Shown in pieces: positions 1 through 64,000 of a DNA stretch of 64,000 nucleotides; within the stretch, counting starts at the first letter, position 1, and each line of letters begins with the position of its first letter. Location: the NCBI GenBank assembly GCA_019359125.1, contig JAHHHY010000011.1:62001-126000 (forward strand). Reading direction: 5' to 3'. The stretch comes from Pleurocapsa minor GSE-CHR-MK 17-07R. Its GTDB lineage: Bacteria; Chloroflexota; Anaerolineae; Aggregatilineales; Phototrophicaceae. The notes below the pieces were generated by a model. The model saw nothing but the letters and a program-made list of their open reading frames with translations, had not been told where the DNA came from and did not search any database. The position numbers and the translations under genes are program-made.

Positions 1-630
1 CTTGCTGCGGGCCGTGCGCACATAGTCTTCATTCAGCACTTCCAGCATGGCCGACCGCGTAAGGCGCGACAGGCGCGCGGCCATGCCCACCCCCAGCGTG
101 ACCGAGGGCATGATGAGCGATTCGGGCGATAACGCCCCGAATGCGGGCAGGATGCGCAGTTGCACCGAGAAAATCAGGATTAGCACCAGTCCCAGCCAGA
201 AGCTGGGCATCGCGGTGCCCAGCGCCGACAGCGCCGTCACCAGCAGGTCCAGCGGGCTGTTGCGTTTGAGCGCGGAAATCACGCCCAGCGGCACGGCAAT
301 CGCCATGCCCACCGCCGCTGAGGTCAGCGTCAGCAGGTAGGTATTGCCCATGCGTTCGAATACCAGCTCCATCGCCGGGCGGCGCGCCTGAATCGACTGG
401 CCGAAGTCCCCGGTGACGGCTTTGCTCAGGAAGATGAGATACTGTTCCACCAGCGGCTTGTCGAATCCCCAGGCGGTGCGCAGCGCAGCGATCTGTTCGT
501 CGCTGAAGGTGGGTGGAGCCATCACAGAAATCGGATCACCCCTCAGCCGCACCATGAAGAACACAATCAGGGAGACGATGAAGATGGTAATCGAGAGCTG
601 GATGATCCGCTTGAGGATGTAATTTCTCAT
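1..630 (-). CDS. ABC transporter permease, DppB/OppB type (C-terminus beyond window)
   Basis: Inner-membrane permease of a peptide-type ABC importer. Read on the minus strand from the ATG at 628-630, the frame is open to the window edge (210 residues). It begins MRNYILKRIIQ with a hydrophobic first helix, the classic DppB N-terminus, followed by the periplasmic segment with GDFGQSI and several membrane helices. The last visible part (ARLSRLTRSAMLEVLNEDYVRTARSK) is the start of the EAA-type loop that contacts the ATPase, so roughly the last third of the protein is missing. It lies downstream of the binding protein gene (744-2321), separated by a 33-base hairpin. The second permease and ATPases are presumably further left. 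The family is certain; the substrate is not readable from the sequence. Confidence 0.93.
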   Translation of the reverse strand, partial: MRNYILKRIIQLSITIFIVSLIVFFMVRLRGDPISVMAPPTFSDEQIAALRTAWGFDKPLVEQYLIFLSKAVTGDFGQSIQARRPAMELVFERMGNTYLLTLTSAAVGMAIAVPLGVISALKRNSPLDLLVTALSALGTAMPSFWLGLVLILIFSVQLRILPAFGALSPESLIMPSVTLGVGMAARLSRLTRSAMLEVLNEDYVRTARSK

Positions 631-692
631 CAGGTCTCCGGATTATCTTTCAGGGCGGGGACAGGGCGAGCCTGCCCCCGCGAAGAGAATTC

Positions 693-725
693 CCTGCGCT
701 GGCCCTGAATTCAGGCCAGCGCAGG
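693..725. terminator. Intercistronic hairpin between binding protein and permease genes
   Basis: A 12-bp perfect inverted repeat (CCTGCGCTGGCC at 693-704, GGCCAGCGCAGG at 714-725) with a 9-base loop lies between the binding-protein stop and the permease start. There is no clear U-tract on the minus strand. It more likely stabilises or attenuates the message, so that more binding protein than permease is made, than fully terminates it. Confidence 0.6.
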
Positions 726-743
726 CATAACAGAACCTCTGGT

Positions 744-2321
744 CTAGCCACCTGCCAGGCGCAGATCGCGGAAGGTGAACCAGCCGTCCTTGCGTGGGGT
801 GAACTCGAATTCGGCGGTGTTGAAGCCCATCACGCTGTCCACTTCAAACAGGGTGATCGTCTGTGCGTAATCGAGATAGTAGTCCCACCACTGGCTCCAC
901 AGCTCCAGGCGTGCTTCCGGATCGACGGTGCGCACGATTTCGGTGCCGATGGCGTCCCATTCCTCAACGCACACGTTGTAGTTCGCCTGCACCCAGTCGC
1001 ACACGTAGAACGTGGGCACCAGCGAGGGCGAGCAGCCCAGCGTGGTCATCATCATTTCGCGGTTGTTGCCGCTCGACACGACCTGCTCGTTGTAGGCGCT
1101 GGCATCCAGCACATTCAGCTCCACATTGAAGCCGACTTCTTCGAGCATGACTTCGGCAATCTGGGCGACTTCGGCATCGTTGCCGCTCTGGAATGTGGGC
1201 GCATCCATGTAAATGGTCGGGCCCTGGCCATTGGCCACGTCATAGCCGGCTTCGGTCAGCAGCTGGCGCGCCAGCTCGGGGTCGTACCAGTTGGCGACGA
1301 CTTCGGGGTCAGCCAGGCGGTCCGGGAAGCCTTCAGGATAGTACGAGCACACACGGCCCAGACGCGGCTGGGCAGAGCCCTGCACTTCGGCCAGGAGGAC
1401 GCGGTCCAGCGCATGGCTGATGGCGAGGCGCACGTTGTTGTCCAGCGTGGCCGGCTCATAACCAGGGTACGTTTCCGCAAATGAGCCCGTTTCGGTTTCA
1501 ACGCGCAGGTAGAACTGAACCATGCGGTTGCTGGTTTCTGTCAGCAGCGACAGGCCTTCGGTCGACGCGACACGTTCGCGGTCCGGCACAGGCACGGCGG
1601 AGATCATGTCGACCTGGCCAGCCAGCAGCGCGGCCACCTGGGCCGACTGTTCCGGAATGACCTGGTAGATCACACGGTCGACTTCCGGACGGCCACCCCA
1701 GTAGCCATCCCACGCTTCAAACACGTAACGGTCGCTTTCCGTGAATTCGGCCAGGCGATACGGGCCGGAGCCAATCGGGGCGCGTGCGAATTCTTCTTCA
1801 CCCACTTCGGCCATGTAGTCCGGGGGCAGAATCTGGCAGCCGTTGAAGCTGATGTCGTATTCGAAATAGGCGTGCGGCTCATCGGTCTTGATGTCCAGCG
1901 TCAGCTCGTCGATGACGATCACTTCGTCCACGAACAGCCACTGCGGGTGCACCAGGAAGTCTTCACGCGCCAGCACACGGTCGATATTCCACTTCACTGC
2001 TTCGGCATCCAGCACCTCGCCGTTGTGGAAGGTCTGGCCAGGGCGCAGGTTGAAGCGCCAGGTCAGCTCATCGATATTTTCCCATGATTCGGCAGCCTGG
2101 CCGACATAGCCATTGCCGTCAGCGGCGCGCCAGATCAGGCAGTCGTACATCAGGTTGGTCAGCCAGTGAGTGGATCCGAACCAGGTCACGGGCGCGTCCA
2201 TTGTGCGGATCGGCCCGGGATGTGCGAACACAAACTCGGTTACCTCGTCCTGCGCGACGGCTACGCTTGTGCCTGCCAGCAGCAGCATCGCGACAGCGGC
2301 CAATTTTTTAAAACTGTTCAT
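744..2321 (-). CDS. ABC transporter substrate-binding protein, family 5 (peptide/opine type)
   Basis: Secreted or lipid-side binding protein of a peptide/nickel/opine-type importer (SBP_bac_5), 525 residues, normal length for the family. The start chosen is the ATG at 2319-2321 because GGAGGGG lies six bases upstream; a TTG six codons earlier would bury that site. Residues 1-23 (MNSFKK then a hydrophobic run ending AVAQ) form a signal peptide without a lipobox cysteine. Family features visible include 'SWENIDELTWRFNLRPGQTF', 'ALLAGQVDMISAVP' and 'AISHALDR'. It is the first transporter gene of the long catabolic operon reading from 15,029 leftwards, so it probably captures that pathway's substrate. 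Family 5 proteins bind di/oligopeptides, opines, cyclic amino-acid derivatives and sugars, so the ligand cannot be named. Confidence 0.93.
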   Translation of the reverse strand: MNSFKKLAAVAMLLLAGTSVAVAQDEVTEFVFAHPGPIRTMDAPVTWFGSTHWLTNLMYDCLIWRAADGNGYVGQAAESWENIDELTWRFNLRPGQTFHNGEVLDAEAVKWNIDRVLAREDFLVHPQWLFVDEVIVIDELTLDIKTDEPHAYFEYDISFNGCQILPPDYMAEVGEEEFARAPIGSGPYRLAEFTESDRYVFEAWDGYWGGRPEVDRVIYQVIPEQSAQVAALLAGQVDMISAVPVPDRERVASTEGLSLLTETSNRMVQFYLRVETETGSFAETYPGYEPATLDNNVRLAISHALDRVLLAEVQGSAQPRLGRVCSYYPEGFPDRLADPEVVANWYDPELARQLLTEAGYDVANGQGPTIYMDAPTFQSGNDAEVAQIAEVMLEEVGFNVELNVLDASAYNEQVVSSGNNREMMMTTLGCSPSLVPTFYVCDWVQANYNVCVEEWDAIGTEIVRTVDPEARLELWSQWWDYYLDYAQTITLFEVDSVMGFNTAEFEFTPRKDGWFTFRDLRLAGG

Positions 2322-2379
2322 GTCATTCCCCTCCAACAACGAAGTTATTACGGTTCAGGGCGTTCGAGTCTGCTATCCA

Positions 2380-2405
2380 CTAGCTGCCTGCCATCTATCC
2401 TCCTT
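2380..2405 (-). other. Four-codon mini-ORF behind a consensus Shine-Dalgarno
   Basis: In the 101-base gap between the MmgE/PrpD stop and the binding-protein start, the minus strand reads AAGGAGG (2399-2405), four bases, then ATG GCA GGC AGC TAG (2380-2394). The ribosome site is stronger than most in the operon, yet the frame is only Met-Ala-Gly-Ser. It may be a chance match, a leader, or a remnant of a deleted gene. Confidence 0.3.
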
Positions 2406-2422
2406 CAACTCTATGCAATATG

Positions 2423-3811
2423 TCATGCTGTTACCGCATCCTGTCTCGTTAACCGGACAAGTGCGCCCACGTTTTCGAGCGTTTCCAGCCGCTGGATCTG
2501 TGCGACCAGGGCGTCCACGCGCTCGCGTGGGAGGAGGTTGCCAACCAGAGTGGTGAATTTCTTCTCGAACTCTGCGTCGGTAAGCATATTTTCAGGGTCA
2601 CCCTTGGCGTCGGCCACATGGCCGCGCAGCTCGGTGCCGTCTTTCAGGGTGATGCGCACAATTGCTCCGTGGCGATTCGGGTCCTGCTTCGCGCCTTCCT
2701 CGTCCAGGCCCACGGTAACCAGACTGCGCAGTCGCTGTGCTTCGGGCGTGTCATAGGTGTCGATATCCTCGCGGTACCAGCTGCCACGGGTCAGCACGAC
2801 GGAGGCTGTCACGGGCAGGCTGAAGCCCGCCTGTCCCACCGAGGTCGGGTGGAAGTTTACGCGGAAATCGGGTGTGATCGCCATATGATAGGTGCGGATG
2901 TCGATCGCTGACACGTCGTCAGGATGAGGCTGGTGCTGACGCATAATCTCCTGAACAGCATCAACTGTGGCATGCACGTGGCGGCAACCGGCATGCGGCT
3001 TGAAGCTGATTTCCTCCAGCGCCTTGTTTTCGCCCAGTCTGCTCAAATAAGACGGGTCATACCCCGGGCCAAACGCATGGAAGTAGCCATACGGCCCATC
3101 CAGCGCGCCGGGCGGCCCCTGAAAGCCGAAGGCAGCCATGCGTGCGGCCTGAATGCCGCTGCGCGCCGCCTGTCCGGCCAGCAGGTCTTTGGTATCGCAT
3201 TTGCCTGCGTCATACACATACTGCTCGGTGCCGCAGGCCATGTCCATCGCCAGTGCCAGCGCGTTGCCGATGCCGTCTGCATCCAGCCCCATGGCGACAG
3301 CGGCGGTGACGGCGGCGGCCATCGTGCCGGCCTGTCCCTTGTGGTCAAGACCGCGTTCGCGCTGCCAGTTCTTGACGGCGGGCTGGATGATATCCATGAC
3401 TTCATAGCCGGCCGCCAGCGCGGTGATGACCTGTTTACCGTTCAGCTTCAGGTGCTCGCCCAGCGCCAGCACCACTGGCACCAGCTCCGCTGCGACGTGC
3501 CCGTTGATGCGGTGCGAATCGTCCATGCCCAGGAATTTGCCCATGACGCCGGTCGCCCAGGCTGCACCTTCAACGGTGCTGCTGCGGCCATCAGCGGGGA
3601 TGGTGGCGTCGCTGCCGGGATACATGGTCGTGGCATAATCCGCAGCCAGCTTGCCCAGTCGCGTCTGATACCCGCCGAGGATCGTGCCCAGCGTATCCAG
3701 GATGACCTGGCGCGCGCGCGTAACCGACAGCTCGGAGAGCTGGTCGAACGACAAGTTTGCGGCGTATTCCGCAATTCTGGCGACAGCAGTAGGGCTATCT
3801 TTATCAGGCAT
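2423..3811 (-). CDS. MmgE/PrpD family protein
   Basis: Cytoplasmic lyase/epimerase-fold protein of 462 residues, the usual size. The family includes 2-methylcitrate dehydratase (PrpD), cis-aconitate decarboxylase and iminodisuccinate epimerase. Start at ATG 3809-3811, preceded by GAGGGAAAGCTG; an upstream in-frame alternative would overlap this site. Family hallmarks seen are the N-terminal helical domain with 'QVILDTLGTILGGY', the conserved 'GMDDSH' followed by 'NGHVAAELVPVVLALGE', and 'KPHAGCRHVHATVDA', the signature preceding the lid domain. No prp genes (methylcitrate synthase, PrpB) are nearby. A role in the methylcitrate cycle is therefore unlikely, and a dehydratase or epimerase step on an amino-acid-derived dicarboxylate is more plausible. 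It sits between the M24 gene and the transporter of the same operon. Confidence 0.9.
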   Translation of the reverse strand: MPDKDSPTAVARIAEYAANLSFDQLSELSVTRARQVILDTLGTILGGYQTRLGKLAADYATTMYPGSDATIPADGRSSTVEGAAWATGVMGKFLGMDDSHRINGHVAAELVPVVLALGEHLKLNGKQVITALAAGYEVMDIIQPAVKNWQRERGLDHKGQAGTMAAAVTAAVAMGLDADGIGNALALAMDMACGTEQYVYDAGKCDTKDLLAGQAARSGIQAARMAAFGFQGPPGALDGPYGYFHAFGPGYDPSYLSRLGENKALEEISFKPHAGCRHVHATVDAVQEIMRQHQPHPDDVSAIDIRTYHMAITPDFRVNFHPTSVGQAGFSLPVTASVVLTRGSWYREDIDTYDTPEAQRLRSLVTVGLDEEGAKQDPNRHGAIVRITLKDGTELRGHVADAKGDPENMLTDAEFEKKFTTLVGNLLPRERVDALVAQIQRLETLENVGALVRLTRQDAVTA

Positions 3812-3864
3812 CAGCTTTCCCTCACTCACTGTGGGGCGCACAGGGCGCCCCCTGAAACGATGTG

Positions 3865-5022
3865 TTATCCCTCCAGCGGGATGTAATAGCGGCTGGCATC
3901 GTGCGGCGAGAGGCGTACTGCCCCTTCAGGTGTGACCAGGAAGTTATCCGACACCAGGAAGCCGCGGTTGTTTTCCAGCACGGTGCCCGGGTGGAACGAG
4001 AGTACCATGTTCGGCTTCAGCACGAAGTCCGGGTTGCTGGCCGTGCTGGGGCCGTCGCTGCCATCCAGTCCGGTACTGTGGCAGTCGGGCGTATGCTTGC
4101 CCACCACCGGGAAGCCCAGACCGCGAATCACGCTGTCATTGGCCTCGGAAATCTGGCGGAACGTATTGCCCGATTTTGCTGCGGCAGACGAGGCATCGAC
4201 AGCGGCCAGATAGGCATCCAGCAGCCCGCGCACATCCGGCGGCAGCGGCTTGAACGAGAACACAGTCGTCAGCTCCAGCCAGTATCCCCACGGTGATTCG
4301 TACACGATCTCGAAATTGATGATATCGTCCGCGCCCATGCGATGATCTTTGGCCGTGGGCACGGTGTATGGGGTGATATCCAGCGACAGCTTGGTGCGGC
4401 CCCAGAATGCGCCGAACGACTTCACATAACCTTCGACGGCGGCGCACACGTCCCAGTAACGCGCGCCCACTTTGGCATGTTCACGGAAGACATTCAGCGA
4501 AGCATCCAGGATGGCGCCATTCTGCTGAAAGGCCTCGATCTCGAACGGGGTCTTGATCTGGCGAATTTCGTTGAACGCGCCGGTCACTTCCACCATCTCG
4601 TAGCCTTCAAGCTGCTTGGTGAAGCTCTTGTGCACGTCGATGCTCATCAGCTTGTTCATATTCACAAAGCCGATGCGCTTGCTGCCGGTCGCGTAGCCTT
4701 TGGCCAGCTCGGCTGTGCGCGTGGTCAGGTCGTCTGATGCGGATTCGACGCGTTCGGGCAGGGTGGTTGTCTCGTTGCGGCTCCACACTGCCTGATACGA
4801 ACTCCACACCTGCAGCCACGGATGCGGGTCATTCGCGCCCAGCACGGCATAGGCTGCGCCGCCCCACAGGTGTGCGTTGGTGATATAGCGGATGGCCCCG
4901 AGTGAGCCTGGTGCTGCCTGCCCGATGATGACCAGGGCATCCAGGTCCTTGCTTTTCATCATCGCCTGGATGCGTTCAATACGGCGGGCGGTGTCGCGTT
5001 TCAAACCTTCATGAGTGAGCAT
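3865..5022 (-). CDS. Creatinase-like M24 (pita-bread fold) protein with non-canonical metal site
   Basis: 385 residues from ATG 5020-5022: an N-terminal creatinase-type domain (RIERIQAMMKSKDLDALVIIG) and a C-terminal pita-bread domain. The family includes Xaa-Pro peptidases, creatinase and ectoine hydrolase (DoeA/EutD). Aligning by eye to dinuclear M24 enzymes, the two Asp ligands are Glu (INFEIV and WLELTT) and the His ligand is kept (CHSTGLDGSDGP). The first Glu ligand is His (SFHPG) and the last Glu is Ser (LVSDNFLVT). Like creatinase, it probably works without two metals or on a non-peptide C-N bond. It is adjacent to AstE-type deacylases, the same pairing as DoeA/DoeB in ectoine breakdown, but no ectoine-specific gene is seen. 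Overlap with neighbours is absent (44-base gap). Confidence 0.85.
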   Translation of the reverse strand: MLTHEGLKRDTARRIERIQAMMKSKDLDALVIIGQAAPGSLGAIRYITNAHLWGGAAYAVLGANDPHPWLQVWSSYQAVWSRNETTTLPERVESASDDLTTRTAELAKGYATGSKRIGFVNMNKLMSIDVHKSFTKQLEGYEMVEVTGAFNEIRQIKTPFEIEAFQQNGAILDASLNVFREHAKVGARYWDVCAAVEGYVKSFGAFWGRTKLSLDITPYTVPTAKDHRMGADDIINFEIVYESPWGYWLELTTVFSFKPLPPDVRGLLDAYLAAVDASSAAAKSGNTFRQISEANDSVIRGLGFPVVGKHTPDCHSTGLDGSDGPSTASNPDFVLKPNMVLSFHPGTVLENNRGFLVSDNFLVTPEGAVRLSPHDASRYYIPLEG

Positions 5023-5066
5023 GTTTTTTTGCCTCAGTGTCTCGCAGAGTGTAATTGTTTCCGCCC

Positions 5067-6050
5067 TTAGCGGACGGTGATTTCTGTCTTGATGTCGCCC
5101 AGCATGGCCAGCAGCTCGCCCTCTAATGTCACGGGCCATGATGCGCCCGCATGCACCATAACGCCGTCACGCGGGGCAGCGATTTCTTCCAGCACTTCGC
5201 CTGTGAACGGATGGCGCACATAACCAACGCTTTCGCCTGCGCGAATCGCGGTGCCGCGTTTTTCAGCGTGCATGAAGGTGAAGCCGCGCTCGCCGGTCGG
5301 ATACAGGAAGGTGTGGGCATCCAGAATCGTCTGCGTGGCTTCCTCGTATTGAAGCGCCCCGTCCAGCATACCCAGATGACGCAGCGCATTCAGCACGGCA
5401 TTCTCCATGCGGCCCAGGTCTTCATCACGGAAGTCGCGCAGGCCAGGCCCGCCGCCAATGTAGGCGGTCACGACGGTCTTGCCATCTTTGGCTGCTTCGT
5501 AGGCCATCGACCGGTCTGCTGGCTGGCCAATCACGACCTGCTGCAGGCCCAGCGCGCGCGCCAGCATGGTCGAGCGTTCTTCGTCGCCGGTCTTGTACAC
5601 GCCGGCATAGCGGTAGTAGCTCCACTGCGAGCCGGTGCGGATTTCAAGCAGGGCGTCGGCTTTCGCCAGCACCGTCTGGTAATACTGATAGATCATCTGC
5701 TCGCTGACGCTGCCGTGTTCGCTGCCGCGCCCCAGGCTGTTGAGGTGCTTGTTGTCCCACGCGCTGTTGATCTGCTCAAATTCGAACCCGGAGGTGTTCA
5801 TCAGCGGCACGACGATCAGCGTGCCGCGCAGGGCGGCGGGATCGAGCGCCTTCACCAGCTCTGGCAAAATCAGCGCGGGCTCCAGCTCCAGGCCGCTGGC
5901 CCCGGCCTGCACCACCAGCGTCGGCCCGTCAGCCGCGCCGCGGACGATGTGCAGCGGGATATGTACAGGGAAACGCCCATGCGTCTCGCCAGTCTTGAAA
6001 AAACCATAAACTTTTTCGCCCGGATGGGCTTCGATGGTGCCGATGTTCAT
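5067..6050 (-). CDS. AstE/AspA-family protein, predicted catalytically inactive
   Basis: 327 residues; aligns end to end with the neighbouring active-looking paralogue (6069-7097) without gaps up to residue 138. The zinc-dependent deacylase signature is destroyed. His52 of the paralogue's IHGGE is Ser52 here (ASGLE), with only Glu55 kept. The third zinc ligand His138 (DFHAG) is Arg138 (EIRTG). The catalytic Glu of TLEFGGG is Tyr197 (TAYIGGG). The substrate-binding Arg of the paralogue's DISRLFPG is Ser (HLNSLGRG). The reading frame is intact and the fold-determining glycines remain, so this is a maintained pseudoenzyme rather than a decayed gene. A role as regulatory or structural partner of its two paralogues is inferred. 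Start ATG 6048-6050, with GGGGAG eight bases upstream; a GTG lies one codon earlier. Confidence 0.85.
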   Translation of the reverse strand: MNIGTIEAHPGEKVYGFFKTGETHGRFPVHIPLHIVRGAADGPTLVVQAGASGLELEPALILPELVKALDPAALRGTLIVVPLMNTSGFEFEQINSAWDNKHLNSLGRGSEHGSVSEQMIYQYYQTVLAKADALLEIRTGSQWSYYRYAGVYKTGDEERSTMLARALGLQQVVIGQPADRSMAYEAAKDGKTVVTAYIGGGPGLRDFRDEDLGRMENAVLNALRHLGMLDGALQYEEATQTILDAHTFLYPTGERGFTFMHAEKRGTAIRAGESVGYVRHPFTGEVLEEIAAPRDGVMVHAGASWPVTLEGELLAMLGDIKTEITVR

Positions 6051-6068
6051 CACGTCATCTCCCCTGGG

Positions 6069-7097
6069 CTAATACACGTACAGGTCAGTGGTGCGGCGGT
6101 CTTCCACGCGGTCGATCGTGCCCAGGATGCCGACCGAGGTCGCGCCGATGGTGGGCCATTCCTGCCCGCTGGGGATGACGATGCCGTCTTTGGGCGTCGG
6201 CATCTCGGCCAGCAGATCGCCGGTATACGGGTCGATCAGCTTGGCATACACATCGCCTGCCTTCAGTTCATCACGGAAACGCTTCAGGCGCACGAACATG
6301 CCATCCACGTCCGGCTTCCAGATGACGACGCCCGCGTTGTAAATCGTGCACAGCGGCCCGTCGCTCTCGAAATCGCCGTCGATCATGCGCATCGATTTCA
6401 TCACGTTCCAGATGCCGCGTTCAGCATCGCGCACGTTGTCCTGGCCGTTCTTGAACCAGCCCGTGCCGCCGCCAAATTCCAGCGTAATCTGCGTCACACC
6501 GGCCTTTTCGATGGCTTCCTTGGTCGTATTCGGGCCAAAGGTGCCGGGCGGGAAGAAGGCCGCCTGGTCCAGCCCGAACGCGACCACCAACTTGCGCCGC
6601 ATCAGCTCGATTGGCGTCGGGTTGTTGGGGTCTGTCTCGGCGCCGAACAGCACATACCGTTCGTAGGCGGTGCGCGCGCCGGCATGGAAGTCGACCATCA
6701 CGTCGGACTGTTTGATGACTTCCTCGAAGTACACGTGGGCGATCTGGTCGCTCACGCTGCCGTTCGCCTTGCCGGGGAACAGACGGCTGATGTCTTTGCC
6801 GTCGATGCGCGAGCCGCGTTCGCCCAGCTCAAAGCCGGCACGGTTGACCACCGGCACGGCGATCACATTGCCCTTGAACGGAGTCGTTTTGAGCTTCTGG
6901 ATGAAATTCAGGATGGCGACAGACCCGATGATTTCTCCGCCGTGGATCGCGCCCTGTACCAGCAGGGTGGGTCCGGGCTCTGCCCCGGCGAACAGATGCA
7001 CGGGGATATCGGGCGTCAGCCCGGAACGTGACGCGGTCGTTTTCAGATAGCCAAAGACGTGCTCTCCCGCCTTGGCTTCCAGGTGTCCTACCTTCAT
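6069..7097 (-). CDS. Succinylglutamate desuccinylase/aspartoacylase family deacylase
   Basis: 342-residue cytoplasmic zinc deacylase of the M14-like AstE/AspA family, which hydrolyses N-acyl groups from amino acids (N-acetylaspartate, N-succinylglutamate, N-acetyl-diaminobutyrate). Zinc ligands His52 and Glu55 (IHGGE) and His138 (DFHAG) and catalytic Glu207 (TLEFGG) are all visible, as is the DGKDISRLFPG segment corresponding to the DMNRxFPG substrate loop. Start ATG 7095-7097 follows AAGGAGG, and the ATGA overlaps the stop of the S9 peptidase gene, implying translational coupling. It is one of three family members in this operon and the only one adjacent to the inactive copy. The exact acyl-amino acid is unknown. 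Confidence 0.9.
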   Translation of the reverse strand: MKVGHLEAKAGEHVFGYLKTTASRSGLTPDIPVHLFAGAEPGPTLLVQGAIHGGEIIGSVAILNFIQKLKTTPFKGNVIAVPVVNRAGFELGERGSRIDGKDISRLFPGKANGSVSDQIAHVYFEEVIKQSDVMVDFHAGARTAYERYVLFGAETDPNNPTPIELMRRKLVVAFGLDQAAFFPPGTFGPNTTKEAIEKAGVTQITLEFGGGTGWFKNGQDNVRDAERGIWNVMKSMRMIDGDFESDGPLCTIYNAGVVIWKPDVDGMFVRLKRFRDELKAGDVYAKLIDPYTGDLLAEMPTPKDGIVIPSGQEWPTIGATSVGILGTIDRVEDRRTTDLYVY

Positions 7098-9112
7098 GCC
7101 CTGCCTCCTTCTGCTGTATGTGTGCCCAGGTATTTTTGGAACCAGCCCAGGATGCGCCGCTGATGCTCGATGCGGTTGCCCGGTCGTCCGCCGCGCGTCA
7201 GGCCGTGGTTTTCGCCCTCAAAGACCACCATTTCGACTGTTCTGCCCAGCCAGCGCAGGATGGCGAACAACTGCTCAGCCTGTTCCAGCGCACAGCGATA
7301 GTCTTCATCCGCATGCAGGATCAGCAGCGGCGTATGGATGTGTTCGGCGTAGGCGATCGGCGACTGGCGCCAGCTCGCCTCCAGATTGCGCCAGACATTC
7401 GTGCCCGTCTCGCCCTCGGTGCCTTCCGGCCCAATGTCCGAGGTGCCGAAGAAGCTGATCTGGTTGGTGATCGAGCGCTGGGTGACAGCCGCCGAGAAAC
7501 GGTCAGTGTGGCCGACAATCCAGTTGGTCATGAAGCCGCCGCAGCTGCCGCCGGTCACGCCCAGGCGCGCCGCATCGACATACGGCCGCGAGACCAGCTC
7601 GTCTACGCCAAGCATGATTTCCTCGTAGTCTTTGCCGCCCTGGTCACCCTCGCTGGCATGCGTCCACGCCTGGCCATAGCCCGCCGTGGTGCCGCGCTGG
7701 TTGAAGTAGGCCACCACGAAGCCGGCGTTGGCGTACACCTGGAATTCGTGGTTGAAGTCCCACGAGAACATCGAGCAGTGCACGTACACGATCGTCGGGT
7801 ACTTTTTGCCTTCCTCGAAATTCAGCGGCTTGATCAGCCACGCATGCACTTTGGCACCGTCCACCCCGTCGTACCAGTAGGTTTCCGGCGGGGACAGGCG
7901 CACATCGCGCAGCCATGGGTTGAAATCGCTCAGGCGGGTGACCTTGCCGCTTTTCCACAGGTACAGCTCGCCGGGGTTGCTGGGGTCGGCCTGCCCGAAG
8001 GCGGCGATATCCCCGGCTGCCGGGCTGTATTCAAAGGTCACGCTGTTGCCGCCCACCAGCTTTTCATAGCGGCCGGCGGTGTCGATGCGGTACAGGTTGG
8101 TCGCCCCCTGTTCGGTGAGCAGGAAGTAGATGTAGGCGTCGCCGGGTGCCCAGCGGACGGTTACGTTGGCCAGGCCTTTGCGCTGGTCGGCCACGGCGTA
8201 ATTGCCCACTTCTTCGTCGATATCGTCGCCCAGCTTTTTGGCGGTGCGCGCGGCCACATCGGCCAGATACGGCTGCCAGAAATTGCGCCGATTCACCGGC
8301 GGCGGCGAGTTGTGCCCGGCGAAGGCGATATAGCGGTCATTGGCGCCCCATACCGGGCTGACGGCCGTACCCTGCCAGCCTTCCAGCAGCAGGTAGGGCG
8401 TCCCTTCAGGGAAATCGCACACGAAAATCTGGCCATAGCCCAGCGGCGTGTTCTGTTCGCGGGCGGTGCCCACAAACGCGAGGCGTTCGCCGTGCTGGCT
8501 CCATTTCGGGTAGCCATAGTCCATTTCGCTGTGGGTGACCTGGGTCAGCTCGCCGGTGTTCAGCGTCAGCACCCAGATCTGCTGGAAGCGGTCATGCACC
8601 CAGCCGCTGCCATCCTGCTTGTAGCGCAGGCGGCGCACGACCCTGATGGTGGGCGCGGGCATGCCGGGCGCTGCGCTGCGGTCTTCGGGATGGCGCATCG
8701 GCGTCCAGCGGACACCGACCAGCTTTGTCCCATCTGCCGACCAGTCCAGCCCGCCCATTGATTCACCTTCGATGGCATAGGTGCTGGTCTGGCCGCTGGC
8801 GGCATCCCACACGCGGATGCTGGACGCGCCGCCTTCGGCATAGGCATAGGCGAGGCGGGCGCTGTCGCGGCTCCAGGCCAGCGCCGACGCGCTGCTCAGG
8901 CCGGTGGTCAGGCGTTCCACGCTGTCGGTGGCCAGGTCACGCACATACACATGCGTGCTGTAGTTGTTGGTCTGCGCCAGCGGCTGTTTGACGGTATAGG
9001 CCAGCTTCGTCCCATTGGGCGACAGCGCAATATCATCCAGCCAGCGAAAGCGGAACAGGTCTTCGGAAATCAGCCCACGTCTGGCGTTTACGGGAAAGTC
9101 TTCCTGATGCAT
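7094..9112 (-). CDS. S9 family serine peptidase (acylaminoacyl/prolyl oligopeptidase type)
   Basis: 672 residues: an N-terminal beta-propeller with WD/TolB-like repeats (about 1-400) that gates the active site, and a C-terminal alpha/beta hydrolase domain. The nucleophile elbow is GGSCGGF, the acid lies in LILHADEDYRC and the histidine in GENHGLTRGG, giving a complete Ser-Asp-His triad. No signal peptide is present, so it acts on imported short peptides or acyl-peptides in the cytoplasm. The start ATG 9110-9112 follows GGAGG at seven bases and lies three bases after the upstream deacylase gene, so the two are probably coupled. Sitting between two deacylases, it may release an acyl-amino acid or a blocked N-terminal residue that they then deacylate (inference). 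Confidence 0.93.
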   Translation of the reverse strand: MHQEDFPVNARRGLISEDLFRFRWLDDIALSPNGTKLAYTVKQPLAQTNNYSTHVYVRDLATDSVERLTTGLSSASALAWSRDSARLAYAYAEGGASSIRVWDAASGQTSTYAIEGESMGGLDWSADGTKLVGVRWTPMRHPEDRSAAPGMPAPTIRVVRRLRYKQDGSGWVHDRFQQIWVLTLNTGELTQVTHSEMDYGYPKWSQHGERLAFVGTAREQNTPLGYGQIFVCDFPEGTPYLLLEGWQGTAVSPVWGANDRYIAFAGHNSPPPVNRRNFWQPYLADVAARTAKKLGDDIDEEVGNYAVADQRKGLANVTVRWAPGDAYIYFLLTEQGATNLYRIDTAGRYEKLVGGNSVTFEYSPAAGDIAAFGQADPSNPGELYLWKSGKVTRLSDFNPWLRDVRLSPPETYWYDGVDGAKVHAWLIKPLNFEEGKKYPTIVYVHCSMFSWDFNHEFQVYANAGFVVAYFNQRGTTAGYGQAWTHASEGDQGGKDYEEIMLGVDELVSRPYVDAARLGVTGGSCGGFMTNWIVGHTDRFSAAVTQRSITNQISFFGTSDIGPEGTEGETGTNVWRNLEASWRQSPIAYAEHIHTPLLILHADEDYRCALEQAEQLFAILRWLGRTVEMVVFEGENHGLTRGGRPGNRIEHQRRILGWFQKYLGTHTAEGGRA

Positions 9113-9115
9113 AGG

Positions 9116-10126
9116 TCAGCCTCCCCGGCCCGGAATCAGATTGTCGACGGTTTCTTCGACCACGCCGAAGAAGCACACCCACTGGCCTTCCAGCACAGAC
9201 GGGCGCGAGCGCAGGCCGAAAATCACGCCGTCACGCGGGGCGCGCACTTCGGCCACCACATCGCCATACAGGTCGTAGATTTTGCCCAGCACGGTGTCTT
9301 TGGGCAGATTCGTCTCAAACGGAATATCCTTGGTGCCCACAAACATGCCGGTGGCTGGGGCCAGCAGTGCGATCTGGTAGCCCATGCGCCAGGCCGGGGC
9401 ATATTCCGCCTTGCCCTCGATCATGCCGTAGTGGCGCATCACGTTCAGGTAGCCTTCGGCCAGGTCATCGGCAATATTGTGGAAGTCGGTAGTCAGCGTG
9501 CGGCAGTTGCCGCCCAGCTCCACCGTGACGCCGCCTTTGCCCAGCCCGGCAATCTGCGAGCTCGGGTTGCCGCCGCCGGTGCCGCTGCGGAACACCAGCG
9601 TCCAGTTCGGGCCCATCGCCGCCGCCAGCTCCAGGCTAACCGGGGTGTCGGCCGAGAAAATCATGTGCGCCAGGTACGAATGCTCGCCGCCGGAATGGAT
9701 GTTGATTTGCAGGTCGCAGTTCTCTTTCATCGCCTGCCAGTGCGCCCAGGCCACGCGCTCGGTGGGATAACCTTCCGGCTTGCCCGGATACAGGCGGTTC
9801 ATGTCATACGAGAAGGTGTCCAGCGGGTCGCCGCGCTGGCCTGCCGTGAACGACTCGACATTCATGACCGGCACGGCCACGACGGTGCCCTTGAGCGTCT
9901 TGGGGTCCAGGTGCGAGAGCGCCTTGAAAATCGAGAACGGGCCTTCCGGCTCGTCGCCGTGGGTGGCGCCGTTCAGCCACAGGATCGGGCCATCTTCGAT
10001 GCCGCGATACACGATGATGGGAATCTGGCGCTCACGGGAATACATGTCCCCGCCGAGGGGGATGCCGCCGCGCTTCATTTCGCCCGGCATGACCGAGATA
10101 TTTCCAATATTCAATGGCGTTGCCAT
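9116..10126 (-). CDS. Succinylglutamate desuccinylase/aspartoacylase family deacylase
   Basis: 336 residues, same family as 6069-7097 but clearly divergent from it. The zinc site is intact: His and Glu in ATHGDEPEG and His in INIHSGGEHSY. The catalytic Glu lies in TVELGG, and the substrate loop reads SYDMNRLYPGKPEG, closer to the canonical NRxFPG than the other paralogue. The C-terminal beta-barrel domain typical of AstE/AspA follows (VRAPRDGVIFGLRSRP). Start ATG 10124-10126 with CAGGAGAG upstream. Having two active deacylases with different loops suggests two different acyl substrates or sequential deacylations in the pathway. Confidence 0.9.
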   Translation of the reverse strand: MATPLNIGNISVMPGEMKRGGIPLGGDMYSRERQIPIIVYRGIEDGPILWLNGATHGDEPEGPFSIFKALSHLDPKTLKGTVVAVPVMNVESFTAGQRGDPLDTFSYDMNRLYPGKPEGYPTERVAWAHWQAMKENCDLQINIHSGGEHSYLAHMIFSADTPVSLELAAAMGPNWTLVFRSGTGGGNPSSQIAGLGKGGVTVELGGNCRTLTTDFHNIADDLAEGYLNVMRHYGMIEGKAEYAPAWRMGYQIALLAPATGMFVGTKDIPFETNLPKDTVLGKIYDLYGDVVAEVRAPRDGVIFGLRSRPSVLEGQWVCFFGVVEETVDNLIPGRGG

Positions 10127-10157
10127 AACAAGCTCTCCTGAATGAGATTAAATAGGT

Positions 10158-11225
10158 TTAAAGTGGGCAGTTCACGTTAACTTCAGCGGACAGCGCCCGC
10201 AGCTTCTCGACAGTTTCGCGCGACAGCGGCACGCCATTTGCCTCGCGCTCGCCCATGCGCTGGAATTCGACTTCGCCGGGCAGGATCACCGGGCGCTTCG
10301 GGTCGATGGCGGGTGCGCCCTTGACCTCGGCCACCAGCTGTTCCAGGCGCGTGTCATAGTCTGCCTGGTCCATGAAGGCGGTCGGGTTGATCGCCATCAT
10401 CACGTGGCCGACATCATGGTTGGTGTCGTCCTGGAAGACGCTCATGCCGAACAGCGAGCCGGTCATCACGCCCGCCAGCACGTCGGTAATCAGGCTCAGG
10501 CCGTAGCCCTTGTATTCGCCGATGGGCAGCAGCGGGCCCAGCATGGCGGCGGCCGGGTCGGTGGTCGTCTGGCCATCCGGCGTCAGCGCCCAGCTTTCGG
10601 GCATCGGCCGGCCTTCGTTCATCAGCCAGCGCATCATGCCCTTGCCGGACATCGTCAGTGCCATATCCAGCACAATGGCGTGCGTGTCCTTGCGCGGAAT
10701 GGCGATGCCCCAAGGGTTGGTGCCCAGCACCACCTGCGCCGACCCCCACGGGGCCATTTCAGCCTTGGCGTTGGTGAACGACCAGCCGATCAGGCCTTTC
10801 TTGGCGGCATGCAGCGCGTGGTATCCGGCGATGCCGAAATGGTTGCTGTGGCGCACGCCCACCATCGCGATGCCGGTGACTTTCGCCTTCTCGACCGCTT
10901 TGGCCATGGCGCGATGTCCCGACACGTAGCCGAAGCCTTTGGCTGCGTCAAGCAGGGCGTAGCTGGGGCCTTCTTTCACCCACGTCATATTCGCGTTGGG
11001 GACGATGCCGCCGTTGGTGACCTGCATGTGGAAGCGGAAGAATTTCTCCAGCCCCTGGCCCTGGCCGGGGTGCCACCACAGCGAGGCGGTCATCAGGCCA
11101 TCCACCAGGATGGCGGTTTCTTCTTCGCTGGCACCCAGCGCCAGCAGGAAATCGCTGGCGAATTTTTGCAGCGTCTCCAGCGGATACAGGGTAATCAGGT
11201 CTTCTTTATCGATGTCGTATGCCAT
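10158..11225 (-). CDS. Ldh family NAD(P)-dependent oxidoreductase
   Basis: 355 residues, malate/L-lactate/ureidoglycolate dehydrogenase family (Ldh_2 fold, unrelated to classical lactate dehydrogenase). The nucleotide-binding hallmark 'VGVRHSNHFGIAGYH' with the catalytic His, the 'GTNPWGIAIP' segment and 'GPLLPIGEYKGYGLSLITDVLAG' are present. The N-terminal substrate motif, usually SHGxxRxPxY, reads HPGQGQGLEKFFRF, so the usual His and Arg appear as Gln and Lys. This suggests a substrate other than a simple 2-hydroxyacid, as in family members reducing cyclic imines (delta-1-piperideine- or pyrroline-2-carboxylate). It is followed within 31 bases by the deacylase gene. Confidence 0.9.
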   Translation of the reverse strand: MAYDIDKEDLITLYPLETLQKFASDFLLALGASEEETAILVDGLMTASLWWHPGQGQGLEKFFRFHMQVTNGGIVPNANMTWVKEGPSYALLDAAKGFGYVSGHRAMAKAVEKAKVTGIAMVGVRHSNHFGIAGYHALHAAKKGLIGWSFTNAKAEMAPWGSAQVVLGTNPWGIAIPRKDTHAIVLDMALTMSGKGMMRWLMNEGRPMPESWALTPDGQTTTDPAAAMLGPLLPIGEYKGYGLSLITDVLAGVMTGSLFGMSVFQDDTNHDVGHVMMAINPTAFMDQADYDTRLEQLVAEVKGAPAIDPKRPVILPGEVEFQRMGEREANGVPLSRETVEKLRALSAEVNVNCPL

Positions 11226-11286
11226 AACCCGCCCTTTATGGGTGAAAAGTTGCCCGAAAAAATCATCAAAGGTTTTTGCGTGTCGC

Positions 11287-12012
11287 TCACATCAGCGGTG
11301 CAGACAGCGGATTGAGCGACGCCTCATTGACCACGAAATCGCGCGGGCTGGTGACCAGATGCCCGACGAAACGCGCCACTTCCGCCGGATCCATGCTTTC
11401 CGAGCGCGGCTTCTCGCCAATCGGTGCGCCGCGCCAGCCGGTGTCCATGCTGCCCGGATACAGGACCGTGGCGCGCACGTTGTGCGCTTTGCCGGCTGTC
11501 GCAATCGCGTGATTCAGCCCGGTCAGGCCAAATTTGGCTGCGCCGTAGGCCGGGCTGCCGCCGCCGCGCTGTCCGGCGGTGCCGGAAATCGTGACCACGT
11601 AGCCGCCATCGCTGGCGGTCAGCGCGGTCCACAGCGCGCGGGTGAGATAGAAGACGCCGTTCAGGTTGGTGCCAATCACCGACTGCCAGTCGTTGAAATC
11701 GGTCTCGGCGAAGGTGCGCGGGGCAGGAATCCCGGCGTTGTTCACCAGGATGTCCACGCGCGACATTCGCGCCACGATGAACGCGGCCGTCTCCTGCACC
11801 GTGTCGGGATTGGAGATATCGCATGTGACCGGGATGACGGTGGTGCCTTCGCGCTCGATGTCGGCGGCGGCGGCGGCCAGCGTGTCGTGTGTGCGGCCGA
11901 TCAGCACCAGGTTGGCGCCCAGTGACGCCAGATGCTGCGCGACGGCTTTCCCCAGACCGCGGCTTGCGCCGGTGACGACGGCGACTTTATGTGCCAGTGG
12001 CTTGTTGTCCAT
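11287..12012 (-). CDS. SDR family oxidoreductase
   Basis: 241-residue short-chain dehydrogenase/reductase. Rossmann motif TGASRGLG, NNAG, the catalytic Ser in TISGTAG and YGAAK (Tyr-x-x-x-Lys, with one Ala variation) are in order. Arg after the TGASRG turn (LIGRTHD) favours NADP(H) over NAD(H). It is of the 3-oxoacyl-ACP reductase-like subtype, whose specificity cannot be deduced. In the operon it lies 27 bases after the aminotransferase gene, so it may reduce or oxidise the oxo product of transamination. Confidence 0.9.
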   Translation of the reverse strand: MDNKPLAHKVAVVTGASRGLGKAVAQHLASLGANLVLIGRTHDTLAAAAADIEREGTTVIPVTCDISNPDTVQETAAFIVARMSRVDILVNNAGIPAPRTFAETDFNDWQSVIGTNLNGVFYLTRALWTALTASDGGYVVTISGTAGQRGGGSPAYGAAKFGLTGLNHAIATAGKAHNVRATVLYPGSMDTGWRGAPIGEKPRSESMDPAEVARFVGHLVTSPRDFVVNEASLNPLSAPLM

Positions 12013-12039
12013 AACGGACGCCTTCTTTCTGCTGCCCCG

Positions 12040-13194
12040 CTAGCGGACCGCCATAATGTTCTTCATGGCCACGCGCATGCGTTCCAGCCCTTCGCGCAGC
12101 TTGTCTTCCGGCTGCAGGAAGGTCATGCGCACATACTGGCCGCGGTCCTTGTCGAAGGCTGCACCCGGATAGACCAGCACGTGCTGGTCGCTCAGGATCT
12201 TCTGCGCCAGGTCGGCGCTGTCCAGGCCGGTGAAGCTGATGTCGATGTAGACAAACTGGCCGCCCTGGGGCACGCCGTACACCATACCCATATCGTCCAG
12301 CGCATCCAGCACCAGCTTGCGGCGCTTCTTGTATTCGTCGGCCATGTACTGCACGGCATCCTGCGGGCCGGTCAGCGCGGCCAGCCCCGCATACTGCGAG
12401 ATGATCGAGGTGCCGCCGGTGGTGGCCGCCTTGAGCGCCTTCACCCGCGCCATCAGGTCGGCCGGGCCGACGACCCAGCCGAGACGCCAGCCGGTCATCG
12501 AGAACGACTTGGAAAGCGCGTTCAGCGTGAGCGTGCGCTCTTTGCCGCCCGGCAGCGATGCCGTGCTGACGTGCTTGAAATCGTCATAGATGAACAGGTC
12601 ATAGATGTCGTCAGCGATGATGACCAGGTCATGTTCCTGGGCGATGCTGATGAATTCCTGCATGTCTTCGCGGCTGATGACGGTCGCGGTGGGATTGTTG
12701 GGCGAGACCAGCAGCAGCGCGCGCGTCTTTGGCGTGATGGCGGCGCGCACGGCAGCGGGGTCGGTGCGGAAGTTGGTTTCCGCGGAGCTGGGCACGCTCA
12801 CCTTGACGCCGCGCGAAAACTTCAGCGCGTCATGGTAGGTGTTGTAGTTCGGCTCTGGCACGATGATTTCGTCGCCGGGGGCCATGACCGCCAGCACCAT
12901 CAGCATCAGGGCTTCCTGGCCGCCGTTGGTGACCACGACTTCGGTCTCCGGGTCGACGTCGATGTTGTTGATGCGTTTGACGCGCTCGGCAATTGCCTTG
13001 CGCAGCGGCAGGATGCCCTCGGCGGGCACATGCTCCGCGTGATGCTCGGCCATCGCCTGCTTTGCGGCGGCCACGATGTGCGGCGGTGTGTCAAAGTCCG
13101 GGTCGCCACGGCCCATGATGATGGTGTCGCTGTAGGTCTTGGCCTCAGCGATCAGCTCGTACAGAAGATTGGTACCCTGCTTTTTAGTGGTCAT
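12040..13194 (-). CDS. Class I/II pyridoxal-phosphate aminotransferase
   Basis: 384-residue fold-type I aminotransferase. PLP-binding features are complete: the Schiff-base lysine Lys229 in ALSKSFSMTGWRLGW, the Asn-Pro of SPNNPTA, Asp-x-x-Tyr in IIADDIYDL, and the C-terminal carboxylate-binding Arg in YVRMTF. It belongs to the aspartate/aromatic-type subgroup I. Its start (ATG 13192-13194) lies three bases after the stop of an aminotransferase-fold protein lacking the lysine, so the two are probably made in equal amounts. Predicted to remove the amino group of the pathway's amino acid in the cytoplasm. Confidence 0.92.
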   Translation of the reverse strand: MTTKKQGTNLLYELIAEAKTYSDTIIMGRGDPDFDTPPHIVAAAKQAMAEHHAEHVPAEGILPLRKAIAERVKRINNIDVDPETEVVVTNGGQEALMLMVLAVMAPGDEIIVPEPNYNTYHDALKFSRGVKVSVPSSAETNFRTDPAAVRAAITPKTRALLLVSPNNPTATVISREDMQEFISIAQEHDLVIIADDIYDLFIYDDFKHVSTASLPGGKERTLTLNALSKSFSMTGWRLGWVVGPADLMARVKALKAATTGGTSIISQYAGLAALTGPQDAVQYMADEYKKRRKLVLDALDDMGMVYGVPQGGQFVYIDISFTGLDSADLAQKILSDQHVLVYPGAAFDKDRGQYVRMTFLQPEDKLREGLERMRVAMKNIMAVR

Positions 13195-13197
13195 GAG

Positions 13198-14292
13198 TTA
13201 ACTGCCTTTTCCGGTAAGCTGCCGGACGACGGCTTCGGCTGCGCTGCTGAACGAAACGGTGATGCGCACCACACCCGGTGCGCCAAAGTCGGCGCCATCG
13301 GCCAGGTCGGCCCCGCTGGCTGCCCCCTGTGCGCGGACGGCCAGCACGGTGCCCGTGCTGCCGGGAAGTGCGGTGGCGCTGTTGCTGTCGGCCAGCAGGG
13401 CGCGCAGGGCTGCCTGCGTCTGCTGCAAACGTGCCGCCTGGGCGGGCTGCTGTTCACCGAACAATTTGCTGGCTTCCAGCGCGGCATACTGCGCCGACGT
13501 GCTGGTGCAGATGGCCATGATTTGTTTCTGCGACTGCATCGGCGGAATCAGCGCGACCGGCGCGGCGATATAGCCGATAAACCAGCTCGCCAGCCCCATG
13601 CCGGGGAAGGCCTCGCCAATGGTGACAATCTGTGCCCCCGGCGCGGACTGGCCCGCCAGCGATACGGCCTGTTCTGCCCACGGCGACAGGCCCTGGTCCC
13701 AGATGATCGTGGCCTGATGCTGGCTGGCCAGCTGGGCAATCGCGGTGGTGTCGGCGGCGCTGTAGACCGCGCCGGTCAGGCGTGAGGGAGACTCCAGATA
13801 CACCAGGCGGACGCCGCTTTCCAGCGCGCGCTGGATTTCCGCGACGGCGGGCAGGTAACCGGCCGCTTCGTCGCAGGCCAGCGTCTCGATCGGCATCGGG
13901 CGCACCCCCAGCGCGCGGCGGGCACCAGGGTGCACGACGGCGGGCAGGGCGATGCGGTCGAAGTTTTCGCCGATCATCTGAATCGTGAGGAAGCGTGATT
14001 CCTGGATGCCAGCCGTGACGATCACGTTGGCGGCCTGGGTGTCGGCGCCGGTGGCGCCGCGCAGGTACTCGGCGATGGCGGCGCGCAGCGGGCCGATGCC
14101 CGGCACGTCGACGTAGTGGGTATGGCCGGCTTCCATCGCCTCAGACGCGCCCGCGATGATGCGCTCGTCCAGCGGCATGAAGATTTCATCCGCGCCGATG
14201 TCGCCTTCGGCACGCATGGTCAGCGGTGGTGCGGCTGCATTGAGCAGCGTGTTGGCGGCGTGCTGCGCCAGAATTGCGTCTTTCGTGGTCAT
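13198..14292 (-). CDS. Aminotransferase-fold protein lacking the PLP lysine
   Basis: 364 residues with the overall layout of a class I/II aminotransferase, including the N-terminal 'HTHYVDVPGIGPLRAAIAEYL' segment, 'IVTAGIQESRFL' and a C-terminal Arg (VVRITVSF). The PLP lysine position reads TIGEAFPGMG, with Glu227 where the partner has Lys229. SPNNPTA has become SPSRLTG, and the Asp-x-x-Tyr has lost its Tyr (WDQGL). It therefore cannot form the internal aldimine. The frame is long and undamaged, its start overlaps the GntR stop (ATGA at 14289-14292), and it is followed three bases later by the active aminotransferase. I infer a non-catalytic subunit or a PLP-independent function. Confidence 0.82.
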   Translation of the reverse strand: MTTKDAILAQHAANTLLNAAAPPLTMRAEGDIGADEIFMPLDERIIAGASEAMEAGHTHYVDVPGIGPLRAAIAEYLRGATGADTQAANVIVTAGIQESRFLTIQMIGENFDRIALPAVVHPGARRALGVRPMPIETLACDEAAGYLPAVAEIQRALESGVRLVYLESPSRLTGAVYSAADTTAIAQLASQHQATIIWDQGLSPWAEQAVSLAGQSAPGAQIVTIGEAFPGMGLASWFIGYIAAPVALIPPMQSQKQIMAICTSTSAQYAALEASKLFGEQQPAQAARLQQTQAALRALLADSNSATALPGSTGTVLAVRAQGAASGADLADGADFGAPGVVRITVSFSSAAEAVVRQLTGKGS

Positions 14293-15029
14293 GACTTGTT
14301 CTCCTGTGAGGGTGCCCCGTTGCCATCTATCGCCAGATCGTCAATCGCCCAGCCTTCCACAAGCAGGTCTGCGGCGGAGCCAATATGGTGATGGATGAGC
14401 TTGACGGCTTCGTCGACATTTCCGCGCTCGATGGTGTCGACGATGATGAAATGGTTTTCTGCGATGACGAACAGGTTGCCTTTCCGGCTGTTGCGCAGCG
14501 ACATCACCTGGCGCACGCGCAGGCTGACGGTGCCCCACAGCTGGATCAGCAGGTCATGCCGGCTGGCATAGACGAGCGTGTCGTGGAAATCGCGGTCGAT
14601 ACGATTCACGCCGCTCAGGTCGCCGGCTTTGGCTGCTTCCAGCATGATGGCGCACACGGCGCGCAGGTCAGCCAGGGCGGTCGGTGGGGAACCCGCCTCG
14701 ATGATGCGCTGAATGGCGAAGGCCTCCATCAGGCTGCGGATGCTGTACAGCTCCTCGATGTCTTTACGCGACAGCTTCTTCACGGTAGTGCCGTGGTAAG
14801 GCACGATTTCCACCAGCCCCTGCGCCGCCAGCGTATTGATGGCCTCGCGGATGGGGGCGCGGCTGACGCCGAGCTGGGCCGCCAGGTCCGCCTCGATCAG
14901 CGTCGTGCCGGGTTTCAGCTCGCCGTTGATGATGGCCGCGTTCAGCATAGCCAGAACATGTTCGCGCAGGGATTTATTCTGAATTTGCCCTAAAGAAGAT
15001 TTATTTTCCCCGTTGCTTGACAACTTCAT
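14289..15029 (-). CDS. GntR family transcriptional regulator, FadR/FCD subfamily
   Basis: 246 residues. A winged helix-turn-helix covers about residues 20-85 ('ADLAAQLGVSRAPIREAINTLAAQGLVEI' is the recognition region), followed by an FCD effector domain with metal-type His/Asp residues (RDFHDTLV, ENHFIIVDTI, HHHIGSAAD). It heads the minus-strand operon and its stop overlaps the next start. Upstream lies an exact ATTGTCGACAAT palindrome and ATCGACC repeats between two divergent promoters, a typical place for its operator. FCD regulators usually sense a small carboxylate that is the pathway substrate, so it is probably a repressor of this operon and of itself. Confidence 0.93.
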   Translation of the reverse strand: MKLSSNGENKSSLGQIQNKSLREHVLAMLNAAIINGELKPGTTLIEADLAAQLGVSRAPIREAINTLAAQGLVEIVPYHGTTVKKLSRKDIEELYSIRSLMEAFAIQRIIEAGSPPTALADLRAVCAIMLEAAKAGDLSGVNRIDRDFHDTLVYASRHDLLIQLWGTVSLRVRQVMSLRNSRKGNLFVIAENHFIIVDTIERGNVDEAVKLIHHHIGSAADLLVEGWAIDDLAIDGNGAPSQENKS

Positions 15030-15046
15030 TTTTACCTGCCTATAAT
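15017..15046 (+). promoter_or_regulatory. Consensus sigma-70 promoter for the VOC gene
   Basis: TTGACA at 15017-15022 and TATAAT at 15041-15046, 18-base spacer, both perfect hexamers. The expected start at about 15053 falls on the first base of the operator palindrome. The -35 element lies inside the first codons of the divergent GntR gene. Confidence 0.75.
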
Positions 15047-15052
15047 CGCGTT

Positions 15053-15090
15053 ATTGTCGACAATCGACCATCGACCATCGACCGTCGACT
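15053..15090. promoter_or_regulatory. Operator array: 12-bp palindrome plus 7-bp repeats
   Basis: ATTGTCGACAAT (15053-15064) is a perfect palindrome. From 15063, ATCGACC is repeated three times exactly and a fourth time as GTCGACT, ending at 15090. The array lies exactly between the inferred start points of two divergent promoters, so a protein bound here could block both. The adjacent GntR/FCD regulator is the obvious candidate. Confidence 0.65.
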
Positions 15091-15097
15091 TTAAGAA

Positions 15098-15125
15098 ATT
15101 GTAATGACTGCTACAGGGATGTCAA
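15098..15125 (-). promoter_or_regulatory. Promoter of the catabolic operon (gntR onward)
   Basis: On the minus strand, TTGACA (15120-15125) and TACAAT (15098-15103) are separated by 16 bases. The expected start near 15091 abuts the operator array. It drives the GntR gene and, with short or overlapping junctions, the following catabolic genes. Confidence 0.6.
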
Positions 15126-15236
15126 GCAATTTGTGAAAATTCATCAGGATTGACGGGAAACGCCGCGCGCAGACTGTGAAGTTGTCACAAAATCGCGGGC
15201 GCTGCCGATGACACTTAAAAACAGGAGAACAAGACG

Positions 15237-15701
15237 ATGGGTGCCGGATATATCAAACACATGGCCTTTGCGGTGCGCGATGCCAATGCAGCGCTGAAGC
15301 AGTATCAGGACTTTCTGGGCGTTGGCCACGATGGCGTGGTGAAAGACTTCGCCAAGTCGCGCAACCGCGTGGCGCAGTTCTGGGTGGGCGATGTCGAATA
15401 TCAGCTGTGCCAGTCGCTGGACGAGGGCGGACGTTTTGACCAGTGGATTAAAGAGCGCGGCTATGAAGGCCTGCACCATATCTGCTATGCGGTAGATGAC
15501 ATCGACCAGGCGCTGGCCGATGCCCAGGCCAAAGGCGCGACGCTGAAAGAATGCGCGGCCTGCAAGGTCAAGGGCAGCCACGTGCATCCGGAAGGCTGGG
15601 TGGCCTTCCTCGATCAGGAAGCGGGCGGTATCGAGCTGGAGATGATGCAGGTGTATACGCCTGAACAGCTTGAAGAATACAAGCAGGTGCAGGGCATCTG
15701 A
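15237..15701 (+). CDS. VOC (glyoxalase/methylmalonyl-CoA epimerase-like) family protein
   Basis: 154 residues, two beta-alpha-beta-beta-beta VOC modules. Candidate metal ligands are His8 (IKHMAF), His in LHHICYAV and Glu in IELEMMQ, the arrangement seen in methylmalonyl-CoA epimerase and lactoylglutathione lyase relatives. ATG 15237-15239 is preceded by AGGAG at about nine bases. The gene is divergent from the GntR-led operon and shares its regulatory region, which argues for a role in the same pathway, such as epimerisation or handling of an oxo-acid product. The exact reaction cannot be deduced. A hairpin follows the stop. Confidence 0.85.
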   Translation: MGAGYIKHMAFAVRDANAALKQYQDFLGVGHDGVVKDFAKSRNRVAQFWVGDVEYQLCQSLDEGGRFDQWIKERGYEGLHHICYAVDDIDQALADAQAKGATLKECAACKVKGSHVHPEGWVAFLDQEAGGIELEMMQVYTPEQLEEYKQVQGI

Positions 15702-15725
15702 CGGGCCCTTGTATCATGGGTGGGT

Positions 15726-15757
15726 GCGCGGCGAAACCTCTCCCCGTTTCGCCGCGC
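15726..15757. terminator. Hairpin between convergent genes
   Basis: GCGCGGCGAAAC (15726-15737) and GTTTCGCCGCGC (15746-15757) form a perfect 12-bp stem with an 8-base loop, 24 bases after the VOC stop and 26 bases before the end of the convergent surface-protein gene. No U-tract follows, so termination strength is uncertain. Confidence 0.55.
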
Positions 15758-15783
15758 TCACGCCACCCTGCCTCGTGCCTTCC

Positions 15784-18700
15784 CTACTCCAGCGGATTCT
15801 CGCGCACCAGCACCAGTGTGCCCGGCTCGAACAGCGTGGCGCAGGTGAAACCGGGGAAGTCTGGCACGGTATAGCTGCCGATAATCTCGGCCTGGCGCGG
15901 CGCAGCGCTGGCCGCCAGCCAGATCAGCGTCCCCTCTCCGCGCAGGCAGAAGACCGCTCCCCCCTCAAATCTTGTCAGTCCCGCCGGGCTGAAAATATCC
16001 ACCGCCTGCATGATGCCCAGCGTTTCCAGCCCGGGCAGGCCAATATTCTCGATGCCGTACATGGGGCTGCCATAGTAGCTGGGTGAAACGCCGTCCTGCA
16101 TCAGCACGCGGCAGTTGATCTGATTGCCTTGCGCGTCGCTCATGCTGGCGCGCACCACGCCACCCTCGCTGAAATTATGCTCGCTGCACAGCGGCACGTC
16201 CGGCGGCGCGGGCAGAGTCGCCCCTGGCACGGGTGCGGGCGGCGGTGGTGGCGGCGATGGCGGCGTTGACCCTGGATCAGGCGTCACTTCGGGCGTGACC
16301 TCAGGCGTGACTTCGGGTGTGATTTCCGGGGTGACCTCCGGCGTGATTTCGGGTGTGACTTCTGGTGTAATTTCCGGCGTGACTTCAGGCGTGACTTCGG
16401 GTGTAATTTCCGGCGTGACTTCAGGCGTGACTTCGGGTGTCACTTCCGGGGTGATTTCCGGTGTCACTTCCGGCGTGACTTCAGGTGTGACTTCAGGTGT
16501 AATTTCCGGCGTGACTTCAGGCGTGACCTCAGGCGTCACTTCGGGCGTGATTTCGGGCGTCACTTCCGGTGTCACCTCAGGCGTGACTTCGGGCGTGACT
16601 TCGGGCGTCACTTCGGGCGTGACTTCCGGTTCAGGATCGTTGTCCGTGACGGTCACGTTGATGGTCGAGAGCGACAGGCCGTTATAGTTCGCGTCGCTGC
16701 TGCTCACGCTGAACGCGATGCTGCCGGGATGCGTGCCTTCAAACAGCGCATCGTCAACCGCTGTCACGGTGATCGTCTGCGGCTCGTCCCAGTCGGACGG
16801 CGTGAACAGCACCAGGTCTTTGCTGGTCGTCACCTGGGCATTTGTGAGCGTGATGGCGACATTGGCGCTGGGCGCGGTCTGCATGGTGAAGGTGAGCGAC
16901 CCGGTCGCGCCGCCCTCGGTCACCGCGATGCTGTCCGGGCTGAGCGTGATGCCGGGCGGAATCGGGTCGTTGTCGCTGATATTCACGGTCACGGGCGCGG
17001 GTGTGAGTCCGTCATAGGCCGGGTCGGCGCTCGTCACCGTGAACGCTACCGTGTCGGTGTGGTCGCCTTCGTAGATGCTGTCATCCACGGCCAGCACGAC
17101 CACATATTTGATGATGTCCCAGTTTTCAGGGGTGAAAGTGAACGACGGGAAGCTGAGCTCAAGCTGATCGCCGGCGGTGAAGCTGACGGTCACGTTGGCC
17201 GCTGGTTCGCTGGTCAGGCGGAGGCTGATGCCGTCGGTGAAGCCGGTGTTGCCCTCCAGCGCCGTGGTCACGCCATCTGTCTGCGTCACTGCGACGCTGG
17301 CAATATCGTTGTCCTCGATCGGCACGGTGATGGACGGGACAACCAGGCCATCATAGGCCGGGTCGGTGCTGGTGACGACGAAGGTCACGGTGCCGCTGTG
17401 GTCGCCCTCGGCGATATCGTCGTCAATCGCTGTGATGACCAGATACTGAATCATGTCCCAGTTTGCTGGGGTGAAGGTCAGCTCGCCCAGCCCGGTATTG
17501 AGCTGGTCACCGCCGAAGGCCTCGATCGTTACATTGGCCAGCGGCTCGCTGGTGAGCAGGAAGCTGAAGCCATCGGTGGGGAAAACGCTGGTTTCTGGCG
17601 CGGATGTGCTGCCATCGGTCTCGATGACCGTGACGCCTGCGATGTCGTCATCGGTGATGCTGACGCTGACGGGCAAGACAGCCAGTTCGTCATAGTCAAA
17701 GTCGCCGCTGCTCACGCTAAATGCGACGCTGCCGCTGTGCGCCCCTTCGGCAATATCATCGTCCACGGCGCTGATGGTCACCTCCTGCGGGGTGTCCCAG
17801 TCCAGCGGCGTGAATTCGATCATCGAGACGCCCGTGCTCACCTGCGTATTGCTGAAGGTGATGAAGACTTTGCCGGTGGGCGCGCTGTCCAGCACCAGCG
17901 TGATGGTGTCGGTGTCTCCGCCTTCGGTCGCGCTGGTCGCCCCGTCGCTTTCTGTGACGGTGATGCCCGGCGGCGGGGTCGGCGTGGATTCATAGGCGCC
18001 CATATCGACCGCATCGCCCTGAATGCGCGCCCCGCCTGCCAGATCGAGCGTGACGCCGGACGGGATTAGCGCATCGCTGCCCGCGTCAATGGCCGGGCTC
18101 ATCTCCCTCAGCGTGAAATCAGTATCGAGCCTGGGATCGCCGGTCAGATTGCTGGTGTTGGTGCCGCTCACGCAGGTCAGGCCGGATTCAATCAGGCTGT
18201 ATTCAGCATTGATGGTGCCGTTCTGCCGGTGACAGTCGCCGCCGGACGTGCTGTTGGCGACGATGGTGTTGCGCAGCGTCAGCGTGGTCGAGTAGTAGTT
18301 GCTCACGCCGCCGCCATTGCCGGTCGCGCTGTTGCCGCTGAGGGTGCTGTTAATGACGGTGGTCGTGCCCCCGTTGAAAATTGCCCCGCCGTTCACGGCA
18401 GAGTTTCCGTAAAAGAGGCTGTTGACCACATTCACCGACGACTCGGTGTAGATCGCGCCACCGTCGCCTGAGGCCGAATTGCCGCTGAAGACGGAATTGC
18501 TGATGCTGGCCAGCCCGGCGCTGCTGTCGCCCACCAGCGCGCCACCATTGCCGCCGGTCGAGTTTGTGTCAAACGTGCTGCCCGTGATGCTGAGCGAGGG
18601 GCCCGCGTGATAAATCGCGCCGCCGCTGTTGCTGCTGAACGTGCTGTCCGTGATTGTCAAAGCGCCGCTGCTGTAGATGCCAGCGCCACCGCCGCCGGCC

Positions 18701-19146
18701 GAATTTTCAGTGATGGTGACCTCGTTCAGCGTCAGGCTGCTGCCGTCATGCGAGATGCCGCTGCCCAGGCTGGCGCTGCCGCCGGTGATTGTCAGGCCGT
18801 TCAGCGTGGCCGTCGCGCCAGAGCTGATGACGAAAACGCGGCTGCCATAGTTTGCATTGACGGTGATGCCCGCGCCGTTGATGGTCAGCGCGCCGTTATT
18901 GGCGATGGTCAGCGCGCCGCTCGTCAGCGTGATGGTGCCGCTTACGCTGAAGGTGATCGTGTCGTCGCTGCCACTGCTGTTGGCATCGGCGATGGCCTGG
19001 CGCAGCGTGCCCGGCCCGGCATTGTCGAGCGAAGAGACGATATAGCTGGCGGCGAAAACGGGCTGAATAAAGACGACGAGCGTAAAAGTGAGCACAACAG
19101 CCATCAGGACGATCTGAGGGGACAGACGGGGGCGTGCAAAAAACAT
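15784..19146 (-). CDS. Large secreted beta-helix / Calx-beta / PEVT-repeat protein
   Basis: 1120 residues from ATG 19144-19146 (GGGAAG just upstream). A longer in-frame extension lacks such a site and would bury the signal peptide. Residues 1-31 are a signal peptide ending PVFAAS. Residues 32-387 form a right-handed beta-helix of the polymorphic-outer-membrane type (repeats around GGAI, NSTxSGNSA). Residues 394-838 are four Calx-beta-like repeats with the Ca-site signature VDDDIAEGxHSG and ITDDDI. Residues 840-956 are 29 tandem PEVT/PEIT units, then a Pro-rich hinge and a Cys-containing C-terminal domain (957-1120) with no recognised anchor. It is probably cell-surface attached or secreted, calcium-binding and adhesive; function is inferred from domains only. 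Confidence 0.9.
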   Translation of the reverse strand: MFFARPRLSPQIVLMAVVLTFTLVVFIQPVFAASYIVSSLDNAGPGTLRQAIADANSSGSDDTITFSVSGTITLTSGALTIANNGALTINGAGITVNANYGSRVFVISSGATATLNGLTITGGSASLGSGISHDGSSLTLNEVTITENSAGGGGAGIYSSGALTITDSTFSSNSGGAIYHAGPSLSITGSTFDTNSTGGNGGALVGDSSAGLASISNSVFSGNSASGDGGAIYTESSVNVVNSLFYGNSAVNGGAIFNGGTTTVINSTLSGNSATGNGGGVSNYYSTTLTLRNTIVANSTSGGDCHRQNGTINAEYSLIESGLTCVSGTNTSNLTGDPRLDTDFTLREMSPAIDAGSDALIPSGVTLDLAGGARIQGDAVDMGAYESTPTPPPGITVTESDGATSATEGGDTDTITLVLDSAPTGKVFITFSNTQVSTGVSMIEFTPLDWDTPQEVTISAVDDDIAEGAHSGSVAFSVSSGDFDYDELAVLPVSVSITDDDIAGVTVIETDGSTSAPETSVFPTDGFSFLLTSEPLANVTIEAFGGDQLNTGLGELTFTPANWDMIQYLVITAIDDDIAEGDHSGTVTFVVTSTDPAYDGLVVPSITVPIEDNDIASVAVTQTDGVTTALEGNTGFTDGISLRLTSEPAANVTVSFTAGDQLELSFPSFTFTPENWDIIKYVVVLAVDDSIYEGDHTDTVAFTVTSADPAYDGLTPAPVTVNISDNDPIPPGITLSPDSIAVTEGGATGSLTFTMQTAPSANVAITLTNAQVTTSKDLVLFTPSDWDEPQTITVTAVDDALFEGTHPGSIAFSVSSSDANYNGLSLSTINVTVTDNDPEPEVTPEVTPEVTPEVTPEVTPEVTPEITPEVTPEVTPEVTPEITPEVTPEVTPEVTPEITPEVTPEVTPEVTPEITPEVTPEVTPEITPEVTPEITPEVTPEITPEVTPEVTPEVTPDPGSTPPSPPPPPPAPVPGATLPAPPDVPLCSEHNFSEGGVVRASMSDAQGNQINCRVLMQDGVSPSYYGSPMYGIENIGLPGLETLGIMQAVDIFSPAGLTRFEGGAVFCLRGEGTLIWLAASAAPRQAEIIGSYTVPDFPGFTCATLFEPGTLVLVRENPLE
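16278..16626 (-). repeat. 12-bp tandem repeat encoding 29 PE(V/I)T units
   Basis: Twenty-nine consecutive 12-base units translate as PEVT or PEIT. Ile units fall at positions 7, 11, 15, 19, 22, 24 and 26, so the array looks as if it grew by copying four-unit (48-bp) and then two-unit blocks. Because each unit is a multiple of three, length changes stay in frame and vary the linker length. Confidence 0.95.
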
Positions 19147-19371
19147 AGACTTCCCTGTAATTAAGATGATTATGTCAGAAATAGTATGGGTAAAACCAAA
19201 TTTCAGACAATAAAAATTTACCGATTTCATACAAATTTCAACTTTGGCAATGTCACACGTGACCGCATGCAGCAATTTTCCCTCAGACGCGCCGTCACTG
19301 ACAGCGCGTTTTAAGGGCCGTAGGAATACTTTGTGAGGATGCGGGCACAAGTTCTTTGTGGTATATGTGGG

Positions 19372-20466
19372 TCAGCGGTTGCGGGGCGGGGCACACGATC
19401 CGCGCACCACCAGTTCAGGCGCGATCAGGTGTCTGGTTTCGGCGTACTCGCCAGACGTGCCATGCTCGATCATAGCCAGCAGCAGCGAGACGGCCGCGCT
19501 GGCAATCAGGTCCACCGGCTGGCGGATCGTCGTCAGCTCTGGCGTAAACAGTGTGCTCTGGATTTCGTCATTATAGCCCATAATCGACACATCTTCGGGC
19601 ACGCGTACGCCGGCCTGGCTGGCGGATTTCATCGCTGCGATGGCAAAGCCATCATTCGCGCACAGAATGGCCGTTGGCGGTTGGGGCATATGCAGCAGGC
19701 GCTGCGCGGCCCGCAGCGGCTCAACAGTCCACATGGCGCGGAACTTCGGATCAAAGGGCACATAGGGTGCGTGTTCCATCAGCGCCACGTAGTCGTCAGG
19801 GACCGGCAGTCCGTGCCGCGCCATCATCACGCGGAAATAAACCACCCGGTAGTGTTCCTGATTCCACTGGCGGCTGCCTAGATAACCGATGCGGCGATGA
19901 CCCAGTCCCACCAGATATTCAATCGCCAGCGCCGTGGCCTGCTCATCGTCCATGTTGACGAATGGCGGCGGCACATTCACCCCGGCACATACCGACAGAT
20001 ACGGCTTCTTCATCACCTGCAGTTTGCGTATCGTCGTCTGGTAGTCCAGCACATCGCCCAGCAGCAGCAGCCCGTCGAACAACAGGCTTTGCAGCTTTTT
20101 TAGCTGCGCGGCGATATGCTCCTCGTCCAGCTCCGGCGTGCCCACTAGCAGTTCGACCCCCTGCGCCCGCGCCGCCCGCAGCAGCTCCTGTGTCAGCAGG
20201 GGCAGAAATGTGCCCGCCAGATTCGGGCTGAGCGCACCCAGGATGCCCGTGCGATTAGAGCGCAGAGCAGCGGCGATGAAGTTCGGCTGATAACCCAGCG
20301 CACGCGCTGTCTCCAGCACCCGCTCACGAGTCTGCGGGGTGATTTTCAGCGCGCCATCCTGGTTCAGGATGCGTGAAACGGTTGTGATCGATACGCCTGC
20401 GCCAGAGGCGATATCGCGGATGCTGACGTCACGTTTTCTCACTGACTTACTCAATATTTGCGGCAT
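19372..20466 (-). CDS. LacI family transcriptional regulator
   Basis: Sugar-responsive repressor of the LacI/GalR family: an N-terminal helix-turn-helix (VSIRDIASGAGVSITTVSRIL) with hinge, then a periplasmic-binding-protein-like effector domain ('TGILGALSPNLAGTFLPLL', 'ILCANDGFAIAAMKSA', 'DVSIMGYND'). Start is ambiguous. ATG 20466 is given (364 residues), ATG 20535 would add 23 residues, and GTG 20442 would place the HTH at the usual N-terminal position; none has a strong ribosome site. It is divergent from a sugar ABC importer whose upstream region holds a perfect 16-bp palindrome with central CG, the usual LacI-family operator form, so it very likely represses that operon. Confidence 0.9.
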   Translation of the reverse strand: MPQILSKSVRKRDVSIRDIASGAGVSITTVSRILNQDGALKITPQTRERVLETARALGYQPNFIAAALRSNRTGILGALSPNLAGTFLPLLTQELLRAARAQGVELLVGTPELDEEHIAAQLKKLQSLLFDGLLLLGDVLDYQTTIRKLQVMKKPYLSVCAGVNVPPPFVNMDDEQATALAIEYLVGLGHRRIGYLGSRQWNQEHYRVVYFRVMMARHGLPVPDDYVALMEHAPYVPFDPKFRAMWTVEPLRAAQRLLHMPQPPTAILCANDGFAIAAMKSASQAGVRVPEDVSIMGYNDEIQSTLFTPELTTIRQPVDLIASAAVSLLLAMIEHGTSGEYAETRHLIAPELVVRGSCAPPRNR

Positions 20467-20566
20467 GGGGCGCGCTGCAGCGGCACCCCCCAGATGGTAC
20501 TCGGTTTGGTCGATTCTTACATGCTCGTTAAACATTTCTTTACATATGCCATGCTATGCTCTCGTC

Positions 20567-20582
20567 AGTAAAACGTTTTACT
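20567..20582. promoter_or_regulatory. LacI-family operator palindrome
   Basis: AGTAAAACGTTTTACT is a perfect 16-bp palindrome with the central CpG typical of LacI/GalR operators. It lies between the divergent regulator and the sugar importer, 40 bases before the binding-protein start. Hexamers for the promoters around it are not clear enough to assign. Confidence 0.75.
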
Positions 20583-20622
20583 AAATCCGTTGGCACGTCC
20601 GATTTTGAAGGAGAGCAAGCCC

Positions 20623-21912
20623 ATGCAAAAGTGGAAAGCAGCATTGGGGCTGACGGCGCTGATCATGGCCGCCGTCGGCAGCATTCAGGCGCAGGAACAG
20701 GTCACGATCGAGTACTGGAACATCAATACCGCTACGTTCGGTGGCCCGCAGGTGGACGCGCTGATCGCCAGCTTTGAGGCAGCCAACACCGACGTCAACG
20801 TGGAATCGCGCCCGAAGGACCGCTATCCGACGATCGTTCAGGACACACAGACCGCCATCGCTGGTGGCAACCCGCCCGACATCATCCAGATCGGCTGGCC
20901 GTACCTGAGCTATACCGCCTCGACGCTGCCCTATATTTCGATTGAAGCTTTGGTAGAGATGTATGGCGGGGAAGCTGCTATCGCCGCCGTACCCCAGAAT
21001 ATTTTTGACCTGACCCTGGTGGGCGAAGAGCATGTCGGGCTGAGCTATTCGCTCTCGAATGCCGTCGCTTACTATAACCCCGCGTTGTTCGAGCAGGCCG
21101 GGCTCGACCCGGAAAACCCGCCGCAGACCATCGAAGAATGGACTGAAGCCGCGCGTATTTTGAAAGAGACCCTGGATCTGCCGATGGTCGCCATCGACTA
21201 CAGCAATGATAACTGGGCTGTGGAAAACCTGATCGCCAGCAGCGGCGGCAACCTGCTGGTGTGCGAGGCCGATGGCACGTATGCGACGGGTGTCGACACG
21301 CCCGAAGCTATCCGCGGACTGCAGACCTGGGCGGACTGGGTGGCCAATGGCTATGCAGTGAATGCGTTGGACCAGGCGCGCCAGGTGTTCTGGACGGGTG
21401 AGGCCGGCGCGCTGTTCTGGAGCATTGCCGGACGCGGCGCTATCATGAGCAACAAGACATTCGAGGAACTGCGTGCCACGACGTATCCGACCTTTGGCGA
21501 CCTGCCGACTCGTCTGCCTACCGGCGGCAACATGCTCGTCATCATGTCGACCGACCCGGCACGCCAGGAAGCTGCGTGGCGTTTCGCCCAGCACCTGATC
21601 TCGGACGAAGGTGTGGCGGCATGGACCGAAGGCACCGGCTATATTCCACTGAATCCGGCTGTGGCTGAGGAAGGTGGCCTGCTGGCCGAGTTCTACGCCG
21701 ACAACACCATCCAGCAGGTGGCCACCGGCCAGATCCCGAATATGGTGGTGTGGACCTCGTTCCCTGGTGAGAACGGTTTGGCCGCAGGCGAAGTGCTGTT
21801 CCAGGCCGTGCAGGCTGCGCTGGGCGGGGCCGAAAGCGCCGAAGCCGCGCTGACCGAAGCTGCCGAAGAGATCAATGGCCTGATCGGCGATGAGCCGTGC
21901 ACGCCAGCCTGA
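20623..21912 (+). CDS. Sugar ABC transporter substrate-binding protein, family 1
   Basis: 429 residues from ATG 20623-20625, with AAGGAG nine bases upstream; an in-frame start 11 codons earlier precedes the ribosome site and is rejected. Signal peptide residues 1-23 (hydrophobic core, ending SIQAQ), no lipobox Cys. Family 1 extracellular binding proteins take up oligosaccharides, glycerol-3-phosphate and similar. Motifs: 'VTIEYWNINT', 'ALIASFEAANTDVNVE', 'AGGNPPDIIQIGWPYL', and the late 'GNMLVIMSTDPARQEAAWRF'. It is the first gene of an operon with two permeases and a phosphodiesterase. There is no ATPase gene in the operon, so a shared MsmK-type ATPase is implied. Confidence 0.93.
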   Translation: MQKWKAALGLTALIMAAVGSIQAQEQVTIEYWNINTATFGGPQVDALIASFEAANTDVNVESRPKDRYPTIVQDTQTAIAGGNPPDIIQIGWPYLSYTASTLPYISIEALVEMYGGEAAIAAVPQNIFDLTLVGEEHVGLSYSLSNAVAYYNPALFEQAGLDPENPPQTIEEWTEAARILKETLDLPMVAIDYSNDNWAVENLIASSGGNLLVCEADGTYATGVDTPEAIRGLQTWADWVANGYAVNALDQARQVFWTGEAGALFWSIAGRGAIMSNKTFEELRATTYPTFGDLPTRLPTGGNMLVIMSTDPARQEAAWRFAQHLISDEGVAAWTEGTGYIPLNPAVAEEGGLLAEFYADNTIQQVATGQIPNMVVWTSFPGENGLAAGEVLFQAVQAALGGAESAEAALTEAAEEINGLIGDEPCTPA

Positions 21913-22000
21913 TCTGACCCGCCACAAAACAGTACCGCCGGAGGGCAGTCCGCAGGGATTGCCCTCCGCTTTCTCTGCCCATCAGCCGACAGGGAACGCC

Positions 22001-22951
22001 GTGAACAGCCAGAATGCACAACTTGAGGGCGCTGCTAACGCAGCTGCCCGCCAGACGCGCCAGCGCAGGCCGAGAATCGCCGCCGTGGTGCCGTATCTGT
22101 ACGTGGCCCCTGCCATCATTTGTATTGCAATCTTTGTGTTTTACCCGCTGCTGCAAACCGTGCAGATCAGCTTTTACGAATGGAATATTATCCGTGACCG
22201 GCAGAACTACGTCGGGCTGGAAAACTATCTGACCCTGCTGGGTGACGATGATTTCTGGGAAATCATCTGGCAGTCGGCGCTCTATCTGGCGCTGTCAGTG
22301 GGCGCGGTGGTCGCGCTGCCGGTCGGTCTGGCGTTTCTGACGCTGCGCCTGCGCGAGCGTGAAATTGCGTTGTACCAGTCGCTGCTGTTCTTCCCCACGG
22401 TCATCGCCACCAGTATCGCCGTACTGGTATGGATCTGGTTTTTCCTGCCGACGCGCACGGGCTTGTTCAACACCCTGATCGCACCGTTCGGCTTTGCCCC
22501 GGTGGAGTGGCTGACCAATTCGTTCACGGCGCTGCCCGCGGTGTCCATCGTGGCGAACTGGAAAATCATGGGCTTTCATTTTCTGATCGCGCTGGCCGGG
22601 CTGAAGGCCATCCCGCGTGACTATCTGGAGGCGGCCGTAGTGGACGGCGCCTCTGGCTGGACGCTCATGCGGCACATCGTGCTGCCTCTGTTTGCGCCCA
22701 CCGGGCTGTTTTTGCTGATCGTGACGCTGATTCAGGGGCTGGAATACGTGTTTGTGCCGATCCGCGTGATGACGCTGGGCGGGCCCGCCAATGCCAGTAA
22801 CAATCTGATGTATGCCATCTATCAGGAGGGTTTCCAGAATTTCCGCGCCGGCTATGCTTCGGCGCTGTCGGTCATGCTGATCGTACTGTTTGGCGGGCTG
22901 GCCTACATGCAGTATCGCCTGCTCGACAGGCGGGTGCAGTATGATCGCTGA
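22001..22951 (+). CDS. Sugar ABC transporter permease, MalF/UgpA type
   Basis: 316 residues, six predicted membrane helices, the cytoplasmic EAA loop reads YLEAAVVDGASGWTLMRHIVLP. The start chosen is GTG 22001-22003, preceded by AGGGA; the frame is open upstream into the binding-protein gene, but that extension has no membrane-protein character. It ends overlapping the next permease by 11 bases. It pairs with the MalG-type permease to form the importer channel. Confidence 0.9.
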   Translation: MNSQNAQLEGAANAAARQTRQRRPRIAAVVPYLYVAPAIICIAIFVFYPLLQTVQISFYEWNIIRDRQNYVGLENYLTLLGDDDFWEIIWQSALYLALSVGAVVALPVGLAFLTLRLREREIALYQSLLFFPTVIATSIAVLVWIWFFLPTRTGLFNTLIAPFGFAPVEWLTNSFTALPAVSIVANWKIMGFHFLIALAGLKAIPRDYLEAAVVDGASGWTLMRHIVLPLFAPTGLFLLIVTLIQGLEYVFVPIRVMTLGGPANASNNLMYAIYQEGFQNFRAGYASALSVMLIVLFGGLAYMQYRLLDRRVQYDR

Positions 22952-23786
22952 CCGGTCGCGTCTGGGAAGGCTGGCCACCCACGCTGTGCTGGCTGGCGTC
23001 TCGCTGCTCGTGCTGCTGCCGCTGATTTATCAGGTTGGCATCAGCTTCAAGGACCCGGCACAGATTTTCGCGTCGCCGGTGCTGCCTTTCACGCTACCGC
23101 CCAGCCTGGAAAACTACGTGGCGGTGCTGGCGCAAATGGACATCCCGCGCTATCTGCTTAACAGCGTCGTGTTTTCCTTCGGCGTCACGCTCGGCCAGCT
23201 CGCGCTGGCGATTCCCGCCGCATATGCCTTCGCTGTGTTTAACTTCCGTGGCAAGTCGCTGCTGCTGGGCATCGTGCTGGTCAGCCTGATGGTGCCGTTT
23301 GTCGTCACCTATATCCCCAATTATCTGCTGCTTGCGCGCTGGCGCATGATCAACACGCTGCACGGCATGATCCTGCCGATGCTGGGCATGTCGCTGGGAT
23401 TTGGTATTTTTCTGCTGCGCCAACACTTTCTGAGTTTTCCTCGTGAAGTGCTGGAGGCAGCACGTATCGACGGCGCAAACTCGTGGGATGTGCTGTGGCG
23501 GGTGATACTGCCGGCCAGTCTGTCGCCGGTGGTGGCCGTGGGGCTGTACGTGCTCATCAATGCGTGGAACCAGTTCATCTGGCCGCTGCTGGTGGGCGGG
23601 GGCAACCCCAATGCCTATACCCTGACGGTGGCCGTGCAGAGTTTTTATACCAGCCCGGAAGGGGGCGACTATTGGGGCGCCATCATGGCGGCCTCAGTGC
23701 TCACCAGCCTGCCCACCGTGCTGATTTTTCTCCTTATGCGTAAGCGTATCCTGACCACCTTTGTAGAGGGAGCAGTTAAAGGATGA
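22941..23786 (+). CDS. Sugar ABC transporter permease, MalG/UgpE type
   Basis: 281 residues, six membrane helices, EAA loop VLEAARIDGANSWDVLWRVILP. ATG 22941-22943 overlaps the end of the first permease gene, and its stop overlaps the start of the YmdB-like gene (ATGA, 23783-23786). The tight overlaps show one translationally coupled operon. The C-terminal 'MRKRILTTFVEGAVKG' is typical of the MalG/UgpE branch. Confidence 0.92.
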   Translation: MIADRSRLGRLATHAVLAGVSLLVLLPLIYQVGISFKDPAQIFASPVLPFTLPPSLENYVAVLAQMDIPRYLLNSVVFSFGVTLGQLALAIPAAYAFAVFNFRGKSLLLGIVLVSLMVPFVVTYIPNYLLLARWRMINTLHGMILPMLGMSLGFGIFLLRQHFLSFPREVLEAARIDGANSWDVLWRVILPASLSPVVAVGLYVLINAWNQFIWPLLVGGGNPNAYTLTVAVQSFYTSPEGGDYWGAIMAASVLTSLPTVLIFLLMRKRILTTFVEGAVKG

Positions 23787-24562
23787 AGATCCTGTTCATA
23801 GGGGATATCGTGGGGCCCGGCCTCGACTGGCTGGAAACACACCTGCCCGGCATAGCGGCCGAGCATCAGCCCGACTTCATCGTCGCCAATGCCGAAAACA
23901 TGGAGCTATCCGGCACCAGTAGTTTCGTCATCGCAGGCATGTCCCGCGCCGGCCTGGCCCGGCTGTGGACGCTGGGCGTGGATGCCGTTACCGGGGGGAA
24001 TCATTCGTGGGACGGCCCGGAAGGCATGGCGGTGCATGAGGACAACCGTGTGCTGCGACCACTGAATTATGGCACAGAGGCGCCTGGCCGGGGCGCCGGC
24101 CTGATCGAAAAGCGCGGCATGACGCTGGGTGTGGTCAATCTGGCCGGTAGGGATGCCCTGCGCCTGGTCGATGATCCGCTGGCGGCACTCGATGCCCAGC
24201 TTGAGGCATGGGGCACTGCAGCGGATGGTGTGCTGGTCGACTTCCATGGCGCATCCACAGAAGACAAGCTCACGACTGCATTTGCCGGGGCCGGGCGGAT
24301 CTGTGCTGTGGTGGGCACGCACACACATGTTCGTACGGCCGATGCCCAGGTGCTGCCGGGTGGCGTTGCATATGTCAGCGATGTGGGCATGACCGGCCCA
24401 TCCGGCGGTATCCTCGGCTATGACCCGCAGAAATTTGTCGCTGCGATGAGGGCGCGCCATTACAGTGATGCAGCCTGGCAGTTCGCCAGTGGGCCGGTGG
24501 AGCTTGGCGCAGTGCTGATCACCTGCGAGTCAGGCCGGGCAACCGCTATCCAGCGCCTGTAG
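23783..24562 (+). CDS. YmdB-type metallophosphoesterase
   Basis: 259 residues, TIGR00282/YmdB family of calcineurin-like phosphoesterases; the Bacillus member is a 2',3'-cyclic nucleotide phosphodiesterase affecting biofilm and sporulation decisions. All dimetal ligands are visible: Asp8 (FIGDIVG), Glu38-Asn39 (ANAENM), Asn73 (GGNHSWD), His155 (VDFHGASTEDK), His180 and His182 (GTHTHVRTAD). The family usually sits beside rny or in unrelated operons; coupling by an ATGA overlap to a sugar importer is unusual. It may act on a phosphorylated or cyclic phosphodiester product of the imported compound (glycerophosphodiester-like, as with Ugp systems), but this is inference. Confidence 0.9.
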   Translation: MKILFIGDIVGPGLDWLETHLPGIAAEHQPDFIVANAENMELSGTSSFVIAGMSRAGLARLWTLGVDAVTGGNHSWDGPEGMAVHEDNRVLRPLNYGTEAPGRGAGLIEKRGMTLGVVNLAGRDALRLVDDPLAALDAQLEAWGTAADGVLVDFHGASTEDKLTTAFAGAGRICAVVGTHTHVRTADAQVLPGGVAYVSDVGMTGPSGGILGYDPQKFVAAMRARHYSDAAWQFASGPVELGAVLITCESGRATAIQRL

Positions 24563-24694
24563 TACCCTGTCGTGCTCGAGAAACAGGACGAGCCTGTGCG
24601 CTTCATTTAAGTTCTCAGGCTTCCTCGCTGCGCTGACGGTGATCCGCTTCTGATTGGCTGACACCGGCGTTTGTAACAGAATACGTGTGTGGCA

Positions 24695-24735
24695 GAACGG
24701 GCGCCCTCAGTGATGAAGGCGCCCGTTCGTTTGTG
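24695..24735 (+). terminator. Rho-independent terminator after the sugar importer operon
   Basis: GAACGGGCGCC (24695-24705) and GGCGCCCGTTC (24718-24728) form an 11-bp stem with a 12-base loop, followed by GTTTGTGT. It lies about 130 bases after the YmdB-like stop. The rest of the 24,563-24,943 interval holds the half-site array described next and no gene. Confidence 0.75.
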
Positions 24736-24855
24736 TCAGGCAAGGGCGTTTTCAGGCGCATGATCCGCACCAACAGGTGCAAATGCTGTCATTCTGCTCA
24801 CCATCATGCAGTTTTCACGAAAAGTTTATCTATTCCTCAGGCATCGGGCGGAAAC

Positions 24856-24900
24856 TTCAATATGTTCATAATGTTCAGTTTTTATTGAACATATTGAACA
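24856..24900. promoter_or_regulatory. TGTTCA/TGAACA half-site array upstream of the rhodopsin gene
   Basis: TTCAATATGTTCA (24856-24868) is exactly inverted as TGAACATATTGAA (24886-24898). Four hexamers, TGTTCA at 24863 and 24872, then TGAACA at 24886 and 24895, are spaced 9, 14 and 9 bases apart. The block is AT-rich within GC-rich surroundings and ends 43 bases before the rhodopsin start. It looks like an operator for a dimeric or tetrameric regulator; which one is unknown. Confidence 0.55.
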
Positions 24901-24943
24901 AATCGTTTATCCGAATTCAGGCCAGAAGGCCCAAGAGGTTGTC

Positions 24944-25726
24944 ATGCCTACGCTAAGTGGTGGTGATTACACGCTCGTCTACAATCTCTTCTCGTTCACG
25001 TTCGCTGCAATGCTGGCATCTTTCATCTTTTTCGTGCTGTCACGGTCGCAGGTGGCGCCCAACTACCGCAACGCGCTGACCATGTCTGCACTGGTGGTGG
25101 CCATCGCCGGTTATCACTATTTCCGTATTTTCGAGAGCTGGTCGGCTGCTTATGCCATCAACGACGCCGGGCAGTATGTAGCGACGGGCGCGCCTTTTAA
25201 CGACGCTTACCGCTACATCGACTGGCTGCTGACGGTACCGCTGCTGGTCGCCGAGCTGATCGCCGTCATGAAGCTGGGCAAGATGAGCGGGATGATTACC
25301 TTCCGCCTGGCTGCTGCGGCTGCGCTGATGGTCATCCTGGGCTATCCCGGCGAAATCGCGGCTGACAACGGCACGCGCGCGCTGTGGGGCGCCATCTCGA
25401 CCATCCCCTTCGTGTATATCGTGTATGTGCTGTTCCGCGAGCTGGGGCCGGCCATCGCCCGCCAGACCGGGCAGGCGCAGGTGCTGCTGCGTAACATTCG
25501 CCTGCTGCTGCTGGCGACCTGGGGCTTTTACCCGATCGTGTACCTGCTGCCGATTCTGGGTGTGGAGCCGACGTCTGCTCTGGTGGCCGTGCAGGTGGGT
25601 TACTGCATCGCCGACGTGGCCGCCAAGTGCGGTTATGGCGTGATGATCTATGCGATTGCCCGCGAGAAGTCGATTGCTGAAGGCTATATGCTCGAGGCGA
25701 AGCCGGCCACTGCTGCTGGCGACTAG
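24944..25726 (+). CDS. Xanthorhodopsin-like light-driven proton pump
   Basis: 260-residue seven-helix microbial rhodopsin. Retinal Schiff-base lysine is Lys228 and its counter-ion partner Asp224 (IADVAAK). Helix C reads RYIDWLLTVPLLVAE, giving proton acceptor Asp93, Thr97 and donor Glu104, the DTE motif of outward proton pumps. His58 (GYHYFR) matches the His partner of the acceptor. Leu101 occupies the spectral-tuning position, predicting green absorption. Gly149 in LWGAIST replaces the bulky Trp of bacteriorhodopsin, opening the fenestration that holds a carotenoid antenna in xanthorhodopsin. ATG follows AGAGG at five bases. No blh or crt gene is in the window, so retinal and carotenoid must be made elsewhere. 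A hairpin terminator follows. Confidence 0.97.
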   Translation: MPTLSGGDYTLVYNLFSFTFAAMLASFIFFVLSRSQVAPNYRNALTMSALVVAIAGYHYFRIFESWSAAYAINDAGQYVATGAPFNDAYRYIDWLLTVPLLVAELIAVMKLGKMSGMITFRLAAAAALMVILGYPGEIAADNGTRALWGAISTIPFVYIVYVLFRELGPAIARQTGQAQVLLRNIRLLLLATWGFYPIVYLLPILGVEPTSALVAVQVGYCIADVAAKCGYGVMIYAIAREKSIAEGYMLEAKPATAAGD

Positions 25727-25771
25727 TCTGCCAGTTCAGGCGGGCCGAAACGGCCTGCACGCGTGATACAA

Positions 25772-25803
25772 CAGACGCCCTCATGACTTCATGAAGGCGT
25801 CTG
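25772..25803. terminator. Bidirectional terminator between rhodopsin and DMT genes
   Basis: CAGACGCC (25772-25779) pairs with GGCGTCTG (25796-25803), with partial extra pairing of TCATGA and TTCATGA inside, followed by TTTGTTTA. It serves the rhodopsin gene on the plus strand and probably the convergent transporter gene. Confidence 0.75.
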
Positions 25804-25813
25804 TTTGTTTATG

Positions 25814-26752
25814 TCAGGCGGAGGCTTTTTCCGGGTTGGGTAACCGCGGCGATTCGCGCCTGCGGGTCGACAGCAGGAAGATGCTCAGCATCATCAGCAC
25901 GCTGCCGATGAATCCGGTAGGGGGCAGCGTCTCGCCAAACAGCCACCACGCCAGCAGCGCCGCTACCACTGGCTCCAGCATGGTGATGATGCTGGCGGCT
26001 GTGGCCGAGACCGTGCGCAGCCCGCGCTGAAACAGCCAGTAGGCCAGTGCCGTGGGCACCACGCCCAGATAGGCGATCAGCAGCCAGCCGGAGACCGTCT
26101 GCACGGCGACGAAACCGGCCAGCAGGTTGAAGACGACCAGCACCACGGCACCCGCGCCGAACGTGATGGTCGTCACCTGCATCGGGTGATAGCCGCCCGC
26201 CAGAAAGCGCCCGCACAGAATCGCGCCCGCATAAGTCACCGCGGAGATCATGGCAAAAAACGCCCCGGTCAGCAGGCCTGCGCGGTCGCCTTCAGGGACA
26301 TCCAGCCCCACCAGCAGGGCGGCCCCGGTCACGGCGCAGGCCAGCGCGACCAGCGTGCGGCCGGTCAGCGTCTCGGTTTTCATCAGCACCGAGAAGGTCG
26401 TCACGATGACCGGCGCGCTGCATACCGTCAGCAGCGTGGCGATCGTCACGCCGGCGGCCTGAATCCCCGCGAAATAGGCTGCCTGCGACACGGCCAGGAA
26501 GGCGCCGTGCAGCAGCATGATGCCCAGGTCGCGCCGGGGCACCTGAAACATGTCCCGGCCGATGGCGCGCCAGCAGGCGAAGGCCATGACCGGCAGCGCG
26601 ACCAGCATGCGCGCCAGATTGATGAACAGCCCGGTCGTATTCGGCTCGGCGTTGAAGATCGCCTGCGTGGCGATGCCGATCGTGCCCCAGATGACCGCCG
26701 CGGCGGTCGTCAGCCAGAAACCATCCAGCTGAAGCGTGTCTTTTTTCTGCAT
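25814..26752 (-). CDS. EamA/DMT family membrane transporter
   Basis: 312 residues with ten predicted membrane helices formed by two EamA repeats (roughly 12-140 and 155-295). Typical segments are 'AAVIWGTIGIATQAIF', 'MLLHGAFLAVSQAAYFAGIQAAGVTIATLLTVCSAPV' and 'LGVVPTALAYWLFQRGLRTVSATAASIITMLEPVVAAL'. These exporters move amino acids, metabolites or drugs; the substrate is unknown. Its ribosome site is weak, and a 20-codon proline-rich open frame lies upstream on the same strand, so expression may be leader controlled. Convergent with the rhodopsin gene; no functional link is evident. Confidence 0.92.
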   Translation of the reverse strand: MQKKDTLQLDGFWLTTAAAVIWGTIGIATQAIFNAEPNTTGLFINLARMLVALPVMAFACWRAIGRDMFQVPRRDLGIMLLHGAFLAVSQAAYFAGIQAAGVTIATLLTVCSAPVIVTTFSVLMKTETLTGRTLVALACAVTGAALLVGLDVPEGDRAGLLTGAFFAMISAVTYAGAILCGRFLAGGYHPMQVTTITFGAGAVVLVVFNLLAGFVAVQTVSGWLLIAYLGVVPTALAYWLFQRGLRTVSATAASIITMLEPVVAALLAWWLFGETLPPTGFIGSVLMMLSIFLLSTRRRESPRLPNPEKASA

Positions 26753-26897
26753 CGAAATACCTGCCCTTGATAGGATGATGTGCGCTGGAAACAGGGAAGC
26801 CTATGCCTCCCGTCGGATGCCGTCAGCGGGCAGGAAGCAGCATCAAACGGACAGCGGTGGCCGTGCTGGCCCCCGTGTCGTGGCGATGAAGACCGCC

Positions 26898-26960
26898 TGG
26901 CCCGTCCTAGTGCAGGGTGGGCGGCGGCGGCGCGGTGCGGTGCAGTTTTCCGAGGAACTG
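26898..26960 (-). other. Possible proline-rich leader peptide upstream of the DMT gene
   Basis: In the 427-base gene-free interval 26,753-27,179, the minus strand has a short frame reading MITQFLGKLHRTAPPPPTLH and stop, about 145 bases before the transporter start. Four consecutive prolines are a known ribosome-pausing sequence. GC-rich repeats downstream (GGCC-AGCAC-GGCC around 26,855) could fold. The ribosome site is weak, and apart from this I see no gene in the interval. Confidence 0.3.
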
Positions 26961-27179
26961 GGTAATCATCAGGTGGTTTCTCAAACAAGCAGAACAACAG
27001 CCGAAGTGTAGGGCCTGCCGCGCTGATTTGTCAAAGGGAATGGACTGGTCCTGTGTGACCGTTATGCGCTTTACCTGAACGATCATTTGAACCGCCAGGA
27101 GGCCAAAAGCACAAAGACTTGAAGGACAGAAGCCGACTGTTGGCGAACAGTCGACCAGGCATCTGGTACAGGTCAATGT

Positions 27180-27827
27180 TTACAGGGTCTCCAGCCGCTC
27201 GACTGAGACGATCCAGGGCCCGCCCTGCACAAAATAGAGGGCATACTGTGCGCCTTCCACAAGCTGCCACAGCCGTTCGTCCTCATCAGCAGCCACGCTG
27301 TTTGTCAGCTCGACGTCATCCAGCATGACGTATTCGTGTTCGCCGTCAGACGGGAAACCAAGCCGTCCAGCGACCCGCTCCACGATGCCCTGCTCCAGGG
27401 CAAGGCTTCCTGCGTTATCAATGGCGCGCACCCGGCGCAGCAACGGATGTGAGGCATTCCCCCGCACGATCACGGGCAGCAGGCGCCGCATGACGGCGTA
27501 GGCCAGAGTGTATAAGGCCCACGTCAGCAAAAACCACACCCCGATCGCACACAGGATGCCCGGCCCGAGGTCGTCCCCAAAACGCAGGCTGAAGGCCATG
27601 AACGCGACCGCAAAGACAAAAATGACCGGCAGTGAAAGTGTGAATGCGGCGCTGCTGATAGACGCCTGGTAAAGCTGTTGGCGAAGGCGTTCACGCTGGA
27701 TCTCCGACAGCACTCCGGCACGGTTAGCGGCCAGGTCAGCCTCGGTAAAGTCAAACAGGGTTTCCAGCGCGCGCTGCGTGGCTATGATATGCTCCTGGAG
27801 AGGACCCGGCCGGTTCGTGGAGACCAT
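27180..27827 (-). CDS. Hypothetical membrane protein with two transmembrane segments
   Basis: 215 residues, family not recognised. A charged, probably helical N-terminal part (1-55, with 'SEIQRERLRQQLYQ') is followed by two hydrophobic helices near residues 57-82 and 90-115, then a soluble C-terminal part of about 100 residues containing acidic runs (ADEDERLWQLVEGAQYALYFVQGG). The topology suggests both ends in the cytoplasm. The ribosome site is weak. Codon use resembles neighbouring genes, and a soluble domain after a membrane hairpin is seen in several bacterial families. No function is proposed. Confidence 0.72.
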   Translation of the reverse strand: MVSTNRPGPLQEHIIATQRALETLFDFTEADLAANRAGVLSEIQRERLRQQLYQASISSAAFTLSLPVIFVFAVAFMAFSLRFGDDLGPGILCAIGVWFLLTWALYTLAYAVMRRLLPVIVRGNASHPLLRRVRAIDNAGSLALEQGIVERVAGRLGFPSDGEHEYVMLDDVELTNSVAADEDERLWQLVEGAQYALYFVQGGPWIVSVERLETL

Positions 27828-27932
27828 TCAATCGTAACGCAGCTTCCTCACTTTTTCAGCCTGAAAGTGACGCCAAGGTGTGCGTTTCGACGCCCCTGCT
27901 GACCAGACATTTGTCGGACAAACCTCGTGCGC

Positions 27933-28514
27933 TCAGCCCTTCAGTCCGGCAAACAGGATGCGCAGCGTGTATTCAGCCAGGGCGTCCTGGCGCTGGCCGG
28001 GATAGACGGTTTGCGCGCGCGGTGCCTGGATATTGTTCATGATCATCGCGATGACGACTTCGGGCGGCAGGTCTGGCGCGATATCGCCGTCACGCTGCGC
28101 CTGTTCCACCAGCCGGAACAGCACGGCATTCAGCACCTGAAACTTCGCGCTGATATCCGGGTGTCCGGCGAACAGGTGCAGTAGCTCATCATGCATCACC
28201 ATCGTCGGGAAGCCCTGGGGATCGCGGCCCGACTGCATCATGAAGCGCATGATGGCGCGCAGCTGGTCCACCGCCTGCCCGGACAGCGACCCCATGAACT
28301 GGTCCAGATTCTCCAGGGCGCGGCGGGTGGCCCCGATCATCACGTCGTCTTTACTTTTGAAGTGCTGATACAGCGTCGCCCTGGCGATGCCCGCCTCTTC
28401 CGACAGCATGTCCATCGTCATGTGGCTGTAGCCCACGCGATCGATCAGCCGCGCCGCGCTTTCGATGATCATCGCCTCGCGGTGCTGCAATTTACGTTCC
28501 CGGCGCTCTGACAT
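27933..28514 (-). CDS. TetR family transcriptional regulator
   Basis: 193 residues. The N-terminal HTH is 'AARLIDRVGYSHMTMDMLSEEAGIARATLYQHFKSKDDV', a textbook TetR signature, with a helical ligand-binding C-terminal domain (about 60-193). It follows the FAD monooxygenase gene by 87 bases on the same strand and probably controls it, possibly through the inverted repeat at 29,873-29,904 in the monooxygenase promoter region. The effector is unknown, but likely the monooxygenase substrate. Confidence 0.92.
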   Translation of the reverse strand: MSERRERKLQHREAMIIESAARLIDRVGYSHMTMDMLSEEAGIARATLYQHFKSKDDVMIGATRRALENLDQFMGSLSGQAVDQLRAIMRFMMQSGRDPQGFPTMVMHDELLHLFAGHPDISAKFQVLNAVLFRLVEQAQRDGDIAPDLPPEVVIAMIMNNIQAPRAQTVYPGQRQDALAEYTLRILFAGLKG

Positions 28515-28601
28515 GCGATTTCAGCAGCTTTCCCAAATCCCGTTTCGAATATCCCCCATTGTGCACCCAACAGCCGTGCCTTGGCGAGTGTCTGCCCCCG
28601 G

Positions 28602-29867
28602 TCAGTCGCCAGCAGCGGTGACAAGCCGGGGCACAGGCTTGCGAAAGCGCCGCCCGATGCGCGTGGGCACCAGGCCGAAACTGAGCACGAAGATGGGCAG
28701 GTCGCGGATGATCGGGATGCGCAGCATCAGCCGTGCGATTGGCGGCAGCCCGATGACCTCGCCCGGACGCGGGGCCGAGTCCTGCTGTTTGGCTTGCAGG
28801 CCCTGTACGATGCGCAGTTCCCACATCACGCGATCCTGAACCTTTTTCAGGTCGCGCACCTGCACATTGCGGCGCGTCAGCGGTTCCACCAGGATATTGG
28901 CCGCGTGCACCGCATCGCGTATGGCCAGGTTAATGCCGATGCCCCCGAACGGCGACATGATATGCGCGGCGTCCCCGATGACCAGCAGGCCATCGCGATA
29001 CCAGCGCAGCGCCTGTTTCAGCTCCACCGGCAGCAGCGAGGTATCCTTCCACTCGATGGCCCCCATGCGCTCGCGGAACTGCGGCACCATTTCCGCGACA
29101 GCGGCGCGCATCTGCTCGACGCCCTGTTCCTTCCACGCCTTATACTCGACGCCTTTTTTCAGCGTCAGCGAGACCTGCCATTCATCCGGCCGGCGGAACA
29201 TGAACAGCGTGGTCTGTTCTTCCTCACGGGCCACCAGCCCTTCGGGAGGGTCGCCCGCTTCCAGCGGCAGGCGGAACCACAGCACATAGGTCGGCTCTTT
29301 GGTGATGGTGCGCGTCTCCAGCCTGGCCTTCTCGCGCACGACCGAGTTGCGGCCGTCAGCCCCGATCACCAGTTGCGCCCGCGCCTCGTGGACTACGTTA
29401 TCGGCCGTCTTGTAGCGCACGCCGCGGATGCGGCCGTCTTCTTCGATCAGATCGTTCACGCGGGCCTGCATCTGCACCGAGAAGGTAGGGAAGGCTGATG
29501 CCTTCGCCACCATGAAGTTCAGGAAAATCGGCTGTGACAGGATCATCACATACGGATACTTCGACGGCATGCGCGAGTAGGTCAGGTTGAAGGCTTCGAT
29601 GTCTTTGGCGCCCACGGCCTTCACCGTATCGACCTTGTTGTGCGGCAGGGCCAGGACTTCCTCCATCAGTCCCATTTCGTCCAGCAGCCCCATGGTCAGC
29701 GGATTCAGCGTGTCCCCGCGAAACTGCCGGTTGAAGTCGCGATAGGCCTCCAGCAGCAGCACCTTCATGCCGGCTCGCGCCATCAGATAGCCAAATACCA
29801 CCCCGGCAGGCCCGCCACCCGCCACCACCACATCGTACGTCCCGACATTCTCGTTCAATGTATACAT
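28602..29867 (-). CDS. FAD-dependent monooxygenase, PHBH family
   Basis: 421 residues. The FAD-binding GxGxxG is GGGPAGVV near residue 18; the DG fingerprint 'LVIGADGRNSVVR' and the 'LLVIGDAAHIMSPFGGIGINLAIRDA' motif complete the class A flavoprotein hydroxylase signature. It resembles FAD monooxygenases acting on aromatic or polyketide compounds; NAD(P)H is used as donor. The ATG at 29,865-29,867 has AAGG directly abutting it, so the true initiation signal is unclear. Likely co-transcribed with the TetR gene downstream, divergent from a quinone oxidoreductase. The pair looks like a substrate-induced detoxification unit (inference). Confidence 0.93.
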   Translation of the reverse strand: MYTLNENVGTYDVVVAGGGPAGVVFGYLMARAGMKVLLLEAYRDFNRQFRGDTLNPLTMGLLDEMGLMEEVLALPHNKVDTVKAVGAKDIEAFNLTYSRMPSKYPYVMILSQPIFLNFMVAKASAFPTFSVQMQARVNDLIEEDGRIRGVRYKTADNVVHEARAQLVIGADGRNSVVREKARLETRTITKEPTYVLWFRLPLEAGDPPEGLVAREEEQTTLFMFRRPDEWQVSLTLKKGVEYKAWKEQGVEQMRAAVAEMVPQFRERMGAIEWKDTSLLPVELKQALRWYRDGLLVIGDAAHIMSPFGGIGINLAIRDAVHAANILVEPLTRRNVQVRDLKKVQDRVMWELRIVQGLQAKQQDSAPRPGEVIGLPPIARLMLRIPIIRDLPIFVLSFGLVPTRIGRRFRKPVPRLVTAAGD

Positions 29868-29872
29868 CCTTA

Positions 29873-29904
29873 TTCATATTTGAACATGTATGTATAAATA
29901 TGAA
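29873..29904. promoter_or_regulatory. Inverted repeat in the monooxygenase / quinone reductase divergent region
   Basis: TTCATATTT (29873-29881) is exactly inverted as AAATATGAA (29896-29904) with a 14-base AT-rich centre, just upstream of the monooxygenase start. Its size and position suit a TetR operator; the TetR gene downstream of the monooxygenase is the likely partner. Confidence 0.5.
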
Positions 29905-30057
29905 CGTAGATGTTTAGTCACGCTGAAGGATTGGGTGAGGCGGGCATAAGCGCACACGGTACGCAGCGGCATTCAGGCTTTGGTCTGAGGTGCACAGGGT
30001 GCGTTGTGCCTAAAATGCCTGTATGTACGCTTCAAGCTCGATCAAAGGAATTTGCCC

Positions 30058-31050
30058 ATGCGCGTAATTCAGGTGACAGAACACGGCGGCCCGGAAGTCC
30101 TCACCCTGGTAGAGCTGCCCCAGCCAGCACCAGCCGCCGGGGGTGTGGTCGTGAAAAACGAGGCCATCGGCGTCAATTATGTCGATGTGCAGCACCGTGC
30201 AGGCGGTTATTACCCGGTGGCGCTGCCGCTCATTCCAGGCATCGAAGCCGCTGGCGTTGTGGTGCAGGTGGGCGCAGGTGTGACCGATTTCCGCGCAGGC
30301 GACCGCGTGGCTTATGGCGGTTACATGGGCGGTAACTATGCTGAATACACGCCTGTCCCGGCGGACAAGCTGGTTCCTGTCCCGGCTAGCGTCGATTTTG
30401 AACAGGCGGTCGCTGGCCTGATGCAGGGCATGACCGCCCACTGCCTGACCAGCGACGTGTATGCGGTGCGCGAGGGCGATTGGGCCCTGGTGCAGGCGGC
30501 GGCGGGCGGCGTGGGGTCGCTGCTGGTCCAGTATGCGAAGCTGCGCGGCGCGACCGTCATCGGCACGGTGTCGAGCGCGCGCAAGGCCGATTTCGCCCGC
30601 CAGATGGGCGCCGATCATGTGGTCAACTATCGCACGCATGACTTTGCGGCCGAGGTGGAGCGCATCACCGGCGGGCAGGGCGTGCACGTGGTCTATGATG
30701 CCGTCGGCGCGCCGACCTTCGACGGCAGCCTGGCATCGCTGCGGGCCTGCGGCCATCTGGTCGTGTATGGCCAGACGGGTGGCGCCGTGCCCCCGTTCGA
30801 CATCAACCGGCTGTCCGGCCTGACCGACAGCACCAGCCGCGGCTCGATCTCGCTGACATGGGCGGCCCTGAGCCACTACAACGCGGGACAGTCGGCCATG
30901 CTGGCGCGTGCGGCGGCTGTTTTTGAAGATATGCAGGCGGGCAGGCTGCGCCCGTATATCAGCATGCGGCTTCCCCTGGCCGACGCCGCACACGCGCATC
31001 GCCTGCTGGAAGACCGCGACGCGCTGGGCAAAATCGTGCTGCTGCCGTAA
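30058..31050 (+). CDS. NADPH:quinone oxidoreductase-like zinc-independent MDR protein
   Basis: 330 residues from ATG 30058-30060 with AAAGGA eight bases upstream; the frame is open 18 codons earlier but without a ribosome site. Medium-chain reductase family, QOR branch: N-terminal GroES-like domain (NYVDVQHRAGGYYP, PGIEAAGVV) and Rossmann domain with AAAGGVGSLLVQYAK. No zinc-binding cysteines. It reduces quinones or enones with NADPH in the cytoplasm. The neighbouring divergent FAD monooxygenase would produce hydroxylated aromatics that oxidise to quinones, so a shared detoxification role is possible. Confidence 0.92.
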   Translation: MRVIQVTEHGGPEVLTLVELPQPAPAAGGVVVKNEAIGVNYVDVQHRAGGYYPVALPLIPGIEAAGVVVQVGAGVTDFRAGDRVAYGGYMGGNYAEYTPVPADKLVPVPASVDFEQAVAGLMQGMTAHCLTSDVYAVREGDWALVQAAAGGVGSLLVQYAKLRGATVIGTVSSARKADFARQMGADHVVNYRTHDFAAEVERITGGQGVHVVYDAVGAPTFDGSLASLRACGHLVVYGQTGGAVPPFDINRLSGLTDSTSRGSISLTWAALSHYNAGQSAMLARAAAVFEDMQAGRLRPYISMRLPLADAAHAHRLLEDRDALGKIVLLP

Positions 31051-31068
31051 AGCACGCCTGAGCCAGCC

Positions 31069-32004
31069 TCACGGCGCGGGCGCGAAATAGCGCGTGCGGT
31101 ACTCGCTGGGCGAGACGCCAAAGGCGCGTTTGAAGGCCTTGCTGAACGCAAACGGATCGGTGTAGCCCACGCGCGCGGCCACTTCCTCGATCGACCAGGT
31201 GCGGTTTTGCATCAGCCACATGGCCGCCAGCCCCAGCCGCCAGCGCGTGAGGTAAATCATCGGCGGCGTGCTGACGGCCTCTTTGAAGCGGGCAGCAAAG
31301 GCCGAGCGCGACATCATGGCGGCCTCGGCCATTGATTCGACCGTCCAGGCCTTTTCCGGATGCATATGAATGGCGCTTAGCGCCTGCCCCAACTGCGGAT
31401 GGCTCAGCGCGCTGAACCAGTTTGGCGCAGACTGCGGCTGATGCACCAGCCAGTAGCGCAGGCACATGATGAACAGCACATCCATCAGGCGGCTGATGAC
31501 CACATCATTGCCCGGAAACGCGCTGGCGAACTCCATCTGAATCATCCGCATTGCAGATGAATACCACTCTACCGCCTGCCCGTCTTCGCCCCGTATCAGG
31601 ATGACCGGGGGCAGCGCGCGAAACAGCCAGTGAAATGACTCGTGCAAGACGCGGAATTCGCCACAAATCAGCACGGCTGACACAGGCAGTCCGGGCGTCG
31701 TGCGCACGACGCCTTCGGCATCGCGCTGGCGCAGCACATCCTCCAGCATTGGGGCGTCGCCGTCTTCCTGCTCGACCAGCGCATAGCGCGCCATATGCGA
31801 GACGACCACCACATCGCCCGGCTGGAGCATGGTGACTTCCGGGGCATCAAAGCGCAGCAGCAGCCAGCTCCCTTTTTCCACCATATGCACGGCCCCGCCG
31901 TTCAGGCTGGACAGCGTGACCCCGTAGGGGGTCGTCCACGGCAGCCGATGAAACATCGTCGGGTGAAATTGCAGGACCTGCAAGACACGGCTGATTTCTC
32001 TCAT
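31069..32004 (-). CDS. AraC family transcriptional regulator
   Basis: 311 residues. Residues 10-190 form a cupin-type AraC ligand-binding domain (AraC_binding_2-like, 'TPYGVTLSSLNGGAVHMVEKGSWLLL', then the glutamine/Asp-rich loop), and residues 200-305 carry the double HTH with 'MSRSAFAARFKEAVSTPPMIYLTRWRL' and 'VGYTDPFAFSKAFKRAFGVSPSEYR'. It is divergent from the secreted alpha/beta hydrolase gene (start 32,136), which is its most likely target. Convergent with the quinone oxidoreductase, 18 bases apart. Confidence 0.93.
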   Translation of the reverse strand: MREISRVLQVLQFHPTMFHRLPWTTPYGVTLSSLNGGAVHMVEKGSWLLLRFDAPEVTMLQPGDVVVVSHMARYALVEQEDGDAPMLEDVLRQRDAEGVVRTTPGLPVSAVLICGEFRVLHESFHWLFRALPPVILIRGEDGQAVEWYSSAMRMIQMEFASAFPGNDVVISRLMDVLFIMCLRYWLVHQPQSAPNWFSALSHPQLGQALSAIHMHPEKAWTVESMAEAAMMSRSAFAARFKEAVSTPPMIYLTRWRLGLAAMWLMQNRTWSIEEVAARVGYTDPFAFSKAFKRAFGVSPSEYRTRYFAPAP

Positions 32005-32135
32005 GAGGGGTGTCCTGGACGAACAGACAGGGATCGCATTGTTTCAACCATGGGTGCGCACCAACGTCATGTCTATTGTTACAAACATCGTCACTGAAGA
32101 CGATGATTGTAATCCGATCAAGGGAGAAAGCATAC

Positions 32136-32939
32136 ATGACACGCAAGCTTCTGCTGGTTATTTTCGCGCTGCTGCTGATGGCCGGGGCCGCCAGCGCACA
32201 GGAAAGCACGACGGTCGTGCTGGTGCACGGGGCGTTTCAGGATGAAAGCGGATGGGCGCCAGTGGCCTCGGCCCTGGAAGCGCAGGGCTATACGGTGGTA
32301 ACGGTCGCGCAGCCTGGGCGTGGCCTGGACGATGGCACGCCGCTGGGGGAGATCACCCTCGAGTCCTACCGCGACAATGTGATTGCCGCTGTCGAAGCGC
32401 AGGGCCAGCCGGTCATCCTGGTGGGGCACAGCTTTGGCGGCATGGTGATTTCAGCCGTGGCCGAGGCCATTCCGGCCCAGATTCAGGCGCTGGTGTATCT
32501 GGCCGCCTATCTGCCCGCCGATGGCGACAGCCTGGTCACGCTCTCCTCGCAGGATCGCTACAGCGTGCTGGGCCAGGAAGGTAATTTCCTGCTGGCCGAG
32601 GATTTCAGCACGGCAGGTGTCAATCCGGACATCTTCGCGTCGGCCTTCTGCCCCGACTGCAATGAAGAACAACTGGCCATCGTGGCGGCATCCCAGCTTA
32701 GTGAGCCGCTGGCCCCGCTCAATACACCAGTCGCGCTGACGGCGGAAAACTTTGGTTCCGTGCGCCAAGTCTATATCCTGACCGCCCAGGACGTGGTCGT
32801 CAGCCCGCAGCTTCAGGCGCTGATGCTGGCCAACAGCCCGGTCGATCACGTGTTTGCGCTCAATGCCGGACACGCCGCCTACGTCACCGCGGCGGATGCG
32901 CTGGCCGCGCTGATTGCCTCGCCAGACGTGCTTCAGTAG
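32136..32939 (+). CDS. Secreted alpha/beta hydrolase
   Basis: 267 residues from ATG 32136-32138, with GGGAG nine bases upstream; an upstream in-frame start is rejected because it precedes this site and adds non-signal sequence. Signal peptide residues 1-21 (hydrophobic, ending ASAQE). Oxyanion loop VLVHGAFQD, nucleophile elbow VGHSFGGM, a late acid in ILTAQDVVVSP and a catalytic His in LNAGHAAYVT. It resembles the EstC/salicylate esterase-like hydrolases that lack strict substrate specificity. Divergent AraC regulator suggests inducible expression. Followed by a terminator. Confidence 0.92.
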   Translation: MTRKLLLVIFALLLMAGAASAQESTTVVLVHGAFQDESGWAPVASALEAQGYTVVTVAQPGRGLDDGTPLGEITLESYRDNVIAAVEAQGQPVILVGHSFGGMVISAVAEAIPAQIQALVYLAAYLPADGDSLVTLSSQDRYSVLGQEGNFLLAEDFSTAGVNPDIFASAFCPDCNEEQLAIVAASQLSEPLAPLNTPVALTAENFGSVRQVYILTAQDVVVSPQLQALMLANSPVDHVFALNAGHAAYVTAADALAALIASPDVLQ

Positions 32940-32972
32940 CACCAGGTTTCTCACTCTGAAATCATCTTTCCG

Positions 32973-33004
32973 GCCAGTCCCGTTCAACAGGGCTGGCTTT
33001 TTTG
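32973..33004 (+). terminator. Rho-independent terminator after the hydrolase
   Basis: GCCAGTCCC (32973-32981) and GGGCTGGC (32990-32997) pair with one bulged T, followed by seven T residues (32,998-33,004). Confidence 0.85.
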
Positions 33005-33129
33005 TGCTTTTATCCCAAATGCGATGCAGTTGGATTGTTGTTTTGTTAAGGGATGTTCATGTATAGTTAAAAATAGCAACCTCAATCTTTAACTCCCATA
33101 AATTTTCTGAATGTCAGGAAGGAATAATC

Positions 33130-34218
33130 ATGATGAACAAAAAACTTATGTCTCTCGCGGGTATTGTCGGCGGCCTGCTGCTGGTTGGCGCTCCCGCATT
33201 TGCCCAGGACACGCTGACCGTGCTGTGCACGCCTCAGGAAGACTGGTGCGTGGCCATGACCGCCGCGTTTGAAGAACAGACCGGCATCGACACCAACTAC
33301 GTGCGCCTGTCTTCGGGTGAATCGCTGGCGCGCATCCGCGCTGCTGCCGACAATCCGGAATTCTCGGTGTGGTGGGGCGGCCCTGCTGACGCCTTTGAAG
33401 CCGCCGCCGAAGAAGGCCTGATCGAAATCTACGACTCGCCCAACACCGAGGCCATCCCGGAAAACTATCGCGATGAAGCGGGCTACTGGACCGGCGTTTA
33501 CGTCGGTGCGCTGGGCTTCTGCTCCAATCTTGACGTGCTGGCTGAGCTGGGCGTGGAAGCGCCGACATCCTGGGATGACCTGCTGGCGCCGGAACTGGAA
33601 GGTTTCGTGGCGATGGCCCACCCCGCCACCTCCGGCACCGCGTTCACTGCCTTCTGGACGGTCGTGACGCTGAATGCGGACGCACTGGAAGCCGAAGAAG
33701 CCGGCACCGGCTATGACGAAGACGGCGCCCCCACCCAGGCTGCTGTCGACAACGCGTTCGAGTACTTTGCGGCGCTGAACAACAACATCCTCCAGTACAC
33801 GCGCTCTGGCTCGGCCCCGGGCTCGCTGGCTGGCCAGGGTGAAATCGCCGTCGCGGTCATCTTCTCGCACGACTGCACCAAGCTGCAGCTCGAAGGCTTC
33901 GATGGCATCCTGACGACGACCTTCCCTGAAGAAGGCACCGGCTACGAAATCGGCGGCATGGCTATCATCGCCAACGCACCCGAAGCAGAAGCTGCCCGTC
34001 TGTGGTACGACTGGGCGCTGACTGCCGAAGCCCAGGCGATCGGTCCGACCGTGAATTCGCTCCAGCTCCCCACCAACCCCGATGCCCCGGTATCTGAGCT
34101 GGCCGTGGACCTGACCTCAATCACCGTGGTCGAATACAACTTTGTGGCAGCCGGTGCGAGCCGCGTGGCCATCACCGAGCGTTTCGACGCTGAAATCGCC
34201 ACCGCCCCGACCGAATAG
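33130..34218 (+). CDS. ABC transporter substrate-binding protein, Fe3+/phosphonate/polyamine type
   Basis: 362 residues with a signal peptide (MMNKKLMSLAGIVGG to APAFAQ, about 1-25) and a family 1/6-like binding fold: 'TLTVLCTPQEDWCVAMTAAFEEQTGI', 'FSVWWGGPADAF', 'ATSGTAFTAFWTV'. Relatives bind ferric iron, 2-aminoethylphosphonate, thiamine or polyamines. The two adjacent tyrosines that ligate iron in FbpA are not apparent, so iron specificity is uncertain. AAGGAA precedes the first ATG; a second ATG is the next codon. First gene of a three-gene importer; a hairpin follows its stop, consistent with excess binding protein. Confidence 0.9.
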   Translation: MMNKKLMSLAGIVGGLLLVGAPAFAQDTLTVLCTPQEDWCVAMTAAFEEQTGIDTNYVRLSSGESLARIRAAADNPEFSVWWGGPADAFEAAAEEGLIEIYDSPNTEAIPENYRDEAGYWTGVYVGALGFCSNLDVLAELGVEAPTSWDDLLAPELEGFVAMAHPATSGTAFTAFWTVVTLNADALEAEEAGTGYDEDGAPTQAAVDNAFEYFAALNNNILQYTRSGSAPGSLAGQGEIAVAVIFSHDCTKLQLEGFDGILTTTFPEEGTGYEIGGMAIIANAPEAEAARLWYDWALTAEAQAIGPTVNSLQLPTNPDAPVSELAVDLTSITVVEYNFVAAGASRVAITERFDAEIATAPTE

Positions 34219-34247
34219 GCCTGCTGGCGCATTTGCTGAGTCATTCA

Positions 34248-34285
34248 CAGCCCCTATGCCTCACCGGTTTAGGGGCTGTTTTCTT
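34248..34285 (+). terminator. Intra-operon attenuating terminator
   Basis: CAGCCCCT (34248-34255) and AGGGGCTG (34271-34278) form an 8-bp stem followed by TTTTC, 30 bases after the binding-protein stop and just before the permease ribosome site. It likely allows partial readthrough so that the binding protein is made in excess. Confidence 0.7.
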
Positions 34286-34302
34286 ATCCAGACGGAGGAA
34301 GC

Positions 34303-36024
34303 ATGCAGGCAATGAGGCAAAGCCAACAGGTCAAACGGCTTCAGGCCATATTCAGAGACCCCTTATTGGCAGTTGTGTTGTTATTGATGGTCTTTTTTGT
34401 GACGATCACCATCGTGCTGCCGCTGGTTGCGATGGTCGGTGAAAGCCTGTCGCCGGAAGGCCTGCCGCTGTTTGAACGCTATCTGAGCAATCCTGTCTAT
34501 CAGACGATCCTGATGAATACGCTGGTGCTGGGCACCGTCGTCGGCATCGTGGGCACGCTGGTGGGCTTCCTGTTCGCCTTCGTGCAGGTCAAGCTGCGCG
34601 TGCCCTTCAAGCGCGCCATGCACATCATCGCGCTGATTCCGGTGATTTCGCCGCCGTTCGCGGTGGCCACGGCGGCCATCGTGCTGTTCGGGCGCAGCGG
34701 CACCATCTCGCGCGGCATCTTCGGCGTGCGTTACGACATCTACGGGCTGGACGGCCTGACGCTGGTGATGTCGCTCTCGTTTTTCACCATCGCCTATCTG
34801 AACCTGCGCGGCATGATGGAGGCGCTCGATCCGGCGCTGGACGAAGCCGCCACCAATCTGGGCGCGAACAAATGGCGCATCTTCCGCACGGTGACGCTGC
34901 CGATGCTGCTGCCCGGCATCGCCAGCTCGTTTTTGCTGTTGTTTGTCGAGGCGCTGGCCGACCTGGGCAATCCGCTGGTGATGGGCGGCAACTATGAAGT
35001 GCTGGCCACGCGCGTGTATGTGACCATCATCGGCCTGTACGACACCACCGGCGCGGCCGTGCTCTCGATCATCCTGCTGGTGCCCTCGCTGACGGTCTTT
35101 CTGGTGCAGCGCTACTGGATCAACCGCATCAGCGTGGTCACGGTGACGGGCAAGCCGTCCGGCACCCCGCAGACCATCGATCATCCGCTGGTGCGCTGGG
35201 GCCTGTTCGGCATCGTGATATTTATCTGCGGCATCATCGTGCTGATCTACGGCACCATCATCCACGGGTCGTTTGTGCGGGTGCCCGGCGTGCGCTGGGA
35301 CTTCACACTGGAGCATTTTGACTTTGTGCTGAATGGCATCGGCGCGCAGGCCATGCGCGATACGACCGCCCTGTCGGCGCTGGCCACCCCCATCGCGGGT
35401 CTGATCGGCATGGTCATCGCCTATCTGGTGGTGCGCAAGGACTTCCTCGGCCGCAACCTGCTCGATTTCAGCACCATGATGGGCATCGCCGTGCCCGGCA
35501 CGATTATCGGCATCGGCTATATCCTGATGTTCAACTCGCCCATAATGATCGGGGATTTTACGCTCATCCCGAAGCTGACCGGCGGGCAGGGCGCGTTTGG
35601 CGGGGCACTGGCCATCATCCTGGTGTATGTTATCCGCAGCGCACCGGCGGCCCTGCGCACCGGCACGGCCGCGCTCTCGCAGATTGATCCGTCGATCGAG
35701 GAGGCCTCGCTCAGCCTGGGGGCGGATAACGCGCGCACTTTCCGGCGCATCACCCTGCCGCTGATTCGCCCTGCTTTCCTGGCCGGCCTGATCTACGCGT
35801 TTGCGCGCTCGATGACCACCATTTCGGCGATCATCTTCCTGACGACGCCGCAGACCAAAATCATGACCCAGCAGATTCTGAACGAAGTGGAAAACGGGCG
35901 CTATGGCAACGCGTTTGCCTACTGCGTCATCCTGATCATCATCGTCATGGTCGCGATTTCCGTGTTGTATTTTATCGTCGGCGCACGAACAGGTGCGGAA
36001 CGCCGCCTTGAAGGAGGCCTATAG
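34303..36024 (+). CDS. Fused ABC permease, FbpB/AfuB type
   Basis: 573 residues containing two permease units in one chain, each with about six helices and an EAA loop: 'ALDEAATNLGANKWRIFRTVTLPMLLP' near residue 190 and 'SIEEASLSLGADNARTFRRITLPLIRP' near residue 470. The fused arrangement is typical of iron(III) and 2-aminoethylphosphonate importers. ATG 34303-34305 follows GGAGGAAGC. The stop overlaps the GTG start of the ATPase gene by one base (36,024), showing coupled translation. Confidence 0.93.
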   Translation: MQAMRQSQQVKRLQAIFRDPLLAVVLLLMVFFVTITIVLPLVAMVGESLSPEGLPLFERYLSNPVYQTILMNTLVLGTVVGIVGTLVGFLFAFVQVKLRVPFKRAMHIIALIPVISPPFAVATAAIVLFGRSGTISRGIFGVRYDIYGLDGLTLVMSLSFFTIAYLNLRGMMEALDPALDEAATNLGANKWRIFRTVTLPMLLPGIASSFLLLFVEALADLGNPLVMGGNYEVLATRVYVTIIGLYDTTGAAVLSIILLVPSLTVFLVQRYWINRISVVTVTGKPSGTPQTIDHPLVRWGLFGIVIFICGIIVLIYGTIIHGSFVRVPGVRWDFTLEHFDFVLNGIGAQAMRDTTALSALATPIAGLIGMVIAYLVVRKDFLGRNLLDFSTMMGIAVPGTIIGIGYILMFNSPIMIGDFTLIPKLTGGQGAFGGALAIILVYVIRSAPAALRTGTAALSQIDPSIEEASLSLGADNARTFRRITLPLIRPAFLAGLIYAFARSMTTISAIIFLTTPQTKIMTQQILNEVENGRYGNAFAYCVILIIIVMVAISVLYFIVGARTGAERRLEGGL

Positions 36025-37109
36025 TGTCAGAACGATCCATCCGACTGAAACTTGAACATATCGTCAAGGCCTTCCCCGACCGCGGCGGCGGCGGCATGGT
36101 GCGCGCTGTGGACGATATCAGCCTGGATATTTACAGCGGCGAATTCCTGACGCTGCTGGGGCCGTCTGGCTGTGGCAAGACGACCACACTGCGCCTGATA
36201 GCCGGCTTTGAGCTGCCCACCGAGGGCCGTATCCTGCTGGACGGGCAGGACATCACGCCGCAGCCGCCCAACAAGCGCGACATGGCGCTGGTGTTTCAGA
36301 ACTACGCGCTGTTTCCGCACATGAGCGTGTATGACAACGTGGCCTATGGCCTGGAAACGCGCCGCCTGCCGCGCCAGCAAATCCGCGACAAGGTGCAGGC
36401 CTCGCTGAAGCAGATTGGCCTGGAGAAGCTGGACAACCGCCGCCCGAACCAATTGTCGGGCGGGCAGCAGCAGCGCGTGGCGCTGGCCCGCTCGCTGGTG
36501 ATGGAGCCGCGCATCCTGCTGTTTGACGAGCCGCTGTCTAACCTGGACGCCAAGCTGCGCGTGCAGATGCGCAGCGAGATTCACCGCTTGCAGCGGCGGC
36601 TGGGCATCACCAGCATTTATGTGACCCATGACCAGGTGGAGGCGATGGCGCTGTCGGACCGGATCGTGGTGATGAACAAGGGCAGAATCGAGCAGATTGG
36701 CTCGCCCCAGGAAATCTATCGTTACCCGGCCACCCGCTTTGTGGCCGACTTCATCGGCCGTGCCAATTTCATCGAGGATGTGCCCTGCCGCAATACAGGC
36801 GGCGGCCAGGCCCAGGTGGATCTGCTGGGCAAGTCGCTCAATGTGCCGATTCGGTTTGAGCACCACGCCGAAAAGGTGACGGTACTGCTGCGCCCGGAGG
36901 CGCTCGTCCTGCGCGAAGACCCGTCGCTGAAACAGGTGGTCATCGATCAGGCCATGTACCTCGGCTCGGAAGTGGAATATGTCGTCAGCATCGACGACCG
37001 CCAGCTTGTGGTGGTAGAGCAGGACCCGCGCCTCAGCCGCGTGTATGCTGAAGGCCAGACCGTCGGCATCGACTTTGTGGCCGAGGCGGTCCATCTGCTG
37101 CCGCGCTGA
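36024..37109 (+). CDS. ABC transporter ATP-binding protein, PotA/FbpC type
   Basis: 361 residues from GTG 36024-36026, with AAGGAGG six bases upstream. Walker A GPSGCGKTT, signature LSGGQQQRVALARS, Walker B LLFDEPLSNLD and the switch His in YVTHDQVEA are intact; residues 250-361 form a TOBE regulatory domain. It powers the fused permease. The subgroup (CUT1/PotA/FbpC) does not define the substrate. Confidence 0.95.
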   Translation: MSERSIRLKLEHIVKAFPDRGGGGMVRAVDDISLDIYSGEFLTLLGPSGCGKTTTLRLIAGFELPTEGRILLDGQDITPQPPNKRDMALVFQNYALFPHMSVYDNVAYGLETRRLPRQQIRDKVQASLKQIGLEKLDNRRPNQLSGGQQQRVALARSLVMEPRILLFDEPLSNLDAKLRVQMRSEIHRLQRRLGITSIYVTHDQVEAMALSDRIVVMNKGRIEQIGSPQEIYRYPATRFVADFIGRANFIEDVPCRNTGGGQAQVDLLGKSLNVPIRFEHHAEKVTVLLRPEALVLREDPSLKQVVIDQAMYLGSEVEYVVSIDDRQLVVVEQDPRLSRVYAEGQTVGIDFVAEAVHLLPR

Positions 37110-37121
37110 TGCATGGCTCAG

Positions 37122-37158
37122 AAAAGCGGGCAGGACCGCCTGAGTCCTGCCCGCTTTT
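37122..37158. terminator. Bidirectional terminator
   Basis: AAAAGCGGGCAGGA (37122-37135) and TCCTGCCCGCTTTT (37145-37158) form a perfect 14-bp stem with A-tract and T-tract at the two feet, serving the ABC operon and the convergent gene ending at 37,165. Confidence 0.9.
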
Positions 37159-37164
37159 GCGTGT

Positions 37165-37698
37165 TTACGACCAGGTGACGTCAATGATCGTGTCGCCGTC
37201 GCCATCCACCGCATCCAGGTTGGTAAATTTCACCACTGGCGCGCTGCCTTTGGGCGCGAAACGGCGCACCATCGAATACACATAGCCGTAAATCATTTCG
37301 TCCGAGTGGGGTGAGCTGTTCTTCACCTGGATATGTTTGTCATCCAGCAGGGTCGCGCTGATCAGGTCGTCAGCGGACTGGTGCTGAAAGTTGAGCGGAT
37401 ATGACGAGGCGAACGCGCCCAGCGCCTGCTCCAGCGATTCCATCGGCGGGAAAATGGCGGTGTCGATAATTTTCATGCCAATCGACACCAGCGCGGTCGA
37501 GCCGCCCGGCATGTCTTTGATGGCCTTCTGCACATCCAGCGTAAGCTGCTGCGGATACCATTTGCTGGGATCAATTTCTGTCAGGCCATAGCGTTTCAGC
37601 ACATCGATGAACTGGTCACGTTCGACGGCGTCGTTGTAGGCCATCAGTGCCGCGCCAATGACCTCTGCTTTTGGGTTGGATGCCACATACTTTTTCAT
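37165..37698 (-). CDS. Hypothetical protein, possible sensory or small-molecule-binding fold
   Basis: 177 residues, no signal peptide or membrane segment. The central part (WYPQQLTLDVQKAIKDMPGG, then 'ALVSIGMKIIDTAIFP', later 'EMIYGYVYSMVRRFAPKG') resembles the layout of heme-NO-binding/V4R or DUF2378-type domains, in which a helical bundle precedes a C-terminal sheet. The resemblance is weak and no heme His is evident. ATG 37696-37698 is preceded by AAGGAAG. It stands alone between a terminator and the RNase J region. Function unknown. Confidence 0.75.
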   Translation of the reverse strand: MKKYVASNPKAEVIGAALMAYNDAVERDQFIDVLKRYGLTEIDPSKWYPQQLTLDVQKAIKDMPGGSTALVSIGMKIIDTAIFPPMESLEQALGAFASSYPLNFQHQSADDLISATLLDDKHIQVKNSSPHSDEMIYGYVYSMVRRFAPKGSAPVVKFTNLDAVDGDGDTIIDVTWS

Positions 37699-37944
37699 GT
37701 GCGTTTGCTTCCTTCAATCCGTGTGCGAATACAATAGAATCCCTTAACTGCGGCCATACAAACCGTCATTACGCTTTATTATCTTCATGGGGTCTTTTCT
37801 TATGCATTAAGATTATTTGCATAGTTTGCGTGCATTGCCCTGTCTGCGTGGTAAGGCATCGGCTTCAGGCTGTGTCTGAATGTCATGGTTGCATGGTACG
37901 CGGGCCTGGAGCCCACACCGTAATGTGCACAGACATCCAGCCAT

Positions 37945-37972
37945 TTGACTGAAAAGCATTTTCGGTTATACT
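37945..37972 (+). promoter_or_regulatory. Promoter upstream of RNase J
   Basis: TTGACT (37945-37950), 16 bases, TATACT (37967-37972). Transcription from about 37,979 would give a roughly 165-base, pyrimidine-rich untranslated leader before the TTG start of the nuclease gene. The remaining interval 37,699-37,944 is comparatively AT-rich and holds nothing else I recognise. Confidence 0.55.
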
Positions 37973-38145
37973 GAATGTCTAAGTTAAGAAGCTTCGTTTA
38001 ATCCCCTGTCATTCCGCCTGATCTCTGCGCTGAACCAGCCTTAAACCTCGCTCTAAACCTGATACCTTCGGCAGTCCTGTGCTACCTCCTGAAGCTATCC
38101 GCACCACACTCACACGCATAATTAGCACCAAAACGAGTAAGACAC

Positions 38146-39777
38146 TTGAAGAAACAACTGAGAATCATTCCTCTGGGAGGCCTGGGGGAAATCGGCAAGA
38201 ACATGACTGTTCTTGAATATGGCCGGAACATGATTGTTGTCGACTGCGGACTGATGTTCCCCGACAGCAGCCTGCCCGGCATCGACCTGGTCCTGCCCCA
38301 GTTTGACTATGTGGTCAAAAATCAGGATCAGCTGCGCGGCATCGTGATCACGCACGGGCACATGGACCACATCGGTGGCCTGCCGTACCTGATGCGCCAG
38401 ATCAAGGCGCCGATTTATGGCACCGACATGACCATCGGCATGATCCGCCGCCAGCTTGATGAGGGCAAAGTGCTCCAGCAGGCGCACTTGCAGGTGGTGA
38501 AGAACACGGACAGCTTCCAGCTGGGCCCGTTCAAAATCAACCTGTTCCCGGTGGCGCATTCGATTCCTGGCTCTGTGGGCTTGGTCATCGACACGCCGGT
38601 GGGCGCGGTCGTGCACACGGGCGACTATAAGCTGGACGAAACCCCGGCTGGTGGCCAGACGACCGACCTGGCGCGCCTGAAGAAGCTGACGCCGAACGGT
38701 GTGCTGGCCCTGATGGCCGACAGCACCAATGCCGACCGCCCTGGCTCGACGCCGACGGAAAAGCGCGTCACCGAAGAGTTGGATCGCCTGTTCACGGAAG
38801 CCAAAGACGGCCGCATCATCATCGCGACGTTTGCGTCGCTGCTGGCGCGCCTGCAGGAAATCATCCTGCTGGCCAAGAAGCACGGCCGCAAGGTCGCGCT
38901 GACGGGCCGCAGCCTGCAGGAAAACATGGCGATTGCCCGCGAGCTGGGCTACATCAAGATTCCGGACGGCACGCTGGTGGAAATCAGCGCGCGCGTGCCA
39001 GACAAGAAGCTGGTCATCCTGTCGACCGGTTCACAGGGCGAGCCGCGCTCGGCGCTGAACCGCATGGCCGAGGGCGAGCACCGCGAAGTGACCGTGCGCA
39101 AGGGCGACACGATCATCATTTCCGGCGGCACCATCCCCGGCAATGAAGAAGAAGTCGGCCGTATGCTGAACAAGCTGTTCGCACGCGGTGCCAATGTGAT
39201 TTACGGCAAGCTGGCAGACATTCACGTGTCGGGCCACGGCAGCCGTGACGAAATGGAAATCATGCTGCAGGCCGTGCAGCCGAAGTTCTTCATCCCCGTC
39301 CACGGCGAGGTGCGCCATCAGCATCTGCACGCCCGCCTGGCCGAGAAGAACAACGTCGCCGCCGCCAACGTCTACATCCTGAACAACGGCGCCGCCTGGG
39401 CCAGCGATGGCCAGAAGGCCTGGCTGGACAAGCCGGTGGGCGCGTGCGATGTGATGGTCGATGGTCGCCTGGTGGGCGAAGTCGGCGCGGTCGTCATTCA
39501 GGACCGCCAGAATCTGTCGCAGGACGGCTTTATCGTCGCGCTGATGCGCGTCAACGCCGCCAACAAGCTGGTGGGCGAGCCGGAGCTGATTACCCGTGGC
39601 TTCGTGACCGTCGCTGACTCCAGCGAACTGCTGAAGTCCGCAACCCGCGAGATCAAGCAGCACTTCCGCCGTGGCAAGGTCGTCGCACATGACAATGTGC
39701 GTGAGATGCTGCAGAACTTCTTCTACCGCGAAACGCAGTCGCGCCCCGTCGTGCTGCCCAGCATCATCCGCGTGTAG
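38146..39777 (+). CDS. rnj: Ribonuclease J
   Basis: 543 residues, metallo-beta-lactamase/beta-CASP nuclease with both endonuclease and 5'-3' exonuclease activity, central to mRNA decay and RNA maturation. The dizinc motif HGHMDH is at residues 70-75; the order is beta-lactamase core, beta-CASP insert (about 200-350, 'SGGTIPGNEEEVGRMLNKLF' with the phosphate-binding 'HVSGHGSRDEMEIMLQAVQPKFFIPVHGE') and the RNase J C-terminal domain. Length matches the family (about 550). The only plausible start is TTG 38146-38148, and no strong Shine-Dalgarno precedes it, so translation may be weak or regulated. A strong terminator follows. Confidence 0.97.
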   Translation: MKKQLRIIPLGGLGEIGKNMTVLEYGRNMIVVDCGLMFPDSSLPGIDLVLPQFDYVVKNQDQLRGIVITHGHMDHIGGLPYLMRQIKAPIYGTDMTIGMIRRQLDEGKVLQQAHLQVVKNTDSFQLGPFKINLFPVAHSIPGSVGLVIDTPVGAVVHTGDYKLDETPAGGQTTDLARLKKLTPNGVLALMADSTNADRPGSTPTEKRVTEELDRLFTEAKDGRIIIATFASLLARLQEIILLAKKHGRKVALTGRSLQENMAIARELGYIKIPDGTLVEISARVPDKKLVILSTGSQGEPRSALNRMAEGEHREVTVRKGDTIIISGGTIPGNEEEVGRMLNKLFARGANVIYGKLADIHVSGHGSRDEMEIMLQAVQPKFFIPVHGEVRHQHLHARLAEKNNVAAANVYILNNGAAWASDGQKAWLDKPVGACDVMVDGRLVGEVGAVVIQDRQNLSQDGFIVALMRVNAANKLVGEPELITRGFVTVADSSELLKSATREIKQHFRRGKVVAHDNVREMLQNFFYRETQSRPVVLPSIIRV

Positions 39778-39804
39778 CAGCAACAGTCAGACGCACTGAC
39801 CCGG

Positions 39805-39850
39805 AAGGGGGCAGGCCAGGGAGAAATCCCGCTGGCCTGCCCCCTTTTTT
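39805..39850 (+). terminator. Rho-independent terminator after rnj
   Basis: GGGGGCAGGCCAG (39807-39819) and CTGGCCTGCCCCC (39832-39844) form a perfect 13-bp stem with a 12-base loop, preceded by AA and followed by six T residues. Confidence 0.93.
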
Positions 39851-39852
39851 GT

Positions 39853-40130
39853 TCCTTCAGCGACCCGCGCAAATTGTTGGCAATCACGCCTGCCACGACA
39901 CTGATCACAAAGCTGATAGCGCTGCGCAGCTTATCGCTCGTCACCAAAAGGTGGTTTTTCATATTGGCACGGACGCCCATGATAAGTTGTACTCCTTGGT
40001 CCAACAGACTATCGAACATGGCGTGGGACAGATAGCGCTTATCGCCAGACGACGTCCCGAACAAGCGCTTGACCAGCTTGGGCACAGGCTTACGGTCATC
40101 GACATCACAGAACAATTCCAGTAAAGTCAT
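39853..40130 (-). pseudogene. IS982-type transposase remnant with internal deletions
   Basis: A minus-strand open stretch keeps the IS982 N-terminus (MTLLELFCDVDD), then jumps to the C-terminal catalytic part: 'GDKRYLSHAMFDSLLDQGVQLIMGVRANMKNHLL', followed by another jump into the terminal 'VVAGVIANNLR' helix. A complete IS982 transposase is about 290-330 residues; here under 95 remain. The frame is open through the deletion joints, but the protein lacks most of the catalytic core and cannot transpose. Its left end abuts the rnj terminator. Family assignment is from memory of motif order, without a search. Confidence 0.72.
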
Positions 40131-40227
40131 AAGAGGATACTTTTCTCGTTAGGACTAGCCAGAAGGACAACACCTTTGCTGAAAGGTATCCTACCTATCC
40201 GAAACTCAGTTTAAGTAAAGGTTTCTT

Positions 40228-41232
40228 GTGAAGAAAATTGTATTGCTTGGTGTGATTGCATTCCTGTCTCATTCCGCGATGGTTATTTCACAGTATAAGC
40301 AGGATTCTGACTGTGTAGATTGTCCAGAAGAACACCCTATTGTTTATGAATCTTCACAATTTAATGTTGAATCTTCAACAGAAATCTATGCACAAGGGCT
40401 TCGACACGATGATTGGATGAGTGAATCCACAGAGGAAATGGACTTGCTGTTAGATATCTACGAACCTGTAGACGCAGCGGAGAATCGTCCAGTGATTATC
40501 TTCATTCATGGTGGTGGTTATGTCGGTGGATCACGGGTGGAATTTGTGCGGGCAGGTGAATACTTCGCTGAACGGGGTTGGGTTGCTATTTCAATTGATT
40601 ATCGCCTTGCAAGAGATCATGGAACTATACCGCAAGAATGGTATGACGCGGTGATGCAAGCTCCCATCTTTCAACAGCAAAAAGATCAGGCCCTGGCGAT
40701 TTATGCCGCAAGCCGTGACGCAAAAGCAGCTGTGCGCTGGGTGTATGCCAATGCGGAAACGTATCACATCAATACCGATTATATATCGGTACTCGGTGGC
40801 TCAGCTGGAGCAGGGCTTGCTGTTATGTTAGGCATCACAGAGGATGAGGATTTCCGGGATGAACTTACGCTCGATGATGATCCGACATTGGAAAGCACCA
40901 ATCTTGATCAGGATGCTGAGGTACACACGGTTCTCAATATGTGGGGGACAACCGCACCTATAGAACTACTCTCGACGATTTATGATTTAGATCGCTTTGA
41001 CGAAAACGATGCCCCGATTTTAATCGTTCATGGCACAGATGATGCAGTTGTTGATTTCAGCCATGCTGAGTATCTCCGCTATGAATATGAGGAAACAGGT
41101 GTGGATTATGCTTTTTATCCATTAGATGGGGAAGGACATTCTGCTTGGCAGGCGCGGGTTGATGGCATGATGCTGTCTGAATTAGCATTTTCCTTTATCA
41201 CTGAACACCAGCAATTGATTATTGGCGAATGA
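40228..41232 (+). CDS. Alpha/beta hydrolase (esterase, BD-FAE/lipase type) on a low-GC island
   Basis: 334 residues from GTG 40228-40230, with AAAGG six bases upstream. N-terminal hydrophobic segment (MKKIVLLGVIAFLSHSAMVIS) acts as signal peptide or anchor. Oxyanion-hole motif IFIHGGGYVGG, nucleophile GGSAGAG, acid in HGTDDAVVDFS and His in GEGHSAW form a complete esterase site of the hormone-sensitive-lipase/carboxylesterase type. Codon use is markedly AT-richer than every neighbour. With a transposase remnant on one side and a MITE-like element on the other, horizontal acquisition is likely. Substrate unknown; short-chain acyl esters are typical. Confidence 0.88.
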   Translation: MKKIVLLGVIAFLSHSAMVISQYKQDSDCVDCPEEHPIVYESSQFNVESSTEIYAQGLRHDDWMSESTEEMDLLLDIYEPVDAAENRPVIIFIHGGGYVGGSRVEFVRAGEYFAERGWVAISIDYRLARDHGTIPQEWYDAVMQAPIFQQQKDQALAIYAASRDAKAAVRWVYANAETYHINTDYISVLGGSAGAGLAVMLGITEDEDFRDELTLDDDPTLESTNLDQDAEVHTVLNMWGTTAPIELLSTIYDLDRFDENDAPILIVHGTDDAVVDFSHAEYLRYEYEETGVDYAFYPLDGEGHSAWQARVDGMMLSELAFSFITEHQQLIIGE

Positions 41233-41342
41233 TTGAATCAAAAAGTGCGTATCTTAAATTCGAAAGACGCTGATATATTGACTTTAATTGATCTCAGTTC
41301 TGGATAGGATTTTTACCTCAACCTGATCCCCCGGCCCCCTCC

Positions 41343-41548
41343 AAATGCTGGTTCAGAGCAGGGCACTTTTAACAACCGGGCTTTCTCAACTGAGTTCTTC
41401 GAATGGAGACTTAACCGGTCTACGGGAAAGAACTTCAGAGAATGAACTGGGTAACCCTCTGTGCCAGTCGTTTGAAAGTGCATCTTGCGCCTTTCAAGGT
41501 CAAAAAAGTGCCAATTGTTAAAAGTGTCCTGTCCTCAAAAATGCTGGT
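41343..41548. mobile_element. MITE-like element with inverted repeats and flanking direct repeats
   Basis: CAGGGCACTTTTAACAA (41359-41375) is inverted as TTGTTAAAAGTGTCCTG (41515-41531), 17 bases with one mismatch, enclosing about 140 non-coding bases. Just outside, AAATGCTGGT occurs directly repeated at 41343-41352 and 41539-41548, as a target duplication or remnant terminus would. No gene is contained. The remaining interval 41,233-41,865 holds only this and the operator-like site at 41,713. Confidence 0.6.
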
Positions 41549-41712
41549 AGAGGGGGAATACTTTTCATAGTGGTTCTTTAAGTCACCTCTCTACAAGCGA
41601 AGCGGCGTCATCGGGAGCAGATTTGTGGATGGGGACAGTCCATCAATCGTTGTCCGAAACTCACGCTATATATTTTTTGCATTCTGGCCGTGCGCGCGTT
41701 ACAGTCAGTGCG

Positions 41713-41724
41713 TGGACTATACCG
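41713..41724. promoter_or_regulatory. Operator-like site resembling GntR/HutC (DasR/NagR) boxes
   Basis: TGGACTATACCG matches nine of twelve positions of the TGGTCTAGACCA core bound by amino-sugar regulators of the GntR/HutC family. A second CTATACCA half begins ten bases later (41,727-41,734). It lies 142 bases before the muropeptide importer's first gene; the GntR/HutC regulator of the same operon (48,732-49,478) is the likely ligand. Confidence 0.4.
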
Positions 41725-41865
41725 CGCTATACCAACGATCACATCAAGGAAAGGAGAGGTTCCATCCGCGTCATTAAATTGGCCTGGGCAGCAGCTTGTT
41801 CAGGGTGGTTTTTGCGGGTGTCTCCCGCTGCCCCGATTTATGTGAGTTGATTCAGGAGATCAGAA

Positions 41866-43614
41866 ATGAAACGTTTGTTAGCAGTCATCGTCATACTTAG
41901 CCTTTTGCTGGGCGCCGCGCTGCCGCTGGCCGCGCAGGATGGCCCTTCGGGCACCTGGCTGGGCACGTGGCCCTATGCCGCACCAGGCACGCACAACCTG
42001 AACGCCTTCAGCGCCGGCGGCCTGAACGACAACCTCGGCCTGGTGTATCGCCCGTTCGTGCACCTGACCCCCGCCTACTTCCTGTGGGCATCGAATGAAT
42101 ATGTCGGCATCCTGGCCGACTCGTGGGGCTTCGTGGACGACAACACCGCCTACGAATACTCCATCAAGGAAGGCGCGCTGTGGAGCGATGGCAGCCCGAT
42201 CACGTCCCAGGACGTGGTGGACACCTTCGACATCGGCCGCATCCTGAACTGGACGCAGTGGTCGTTCCTCACCAGCGTGGAAGCCGTGGACGAAAACACC
42301 GTCCGCTTTAACTTCACCGAAGGCGGCGCCTCGCTCAATGCCGAGCGCCAGATCCTGAAGGAATACGTCGTCGCCAGCGCCACCTACGGCGAGCTGGCTG
42401 CCCAGGCCCGCCAGGTCGTGGCCGACGGCGCCACCAGCGATTCGGAAGCATGGACCGCGATGTCCACCGCTATCTCCGAATTCCGCCCCGAAACCCTGAT
42501 CGCCAGCGGCCCGTACACCTACTCGCTGGAAGATGTGGGTGAAGCCTTTATGACCCTGCGCTGGCAGCCGAACAGCCTGTACTCCGGCACCGTGCAGTTT
42601 GGCGAGATGAAGCTGTGGGCCGGCGAGACCGAAGTGACCACCCCGCTGGTTCTCAGCGGCGAGCTGGCGCACTCCACCAACGTGTATCCGCCCGCCACGA
42701 TTGAGTCGTTCGCCAACGAAGGCATCCGCCTGGTGACGACCCCGCGCGGCTATGGCCCCGCCCTGCTGTTCAACTTCTCTGTCGCGCCGTTTGACAACGT
42801 GCTGGTGCGCCAGGCGATGGCCCACGCCATCAACCGCGAACAGAGCGCGCTGCTGACCAACGGCCTCGGCGCCAGCGGCACCGTGACCATGTCCGGTATC
42901 CTCGACTCGATCGCCCCGACGCTGCTGAGCGCAGAAACCCTGAGCAGCCTGAACGGCTATGAATACAATCTGGAAGGCGCTGCTGCCCTGATGGAGCAGG
43001 CTGGTTACACCCTCAATGGTGACGGCAAGTGGGCTGATGCCGATGGCAACACCATCAGCGTGGAATACACCTTCCCGGCTGACTTCGCCGACTTCAGCGC
43101 CGCCGCCCGCGACGCCACCGCCCAGCTCAATGAGTTTGGCTTCGACATCAGCGAGCGCGCTCTGCCCTGGCAGGAAGCCGCTGCCGCCATCCGCGCTGGC
43201 GACTATGAGCTGTCGGTCTGGAGCTGGGGCGCCGGTTCTCCGTTCGCCTTCCAGAACTTCAATAACCCGATGCGCCGCTGGACGACCACCCTCGCTGCCG
43301 ATCAGCCGGGCATGATGCTCGACCTGCGCGCCGTGGAATTCAACGGTGAGACTGTCGACCTGAATGACCTGATCCTGAACGTGAGCAATGGCCTGGATAC
43401 CGCTGTGCAGCAGGAAAACGCGGACTATATTGCCACGCTGCTGAACACCGAAATGCTGTATATCCCGCTGAACGAAATGCTGAGCGTTGAGCCCCTGAAT
43501 GCCAACAGCATCGCCGGCGCGCCGGAAGATGGCGACCCGATCTACAGCAATCCCAGCAACGACCATTTCATCGTCTATCTGATCCTGAACGGGACGCTGA
43601 GCCCGGCCAGCTAG
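41866..43614 (+). CDS. Oligopeptide-type ABC substrate-binding protein, probable muropeptide binder
   Basis: 582 residues, SBP_bac_5 family. Signal peptide about 1-24 (MKRLLAVIVILSLLLG to LAAQ), no lipobox. Family segments include 'LADSWGFVDDNTAYEYSIKEGALWSDGSPITSQDVVDTF' and 'VRQAMAHAINREQSALLT'. AGGAG lies seven bases before ATG 41866-41868. It heads an Opp-like operon that runs into peptidoglycan-recycling genes, so the most economical ligand is a muropeptide or murein tripeptide, as bound by MppA. This is inferred from context only; sequence alone cannot separate it from a general peptide binder. Confidence 0.9.
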   Translation: MKRLLAVIVILSLLLGAALPLAAQDGPSGTWLGTWPYAAPGTHNLNAFSAGGLNDNLGLVYRPFVHLTPAYFLWASNEYVGILADSWGFVDDNTAYEYSIKEGALWSDGSPITSQDVVDTFDIGRILNWTQWSFLTSVEAVDENTVRFNFTEGGASLNAERQILKEYVVASATYGELAAQARQVVADGATSDSEAWTAMSTAISEFRPETLIASGPYTYSLEDVGEAFMTLRWQPNSLYSGTVQFGEMKLWAGETEVTTPLVLSGELAHSTNVYPPATIESFANEGIRLVTTPRGYGPALLFNFSVAPFDNVLVRQAMAHAINREQSALLTNGLGASGTVTMSGILDSIAPTLLSAETLSSLNGYEYNLEGAAALMEQAGYTLNGDGKWADADGNTISVEYTFPADFADFSAAARDATAQLNEFGFDISERALPWQEAAAAIRAGDYELSVWSWGAGSPFAFQNFNNPMRRWTTTLAADQPGMMLDLRAVEFNGETVDLNDLILNVSNGLDTAVQQENADYIATLLNTEMLYIPLNEMLSVEPLNANSIAGAPEDGDPIYSNPSNDHFIVYLILNGTLSPAS

Positions 43615-43624
43615 TTCAAAACCG

Positions 43625-44088
43625 GCCTCACCCCTCGGTCCCCTCTCCACGGTGTGGAAGAGGGGATGACCCAGGGCGAAGTTTCGACCAGCGGCGTACG
43701 CTTTTCGTCCCTCTCTACGCAGTGGAGAGGGACAGCAGAGCACAGCGATGCAGGGTGAGGCTGGTGGTTGCTGGAGAGACCAGCCTCACCCCTCGGTCCC
43801 CTCTCCACGGTGTGGAAGAGGGGATGACCCAGGGCGAAGTTTCGACCAGCGGCGTACGCTTTTCGTCCCTCTCTACGCAGTGGAGAGGGACAGCGGAGCA
43901 CAGCGACGCAGGGAGAGGTGATAAAGACCAGCCTCACCCCTCGGCCCCCTCTCCACGGTGTGGAAGAGGGGATGACCCAGGGCGAATTTTCGACCAGTGG
44001 CACCTGCTTTTCGTCCCTCGCTACGCAGTGGAGAGGGACAGCGGAGCGCAGCGACGCAGGGTGAGGCTGGTGGTTGCTGGAGAGGGAC
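43625..44088. repeat. Three tandem copies of a palindromic repeat
   Basis: Copies begin at 43625, 43783 and 43931 (periods 158 and 148). Each starts GCCTCACCC and the first and third end with its inverse GGGTGAGGC (at 43753 and 44059). Each contains two hairpins: CCTCTCCAC-GGT-GTGGAAGAGG type, and GTCCCTCTC-TAC-GCA-GTG-GAGAGGGAC. Copies one and two are nearly identical for over 110 bases. The block splits the importer's binding-protein and permease genes and contains no gene. Confidence 0.93.
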
Positions 44089-44185
44089 AGGTTCCTGCCG
44101 ATTTGCCCACGCACCCCTGCACATGGCCGAATTGCGCGATAAAGTGTTTGTGCTGTCAGAAAGAAATTTTTCAGAGGCTTTGTTT

Positions 44186-45292
44186 ATGACCGCTGTTCCT
44201 GCCGAACCCACGCAGGTATCCCCTGCCCAGTCTGACCCAAAGCCGACGTTGCGCGCGCGCCTGCGCAGGATCACGCGCAGTTATTTGTTCCGTGTGCTGC
44301 TGTCTGGCATCATCACCATCTGGGCGGTCACGACCTTCACCTTTTTCCTGATTCGCCAGATGCCCGGCAGCCCGTTCGAGATCAAGATCGACGAGCTGAT
44401 GACGCGCCAGAGCCTCACTTACGAAGAGGCCTATCGCGCCGCCGCCAGCATCTTCAACTTTGACCCCGATACCCCCCTGCTGCTGCAATACACCGATTAT
44501 CTGGGCGACCTGGCGCGCGGCGACATGGGCGTCTCGATCACGCGCACCGGCACCAGCGTCTCCAGCATCATCATCCGCTATCTGCCGTGGACGCTGTTCT
44601 GCGTCGGGCTGTCGCTGCTGGTCAGCTTCGTGCTGGGCACGCTGATCGGCCTGGCGATGGGCTACTGGCGCGGCTCGTGGTTCGATAACCTGATGACCGC
44701 CATCGCGTCGATTCTGTCCGGCCTGCCCGACTACATCATCGGCCTGCTGATTATCGTGGTGTTTGGCGTGCAATTGCGCTGGTTCGATATCGGCTCGGTG
44801 CGCGGCGGCGTCGACCCGACGATCACGCCGGCCTTCTCGCTGGAATACATCGGCAGCATCCTCTCGTTTGCCACCATGCCCGTCCTGATTTACGTGCTGT
44901 CATCAATTGGCACGTGGGTGCTGTCGATGAAAAGCAGCACGCTCAGCACGCTGGGCGAAGATTACATCACCGTGGCCAAGGCGCGCGGCCTGTCTGAACG
45001 GCGCATCCTGACCGGCTATATCGGCCGCAATGCGATGCTGCCGCTGGTCACCCGGCTGGCCATCAGCGTGGGCTTTGTGCTCAGCGGCACGGTCATCATC
45101 GAGGAAATGTTTCAGTACCCCGGCCTGGGGCGCAATCTGTTCATCGCCATTTCAGGCCGCGACTATACCACCATGCAGGGCATCTTCCTGGTCATCACCA
45201 TCGGCGTGGTGCTCTCCAATATCCTGGCCGATTTCGTGATCGGCTGGCTGGACCCCCGTGTACGCATTGAAGGCGGGAACACGTCATCATGA
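44186..45292 (+). CDS. ABC transporter permease, OppB/DppB type
   Basis: 368 residues from ATG 44186-44188, preceded by AGAGG at eight bases; the frame extends upstream through the repeat block, but that part is repeat translation and is excluded. Six membrane helices, GDMGVSI periplasmic motif, and EAA loop 'EDYITVAKARGLSERRILTGYIGRNAMLPLV'. The stop overlaps the next permease start (ATGA). Forms the channel with the OppC-type partner. Confidence 0.92.
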   Translation: MTAVPAEPTQVSPAQSDPKPTLRARLRRITRSYLFRVLLSGIITIWAVTTFTFFLIRQMPGSPFEIKIDELMTRQSLTYEEAYRAAASIFNFDPDTPLLLQYTDYLGDLARGDMGVSITRTGTSVSSIIIRYLPWTLFCVGLSLLVSFVLGTLIGLAMGYWRGSWFDNLMTAIASILSGLPDYIIGLLIIVVFGVQLRWFDIGSVRGGVDPTITPAFSLEYIGSILSFATMPVLIYVLSSIGTWVLSMKSSTLSTLGEDYITVAKARGLSERRILTGYIGRNAMLPLVTRLAISVGFVLSGTVIIEEMFQYPGLGRNLFIAISGRDYTTMQGIFLVITIGVVLSNILADFVIGWLDPRVRIEGGNTSS

Positions 45293-46476
45293 TTGGACTG
45301 GATACCGTCGCCACCCCGGTCGGGCTTTTAATCGGCATCGTGTGTGGGCTGATTCCCCTGGCCGCGGGCATTCACTATAAACAATATCGCGCGGGCATCG
45401 CTGGTTTCATCGCCTGCGCGCTGACCGGCTTCGGCTGCGGGCTGATTGGCGGCCTGCCGATGATCGTGCTGACCTACGCGGTCGTGCTCAGCTATGCGTA
45501 TGTCAACCGGCAGGACCCGTTCACGTCACGCGCCGCGCTGACAGAAGTCGATTTCAGCGAGACGCGCGTCGAAAGCATCCAGCGCGTGCTGGCCAATATC
45601 GGCACGGGCATCCGCAGATCATTCCGCGCCCTCACGCGCAACAAGGCCGGCTTCCTCGGCTTTCTGGGCATCGCCTTTTTCATCCTCGTCACCACCTTCG
45701 GCCCGCTGTTCATCCCCTATGAGGGCGAAGCGCAAATGGATCGCCGTCAGCCAGGCTCGCGCGTGCTGGTGGCGCCGCCCAGCTGGGAGCATCCGCTGGG
45801 GCTGGACTGGAAGGGGCGCGATGTGCTGTCGCACATGGTGCACGGCGGCCAGCGCCTGATCATCACCTCGATTCAGGCCGGGCTGATCGCCACGGCGCTG
45901 GCGGTGGTGCTGGGCAGCGCGGCCGGCCTGCTGGGCGGGCCAATCGACACCGTCATCAGCGCGGTTGCCAATTTTATCCTGACGATACCCGGCTTCCCCT
46001 TGCTGATTGTGCTGGCGGCGGTGGTCGATTTTGACAGCGACTTCATGCTGGCGGTGCTGTTCGGCGTGCTGAACTGGCCGACGCTGATGCGGGCGGTGCG
46101 CGCCCAGGTGCTCAGCCTGCGCGAGCGCGATTATGTGCAGGCGGCTTTCGTGCTCGACCTGGGGCTGTGGCACATCATTTCGCGGGAAGTCTTCCCGAAC
46201 ATGGTCAGCTATATCACGGTCAACCTGATTTTCACGATCCGCATCGCCATGTACTCGATCGTCGGCCTGACGTTCCTGGGTATGGTGCCGCTGCGCGATC
46301 CCGACTGGGCGGTGATGATCTTCACAGGCAGGCAGCAGGGCGTGATCTTTCTGCCGCAGGCGGCGGGCATGCTGCTCTCACCCATCATCGCCATCGCGCT
46401 GTTTCAGCTCTCGCTGGTGCTGTTTGCGCGTTCGCTGGAAGAAATCTTCAATCCGCGCCTGCGCAGCGGGGTCTAG
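45289..46476 (+). CDS. ABC transporter permease, OppC/DppC type, with extra N-terminal membrane domain
   Basis: 395 residues. The permease core (about 110-395) contains the OppC_N helix 'RNKAGFLGFLGIAFFILVTTF', the 'HPLGLDWKGRDVLSHMVHGGQRLI' motif and EAA loop 'RERDYVQAAFVLDLGLWHIISREVFPNMV'. Before it lie about 70 extra residues with two or three hydrophobic helices ('GLLIGIVCGLIPLAAGI', 'AGIAGFIACALTGFGCGLIGGL'), absent from standard OppC proteins of about 300 residues. It may be a fused accessory membrane domain. Coupled by overlap to the preceding permease. Confidence 0.9.
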   Translation: MIGLDTVATPVGLLIGIVCGLIPLAAGIHYKQYRAGIAGFIACALTGFGCGLIGGLPMIVLTYAVVLSYAYVNRQDPFTSRAALTEVDFSETRVESIQRVLANIGTGIRRSFRALTRNKAGFLGFLGIAFFILVTTFGPLFIPYEGEAQMDRRQPGSRVLVAPPSWEHPLGLDWKGRDVLSHMVHGGQRLIITSIQAGLIATALAVVLGSAAGLLGGPIDTVISAVANFILTIPGFPLLIVLAAVVDFDSDFMLAVLFGVLNWPTLMRAVRAQVLSLRERDYVQAAFVLDLGLWHIISREVFPNMVSYITVNLIFTIRIAMYSIVGLTFLGMVPLRDPDWAVMIFTGRQQGVIFLPQAAGMLLSPIIAIALFQLSLVLFARSLEEIFNPRLRSGV

Positions 46477-46485
46477 GGGGAGCGC

Positions 46486-47520
46486 ATGACATACGATCCG
46501 AATCACGTGGTGCTCAGCGTGCGCGACCTGTCCGTCAATTATCGGGCAGAGCGCGGGCTGGTGCGCGCCGTCAGCAAGGCCTCGTTTGACCTGCATGCAG
46601 GCGAGACGCTGGCGCTGATTGGCGAAAGCGGCTGTGGCAAGACGACGCTCAATCTGGCGCTCATCCGCCAGCTTCCGAAGACGGCCAGCATCGACGGGAA
46701 TGGCATCCTCTATACCTACCGCGATGGCCGCCAGACCGACATCCTGAAGTTCAGTGACCGCGACATGCGCCGCTATTTGTGGTCGGAATGCTCGATGGTG
46801 TTTCAGGGCGCGCTCAATTCGCTCAATCCGGTCATTCGCGTCAGCGACATGGTGTACGACACCGCCGCCGCGCACGGCATCGGCCGCGACGAGGCGCGCA
46901 AGCGGGCGCTGCGCCTGCTGGAGCAGGTGCGCCTGGACCCGGAGCGCGTGATGCGCAGCTATCCGCACGAGCTGAGCGGCGGCATGCGCCAGCGCGTGCT
47001 GCTGGCCGTCAGCCTGATCCTGCGCCCGCAGGTCGTCATCATGGACGAGCCGACCACGGCGGTCGATATCCTCACGCAGCGGTCGATCCTCGATGTGCTC
47101 AAGCTGCTGCGCGAAGAACTGAACTTCAGCGTGATTTTCATCAGCCACGACCTGGCCGTGGCCGCTGAAATTGCCGACACGGTGGCGACCATGTACGCTG
47201 GCGAAATCGTGGAAATCGGCCCGGTGAACGAAGTGTTCTATCGGTCGCGCCATGCCTATACGCTCAGCCTGCTGAATGCCGCGCCGCGCCTGAGCGTGGG
47301 CGCCGAGAAATTAGAGAGCATCCCCGGCAAGCCGCCCGATCTCATCGATCCGCCCGCCGGCTGCAAGTTTCATGAACGGTGCGCGTTTGTGACCGACATC
47401 TGCCGGCACACCCCGCCGCCGCTGGTCGCCTATAACGACGGGACGCATCTGGCCTCGTGCTATGAGATGGAGCGCGTCCTGGCCCAGGCGCAGGCCACAC
47501 GAAAGGTCAGCCCGCTATGA
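46486..47520 (+). CDS. ABC transporter ATP-binding protein, OppD/DppD type
   Basis: 344 residues; GGGGAG precedes the ATG. Walker A GESGCGKTT, signature LSGGMRQRVLLAVSL, Walker B VVIMDEPTTAVD, switch His in FISHDLAV. The C-terminal oligopeptide-type extension has the cysteine pattern CKFHERCAFVTDIC, associated with an iron-sulfur or structural site in DppD. Its stop overlaps the OppF start (ATGA, 47,517-47,520). Confidence 0.94.
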   Translation: MTYDPNHVVLSVRDLSVNYRAERGLVRAVSKASFDLHAGETLALIGESGCGKTTLNLALIRQLPKTASIDGNGILYTYRDGRQTDILKFSDRDMRRYLWSECSMVFQGALNSLNPVIRVSDMVYDTAAAHGIGRDEARKRALRLLEQVRLDPERVMRSYPHELSGGMRQRVLLAVSLILRPQVVIMDEPTTAVDILTQRSILDVLKLLREELNFSVIFISHDLAVAAEIADTVATMYAGEIVEIGPVNEVFYRSRHAYTLSLLNAAPRLSVGAEKLESIPGKPPDLIDPPAGCKFHERCAFVTDICRHTPPPLVAYNDGTHLASCYEMERVLAQAQATRKVSPL

Positions 47521-48548
47521 CGCCGGTGATCGAACTGCGCGGCGTAAACCGCACCTTCATCAAGGACCGCAAGCCTATTCCGGTGCTCCAGGATATCAAC
47601 CTGGGCATCGAGGAAAACGAAATCATCTGCCTGGTGGGCGAAAGCGGCTGCGGCAAGACCACGACCGGCAAGATTATCTCCGGCCTGCTGCAACCCAGCA
47701 GCGGCGAGATGCTGTTTCGCGGCAGGCCGATCAGCAGCTATGACCGCAAAGAGCAGGCCGTCATCCGCCGTCAGCTTCAGCTGGTGCACCAGGACCCGTT
47801 CGCGTCGCTGAACCCGGCGCACACGATCGGCGACATCCTCGGCTTTCCGCTCAAGCGCCACCGCATGGTGGACGGCATCTCCGGCGTGCGCAGGCGCATC
47901 TGGGAGCTGCTGACGATGGTGGACCTGACGCCGCCGGGCGATATCGTCAACAAGTATCCGCACCAGCTCAGCGGCGGCCAGCGCCAGCGCGTGAGTATCG
48001 CCCGCTCGCTGACGGTGAATCCGAAGCTGATCGTGGCCGACGAAGCTGTGAGCATGGTCGATGTCAGCATCCGCATCAGCCTGCTGAAGATGCTGCACGA
48101 GCTGCGCGAACGGCTGGGCCTGACGATCGTGTTCATCACGCACGACCTGGCGCTGGCCAAGTATTTCGCCTGGGAAGGCCGCATCGCGGTGATGTATCTG
48201 GGGCGCATCGTCGAAATCGGCCGCACGCAGGATGTGATCGCCTCGCCCGCCCATCCGTATACGCGGGCGCTGCTGGCGGCCGTGCCTGAGGCCGACCCGG
48301 ACCTGACGCGCCACAAGCAGGTGCTGCGCCTGCGCTCGGACGATATCCCCAGCCTGTCGGACATCCCGCCGGGATGCGCTTTTCATCCGCGCTGCCCGTT
48401 CCACGTGCCCGGCCTGTGCGATGGCGTCGTGCCTGCGCTGGGCGACGGCCCCGGATTCAGCCAGCAGGTCGCCTGCCTGCCCTTGCAGCAGGGCATCCCG
48501 CTGGTGGTGAACCAGACGTCGACGCAGAATGCAGGCCAGCATGTTTGA
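47517..48548 (+). CDS. ABC transporter ATP-binding protein, OppF/DppF type
   Basis: 343 residues. Walker A GESGCGKTTTGK and signature LSGGQRQRVSIARSL are standard, and switch His is present (FITHDLAL). Walker B reads LIVADEAVSMVD, with Ala for the usual Pro after the catalytic Glu, a tolerated variation. C-terminal cysteine segment 'CAFHPRCPFHVPGLC' present. The stop is overlapped by the start of a 63-residue membrane protein. Confidence 0.94.
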   Translation: MTPVIELRGVNRTFIKDRKPIPVLQDINLGIEENEIICLVGESGCGKTTTGKIISGLLQPSSGEMLFRGRPISSYDRKEQAVIRRQLQLVHQDPFASLNPAHTIGDILGFPLKRHRMVDGISGVRRRIWELLTMVDLTPPGDIVNKYPHQLSGGQRQRVSIARSLTVNPKLIVADEAVSMVDVSIRISLLKMLHELRERLGLTIVFITHDLALAKYFAWEGRIAVMYLGRIVEIGRTQDVIASPAHPYTRALLAAVPEADPDLTRHKQVLRLRSDDIPSLSDIPPGCAFHPRCPFHVPGLCDGVVPALGDGPGFSQQVACLPLQQGIPLVVNQTSTQNAGQHV

Positions 48549-48732
48549 CAGCGAGACGCTGCGCGGTTTCATCAGCCTGGGTGGGTTCGTCGGCATCGGC
48601 GGATTCATCCTCATCTTTTTGCAGCCGCCCGGCAGCGCCGAACAGATCCTGAGCATTTGCAGCGCCCTGATGGGCGCGGGGCTGATCGGCGCCGTTATCC
48701 TGGTTACGCGTCTCCGCAGGGGAAGGGGGTGA
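48541..48732 (+). CDS. Small two-helix membrane protein between oppF and the regulator
   Basis: 63 residues: a short polar start (MFDSETLRGF), a first helix (ISLGGFVGIGGFILIFL), a short PPGSAEQ loop, a second helix (ALMGAGLIGAVILVT) and a basic tail RLRRGRG. The start overlaps the OppF stop by eight bases and the stop overlaps the GntR ATG by one base, so it is inside a coupled gene string and unlikely to be spurious. Family not recognised; a transporter accessory or regulatory subunit is possible. Confidence 0.6.
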   Translation: MFDSETLRGFISLGGFVGIGGFILIFLQPPGSAEQILSICSALMGAGLIGAVILVTRLRRGRG

Positions 48733-49478
48733 TGATCGTGCTTGATGCGAACTCATCCAAACCGCTATACGAACAGATCAAAGAATATATCCTCCGGCAG
48801 ATCCAGTCGGGCACCTATGTGCATGGCGAACGCATCCCCAGCGAACGGTCTCTCAGCGAGACGCTCAATGTCAATCGGCTGACGGTGAAGAAGGCGCTGG
48901 ACGAGCTGGTGCAGGCCGGCCATCTCTCGGTGCAGATCGGCAAGGGCACCTATGTCAGCCAGCCCAAATTCGACCTGCAACTGGAGACGCTGACCAGCTT
49001 CACCGAGGAAATGACGCGCCGTGGCCAGCGGCCCTCCAGCCGCGTGCTCAGCGCCGGGGTGCTGCCGGTCACGCTGGCCGATGCGCGCAAGCTCAGTATT
49101 CCGCCGGGCGAGCCGGTCGTCATGCTGGTGCGCCTGCGCCTGGCCGATGACGTGCCGATGGCAATTGAGCGGCTGCAATTTGTGGCCTCGCACTGCCCCG
49201 GCATCCTCGACGGGCACGATTTCAGCCGCGAATCGCTGTACGAGGTGCTGCTGCACGAATATGGCGTGCAGCTCATCCGCGCCGAACAGTCGATTGAGGC
49301 GCGGCGCGCCACCAGCGAGGAATCGCGCCTGCTGGAAATCATGCCCAACGACCCGATTCTCGATATGACGCGCGTGACCTACAGCACCAGCGGCCAGCGG
49401 GTGGAATACACCCGCTCTGCTTACTGCGGGTCGCGCTATAAATTTCAGGCCGTGCTGAAGTACAACCCAACCCACTGA
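48732..49478 (+). CDS. GntR family regulator, HutC/UTRA subfamily (NagR/DasR-like)
   Basis: 248 residues. N-terminal wHTH ('PLYEQIKEYILRQIQSGTYVHGERIPSERSLSETLNVNRLTVKKALDELVQAGHL') and a UTRA effector domain (about 85-245, 'EEMTRRGQRPSSRVLSAGVLPV', 'ARRATSEESRLLEI'), which binds small molecules such as GlcNAc-6-phosphate in NagR/DasR. Start ATG 48732-48734, overlapping the stop of the small membrane protein. A matching operator-like site lies at 41,713. It separates the transporter from the recycling enzymes and likely senses an amino-sugar phosphate. Confidence 0.92.
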   Translation: MIVLDANSSKPLYEQIKEYILRQIQSGTYVHGERIPSERSLSETLNVNRLTVKKALDELVQAGHLSVQIGKGTYVSQPKFDLQLETLTSFTEEMTRRGQRPSSRVLSAGVLPVTLADARKLSIPPGEPVVMLVRLRLADDVPMAIERLQFVASHCPGILDGHDFSRESLYEVLLHEYGVQLIRAEQSIEARRATSEESRLLEIMPNDPILDMTRVTYSTSGQRVEYTRSAYCGSRYKFQAVLKYNPTH

Positions 49479-49492
49479 TTTCAGGAGCATCC

Positions 49493-51037
49493 ATGCCATT
49501 CCCCACACCCACCACCCTTGAATCCCGTGTTGGTCAATTGTTTTTTGCAGGCTTTGAGGGCCTGGAAGCGCCCGATTACATCCTCGACTGGCTGCGCGCT
49601 GGTCGGCTGGGCGGCATCATCCTGTTCTCGCGCAATGTGTCCACGCCGCAGCAGCTCGCCGCGCTGACCGACAGCCTGCAGGCTGCCGCGCCTTACGGCG
49701 TCGTCATCAGCATCGACCAGGAAGGCGGCACGGTCGCCCGCCTGCGCGAAGGCTTCACCGAAAGCCCGGGGGCGATGGCGCTGGCCAGCGCACGCGATGG
49801 CGAAGCCCTCATCGAGCGCGTCTCGCACATGCTGGCGACCGAACTGCGGGCGCTGGGCATCCACTGGAATTACGCGCCGGTGGTCGATATCGCCTACAAC
49901 CCGGACAATCCGTCGATGGGCACGCGCGCGCTGGGCAATAATGCCGAAAGCGTCAGCCGCTTATCGGCGGCGGCCGTGCGCGGCTTCCAGTCCGGCGGCG
50001 TGGCCTCCAGCCCGAAGCACTTCCCCGGCATGGGCCATACCCCGATCGACACGCATCTGGCGCTGCCGGAACTGGATACCCCGCTGGAGCATCTGGTCAA
50101 CGTGGACCTGCTGCCTTACCGCGCCTGTATTGCCGCCGGTGCCGCGTCGGTCATGGTGACGCACGTGCTGTATCGCGCGCTCGATGCCGACTATCCGTGC
50201 ACGCTCTCGCCCGTGGTGGTGAGCAGGCTGCTGCGCGGCGAACTGGGCTATGACGGCGTGGTCACGACCGACTGCCTCGAAATGCAGGCGATCACCGATC
50301 ATTATGGCCCGGCGGAAACCGCGATCCTGGCGGCGCTGGCCGGCATTGACGCGATCCTGTTCTCGCACACACGGGCCCGCCAGGAAGCAGCATATGACGC
50401 CGTGCTGGAGGCCGTGAAAAGCGGGCGCATCCCCATGCAGGTCATCGACGATGCCAACCGCAGGCTGGCCGCGTTCAAGGCGCGGTATGTGCTGCCGCGG
50501 AAAGACCTGGGCGCGATTCGTGCGCCAGAGCATCTCGCGCTGGCCGAGGCTGCCGCACGGGCAGGCACCACGCTGGCACGCGCTGGCGAGGCCCTGCCGC
50601 TGGGCGGGCGTGTGGGCGTGATCGAGTTTTCGTCGGCGCTGGAAAGCGGCATCGGCGAGGTGGACGGGCTGGCTGGCTTCCGCCGCCTGCTGCGCGAGCG
50701 CCTGCCCGATGCTGAAGTCATCGTGCTGAAGGGGACTGACTTCCAGCCTGACAAGGCCATCGCGCTGGCCGGCCGCGTCGATACGCTGGTGTTAGCCGTG
50801 CGCAGCGCTCACCTCAGCCCTGAGAAAACCGAGCTGTCGCGCCGCCTGCTGGCCGCCGCGCACCGGGCGGTGCTGGTGTGCCTGCGCAATCCGTATGATG
50901 CTATGCTGCTGGGCGGCGCAGACAGCGTGCTGTGCACCTGTGGCGACAGCGTCCCATCGCTGGCCGCAGCAGTCGCCGCGCTGATGGGCGACTTCGTGCC
51001 CACCGGCAGCTTACCCGTCGAGGTGCAGCCCGCATGA
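49493..51037 (+). CDS. nagZ: Cytoplasmic beta-N-acetylglucosaminidase, GH3
   Basis: 514 residues. The GH3 N-acetylglucosaminidase signature KHFPGMGHTPIDTH is at residues 175-188, containing the catalytic Asp186/His188 dyad, and nucleophile Asp260 lies in VVTTDCLEM. NagZ removes GlcNAc from muropeptides. A second domain follows residue 345, as in Bacillus NagZ (YbbD), but unlike that secreted protein there is no signal peptide (start MPFPTPTTLESRVGQLFF). The upstream importer supports intracellular action. Its stop overlaps the namZ start (ATGA at 51,034). Confidence 0.93.
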   Translation: MPFPTPTTLESRVGQLFFAGFEGLEAPDYILDWLRAGRLGGIILFSRNVSTPQQLAALTDSLQAAAPYGVVISIDQEGGTVARLREGFTESPGAMALASARDGEALIERVSHMLATELRALGIHWNYAPVVDIAYNPDNPSMGTRALGNNAESVSRLSAAAVRGFQSGGVASSPKHFPGMGHTPIDTHLALPELDTPLEHLVNVDLLPYRACIAAGAASVMVTHVLYRALDADYPCTLSPVVVSRLLRGELGYDGVVTTDCLEMQAITDHYGPAETAILAALAGIDAILFSHTRARQEAAYDAVLEAVKSGRIPMQVIDDANRRLAAFKARYVLPRKDLGAIRAPEHLALAEAAARAGTTLARAGEALPLGGRVGVIEFSSALESGIGEVDGLAGFRRLLRERLPDAEVIVLKGTDFQPDKAIALAGRVDTLVLAVRSAHLSPEKTELSRRLLAAAHRAVLVCLRNPYDAMLLGGADSVLCTCGDSVPSLAAAVAALMGDFVPTGSLPVEVQPA

Positions 51038-52203
51038 GCGTCCTGACTGGCCTGGAAATCCTGCGCGACAATGACTTTGAACGCCTGAAGGGGCGGCGCG
51101 TCGGCCTGCTGACCAACCCCAGCGCCGTCACCCGCGACCTGCGCAGCGCGTATGACCTGTTCCGCTTTGCGCCGAATGTCGACCTGAAAGCCATTTTCAG
51201 CCCTGAACACGGCTTCGCGGCCGCGGCGCTGGACGGCGCGCACGTCGCGTCCAGTGTGGACCCGCGCACGGGCGTGCCCATTCACAGCCTGTATGGCGAG
51301 ACGCTGCGCCCCACCCCGGCCATGCTGGAAGGGCTGGATGTGCTGGTGTGCGACATCCAGGATATCGGCGTGCGTTACTATACCTTCGCCTGGACGATCA
51401 GCTATGCCATCGAGGCGGCTGGCGCGGCCGGGCTGGAAGTCATCCTGCTCGACCGGCCCAATCCGCTGGGCGATGCTGTCGACGGCACACCGGGCGCGCA
51501 GGCCTACCTGTCGATTGTGGGCGCGTGCCCGATACCCGTGCAGCACGGCATGACGCTGGGCGAGCTGATGCGCCTGTTTAATCAGCGCTGGAACCCGACG
51601 CCCGCGTTCCTGCATGTGATCGCCTGCCAGGGCTATGCGCGCGGTATGCGCTGGGAAGAGACGGGGATGCCGTTTGTGCCGCCGTCCCCGGCGATGCCGC
51701 ATCTGGTGACGGCCCGCCATTATCCGGGCGCATGCCTGGTGGAAGGCACGAATATCTCTGAGGGGCGCGGCACCTCGCTGCCGTTTGAAGTGTGCGGCGC
51801 GCCGTTCATCGATGCCCCGGCGCTGGCCGACCATCTGAACGCGCAGCAGCTTCCCGGCGTGCGCTATCGCCCGCACACGTTCACGCCCTACGCGAACAAG
51901 TACTCCGGCGAGGTGTGTCATGGGGTGCAGGCCCACATCACCGGCCCCGATTACCGGCCGCTGCTGTCTTGGGTGGGCGTGATCCGGGCGCTGCGCCATC
52001 TGTATCCCGACAAATTTGCCTGGCGTCCGCCCTATGGCAAGCCGCCCGCGCTGCCGTTTGACCTGCTGGCGGGCAGCGGCACACTGCGCGCGCAGATTGA
52101 CGCCAACGTGCCGCTGGAGACGCTGGCCGAGGGCTGGGCGGCTGATGCAGAAGCCTGGCGCGAGCTGCGGCGCGAAGCCCTTTTATATGGCGATACCCCT
52201 TAA
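51034..52203 (+). CDS. namZ: Exo-beta-N-acetylmuramidase NamZ (DUF1343, GH171)
   Basis: 389 residues from ATG 51034-51036, overlapping the nagZ stop. Family markers are 'RVGLLTNPSAVTRDLRSAYDLF', 'AIFSPEHGF', 'SLYGETLRPTPAMLEGLDVLVCDIQDIGVRYYTFAWT', 'DRPNPLG', 'VEGTNISEGRGTSLPFEVCGAPFID'. This family, represented by Bacillus YbbC, cleaves terminal MurNAc from murein fragments. No signal peptide is seen, again pointing to cytoplasmic use. Following NagZ it would release MurNAc for the kinase and MurQ further downstream. Confidence 0.93.
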   Translation: MSVLTGLEILRDNDFERLKGRRVGLLTNPSAVTRDLRSAYDLFRFAPNVDLKAIFSPEHGFAAAALDGAHVASSVDPRTGVPIHSLYGETLRPTPAMLEGLDVLVCDIQDIGVRYYTFAWTISYAIEAAGAAGLEVILLDRPNPLGDAVDGTPGAQAYLSIVGACPIPVQHGMTLGELMRLFNQRWNPTPAFLHVIACQGYARGMRWEETGMPFVPPSPAMPHLVTARHYPGACLVEGTNISEGRGTSLPFEVCGAPFIDAPALADHLNAQQLPGVRYRPHTFTPYANKYSGEVCHGVQAHITGPDYRPLLSWVGVIRALRHLYPDKFAWRPPYGKPPALPFDLLAGSGTLRAQIDANVPLETLAEGWAADAEAWRELRREALLYGDTP

Positions 52204-52223
52204 ATCCCCCAGGATAAACCGGC

Positions 52224-53429
52224 ATGACAGTACGGGCGGCAGTAGAAGCGGTGGTGGCAGCACACGTGGGCGAGACCTTTCCGGCCTGTGCGATCTGTGT
52301 GGTGCATCAGGGCACGGCGCTGGTGGACGCGGGCTGGGGCTGGATCGACCCGGAGACGCGGCGCATCCCGGCCACGGCCGAGACGCTGTTTGACTTTGCC
52401 TCGCTGACCAAGCTGTTCACGGCCAGTGCCTGCCTCAGCCTGATGAGTGCGGCCGACCTGTCGCTGGATACGCCGCTGGGGCATGTGGTGCGCGAATTTA
52501 ACGCGCTGTCGCCGCGGCCGGTCGATGGCGGCCAGGACCCGCACAGCAAGCAGCGCCTGCCCACCCCGCCGGAAATGGCCGGCCTGATGATCGACCCCGC
52601 CCGTGTGACCTTCCGCCATCTGCTGACGCACACCAGCGGCCTGCCGCCGTGGCGCGATGTCTTCAACGAAGCTGGCCCCGCGCCAGCCCCGCCCGATCAG
52701 CCAGATGATGTCCCGCGCCCGACGCGCTGGTCGCGGGCGCTGGCGGCGCTGGCCCGCTATCCGTTTGTGGCCCAGCCGAATGGCATCGTGCGCTACAGCG
52801 ACATCGGCCTGATGCTGCTGGGCGAGGCGACCGCGCGCCTGCATGGCAGCGGCGACCTGGACACCGCGATTCGCGCACAGGTGCTGATTCCGCTGGAAAT
52901 CGGCCCGCTGTGCTTCAATCCGGTCCGCGATGCGCGGATTCCGCGAGAACTGATCGCGCCCACCGAGGATGATCCGGCGTGGCGCGGACGGCGCGCGTGG
53001 GGCGAGGTGCACGACGAGAACGCGTGCGGCGTCGGCGGCGTCGCGGGACACGCCGGGATGTTTGGCACGGCGCGCGCGCTGGCCGCGTTTGGCGTGCGCT
53101 GGCTGTCGTCTGATACCCCGTTTGGCATCACGGCAAAGCTGAAGAAAGCGGCCACCACCTTACAGGCCGAGACCAATGGCACGCGCCGCGGGCTGGGCTT
53201 TGCGCTGAAGGCCGAAACCGACTCGATGGCCGGCGACCGCCTGAGCATGGCCAGCTACGGGCATTCCGGCTTCACCGGCACCACGCTGTGGATCGACCCA
53301 AAGGCCGGGCTGGTAATCGCCGTACTGACCAATTCGGTCTACGCGGGCAGGCACAGCGCCGCTTATGACCGCACCCACGACTTCCGCCGCGCGCTGCATG
53401 ACGCGGTCGCGGAAGCCTGCGGGCTGTGA
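52224..53429 (+). CDS. Beta-lactamase-fold serine hydrolase, probable AmiE-type muropeptide amidase
   Basis: 401 residues. SxxK motif FASLTK with nucleophile Ser60 and Lys63; the second motif is RYSD, and YGHSGFTG is the third (HSG for KTG). This is the class C beta-lactamase/esterase family of Bacillus AmiE (YbbE), an N-acetylmuramyl-L-alanine amidase encoded next to nagZ and namZ. The same gene order here supports that activity: cutting the stem peptide from MurNAc. It lacks a signal peptide. AGGA lies nine bases before the ATG. An esterase or D,D-peptidase cannot be excluded from sequence. Confidence 0.87.
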   Translation: MTVRAAVEAVVAAHVGETFPACAICVVHQGTALVDAGWGWIDPETRRIPATAETLFDFASLTKLFTASACLSLMSAADLSLDTPLGHVVREFNALSPRPVDGGQDPHSKQRLPTPPEMAGLMIDPARVTFRHLLTHTSGLPPWRDVFNEAGPAPAPPDQPDDVPRPTRWSRALAALARYPFVAQPNGIVRYSDIGLMLLGEATARLHGSGDLDTAIRAQVLIPLEIGPLCFNPVRDARIPRELIAPTEDDPAWRGRRAWGEVHDENACGVGGVAGHAGMFGTARALAAFGVRWLSSDTPFGITAKLKKAATTLQAETNGTRRGLGFALKAETDSMAGDRLSMASYGHSGFTGTTLWIDPKAGLVIAVLTNSVYAGRHSAAYDRTHDFRRALHDAVAEACGL

Positions 53430-53445
53430 TGAAAGGACAAATACG

Positions 53446-54609
53446 ATGCGCGTCATCGGACTGATTTCCGGCACCTCTGCCGATGGCATTGATACCGCGC
53501 TGTGCGACATTCAGGGCGCGCCGCCCCATCTGAGCGCCCGTATTATCCGCGCCGAGACGATTCCCTATGCGCCGGAGCTGCGCGAACGCGTGCTGTCGGC
53601 CATGCGGCCGGGCGGCGCGGATGCCCACGCGCTGTGCGTCCTCAATGCGGACATTGGCGAGGCGTTCGCTGCCGCTGCACGCGCATTGTCGCCGGAGGGC
53701 GCCGACCTGATCGGCTCGCATGGGCAGACCGTGTGGCATCAGGTGGAGGCCGATGGCCGCGTGAGCGCGACGCTGCAATTGGGCGAGGGGGGCGTGATTG
53801 CCGAACGCACCGGCGCGACCGTGGTGCATAACCTGCGCGCGCGCGACGTCGCCGCCGGAGGACAGGGCGCGCCGCTGGTCAGCTATCTCGACTGGCTGCT
53901 GCTGCGTCACCCGACGGAGTGGCGCGCCGCCCAGAATATCGGCGGCATCGGCAATGTGACCTTCCTGCCGCCGCTGTCGGAACCGGATGCGCGCATGGTC
54001 GCGTTTGATACCGGGCCGGGCAACGCGCTGATGGACACGCTGATCGGGCTGATGACGGGCGGCGCCCAGGCCTATGACGCAAACGGCGCTTTCGCGGCGA
54101 CCGGCCGCGTTGACGAGGCATGGCTGTCCGCGCTGATGACGCACGCCTATTTCAGCCAGCCGCCGCCCAAGACGACCGGCCGCGAGCTGTTCGGCTCTGA
54201 CCTGGCCGTGACGCTGCTGGGCGATGGCCGTGCCCGTGGGCTGGATGACGCGGGCATCCTGGCGACCGTGACCGCGCTGACCGCCGAAAGCATCGCCGCC
54301 GCCTATCGCGATTTCGCGCCTGCGCCGCCGTCCGAGTGCATCCTGGCGGGTGGCGGCCGGCTGAATGACGCGCTGGTCGGCATGCTGCGAAGCCGGCTGG
54401 GCGGGATGCGCGTCAGCCGCAGCGAGGACCACGGCATCGATGGCGACTTTAAAGAGGCGCTGCTGTTTGCGCTGCTAGCCTACGAAACCTGGCACAACCG
54501 GCCCGGTTGCCTGCCTGAACAGACCGGCGCGCGCCATGCGTCGGTGCTGGGCCAGGTGACGCCGGGCGCGAATTACCGGGCGCTGCTGGCCAGCACGTGG
54601 GGCGGATGA
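53446..54609 (+). CDS. anmK: Anhydro-N-acetylmuramic acid kinase
   Basis: 387 residues from ATG 53446-53448 with AAAGGA eight bases upstream. N-terminal GLISGTSADGIDTALC is the family phosphate-binding motif; 'IGSHGQTVWH', 'AARDV-type' segment 'RARDVAAGGQGAPLVSYLDWLLL', 'NIGGIGNVTFLP' and 'FDTGPGNALMDTLI' are diagnostic. AnmK cleaves and phosphorylates 1,6-anhydroMurNAc to MurNAc-6-phosphate, so the cell must also handle lytic-transglycosylase products. Its stop overlaps the next kinase start. Confidence 0.95.
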   Translation: MRVIGLISGTSADGIDTALCDIQGAPPHLSARIIRAETIPYAPELRERVLSAMRPGGADAHALCVLNADIGEAFAAAARALSPEGADLIGSHGQTVWHQVEADGRVSATLQLGEGGVIAERTGATVVHNLRARDVAAGGQGAPLVSYLDWLLLRHPTEWRAAQNIGGIGNVTFLPPLSEPDARMVAFDTGPGNALMDTLIGLMTGGAQAYDANGAFAATGRVDEAWLSALMTHAYFSQPPPKTTGRELFGSDLAVTLLGDGRARGLDDAGILATVTALTAESIAAAYRDFAPAPPSECILAGGGRLNDALVGMLRSRLGGMRVSRSEDHGIDGDFKEALLFALLAYETWHNRPGCLPEQTGARHASVLGQVTPGANYRALLASTWGG

Positions 54610-55499
54610 TGCGCGCCTTCCTGGGCATCGACGGCGGCGGCAGCACGCTGCGGGTGGCGCTGGTGGACGACGCGCTGAATATTTTGGCGCAGGTCAACCG
54701 GGGCACGGCGAACCCCAGCGTGATCGGCCGCGAGGCGTCTGCCCGGCTGATTCAGGATGCCATGCGCGAGGTACTGGCTGCGACCGGTATCCAGCCGCTG
54801 GCGGTCGGTATCGGTATCGCGGGCGCCTCTGCCGCGTATGCGTCGGACTGGCTGCTGGCGACGGTCGGCGCGGTGCTGCCCGGCGTGCCGGTCGCCCCCA
54901 GCGTGGACAATGAAATCGCGCTGACGGGCGCGCACGGGGCGCGTCGCGGGGCGATGGTGCTGGCGGGCACGGGCAGCGTCGCGCTGGCGATTGACGCGCA
55001 CGGCGAACGCGTGCAGGCGGGTGGCTGGGGCTATTTGCTGGGCGATGAGGGGGGCGGCTACTGGCTGACGCTGGAGGCGCTGCGTGCGACCGCCCGCTGG
55101 GCCGATGGGGCCGACCCTTCGGCGGAAGGGCTGGCGCTGCGCGTGCTGGACGCATTTGAATTTGACCGGCCGCTCGACATCATCCCGTGGCTGTATCGCC
55201 AGCCGCCGCCCACGCGCGACATCGCCGCGCAGGTCGGGCTGGTGTTGGATGCGGCCGCCGCGGGTGACCCGGCCGCCGGGGATATCGTGGCACGCGGGGC
55301 GGCGGCATTGGCCGTGCTGGCCCGCACCGTGAGCGCCCGCGCCGGGACCGAACCGGAGATTCGTTTCTGCGGCGGCCTGCTGACGGCCGATAATCCGCTC
55401 AGCCGCGCGCTGTGTCGTGCGCTGGGCCTGACCGACCTGCCGCTGCCGCTGTATCCGCCGGTGGTGGGCGCGGCACTTCTGGCAAAACAACTTGTTTGA
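54606..55499 (+). CDS. BadF/BcrA-family amino-sugar kinase, probable MurNAc/GlcNAc kinase
   Basis: 297 residues from ATG 54606-54608 (an adjacent ATG follows; stop of anmK overlaps). Actin-like ATPase fold: phosphate-1 motif GIDGGGSTLRVALVD, 'LAGTGSVALAIDAHG', 'GGWGYLLGDEGGGYWL', and a late 'EIRFCGGLLTADNPLSRAL'. BadF/BadG/BcrA-family kinases include GlcNAc kinases and the Clostridium MurK, which phosphorylates both MurNAc and GlcNAc. Placed between anmK and murQ with no phosphotransferase transporter, it most likely makes MurNAc-6-phosphate and GlcNAc-6-phosphate. Confidence 0.88.
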   Translation: MMRAFLGIDGGGSTLRVALVDDALNILAQVNRGTANPSVIGREASARLIQDAMREVLAATGIQPLAVGIGIAGASAAYASDWLLATVGAVLPGVPVAPSVDNEIALTGAHGARRGAMVLAGTGSVALAIDAHGERVQAGGWGYLLGDEGGGYWLTLEALRATARWADGADPSAEGLALRVLDAFEFDRPLDIIPWLYRQPPPTRDIAAQVGLVLDAAAAGDPAAGDIVARGAAALAVLARTVSARAGTEPEIRFCGGLLTADNPLSRALCRALGLTDLPLPLYPPVVGAALLAKQLV

Positions 55500-55515
55500 G
55501 GGATGAAAAAGACTC

Positions 55516-56391
55516 ATGTTTACCGAACAGCAAAATCCGAATACGCAGGGCATTGACCAGATGGACACGCTGGCGATGGTGCGCGCCATCAACAGCGAAG
55601 ACCAGACCGTGGCCGACGCCGTGGCCCGCGCCCTGCCAGACATCGCCCGGGCGATTGACGCCGTGGCCGATAGCCTGCGCCGCGGAGGACGCCTGTTTTA
55701 CGTGGGCGCGGGCACCAGCGGACGCCTGGGCATTCTGGACGCAAGCGAGTGTCCGCCGACCTATGGCACGCCGCCGGAGATGGTGCAGGGCGTGATCGCG
55801 GGCGGCGAGGACGCGGTGTTTGACGCGGTGGAAAGCGTGGAGGATGATGAGGCCGCCGGCGCGGCCGACCTGCGCGCACGCGATGTCTCGGCGCTGGACG
55901 CCGTGGTGGGCATCGCCGCCAGCGGGCGCACGCCCTACGTGCTGGGCGCGCTGCGGCACGCCAGAAGCCTGGGCGCGGTCACCATCGGCATCTCCAACAA
56001 TACCCCGGCGGCGGTGCTGGACGCGGCCGATATCCCCATCGCGCTGGTCACCGGCCCGGAGGTCATCACCGGCAGCACGCGCATGAAGGCGGGCACGGCC
56101 CAGAAGCTGGTGCTGAACATGATCAGCACGGGTACGATGATCAAGCTGGGCAAAGTGTATGGTAACCTGATGGTGGATGTGCAGGTGAAAAACGAGAAGC
56201 TGCTCCAGCGTGCGCGACGCATCGTGGCGCATGTGGGCGGCGTGGACGAGGCGCGGGCGGCGGAGCTGCTCGACCTGGCCGGGCGCGATGTCAAGACGGC
56301 CATCGTGACGGCCCGGCGCGGTGTGGATGCGGCTGAGGCGCGCGCGCTGCTGGCCGCCGCGGATGGCTTCCTGCGCCGCGTGATTGACTAG
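55516..56391 (+). CDS. murQ: N-acetylmuramic acid 6-phosphate etherase
   Basis: 291 residues, SIS-domain etherase splitting the lactyl ether of MurNAc-6-phosphate to GlcNAc-6-phosphate and D-lactate. 'YVGAGTSGRLGILDASECPPTYG' carries the SIS sugar-binding loop and the catalytic Glu; 'GIAASGRTPYVLGAL' and 'TGSTRMKAGTAQKLVLNMISTGTMIKLGKVYGNLMVDV' are diagnostic for MurQ. Gene order anmK-kinase-murQ is a full MurNAc salvage set. nagA and nagB are not in the window. Confidence 0.96.
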   Translation: MFTEQQNPNTQGIDQMDTLAMVRAINSEDQTVADAVARALPDIARAIDAVADSLRRGGRLFYVGAGTSGRLGILDASECPPTYGTPPEMVQGVIAGGEDAVFDAVESVEDDEAAGAADLRARDVSALDAVVGIAASGRTPYVLGALRHARSLGAVTIGISNNTPAAVLDAADIPIALVTGPEVITGSTRMKAGTAQKLVLNMISTGTMIKLGKVYGNLMVDVQVKNEKLLQRARRIVAHVGGVDEARAAELLDLAGRDVKTAIVTARRGVDAAEARALLAAADGFLRRVID

Positions 56392-56436
56392 AATACACGG
56401 CGGGGCGCTTGGCCCCCCACGACAAGGACGAAACTC

Positions 56437-56913
56437 ATGCCCGATATGCTGGTCAAACTGTATACGCTGCCCCCGCTGGAGCCAGAGATCGCGGCGCTGA
56501 CCGCGCAGGGCATCACCATTCGCCGTGGCATCGCCCCGGAGAAGCATGTGGTGCTGGCGTGGGTGGGGAAGCATTTCAGCCCGTTCTGGGTCAGCGAGTG
56601 CGACGTGGCTTTCAGCCGCCAGCCGCCCGCCATCTGGCTGGCCACACAGGCCGACAAGCTGGTCGGCTTTGGCTGTTATGACACCACCGCGCTAGGCTTC
56701 TTTGGCCCCACCGGCGTGGACGAAAGCATGCGCGGGCGCGGCGCGGGTAAGGCGCTGCTGCTGGCCTGCCTGCATGCCATGCGCGACATTGGCTATGTCT
56801 ACGCGGTGATTGGCGGCGCGGGCCCGACCGAGTTTTACACGAAGGTGACCGGCGCCATGGTGATCGAGGATTCCTCGCCCGGCATCTATACAGGCATGCT
56901 GCGCGGCGAGTGA
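56437..56913 (+). CDS. GNAT family N-acetyltransferase
   Basis: 158 residues. The acetyl-CoA pyrophosphate loop is MRGRGAGKALLLACL, followed by 'VYAVIGGAGPTEFYTKVTGAMVI', the typical C-terminal strand-helix. It follows murQ by 45 bases on the same strand and probably closes the recycling operon. It might acetylate a deacetylated amino sugar or a peptide amine, but there is no direct evidence. No terminator hairpin was found after it. Confidence 0.9.
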   Translation: MPDMLVKLYTLPPLEPEIAALTAQGITIRRGIAPEKHVVLAWVGKHFSPFWVSECDVAFSRQPPAIWLATQADKLVGFGCYDTTALGFFGPTGVDESMRGRGAGKALLLACLHAMRDIGYVYAVIGGAGPTEFYTKVTGAMVIEDSSPGIYTGMLRGE

Positions 56914-57009
56914 GGGATTTTTTAGCAGCCACTACGCTAAGTCGGCATCGCCCATGACAGCCGAAAATCCGGATAGAATAGAAGCAGGCTTAGCACAAGG
57001 GTTACGGGC

Positions 57010-57258
57010 ATGAGCGCACTCGAACGCGAGATTATGGAGAAATTTCATCAACTGCCGCCAGCCGCCCAGGCGCGCATACGCGCCCTGATTGAGCAGGAGG
57101 CAGGCAGAGCAGCAGAGCCGGTTGCGTTTGATTACGCGGACTGGTCCCGCAATGTCGAGACGCTGCGCCAGGACATCCGCGCCAGTCATGAGGCCGTGCT
57201 GCCTGCAATCGATGTGGTGGGGATGCTGCGTGACATCCGCGATGGTGAGGATGAATGA
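57010..57258 (+). CDS. Antitoxin-like protein paired with a PIN toxin
   Basis: 82 residues, mostly helical and charged (MSALEREIMEKFHQLPPAAQARIRALIEQ). No clear DNA-binding domain motif is seen, though the length and the four-base overlap with the PIN-domain gene (ATGA, 57,255-57,258) fit a VapB-type antitoxin. The C-terminal acidic part (RDIRDGEDE) probably wraps the toxin. Antitoxins of this PIN subgroup are poorly conserved, so the assignment rests on position. Confidence 0.72.
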   Translation: MSALEREIMEKFHQLPPAAQARIRALIEQEAGRAAEPVAFDYADWSRNVETLRQDIRASHEAVLPAIDVVGMLRDIRDGEDE

Positions 57259-57695
57259 CCGTCGTTGTGGATGCCAATATCCTGATTGCTTTCGGTCTGG
57301 CAGAGGAACCTCTCCATGTACAGGCGAATCAGGTACTGTTCGCCTGGCAAACTGCTGGAGAACGGCTTACAGCGCCGCGACTGTTCCGCTCAGAAATCAC
57401 GGCTGTTGTGCGTAAAGTCGTGTATCAGGGACGTATGACTCCGGAACAGGGACGCACTATGCTGGCGCAGCTTCTGATTTATCCTGTGGAATTTCATGAA
57501 GATGATGCCTTGTTAAAAGAAGCTTATGAGCTCGCGGTTCGGTTCAATCGTCCTCGCGCCTATGATAGTCAATACATGGCGCTTGCGGATCGTTTACAGT
57601 GTGATTTCTGGACGGCGGACGAACGTTTGGTAAATAGTGTGCAGTCGCAGTTCAGCCGTATCCGCTGGTTGGGCCATTGGAACGATGCAGACTAG
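57255..57695 (+). CDS. VapC-type PIN-domain ribonuclease toxin
   Basis: 146 residues. PIN acidic residues: Asp6 (VVVDANIL), Glu47 (FRSEIT), Asp104 (AYDSQYMALA) and Asp122 (WTADERL), which together bind magnesium or manganese for RNA cleavage. VapC toxins typically cut initiator tRNA or rRNA loops. The start overlaps the upstream antitoxin-like gene, ensuring co-translation. Codon use is slightly AT-richer than the preceding operon, fitting the mobile nature of such pairs. Confidence 0.9.
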   Translation: MTVVVDANILIAFGLAEEPLHVQANQVLFAWQTAGERLTAPRLFRSEITAVVRKVVYQGRMTPEQGRTMLAQLLIYPVEFHEDDALLKEAYELAVRFNRPRAYDSQYMALADRLQCDFWTADERLVNSVQSQFSRIRWLGHWNDAD

Positions 57696-57794
57696 CCAGA
57701 AAGTGCCTTCGGGCTGAAGTGACTAGTTTTGACACGCTGTAATTTGCATCTCCTTCAACATTGGTCCCAGCCCAATATACCAGAGCCTCCCCCC

Positions 57795-58970
57795 TCACTT
57801 CACCGTGATAAAGCGCCGGACCACAAAAATCGCGATCAGGTTAAAGCCGACAGCGACCAGGCAGTTGGCCAGCAGGCCGAAGGCAAACAGCGCCGGGGCC
57901 ACGGGCGTCAGCAGCGCGCGCCCCAGCGTCACGGCGGTCATCACCACGGTCAGGTACATGGCGCGGGCATTCGGGCTCAGCTCGGTCGCGAGCGGGATGC
58001 TGGCCACCACGCTCAGCTCAAAGGTCAGATAGAAGAAGAACAGCCCGACCAGCGCCAGATTCAGGTTTGATGAGGTCAGCGGCAGCAGCAGGCAGGCCAG
58101 AATGTTGCCGCTCACGCCCAGCAGCACCAGGCGGCGCTTGCCAAACCGGTCGGCGAAGAAGGTGACGATGCCCTCGCCGCCCAGCTCGGAGATGCCGATG
58201 ACTGCCGCCGCCACCGCCAGCGCGGCCAGCTGAATGCCAAACGAGGCCTCAATCCACGTGCTGAAGACGACGCTGACCAGTTGGTTGGCGGCGCTGATAC
58301 TGAATCCCAGCGCCAGCCCGGCCAGCGCCATCGGGCTGCTGATGGCCGCGCGCAAGGCGGGCAGAAAGGCGACATGCTGGGCGACCGGCGCATCCGGCGC
58401 GATGCGCAGCCAGATCAGCACGAAGCCGACCGCGCTCAGGATCGCCAGTGCCAGAAACGGGGCCTGCCAGTTGTAATTGGCGAGCAGCCAGGTCATCAGC
58501 GGGACGCCGAATAAAAATGCGCCCGACCATGCCAGCTCGACGATGCCCAGGAACAGGCCGCGCCGGGCATACGGCACCTTGTCGCCGATGTAGGCCTGCA
58601 TCGCCGGATTGAGCGCCGTCCGGCCGATGGATCCGAGCAGCAGGGCAATCGCCAGCCCGGTGAAATTCGGGAAGATCAGCACGCTCAGCATGCCCGCCAC
58701 GTACAGCAGCAGGCCCAGCAGCATGGTAAATTTGCGCCCGCGCTGCTCAGACACCCGGCCGATAAATGGCGCGACCAGCCCGAGCAGCTGCATGAAGGCC
58801 AGCACGCTCACAATGGCGCTGACCTCGACGCCCACGCCGCGTGCGAACACCGGCAGCAGCGGATACACCATGCGGAAGCCCGTGTCGGTGACCGTGCGCG
58901 TGCCGGTCAGCAGCGTGATGATCGGCAGCATGGGCGAAAACCTCGGCTTTTGCAGCGAAGATGCGCTCAT
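57795..58970 (-). CDS. MFS transporter
   Basis: 391 residues, 12 predicted membrane helices in two six-helix halves. The cytoplasmic loop 2-3 motif GRVSEQRGRKFTM is the standard MFS signature, and 'GDKVPYARRGLFLGIVELAWSGAFLFGVP' its partner in the first half. It belongs to the drug/sugar efflux type by pattern. Convergent with the VapBC pair and separated by 33 bases from the Gfo/Idh/MocA gene upstream on its strand, so a sugar or polyol substrate is conceivable. It is not AmpG-like. Confidence 0.9.
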   Translation of the reverse strand: MSASSLQKPRFSPMLPIITLLTGTRTVTDTGFRMVYPLLPVFARGVGVEVSAIVSVLAFMQLLGLVAPFIGRVSEQRGRKFTMLLGLLLYVAGMLSVLIFPNFTGLAIALLLGSIGRTALNPAMQAYIGDKVPYARRGLFLGIVELAWSGAFLFGVPLMTWLLANYNWQAPFLALAILSAVGFVLIWLRIAPDAPVAQHVAFLPALRAAISSPMALAGLALGFSISAANQLVSVVFSTWIEASFGIQLAALAVAAAVIGISELGGEGIVTFFADRFGKRRLVLLGVSGNILACLLLPLTSSNLNLALVGLFFFYLTFELSVVASIPLATELSPNARAMYLTVVMTAVTLGRALLTPVAPALFAFGLLANCLVAVGFNLIAIFVVRRFITVK

Positions 58971-59003
58971 GAGCCCTGTCCTGAAGAATGACGCCGCATC
59001 GCG

Positions 59004-60002
59004 TTACAGCCCGCCCAGCGCGATCACATGGCCCGACACGGCCGACTCGCGGATGGCGAACAACGTGGTCAGGTCGGCCAGCGCCGCGTCTGCCGGATAA
59101 TCGACATCGCCGCCAGACTTCACGCGCTGGGCAAACTGCCCCCACATGATGTCGTGCGTGTTGGCCTGCGCCAGCGGGATAATCCGCGTCTCGCCCTCGG
59201 CCGGCGTGACGATGAGCTGTTCCCACTCCACTGTCAGGATGCCGCGCGTGCAGTGGATGTCAAACAGGTTGCGTTTGTTGCTCAGGTAGGCGGCATGGCT
59301 GAACGCCCCGCGCAGGCGCCCGTCGTACATAAAATGCGCCGTCAGCTGGTCGAATTCGCCGAAGCCCTCGCGCAGTTTAATACCGGTCGCGAAGATTGAC
59401 GTCGGCGGGCCAAAGATGCATGCCAGCGCGGCGATATTGTGGTGGCCGCCATCGAGCAGCATGCCAATCGGGAATTCCGGCTGCTGCCGCCAGGTCGTCA
59501 GGCCATAGCCGCCGCCGTTGTTCTCACCGTCGTCGAAGGTGAAATGGAACACGTAGTCAAAATAGACCGGGTCGCCGATTTCGCCGGAGGCAAGAATATC
59601 GCGGATGAGCGGGTAGCGCGGGTCAAACGCGTCCTGCTCCAGAATCCACAGGCGGCGGCCCAGGTCCTTGGAGGTGCGCACCAGTTTCTGGCCGATCTCG
59701 AGCGTGTGGGCCATCGGCTTTTCGAGGAAGACGTCTTTGCCGGCCTCCAGCGCCTGCTGGCTCAGCGGCCCGTTCAGCGCGATCGGCGTCAGCATGACCA
59801 CCGCGTCGATGTCGTCGCGGCGCAGGAAGGCGTCGTAGTCGGTCATGTAGGGCACGCCCGGATACTGCTCCGCCACGGCCGCCTTGCGCCGGTCGCTGGC
59901 CGCGCAGAAGGCCGTCACCGTGAAGGTGTCCGTCAGGGCCTGTAAGGCAGGGTAATGCCGCTTGTCCCAGATCAGGCTGGGGCCGACGATGCCGAGGCGC
60001 AT
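59004..60002 (-). CDS. Gfo/Idh/MocA family oxidoreductase
   Basis: 332 residues from ATG 60000-60002, with GGGAG nine bases upstream; an earlier in-frame start would bury that site. Rossmann domain begins MRLGIVGPSLIW (GxxG slightly altered) and the conserved EKP motif is present (VFLEKPMAHT), with its Lys as a catalytic residue. The C-terminal dehydrogenase domain contains 'GMLLDGGHHNIAALACIFG', with the HxxxH/DxxxH-type pair. These enzymes oxidise or reduce sugars and inositols with NAD(P). Likely co-transcribed with the MFS gene downstream. Confidence 0.92.
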   Translation of the reverse strand: MRLGIVGPSLIWDKRHYPALQALTDTFTVTAFCAASDRRKAAVAEQYPGVPYMTDYDAFLRRDDIDAVVMLTPIALNGPLSQQALEAGKDVFLEKPMAHTLEIGQKLVRTSKDLGRRLWILEQDAFDPRYPLIRDILASGEIGDPVYFDYVFHFTFDDGENNGGGYGLTTWRQQPEFPIGMLLDGGHHNIAALACIFGPPTSIFATGIKLREGFGEFDQLTAHFMYDGRLRGAFSHAAYLSNKRNLFDIHCTRGILTVEWEQLIVTPAEGETRIIPLAQANTHDIMWGQFAQRVKSGGDVDYPADAALADLTTLFAIRESAVSGHVIALGGL

Positions 60003-60051
60003 GGGTGGATTCTCCCGTCTCAAAAGAACGGGAGTATAACCCGAAATCGCG

Positions 60052-60843
60052 TCAGCGCAGGGGCTGCCCGAAATGCCGTTTCAGCACGGCCCCATAGCGG
60101 CGCATCAGCAGGCAGTCGGCCAGGCCGGGCGCGGCGCTGTTCAGCCTGGCAAACCAGCGCGCGGCTGCGCCCATCACATGCACGCGCTCGCGCCGCCGGG
60201 CCGCCCGCACGACCGCGCGCGCCACCTGCTCAGTCGGGACAATCGCCGTGCCCATCTCGCGCCAGATCGGGTGATACGGGCGCTCGGCATCGGTGTCGGC
60301 GGGCGCTGGAGAAAAATAGCTCACGGTCACGCCGCTGTCCTCAATCTCGCGGTTGACGGCATCCACAAACCCGCGCAGCCCGGCACGGGTGGCCGCGTCC
60401 ACCGTGTAATAGGGGAACATCAGCCGCCCGTCCGCAAAGCCGCCCAGGTGCACGATCACGCCGTCGCCCTGCGCCAGCAGCATCGGCAGGAAGGCCCGCG
60501 TCAGCCAGATCGCGCTGACCAGGTTGGTCTGCACCAGCATCTCAATATCGGCATCCGTATGCGCGTCCAGCGCACGACGCACATCATGCCCGACCGCATT
60601 GACGAGCACATCCACGCGCCCGAACTGCGCCAGGCACTGGCTGGCCGCCTGTTGCAGGCTGGCCTGGTCGGCCATGTCCGCTGCCAGCAGCGAGTAATTT
60701 CCGCTCAGCCCCGCGGCGGCCCGCGTCAGGCGCTCGATGCTGCGCCCGGCCAGCACGACGCGCGCGCCCTGCGCCAGATACTCGCGCGCGATGGCTGATC
60801 CCAATCCGCCGCTGGCCCCCATGATGACCACGACAGGCGTCAT
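60052..60843 (-). CDS. SDR family NAD(P)-dependent oxidoreductase
   Basis: 263 residues from ATG 60841-60843, overlapping the SMR stop (ATGA). Rossmann motif GASGGLGSAIA; cofactor Arg after the beta-2 strand (AGRSIERL) favours NADP. 'NAVG' replaces NNAG, and the catalytic YxxxK reads YYTVDAATRAG, where the usual Lys is not obvious. Activity could therefore be weakened or altered. Third gene of the TetR-SMR-SDR operon, possibly detoxifying an aldehyde or quaternary compound. Confidence 0.87.
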   Translation of the reverse strand: MTPVVVIMGASGGLGSAIAREYLAQGARVVLAGRSIERLTRAAAGLSGNYSLLAADMADQASLQQAASQCLAQFGRVDVLVNAVGHDVRRALDAHTDADIEMLVQTNLVSAIWLTRAFLPMLLAQGDGVIVHLGGFADGRLMFPYYTVDAATRAGLRGFVDAVNREIEDSGVTVSYFSPAPADTDAERPYHPIWREMGTAIVPTEQVARAVVRAARRRERVHVMGAAARWFARLNSAAPGLADCLLMRRYGAVLKRHFGQPLR

Positions 60844-61175
60844 GCTGCACGTGCTCCATTCGAGACGACATTCAGCAGCACCACGCCGACCACAATCAGG
60901 GCGATGCCGAAGATGCCTAGCGGGCTGATAGGCTGCTTCCAGATGAGGATACCCAGCACAACCGCGCCCACCGTGCCGACCGCCGACCAGATGGCGTAAG
61001 CGATGCCCAGCGGCAGGCCGCGCAGCGCCATCGACAGCGCGTAAAAGGCGATGCCGTAGCCGATGATGCTGACCAGACCCGGCAGCCAGCGCGTGAAACC
61101 TTCGGACAGTTTCAGCGCCGTGGTGGCCGTGATTTCGCTGGCGATGGCGATGATCAGAAAGACAATTGCGTTCAC
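60840..61175 (-). CDS. SMR family multidrug efflux protein (EmrE/QacE-like)
   Basis: 111 residues, four membrane helices, the family length. Essential Glu14 (IASEIT) is present, and the 'TALKLSEGFTRWLPGL' and 'PLGIAYAIWSAVGTVGAVVLG' segments are diagnostic. It exchanges protons for hydrophobic cations. ATGA overlap with the upstream TetR stop (61,172-61,175) and with the downstream SDR, so the three are translated as a unit. Confidence 0.95.
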   Translation of the reverse strand: MNAIVFLIIAIASEITATTALKLSEGFTRWLPGLVSIIGYGIAFYALSMALRGLPLGIAYAIWSAVGTVGAVVLGILIWKQPISPLGIFGIALIVVGVVLLNVVSNGARAA

Positions 61176-61714
61176 AGGGACTCCTCAATCAGCGTGAGCA
61201 GGATGTTTTGAAGGGCAGCGCGGTCGTGGTCTGAAGTTGGGGCCAGCGCCAGCAGCGTGGTCACCCACCAGCCGTCAATGGCCAGGCGCACGACCCGCGC
61301 CAGCGCTGTATGGGCCGACTGGTCGAACATGGCCTGCCACGCGTCATAGCGCTCGCGCAGCGGGTCCAGCAGCGCGGGGTTCAAGGCTGCCGCCGCGATC
61401 AACCCGGCAGACACATCGAATTCATCGGGTGGGGGCGACAGGCTGGCCAGCACATAGGCGCGCATCCATGCTTTCGGGCCCTCCGCGTCGTTCACATGGG
61501 CACGCAGGCGGTCTTCAAACTGGGCGATATAGAACTCGATCAGGCCGACGACCAGCGCATCTTTCGACGGGAAGTGATAGAGCAGGCCGCCCTTGCTGAC
61601 CCCGGCTTCCAGTGCGACGGCTTCAAGGGTCAGCCCCTGAACGCCATCGCGCAGGATCACCTGGTTGGCAGAGCGGATGAGCAGTGTTTTGGTGGGTGAG
61701 CGTTTTATGTTCAT
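61172..61714 (-). CDS. TetR family regulator of the SMR operon
   Basis: 180 residues from ATG 61712-61714. HTH 'LLIRSANQVILRDGVQGLTLEAVALEAGVSKGGLLYHFPSKDALV', ligand domain follows (about 60-180). No ribosome-binding site precedes the ATG; instead a near-consensus promoter ends six bases before it, so the transcript appears leaderless. The promoter spacer contains an exact 24-base inverted repeat, presumably its own operator. It should repress itself and the downstream efflux pump until a cationic drug or native inducer binds. Confidence 0.94.
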   Translation of the reverse strand: MNIKRSPTKTLLIRSANQVILRDGVQGLTLEAVALEAGVSKGGLLYHFPSKDALVVGLIEFYIAQFEDRLRAHVNDAEGPKAWMRAYVLASLSPPPDEFDVSAGLIAAAALNPALLDPLRERYDAWQAMFDQSAHTALARVVRLAIDGWWVTTLLALAPTSDHDRAALQNILLTLIEESL

Positions 61715-61720
61715 GCAGTT

Positions 61721-61750
61721 ACTATACCGTCTGGACGGTATAGTTGTCAA
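61721..61750 (-). promoter_or_regulatory. Leaderless promoter with embedded TetR operator
   Basis: On the minus strand, TTGACA (61745-61750), 18 bases, TATAGT (61721-61726). The inverted repeat ACTATACCGTC-TG-GACGGTATAGT (61721-61744) fills the spacer and the -10 box exactly, so a bound repressor would exclude RNA polymerase. The predicted start coincides with the A of the TetR ATG (61,714). Confidence 0.8.
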
Positions 61751-61870
61751 GGGGTCAAGAGTTCAGCATGTGAACATGACCAGTTTTCATGATGCCTTGG
61801 CGTTCCTGGCGTCCTGGCGGTTAAGCGTTCTTTTGCTTTCTAAAGGCAAAGCACCAGCGTGCGGTTGCTC

Positions 61871-62242
61871 CTATGCCTCCAGCGCGGTCGATTCTTCCTG
61901 GATGCGGGCAAAGGTGAGGGCGGAGATTTTGTGCGGATAGTCTTCTTCGCACGCCAGATCGATCAGCAGCAGGCCGCCGCGTTCGCCGTCAAACAGGCAG
62001 ATGAGGTGATGCTTGTCTGCGCCGATCACCTGGCGCGTTCGCAGGCGGCCAAATTCGCCGCGCAGCATCTTGACTTCGGCCAGGCGCACGGTGGCCGGGG
62101 CTTCCTTCAGCGCGGCGGGCGCGAGGTGTTCGCGGAAATAGGCGCGCAGGCGGTCATAGCGCATATTGTTGAGCAGGGTCAGCACGGCGATCAGGCGCAG
62201 GCCGGCCTGGCTGGCCTGAAGCAACTGTTGGTCGGATGTCAT
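61871..62242 (-). CDS. Small conserved-looking protein, function unknown
   Basis: 123 residues, no signal or membrane segment. N-terminal helices (MTSDQQLLQASQAGLRLIAVLTLLNNMRYDRLRAYF) and a C-terminal beta-rich half ('EVKMLRGEFGRLRTRQVIGADKHHLICLFDGERGGLLLIDLACEEDYPHKI'). The shape suggests an NTF2-like/cystatin-like cone, often found as a domain ahead of secreted hydrolases, but this is only by eye. GGGGAA lies eight bases before the ATG. It follows a large secreted protein gene by 14 bases on the same strand, so the two may be co-expressed. Confidence 0.72.
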   Translation of the reverse strand: MTSDQQLLQASQAGLRLIAVLTLLNNMRYDRLRAYFREHLAPAALKEAPATVRLAEVKMLRGEFGRLRTRQVIGADKHHLICLFDGERGGLLLIDLACEEDYPHKISALTFARIQEESTALEA

Positions 62243-62256
62243 GGCGGATTCCCCGT

Positions 62257-64000
62257 TTACGGATTGGTCAGGCTGCGGTTCAGGTCTTCAGTCACGTGCA
62301 GGATGCCGCTCACATTGCCAAACACGGTCGGCGTGCCCAGCCAGATATTGTACGCGCCCGCGGGCGCATCGGGGATATCCAGCGCCGGGCTGACCGTGGC
62401 AAAGGCGTCGTTGTTGCAGCTTACGCGGCCCAGCGGGTCCATGACCACCAGCGAGGCATCGGCCATGCCCGTGAAGTAGAAACGCAGCGTGGTCGCGCGG
62501 CCATTCCAGACCACGCGGTAATCCGGGTTGCTGGTGATGAAGCCCACGCAGTCGGTGCCGCCCAGCGTGGCCGCGTCCTGGTCGCCGCCGGCCACCGCGT
62601 TCACGCGATGCGGCTCGATCGCGCTGTCCAGCGTCACTTCGCCGAAGTTGGTCTCGGCGTTCGGGTCGAGGATATCCAGCGACGGCTCGACAAAGCCAAA
62701 CGGCGTCGCGGTGGGGAAGCCAATCTGCACGGCCAGCGGCGTCACCTCCAGCGGCGGCAGGGTGGGCAGCACGATGGTATTGCCGGGCAGGGTGGGCATC
62801 GGCGTGGGCGGCGGAATCAGCCCCTGCGTGAAGGCGCCCAGCCCGCTGATCGATGCCACGCGGGCCGGATCATTCACATCGGCGCGCCCGCGCGTCACCA
62901 CCAGCCTGCCCGCCAGCGGGATATCCGGCGTAAACGTGCCCACCCACACCTGCACCACGCCCAGCGCCGCAGGCCCGACGATATCGATCATCGGGTTCGG
63001 CGTGTCGAGCGCATCATCGCCGCACAGCCAGCGGCCATCGGCAGTGCGCACGACCAGCACGGCGTCGGTGTCGGGAATTTCCGACAGGAAGAACACGCGC
63101 AGATACGGGTAGGCTGCCGTCGAATTGATGGCCAGTGTCGGCGTCAGCGTGACGAAGCCGCGACAGATCAGCGTGGTATCCGGCGCGCGCAGGCCGGGAT
63201 TCAGCGCCGCCAGGTCCTGGTCCGGGCTGCCGATCTGCGGCGGCGTCAGCGGAATATTGATCGGGTCGATGCTGGTCGTCTCAAACAGCACGGTTTGCAG
63301 GGCGGTCGCCACCGGGTCAGGGCCGATCACGGCATCCAGCGGCGTGCGTATGGGCGAAATAACCGTCTCCGGCGTGGTCACCAGCTCGGTCACATACAGC
63401 ACGCCGAGAATGGGCACACCCGGCGCATCTTCAGACGCCACCCACACGTTGTAGGCCCCGCCCTGCGGCGTGACCTCGACCGAAGGCTGCGTGTATCCGC
63501 CGGGCGCGAAATCGCGGTTGCAGGCATAGGTGCCGTCCGGCGCACGCACCACCAGCGCGGGGTTGCCCACGCTGGCGCCCGGCGACGCGACCGGCACGAA
63601 ATGGAAGCGCAGGCGCGTGCCCGGCCCGCTCCAGGTCACGCGATAATCGGGCTGGCTCTCGACGAATCCGGCGCACTGGCTGGCCCCTGGCGGCTGATTG
63701 TCCAGGCCAGACACGGCGATATAGCCCCCGCCGATGGCCAGCGACCAGACCGGGTCGGGCAGGAAGCCGGTTTGCAGGCTGACCTGTCCGTGCACCGGCG
63801 GCGAAAGTTCGTTCATGGTGGTGCCGGCCAGCACCGGCGGCATGCCCGCGCGCGTCGGGTCGAGCGTGGGCACAAACGTCTGTACGGGCGCCTGGATTCC
63901 GGTCGAGCCGGGACGCACGTTTTCATTCGAGGTCAGATACAGTGAGCCATAGACCGGTTCGGACAGCGTGAAACCACCCACCCACACGGCATAATCGCCG
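62257..64000 (-). CDS. Repeat-containing extracellular protein (N-terminus beyond window)
   Basis: At least 580 residues; the frame is open to the right edge, so the N-terminus and any signal peptide are missing. At least four copies of a beta-sandwich unit of 110-150 residues occur, each with a 'C-x-G-F ... PDYRV-x-W-x-G ... LRF-x-F' start, a 'LVV-x-x-PDG-x-x-x-C-N-x-D' middle and a 'G-x-Y-x-VW-V-G-T ... G-x-LHVTE' end. The paired cysteines suggest one disulfide per unit. Pro/Thr-rich linkers (IPPPTPMPTLPG) separate units. The pattern resembles PPC-like domains of secreted bacterial proteins. Likely cell-surface or secreted; function unknown. Confidence 0.85.
   Translation of the reverse strand, partial: GDYAVWVGGFTLSEPVYGSLYLTSNENVRPGSTGIQAPVQTFVPTLDPTRAGMPPVLAGTTMNELSPPVHGQVSLQTGFLPDPVWSLAIGGGYIAVSGLDNQPPGASQCAGFVESQPDYRVTWSGPGTRLRFHFVPVASPGASVGNPALVVRAPDGTYACNRDFAPGGYTQPSVEVTPQGGAYNVWVASEDAPGVPILGVLYVTELVTTPETVISPIRTPLDAVIGPDPVATALQTVLFETTSIDPINIPLTPPQIGSPDQDLAALNPGLRAPDTTLICRGFVTLTPTLAINSTAAYPYLRVFFLSEIPDTDAVLVVRTADGRWLCGDDALDTPNPMIDIVGPAALGVVQVWVGTFTPDIPLAGRLVVTRGRADVNDPARVASISGLGAFTQGLIPPPTPMPTLPGNTIVLPTLPPLEVTPLAVQIGFPTATPFGFVEPSLDILDPNAETNFGEVTLDSAIEPHRVNAVAGGDQDAATLGGTDCVGFITSNPDYRVVWNGRATTLRFYFTGMADASLVVMDPLGRVSCNNDAFATVSPALDIPDAPAGAYNIWLGTPTVFGNVSGILHVTEDLNRSLTNP

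Follow-up and report, generated by a model that had tools for sequence, protein, structure and literature searches.

The ectoine degradation protein EutD belongs to the M24 family. Its counterpart EutE, also called DoeB (N-acetyl-L-2,4-diaminobutanoate deacetylase; PDB 6twl and 6twm; TIGR02994), is a member of the AspA family, and the account of the system describes a bimodule in which both proteins are needed, with no stable complex seen in vitro (PMC8739950).

Catalytically dead paralogues that work with a live partner are a known kind of protein. As described in the literature cited here, a dead alpha subunit supports the live zinc beta subunit of the mitochondrial processing peptidase (MPP; M16B), for which two-gene MPP-like operons exist in bacteria (PMC11266112); the trypanosome prozyme, a dead paralogue, has been measured to activate AdoMetDC within a heteromer (PMC5201418); a dead deoxyhypusine synthase paralogue activates its live partner, again in a heteromer (PMC3663545); and serine palmitoyltransferase joins LCB1 and LCB2 in a heterodimer of PLP-fold proteins, one of which is without the PLP lysine (PMC3794620). 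For the AstE/AspA family, a full-text search of open-licence literature, which excludes most subscription papers, found no report of a dead partner, and the term "aspartoacylase" does not occur in a review of inactive metallopeptidases (PMC11266112). Here, we describe a candidate for such a partner in a bacterial operon.

Results

The window, by which we mean the whole stretch of 64,000 nucleotides that was analysed, holds a run of minus-strand genes that looks like an operon for nutrient breakdown. From its head, the run reads as follows:

14289..15029, minus strand: GntR/FCD-type regulator, first gene of the run
13198..14292, minus strand: AT2, aminotransferase paralogue without the PLP lysine
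12040..13194, minus strand: AT1, class I/II aminotransferase with PLP lysine Lys229
11287..12012, minus strand: short-chain dehydrogenase
10158..11225, minus strand: Ldh_2 (malate/L-lactate dehydrogenase family)
9116..10126, minus strand: A, third AstE/AspA paralogue, active-type (all five residues), found in only some related operons
7094..9112, minus strand: S9 prolyl-oligopeptidase-family hydrolase, overlapping the start of B by 4 nt
6069..7097, minus strand: B, active-type AstE/AspA protein of 342 aa with His52, Glu55, Arg105, His138 and Glu207, 18 nt upstream of C
5067..6050, minus strand: C, putatively zinc-dead AstE/AspA paralogue of 327 aa with Ser52, Glu55, Ser105, Arg138 and Tyr197
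3865..5139, minus strand: M24 (pita-bread) family protein, its listed open frame overlapping C
2423..3841, minus strand: MmgE/PrpD family protein
744..2339, minus strand: family-5 extracellular solute-binding protein, with permease genes and a DegT-family gene downstream, mostly outside the window

Judged by spacing, with an overlap of 4 nt between S9 and B and a gap of 18 nt from B to C, co-transcription of the three genes is very probable. The overlap of the M24 frame with C, in turn, means that the true M24 start is probably further in than listed. Taken together, the family-5 uptake system, the acylases and the aminotransferases suggest that the substrate of the operon is probably an amino acid derivative, either N-acylated or cyclic. 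Elsewhere in the window, positions 15784-19350 of the minus strand form an open frame of 1188 aa, the C-terminal part of which contains a long tract of EVTPEVTPE-type repeats.

The frame of C is open and uninterrupted, with an ATG at 6050, from which the 327 aa are counted, and an in-frame GTG one codon upstream at 6053. Its product matches the Pfam profile AstE_AspA_cat (PF24827) over positions 1-192 of 192 with 53.8 bits, above the curated gathering score of 25, and is by this domain a member of the family. In an alignment with the product of B, to which it is 28% identical (92 of 330 columns), C carries Ser52 in place of His, Ser105 in place of Arg, Arg138 in place of His and Tyr197 in place of the catalytic glutamate (Glu207 in B), and Glu55 is unchanged. 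The His, Glu and His columns, which we take to be the zinc ligands, are conserved throughout the active-type rows of the alignment; the set expected of a functional zinc amidohydrolase, these three ligands and the catalytic Glu, is incomplete in C. At 17 columns conserved in B and other active-type relatives, C is changed at the two zinc histidines and the catalytic Glu and retains 12 of the remaining 14 (Gly, Asn and Glu55), a pattern of active-site loss that appears to exceed chance.

The predicted structure of C (mean pLDDT 81.4, pTM 0.85) has the AstE/AspA family fold. Its best match among solved structures is DoeB (6twm_F; Z 27.8, rmsd 3.1, 304 residues aligned), with carboxypeptidase folds as distant matches, and its confidence is low at 52-56 and 202-204, both of which fall at old active-site motifs, and at 86-97. 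The model of B is poor (pLDDT 53.5) and hence unfit for a comparison of the two pockets. A preliminary description of this DNA had named each of the four substitutions and the retained Glu55, together with an intact frame and a conserved scaffold; the alignment against B, the open frame, the PF24827 match and the predicted DoeB-like fold bear all of this out.

How does this locus compare with the described systems? DoeB/EutE is the best solved match of C in sequence as well as in fold and is also close to B, whose own best solved match is 3cdx. C differs from DoeB in being without the two zinc histidines and the catalytic Glu, and neither protein passes as DoeB under the TIGR02994 equivalog (C 70.7 and B 91.5 bits, against a cut-off of 402.7). 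By its residues, B would be a DoeB-type zinc acylase. Like eutE (PMC8739950), B belongs to an operon that includes an uptake system, often together with an M24 gene, and the window operon, as in the case of EutD and EutE, pairs an M24 protein with a DoeB-like one. MPP resembles B/C in consisting of a homologous live zinc subunit and dead subunit, encoded as a gene pair in bacteria, and alpha-MPP, according to the review, has Arg at the position of the beta-MPP zinc His, as C does (PMC11266112). The M14 pseudocarboxypeptidases AEBP1, CPXM2 and CPD domain III have Tyr in place of the catalytic Glu270, as the window copy has Tyr197, but they are eukaryotic and have lost their zinc ligands only partly, and the part of the review devoted to them describes no adjacent active partner gene (PMC11266112). 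The prozyme and deoxyhypusine synthase are other enzymes in which activation has been measured, whereas activation of B by C would be a prediction. MPP is of a different family, with a fold unlike that of AstE/AspA, and its heterodimer is proven, whereas for B and C we infer a heteromer.

Orthologues of C were sought in 61 genomes (its own and 60 relatives) and in a species-level genome collection; those found are 54-69% identical to the window copy. One record was present twice, as L034 and L098, and L034 was dropped from the trees, dN/dS, covariation, linkage and the aminotransferase and M24 rows, but is still contained in the residue table (54 C rows, one record twice) and in the comparison of operon gene content. 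The copy in L095, which is broken by a run of N, was left out of the residue table, the C tree and dN/dS and included in the linkage count. This leaves 53 distinct intact copies of C. The column of the first zinc His is occupied by Ser in 51/53, by Asn and Gly in one each and by His in none; that of the second by Arg in 47/53 and by His in 6/53. Glu55 is retained in all 53. In the catalytic Glu column, Phe is found in 24 of the 53 and otherwise Tyr, His, Trp, Cys or Arg, with Glu in 0/54 rows. The Arg105 column is variable (Arg in 20/54 rows), and its loss in the window copy is not a family trait. B, by comparison, keeps His, Glu, His and Glu in 50/50 rows and the Arg in 46/50, and the other active-type rows keep all five catalytic columns (30/30). 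Judged by these columns, the ancestral zinc chemistry has been lost throughout the orthologous group and not in this genome alone.

By profile search, 42 of the 98 genomes of its own GTDB family contain C, and the order adds none to these (42/154 genomes, E 1e-70). At the level of the class, 17 of 396 genomes matched the C profile at E 1e-30. Of these, 12 belong to the family and have C; G134, G160, G191, G279 and G397 matched more weakly and have all five catalytic columns intact in their nine genes, leaving no C-type copy outside the family among the 396. In the phylum, the own genome was the sole match among 400 at E 1e-40, in an even draw with few family members in the sample.

C forms one clade with support of 1.0. 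Its closest neighbours in the joint tree (0.85) are five active-type paralogues that come from a related region of G397, which belongs to another family of the same class; support for B is weak (0.42), which makes the placement of the exact sister of C tentative, and active-type genes stand on either side. Rooting the C tree on the G397 genes places L039 and then L035-L038 as the earliest branches, all of which retain the second His; later branches have Arg there, with the exception of L101. The common ancestor of the group had therefore already lost the first His and the catalytic Glu, and loss of the second His followed later, as one would expect if the protein no longer depended on zinc chemistry. 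The G397 region itself (L090, 4048-18161) contains five AstE/AspA paralogues, of which four form two tandem pairs; none of the five has lost a catalytic residue, and the region may be similar to what preceded the loss in C.

Counting only pairs with dS of 0.05-1.0, pairwise dN/dS has a median of 0.20 in C (range 0.04-0.53; 431 of 1,378 pairs) and of 0.12 in B (526 of 1,176 pairs), and, of 160 locus pairs with values for both genes, 151 have the higher ratio in C. For the window copy itself, the nearest orthologue is too distant to give a reliable ratio (dS 2.0). In C, 103 columns are at least 96% conserved, of which 53 differ from the commonest residue of B, including six arginines (108, 205, 208, 255, 265 and 279). 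None of the 53 copies is frame-broken, the only split copy (L095) being the one interrupted by the N run. Purifying selection on C is evident from these comparisons, with C less constrained than B.

For 50 of 54 copies of C, the gene immediately upstream, on the same strand, is B; the remaining four copies start close to the end of a contig, at a distance of 139-261 nt. The gaps between the two genes range from -4 to 304 nt and are below 100 nt in 32 of the 50. The profile lists of B and C name the same 42 of 98 family genomes with 49 copies each, a number explained by seven genomes that carry the order B-C-B'-C' (G094, G095, G105, G106, G112, G113 and G120); in G093 and G111, the two genes are split between separate contigs and both stand at a contig end. 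The B' and the C' copies each form one clade (support 1.0) with the same internal split, and the unit that was duplicated and retained is therefore the B-C pair itself. Four of the B' genes (L093 8655, L094 10497, L121 8538 and L124 8295) have Gln in place of Arg105, their zinc and catalytic residues staying as they are. Around the constant B-C pair, A, M24 and MmgE vary among operons, with A missing from many. The S9 gene precedes B in related operons wherever the contig extends far enough and is there as constant as B; it is thus homology, and not linkage by itself, that points to B as the partner of C.

Rate covariation was assessed by the mirror-tree approach in three gene sets of 26, 23 and 21 loci, genes covered to 85% or less having been dropped. 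The raw correlation of the B and C distance matrices was 0.74-0.84, among the lower values of the operon, and the partial correlation of their protein distance matrices was 0.04, 0.19 and 0.08, not above other operon pairs. We count this absence of B-C-specific rate covariation, a null result, against close physical coevolution; on a heteromer as such it is neutral.

A second pair in the operon is of similar kind. AT2 is paralogous to AT1 (28% identity over 254 columns), and, with rows below 100 bits and rows of 150 residues or fewer dropped, the PLP lysine of AT1 is present in 34 of 35 rows (a gap in the other), the same column being Pro, Ser or His in 30/30 rows of AT2. At the Asn column, which presumably holds PLP, AT2 has Arg in 29 of 30 rows and a gap in the other, and close by it has a column with Glu in 29/30; in the alignment of AT2 with PDB, its Pro faces a lysine that we take to be the PLP-binding one. 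An AT2-like copy of G397 (row L091) is also without the lysine. By these residues, AT1/AT2 is a second live/dead pair of the operon and its more unusual part. LCB1/LCB2 is likewise a live/dead PLP-fold pair, but belongs to a human enzyme with a different reaction, and an AT1-AT2 complex is only putative. The M24 protein, after rows below 150 bits and rows of 150 residues or fewer were dropped, has Glu, Glu, His, His and Asp instead of Asp, Asp, His, Glu and Glu in the columns assumed to be its metal ligands, fixed in 38/38 rows, and its site is altered but not plainly dead.

Discussion

In this study, we find C, which is carried by a group of Anaerolineae-type bacteria, to combine what marks a pseudoenzyme partner: loss of catalytic residues across orthologues, purifying selection and co-occurrence with an active paralogue. 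We consider it probable, though well short of certain, that C is a fixed pseudoenzyme acting as a non-catalytic partner subunit of the adjacent active B. On this explanation, a DoeB-like AstE/AspA ancestor of C would have lost its zinc chemistry in the common ancestor of the C group. B and C would assemble into a heteromer; its B subunit would bind the zinc and split an N-acyl or amide bond in an imported nutrient, presumably of amino-acid type. As to the direction of the effect, C may stabilise or activate B, or shape the access of substrate to B, as alpha-MPP does for beta-MPP or the prozyme for AdoMetDC.

These results largely bear out, and also refine, what the preliminary description had expected. 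Its view that C has been kept by selection and has not decayed agrees with a median dN/dS of about 0.2 and 53 open copies, and decay among relatives was not seen. Its question whether the substitutions are conserved among homologues has a divided answer, as absence of the first His and the catalytic Glu is universal in C, but the second His persists in some copies and Arg105 in more. The heteromeric role that it suggested finds circumstantial support in the shared genomes, equal copy numbers, constant order and joint duplication, and is not helped by the rate covariation.

C could alternatively have neofunctionalised into a stand-alone ligand-binding protein or a zinc-independent enzyme, by way of its C-specific conserved residues. 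Such residues exist: beyond the 53 C-specific columns with their six arginines, the candidates Glu57, Pro58, Arg108, Arg205, Asp206, Arg208, Arg279 and His280 include several near the old active-site motifs in sequence, and the old Glu position is filled mostly by aromatic residues or His. By itself, however, a new function leaves unexplained that C was not found without B in the family genomes and that their copy number is equal after duplication, and we regard this alternative as the foremost of the rivals but unlikely.

Less likely again is that C is a scaffold for S9 or M24 and not for B, within a complex resembling the hydrolase-deacetylase bimodule proposed for DoeA/DoeB. C is often flanked immediately by B on one side and M24 on the other, S9 precedes B where the contig reaches, and EutD and EutE are both required for efficient ectoine degradation (PMC8739950). 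Against this, C stays in L035-L038, L095, L120, L123 and L131, where tblastn with the window M24 at E 1e-15 did not detect M24.

Metal binding by C through other residues is unlikely, and that C thereby remains a hydrolase we hold to be very improbable. Glu55 is in every intact copy and the second His in six, and Csd4, a fold relative with entries among the fold matches of C, sets a precedent for replacement of a zinc ligand, which in Csd4 is Gln. Yet every intact copy of C has lost the first His and the catalytic Glu, the residues that take the place of the Glu (F, Y, H, W, C or R) provide no constant ligand, and His146, conserved otherwise, is Tyr in the window copy. Finally, that C is a relic of tandem duplication turning into a pseudogene is hardly credible and was rejected: it does evolve faster than B, but its 53 copies are open, dN/dS stays at or below 0.53 in 431 pairs, orthologues read through at 54% identity and the split in L095 is an N run.

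Returning to C as a dead partner of B, one may speculate further that the operon encodes a catabolic assembly of two obligate live/dead pairs, B/C and AT1/AT2, whose dead paralogues would be structural or allosteric, and that, together with the changed but fixed M24 protein, pseudoenzyme subunits would be a design rule here; we consider this wider reading doubtful.

In conclusion, a catabolic operon of bacteria is usually interpreted as a list of enzymes. In C, a deacylase-family domain is unable to use the zinc mechanism of its family, yet is preserved in step with a live twin. B/C thus offers a small, probably soluble and cleanly paired system for testing how a dead paralogue becomes indispensable, with the G397 region, whose five AstE/AspA copies are all still active-type, as a comparison.
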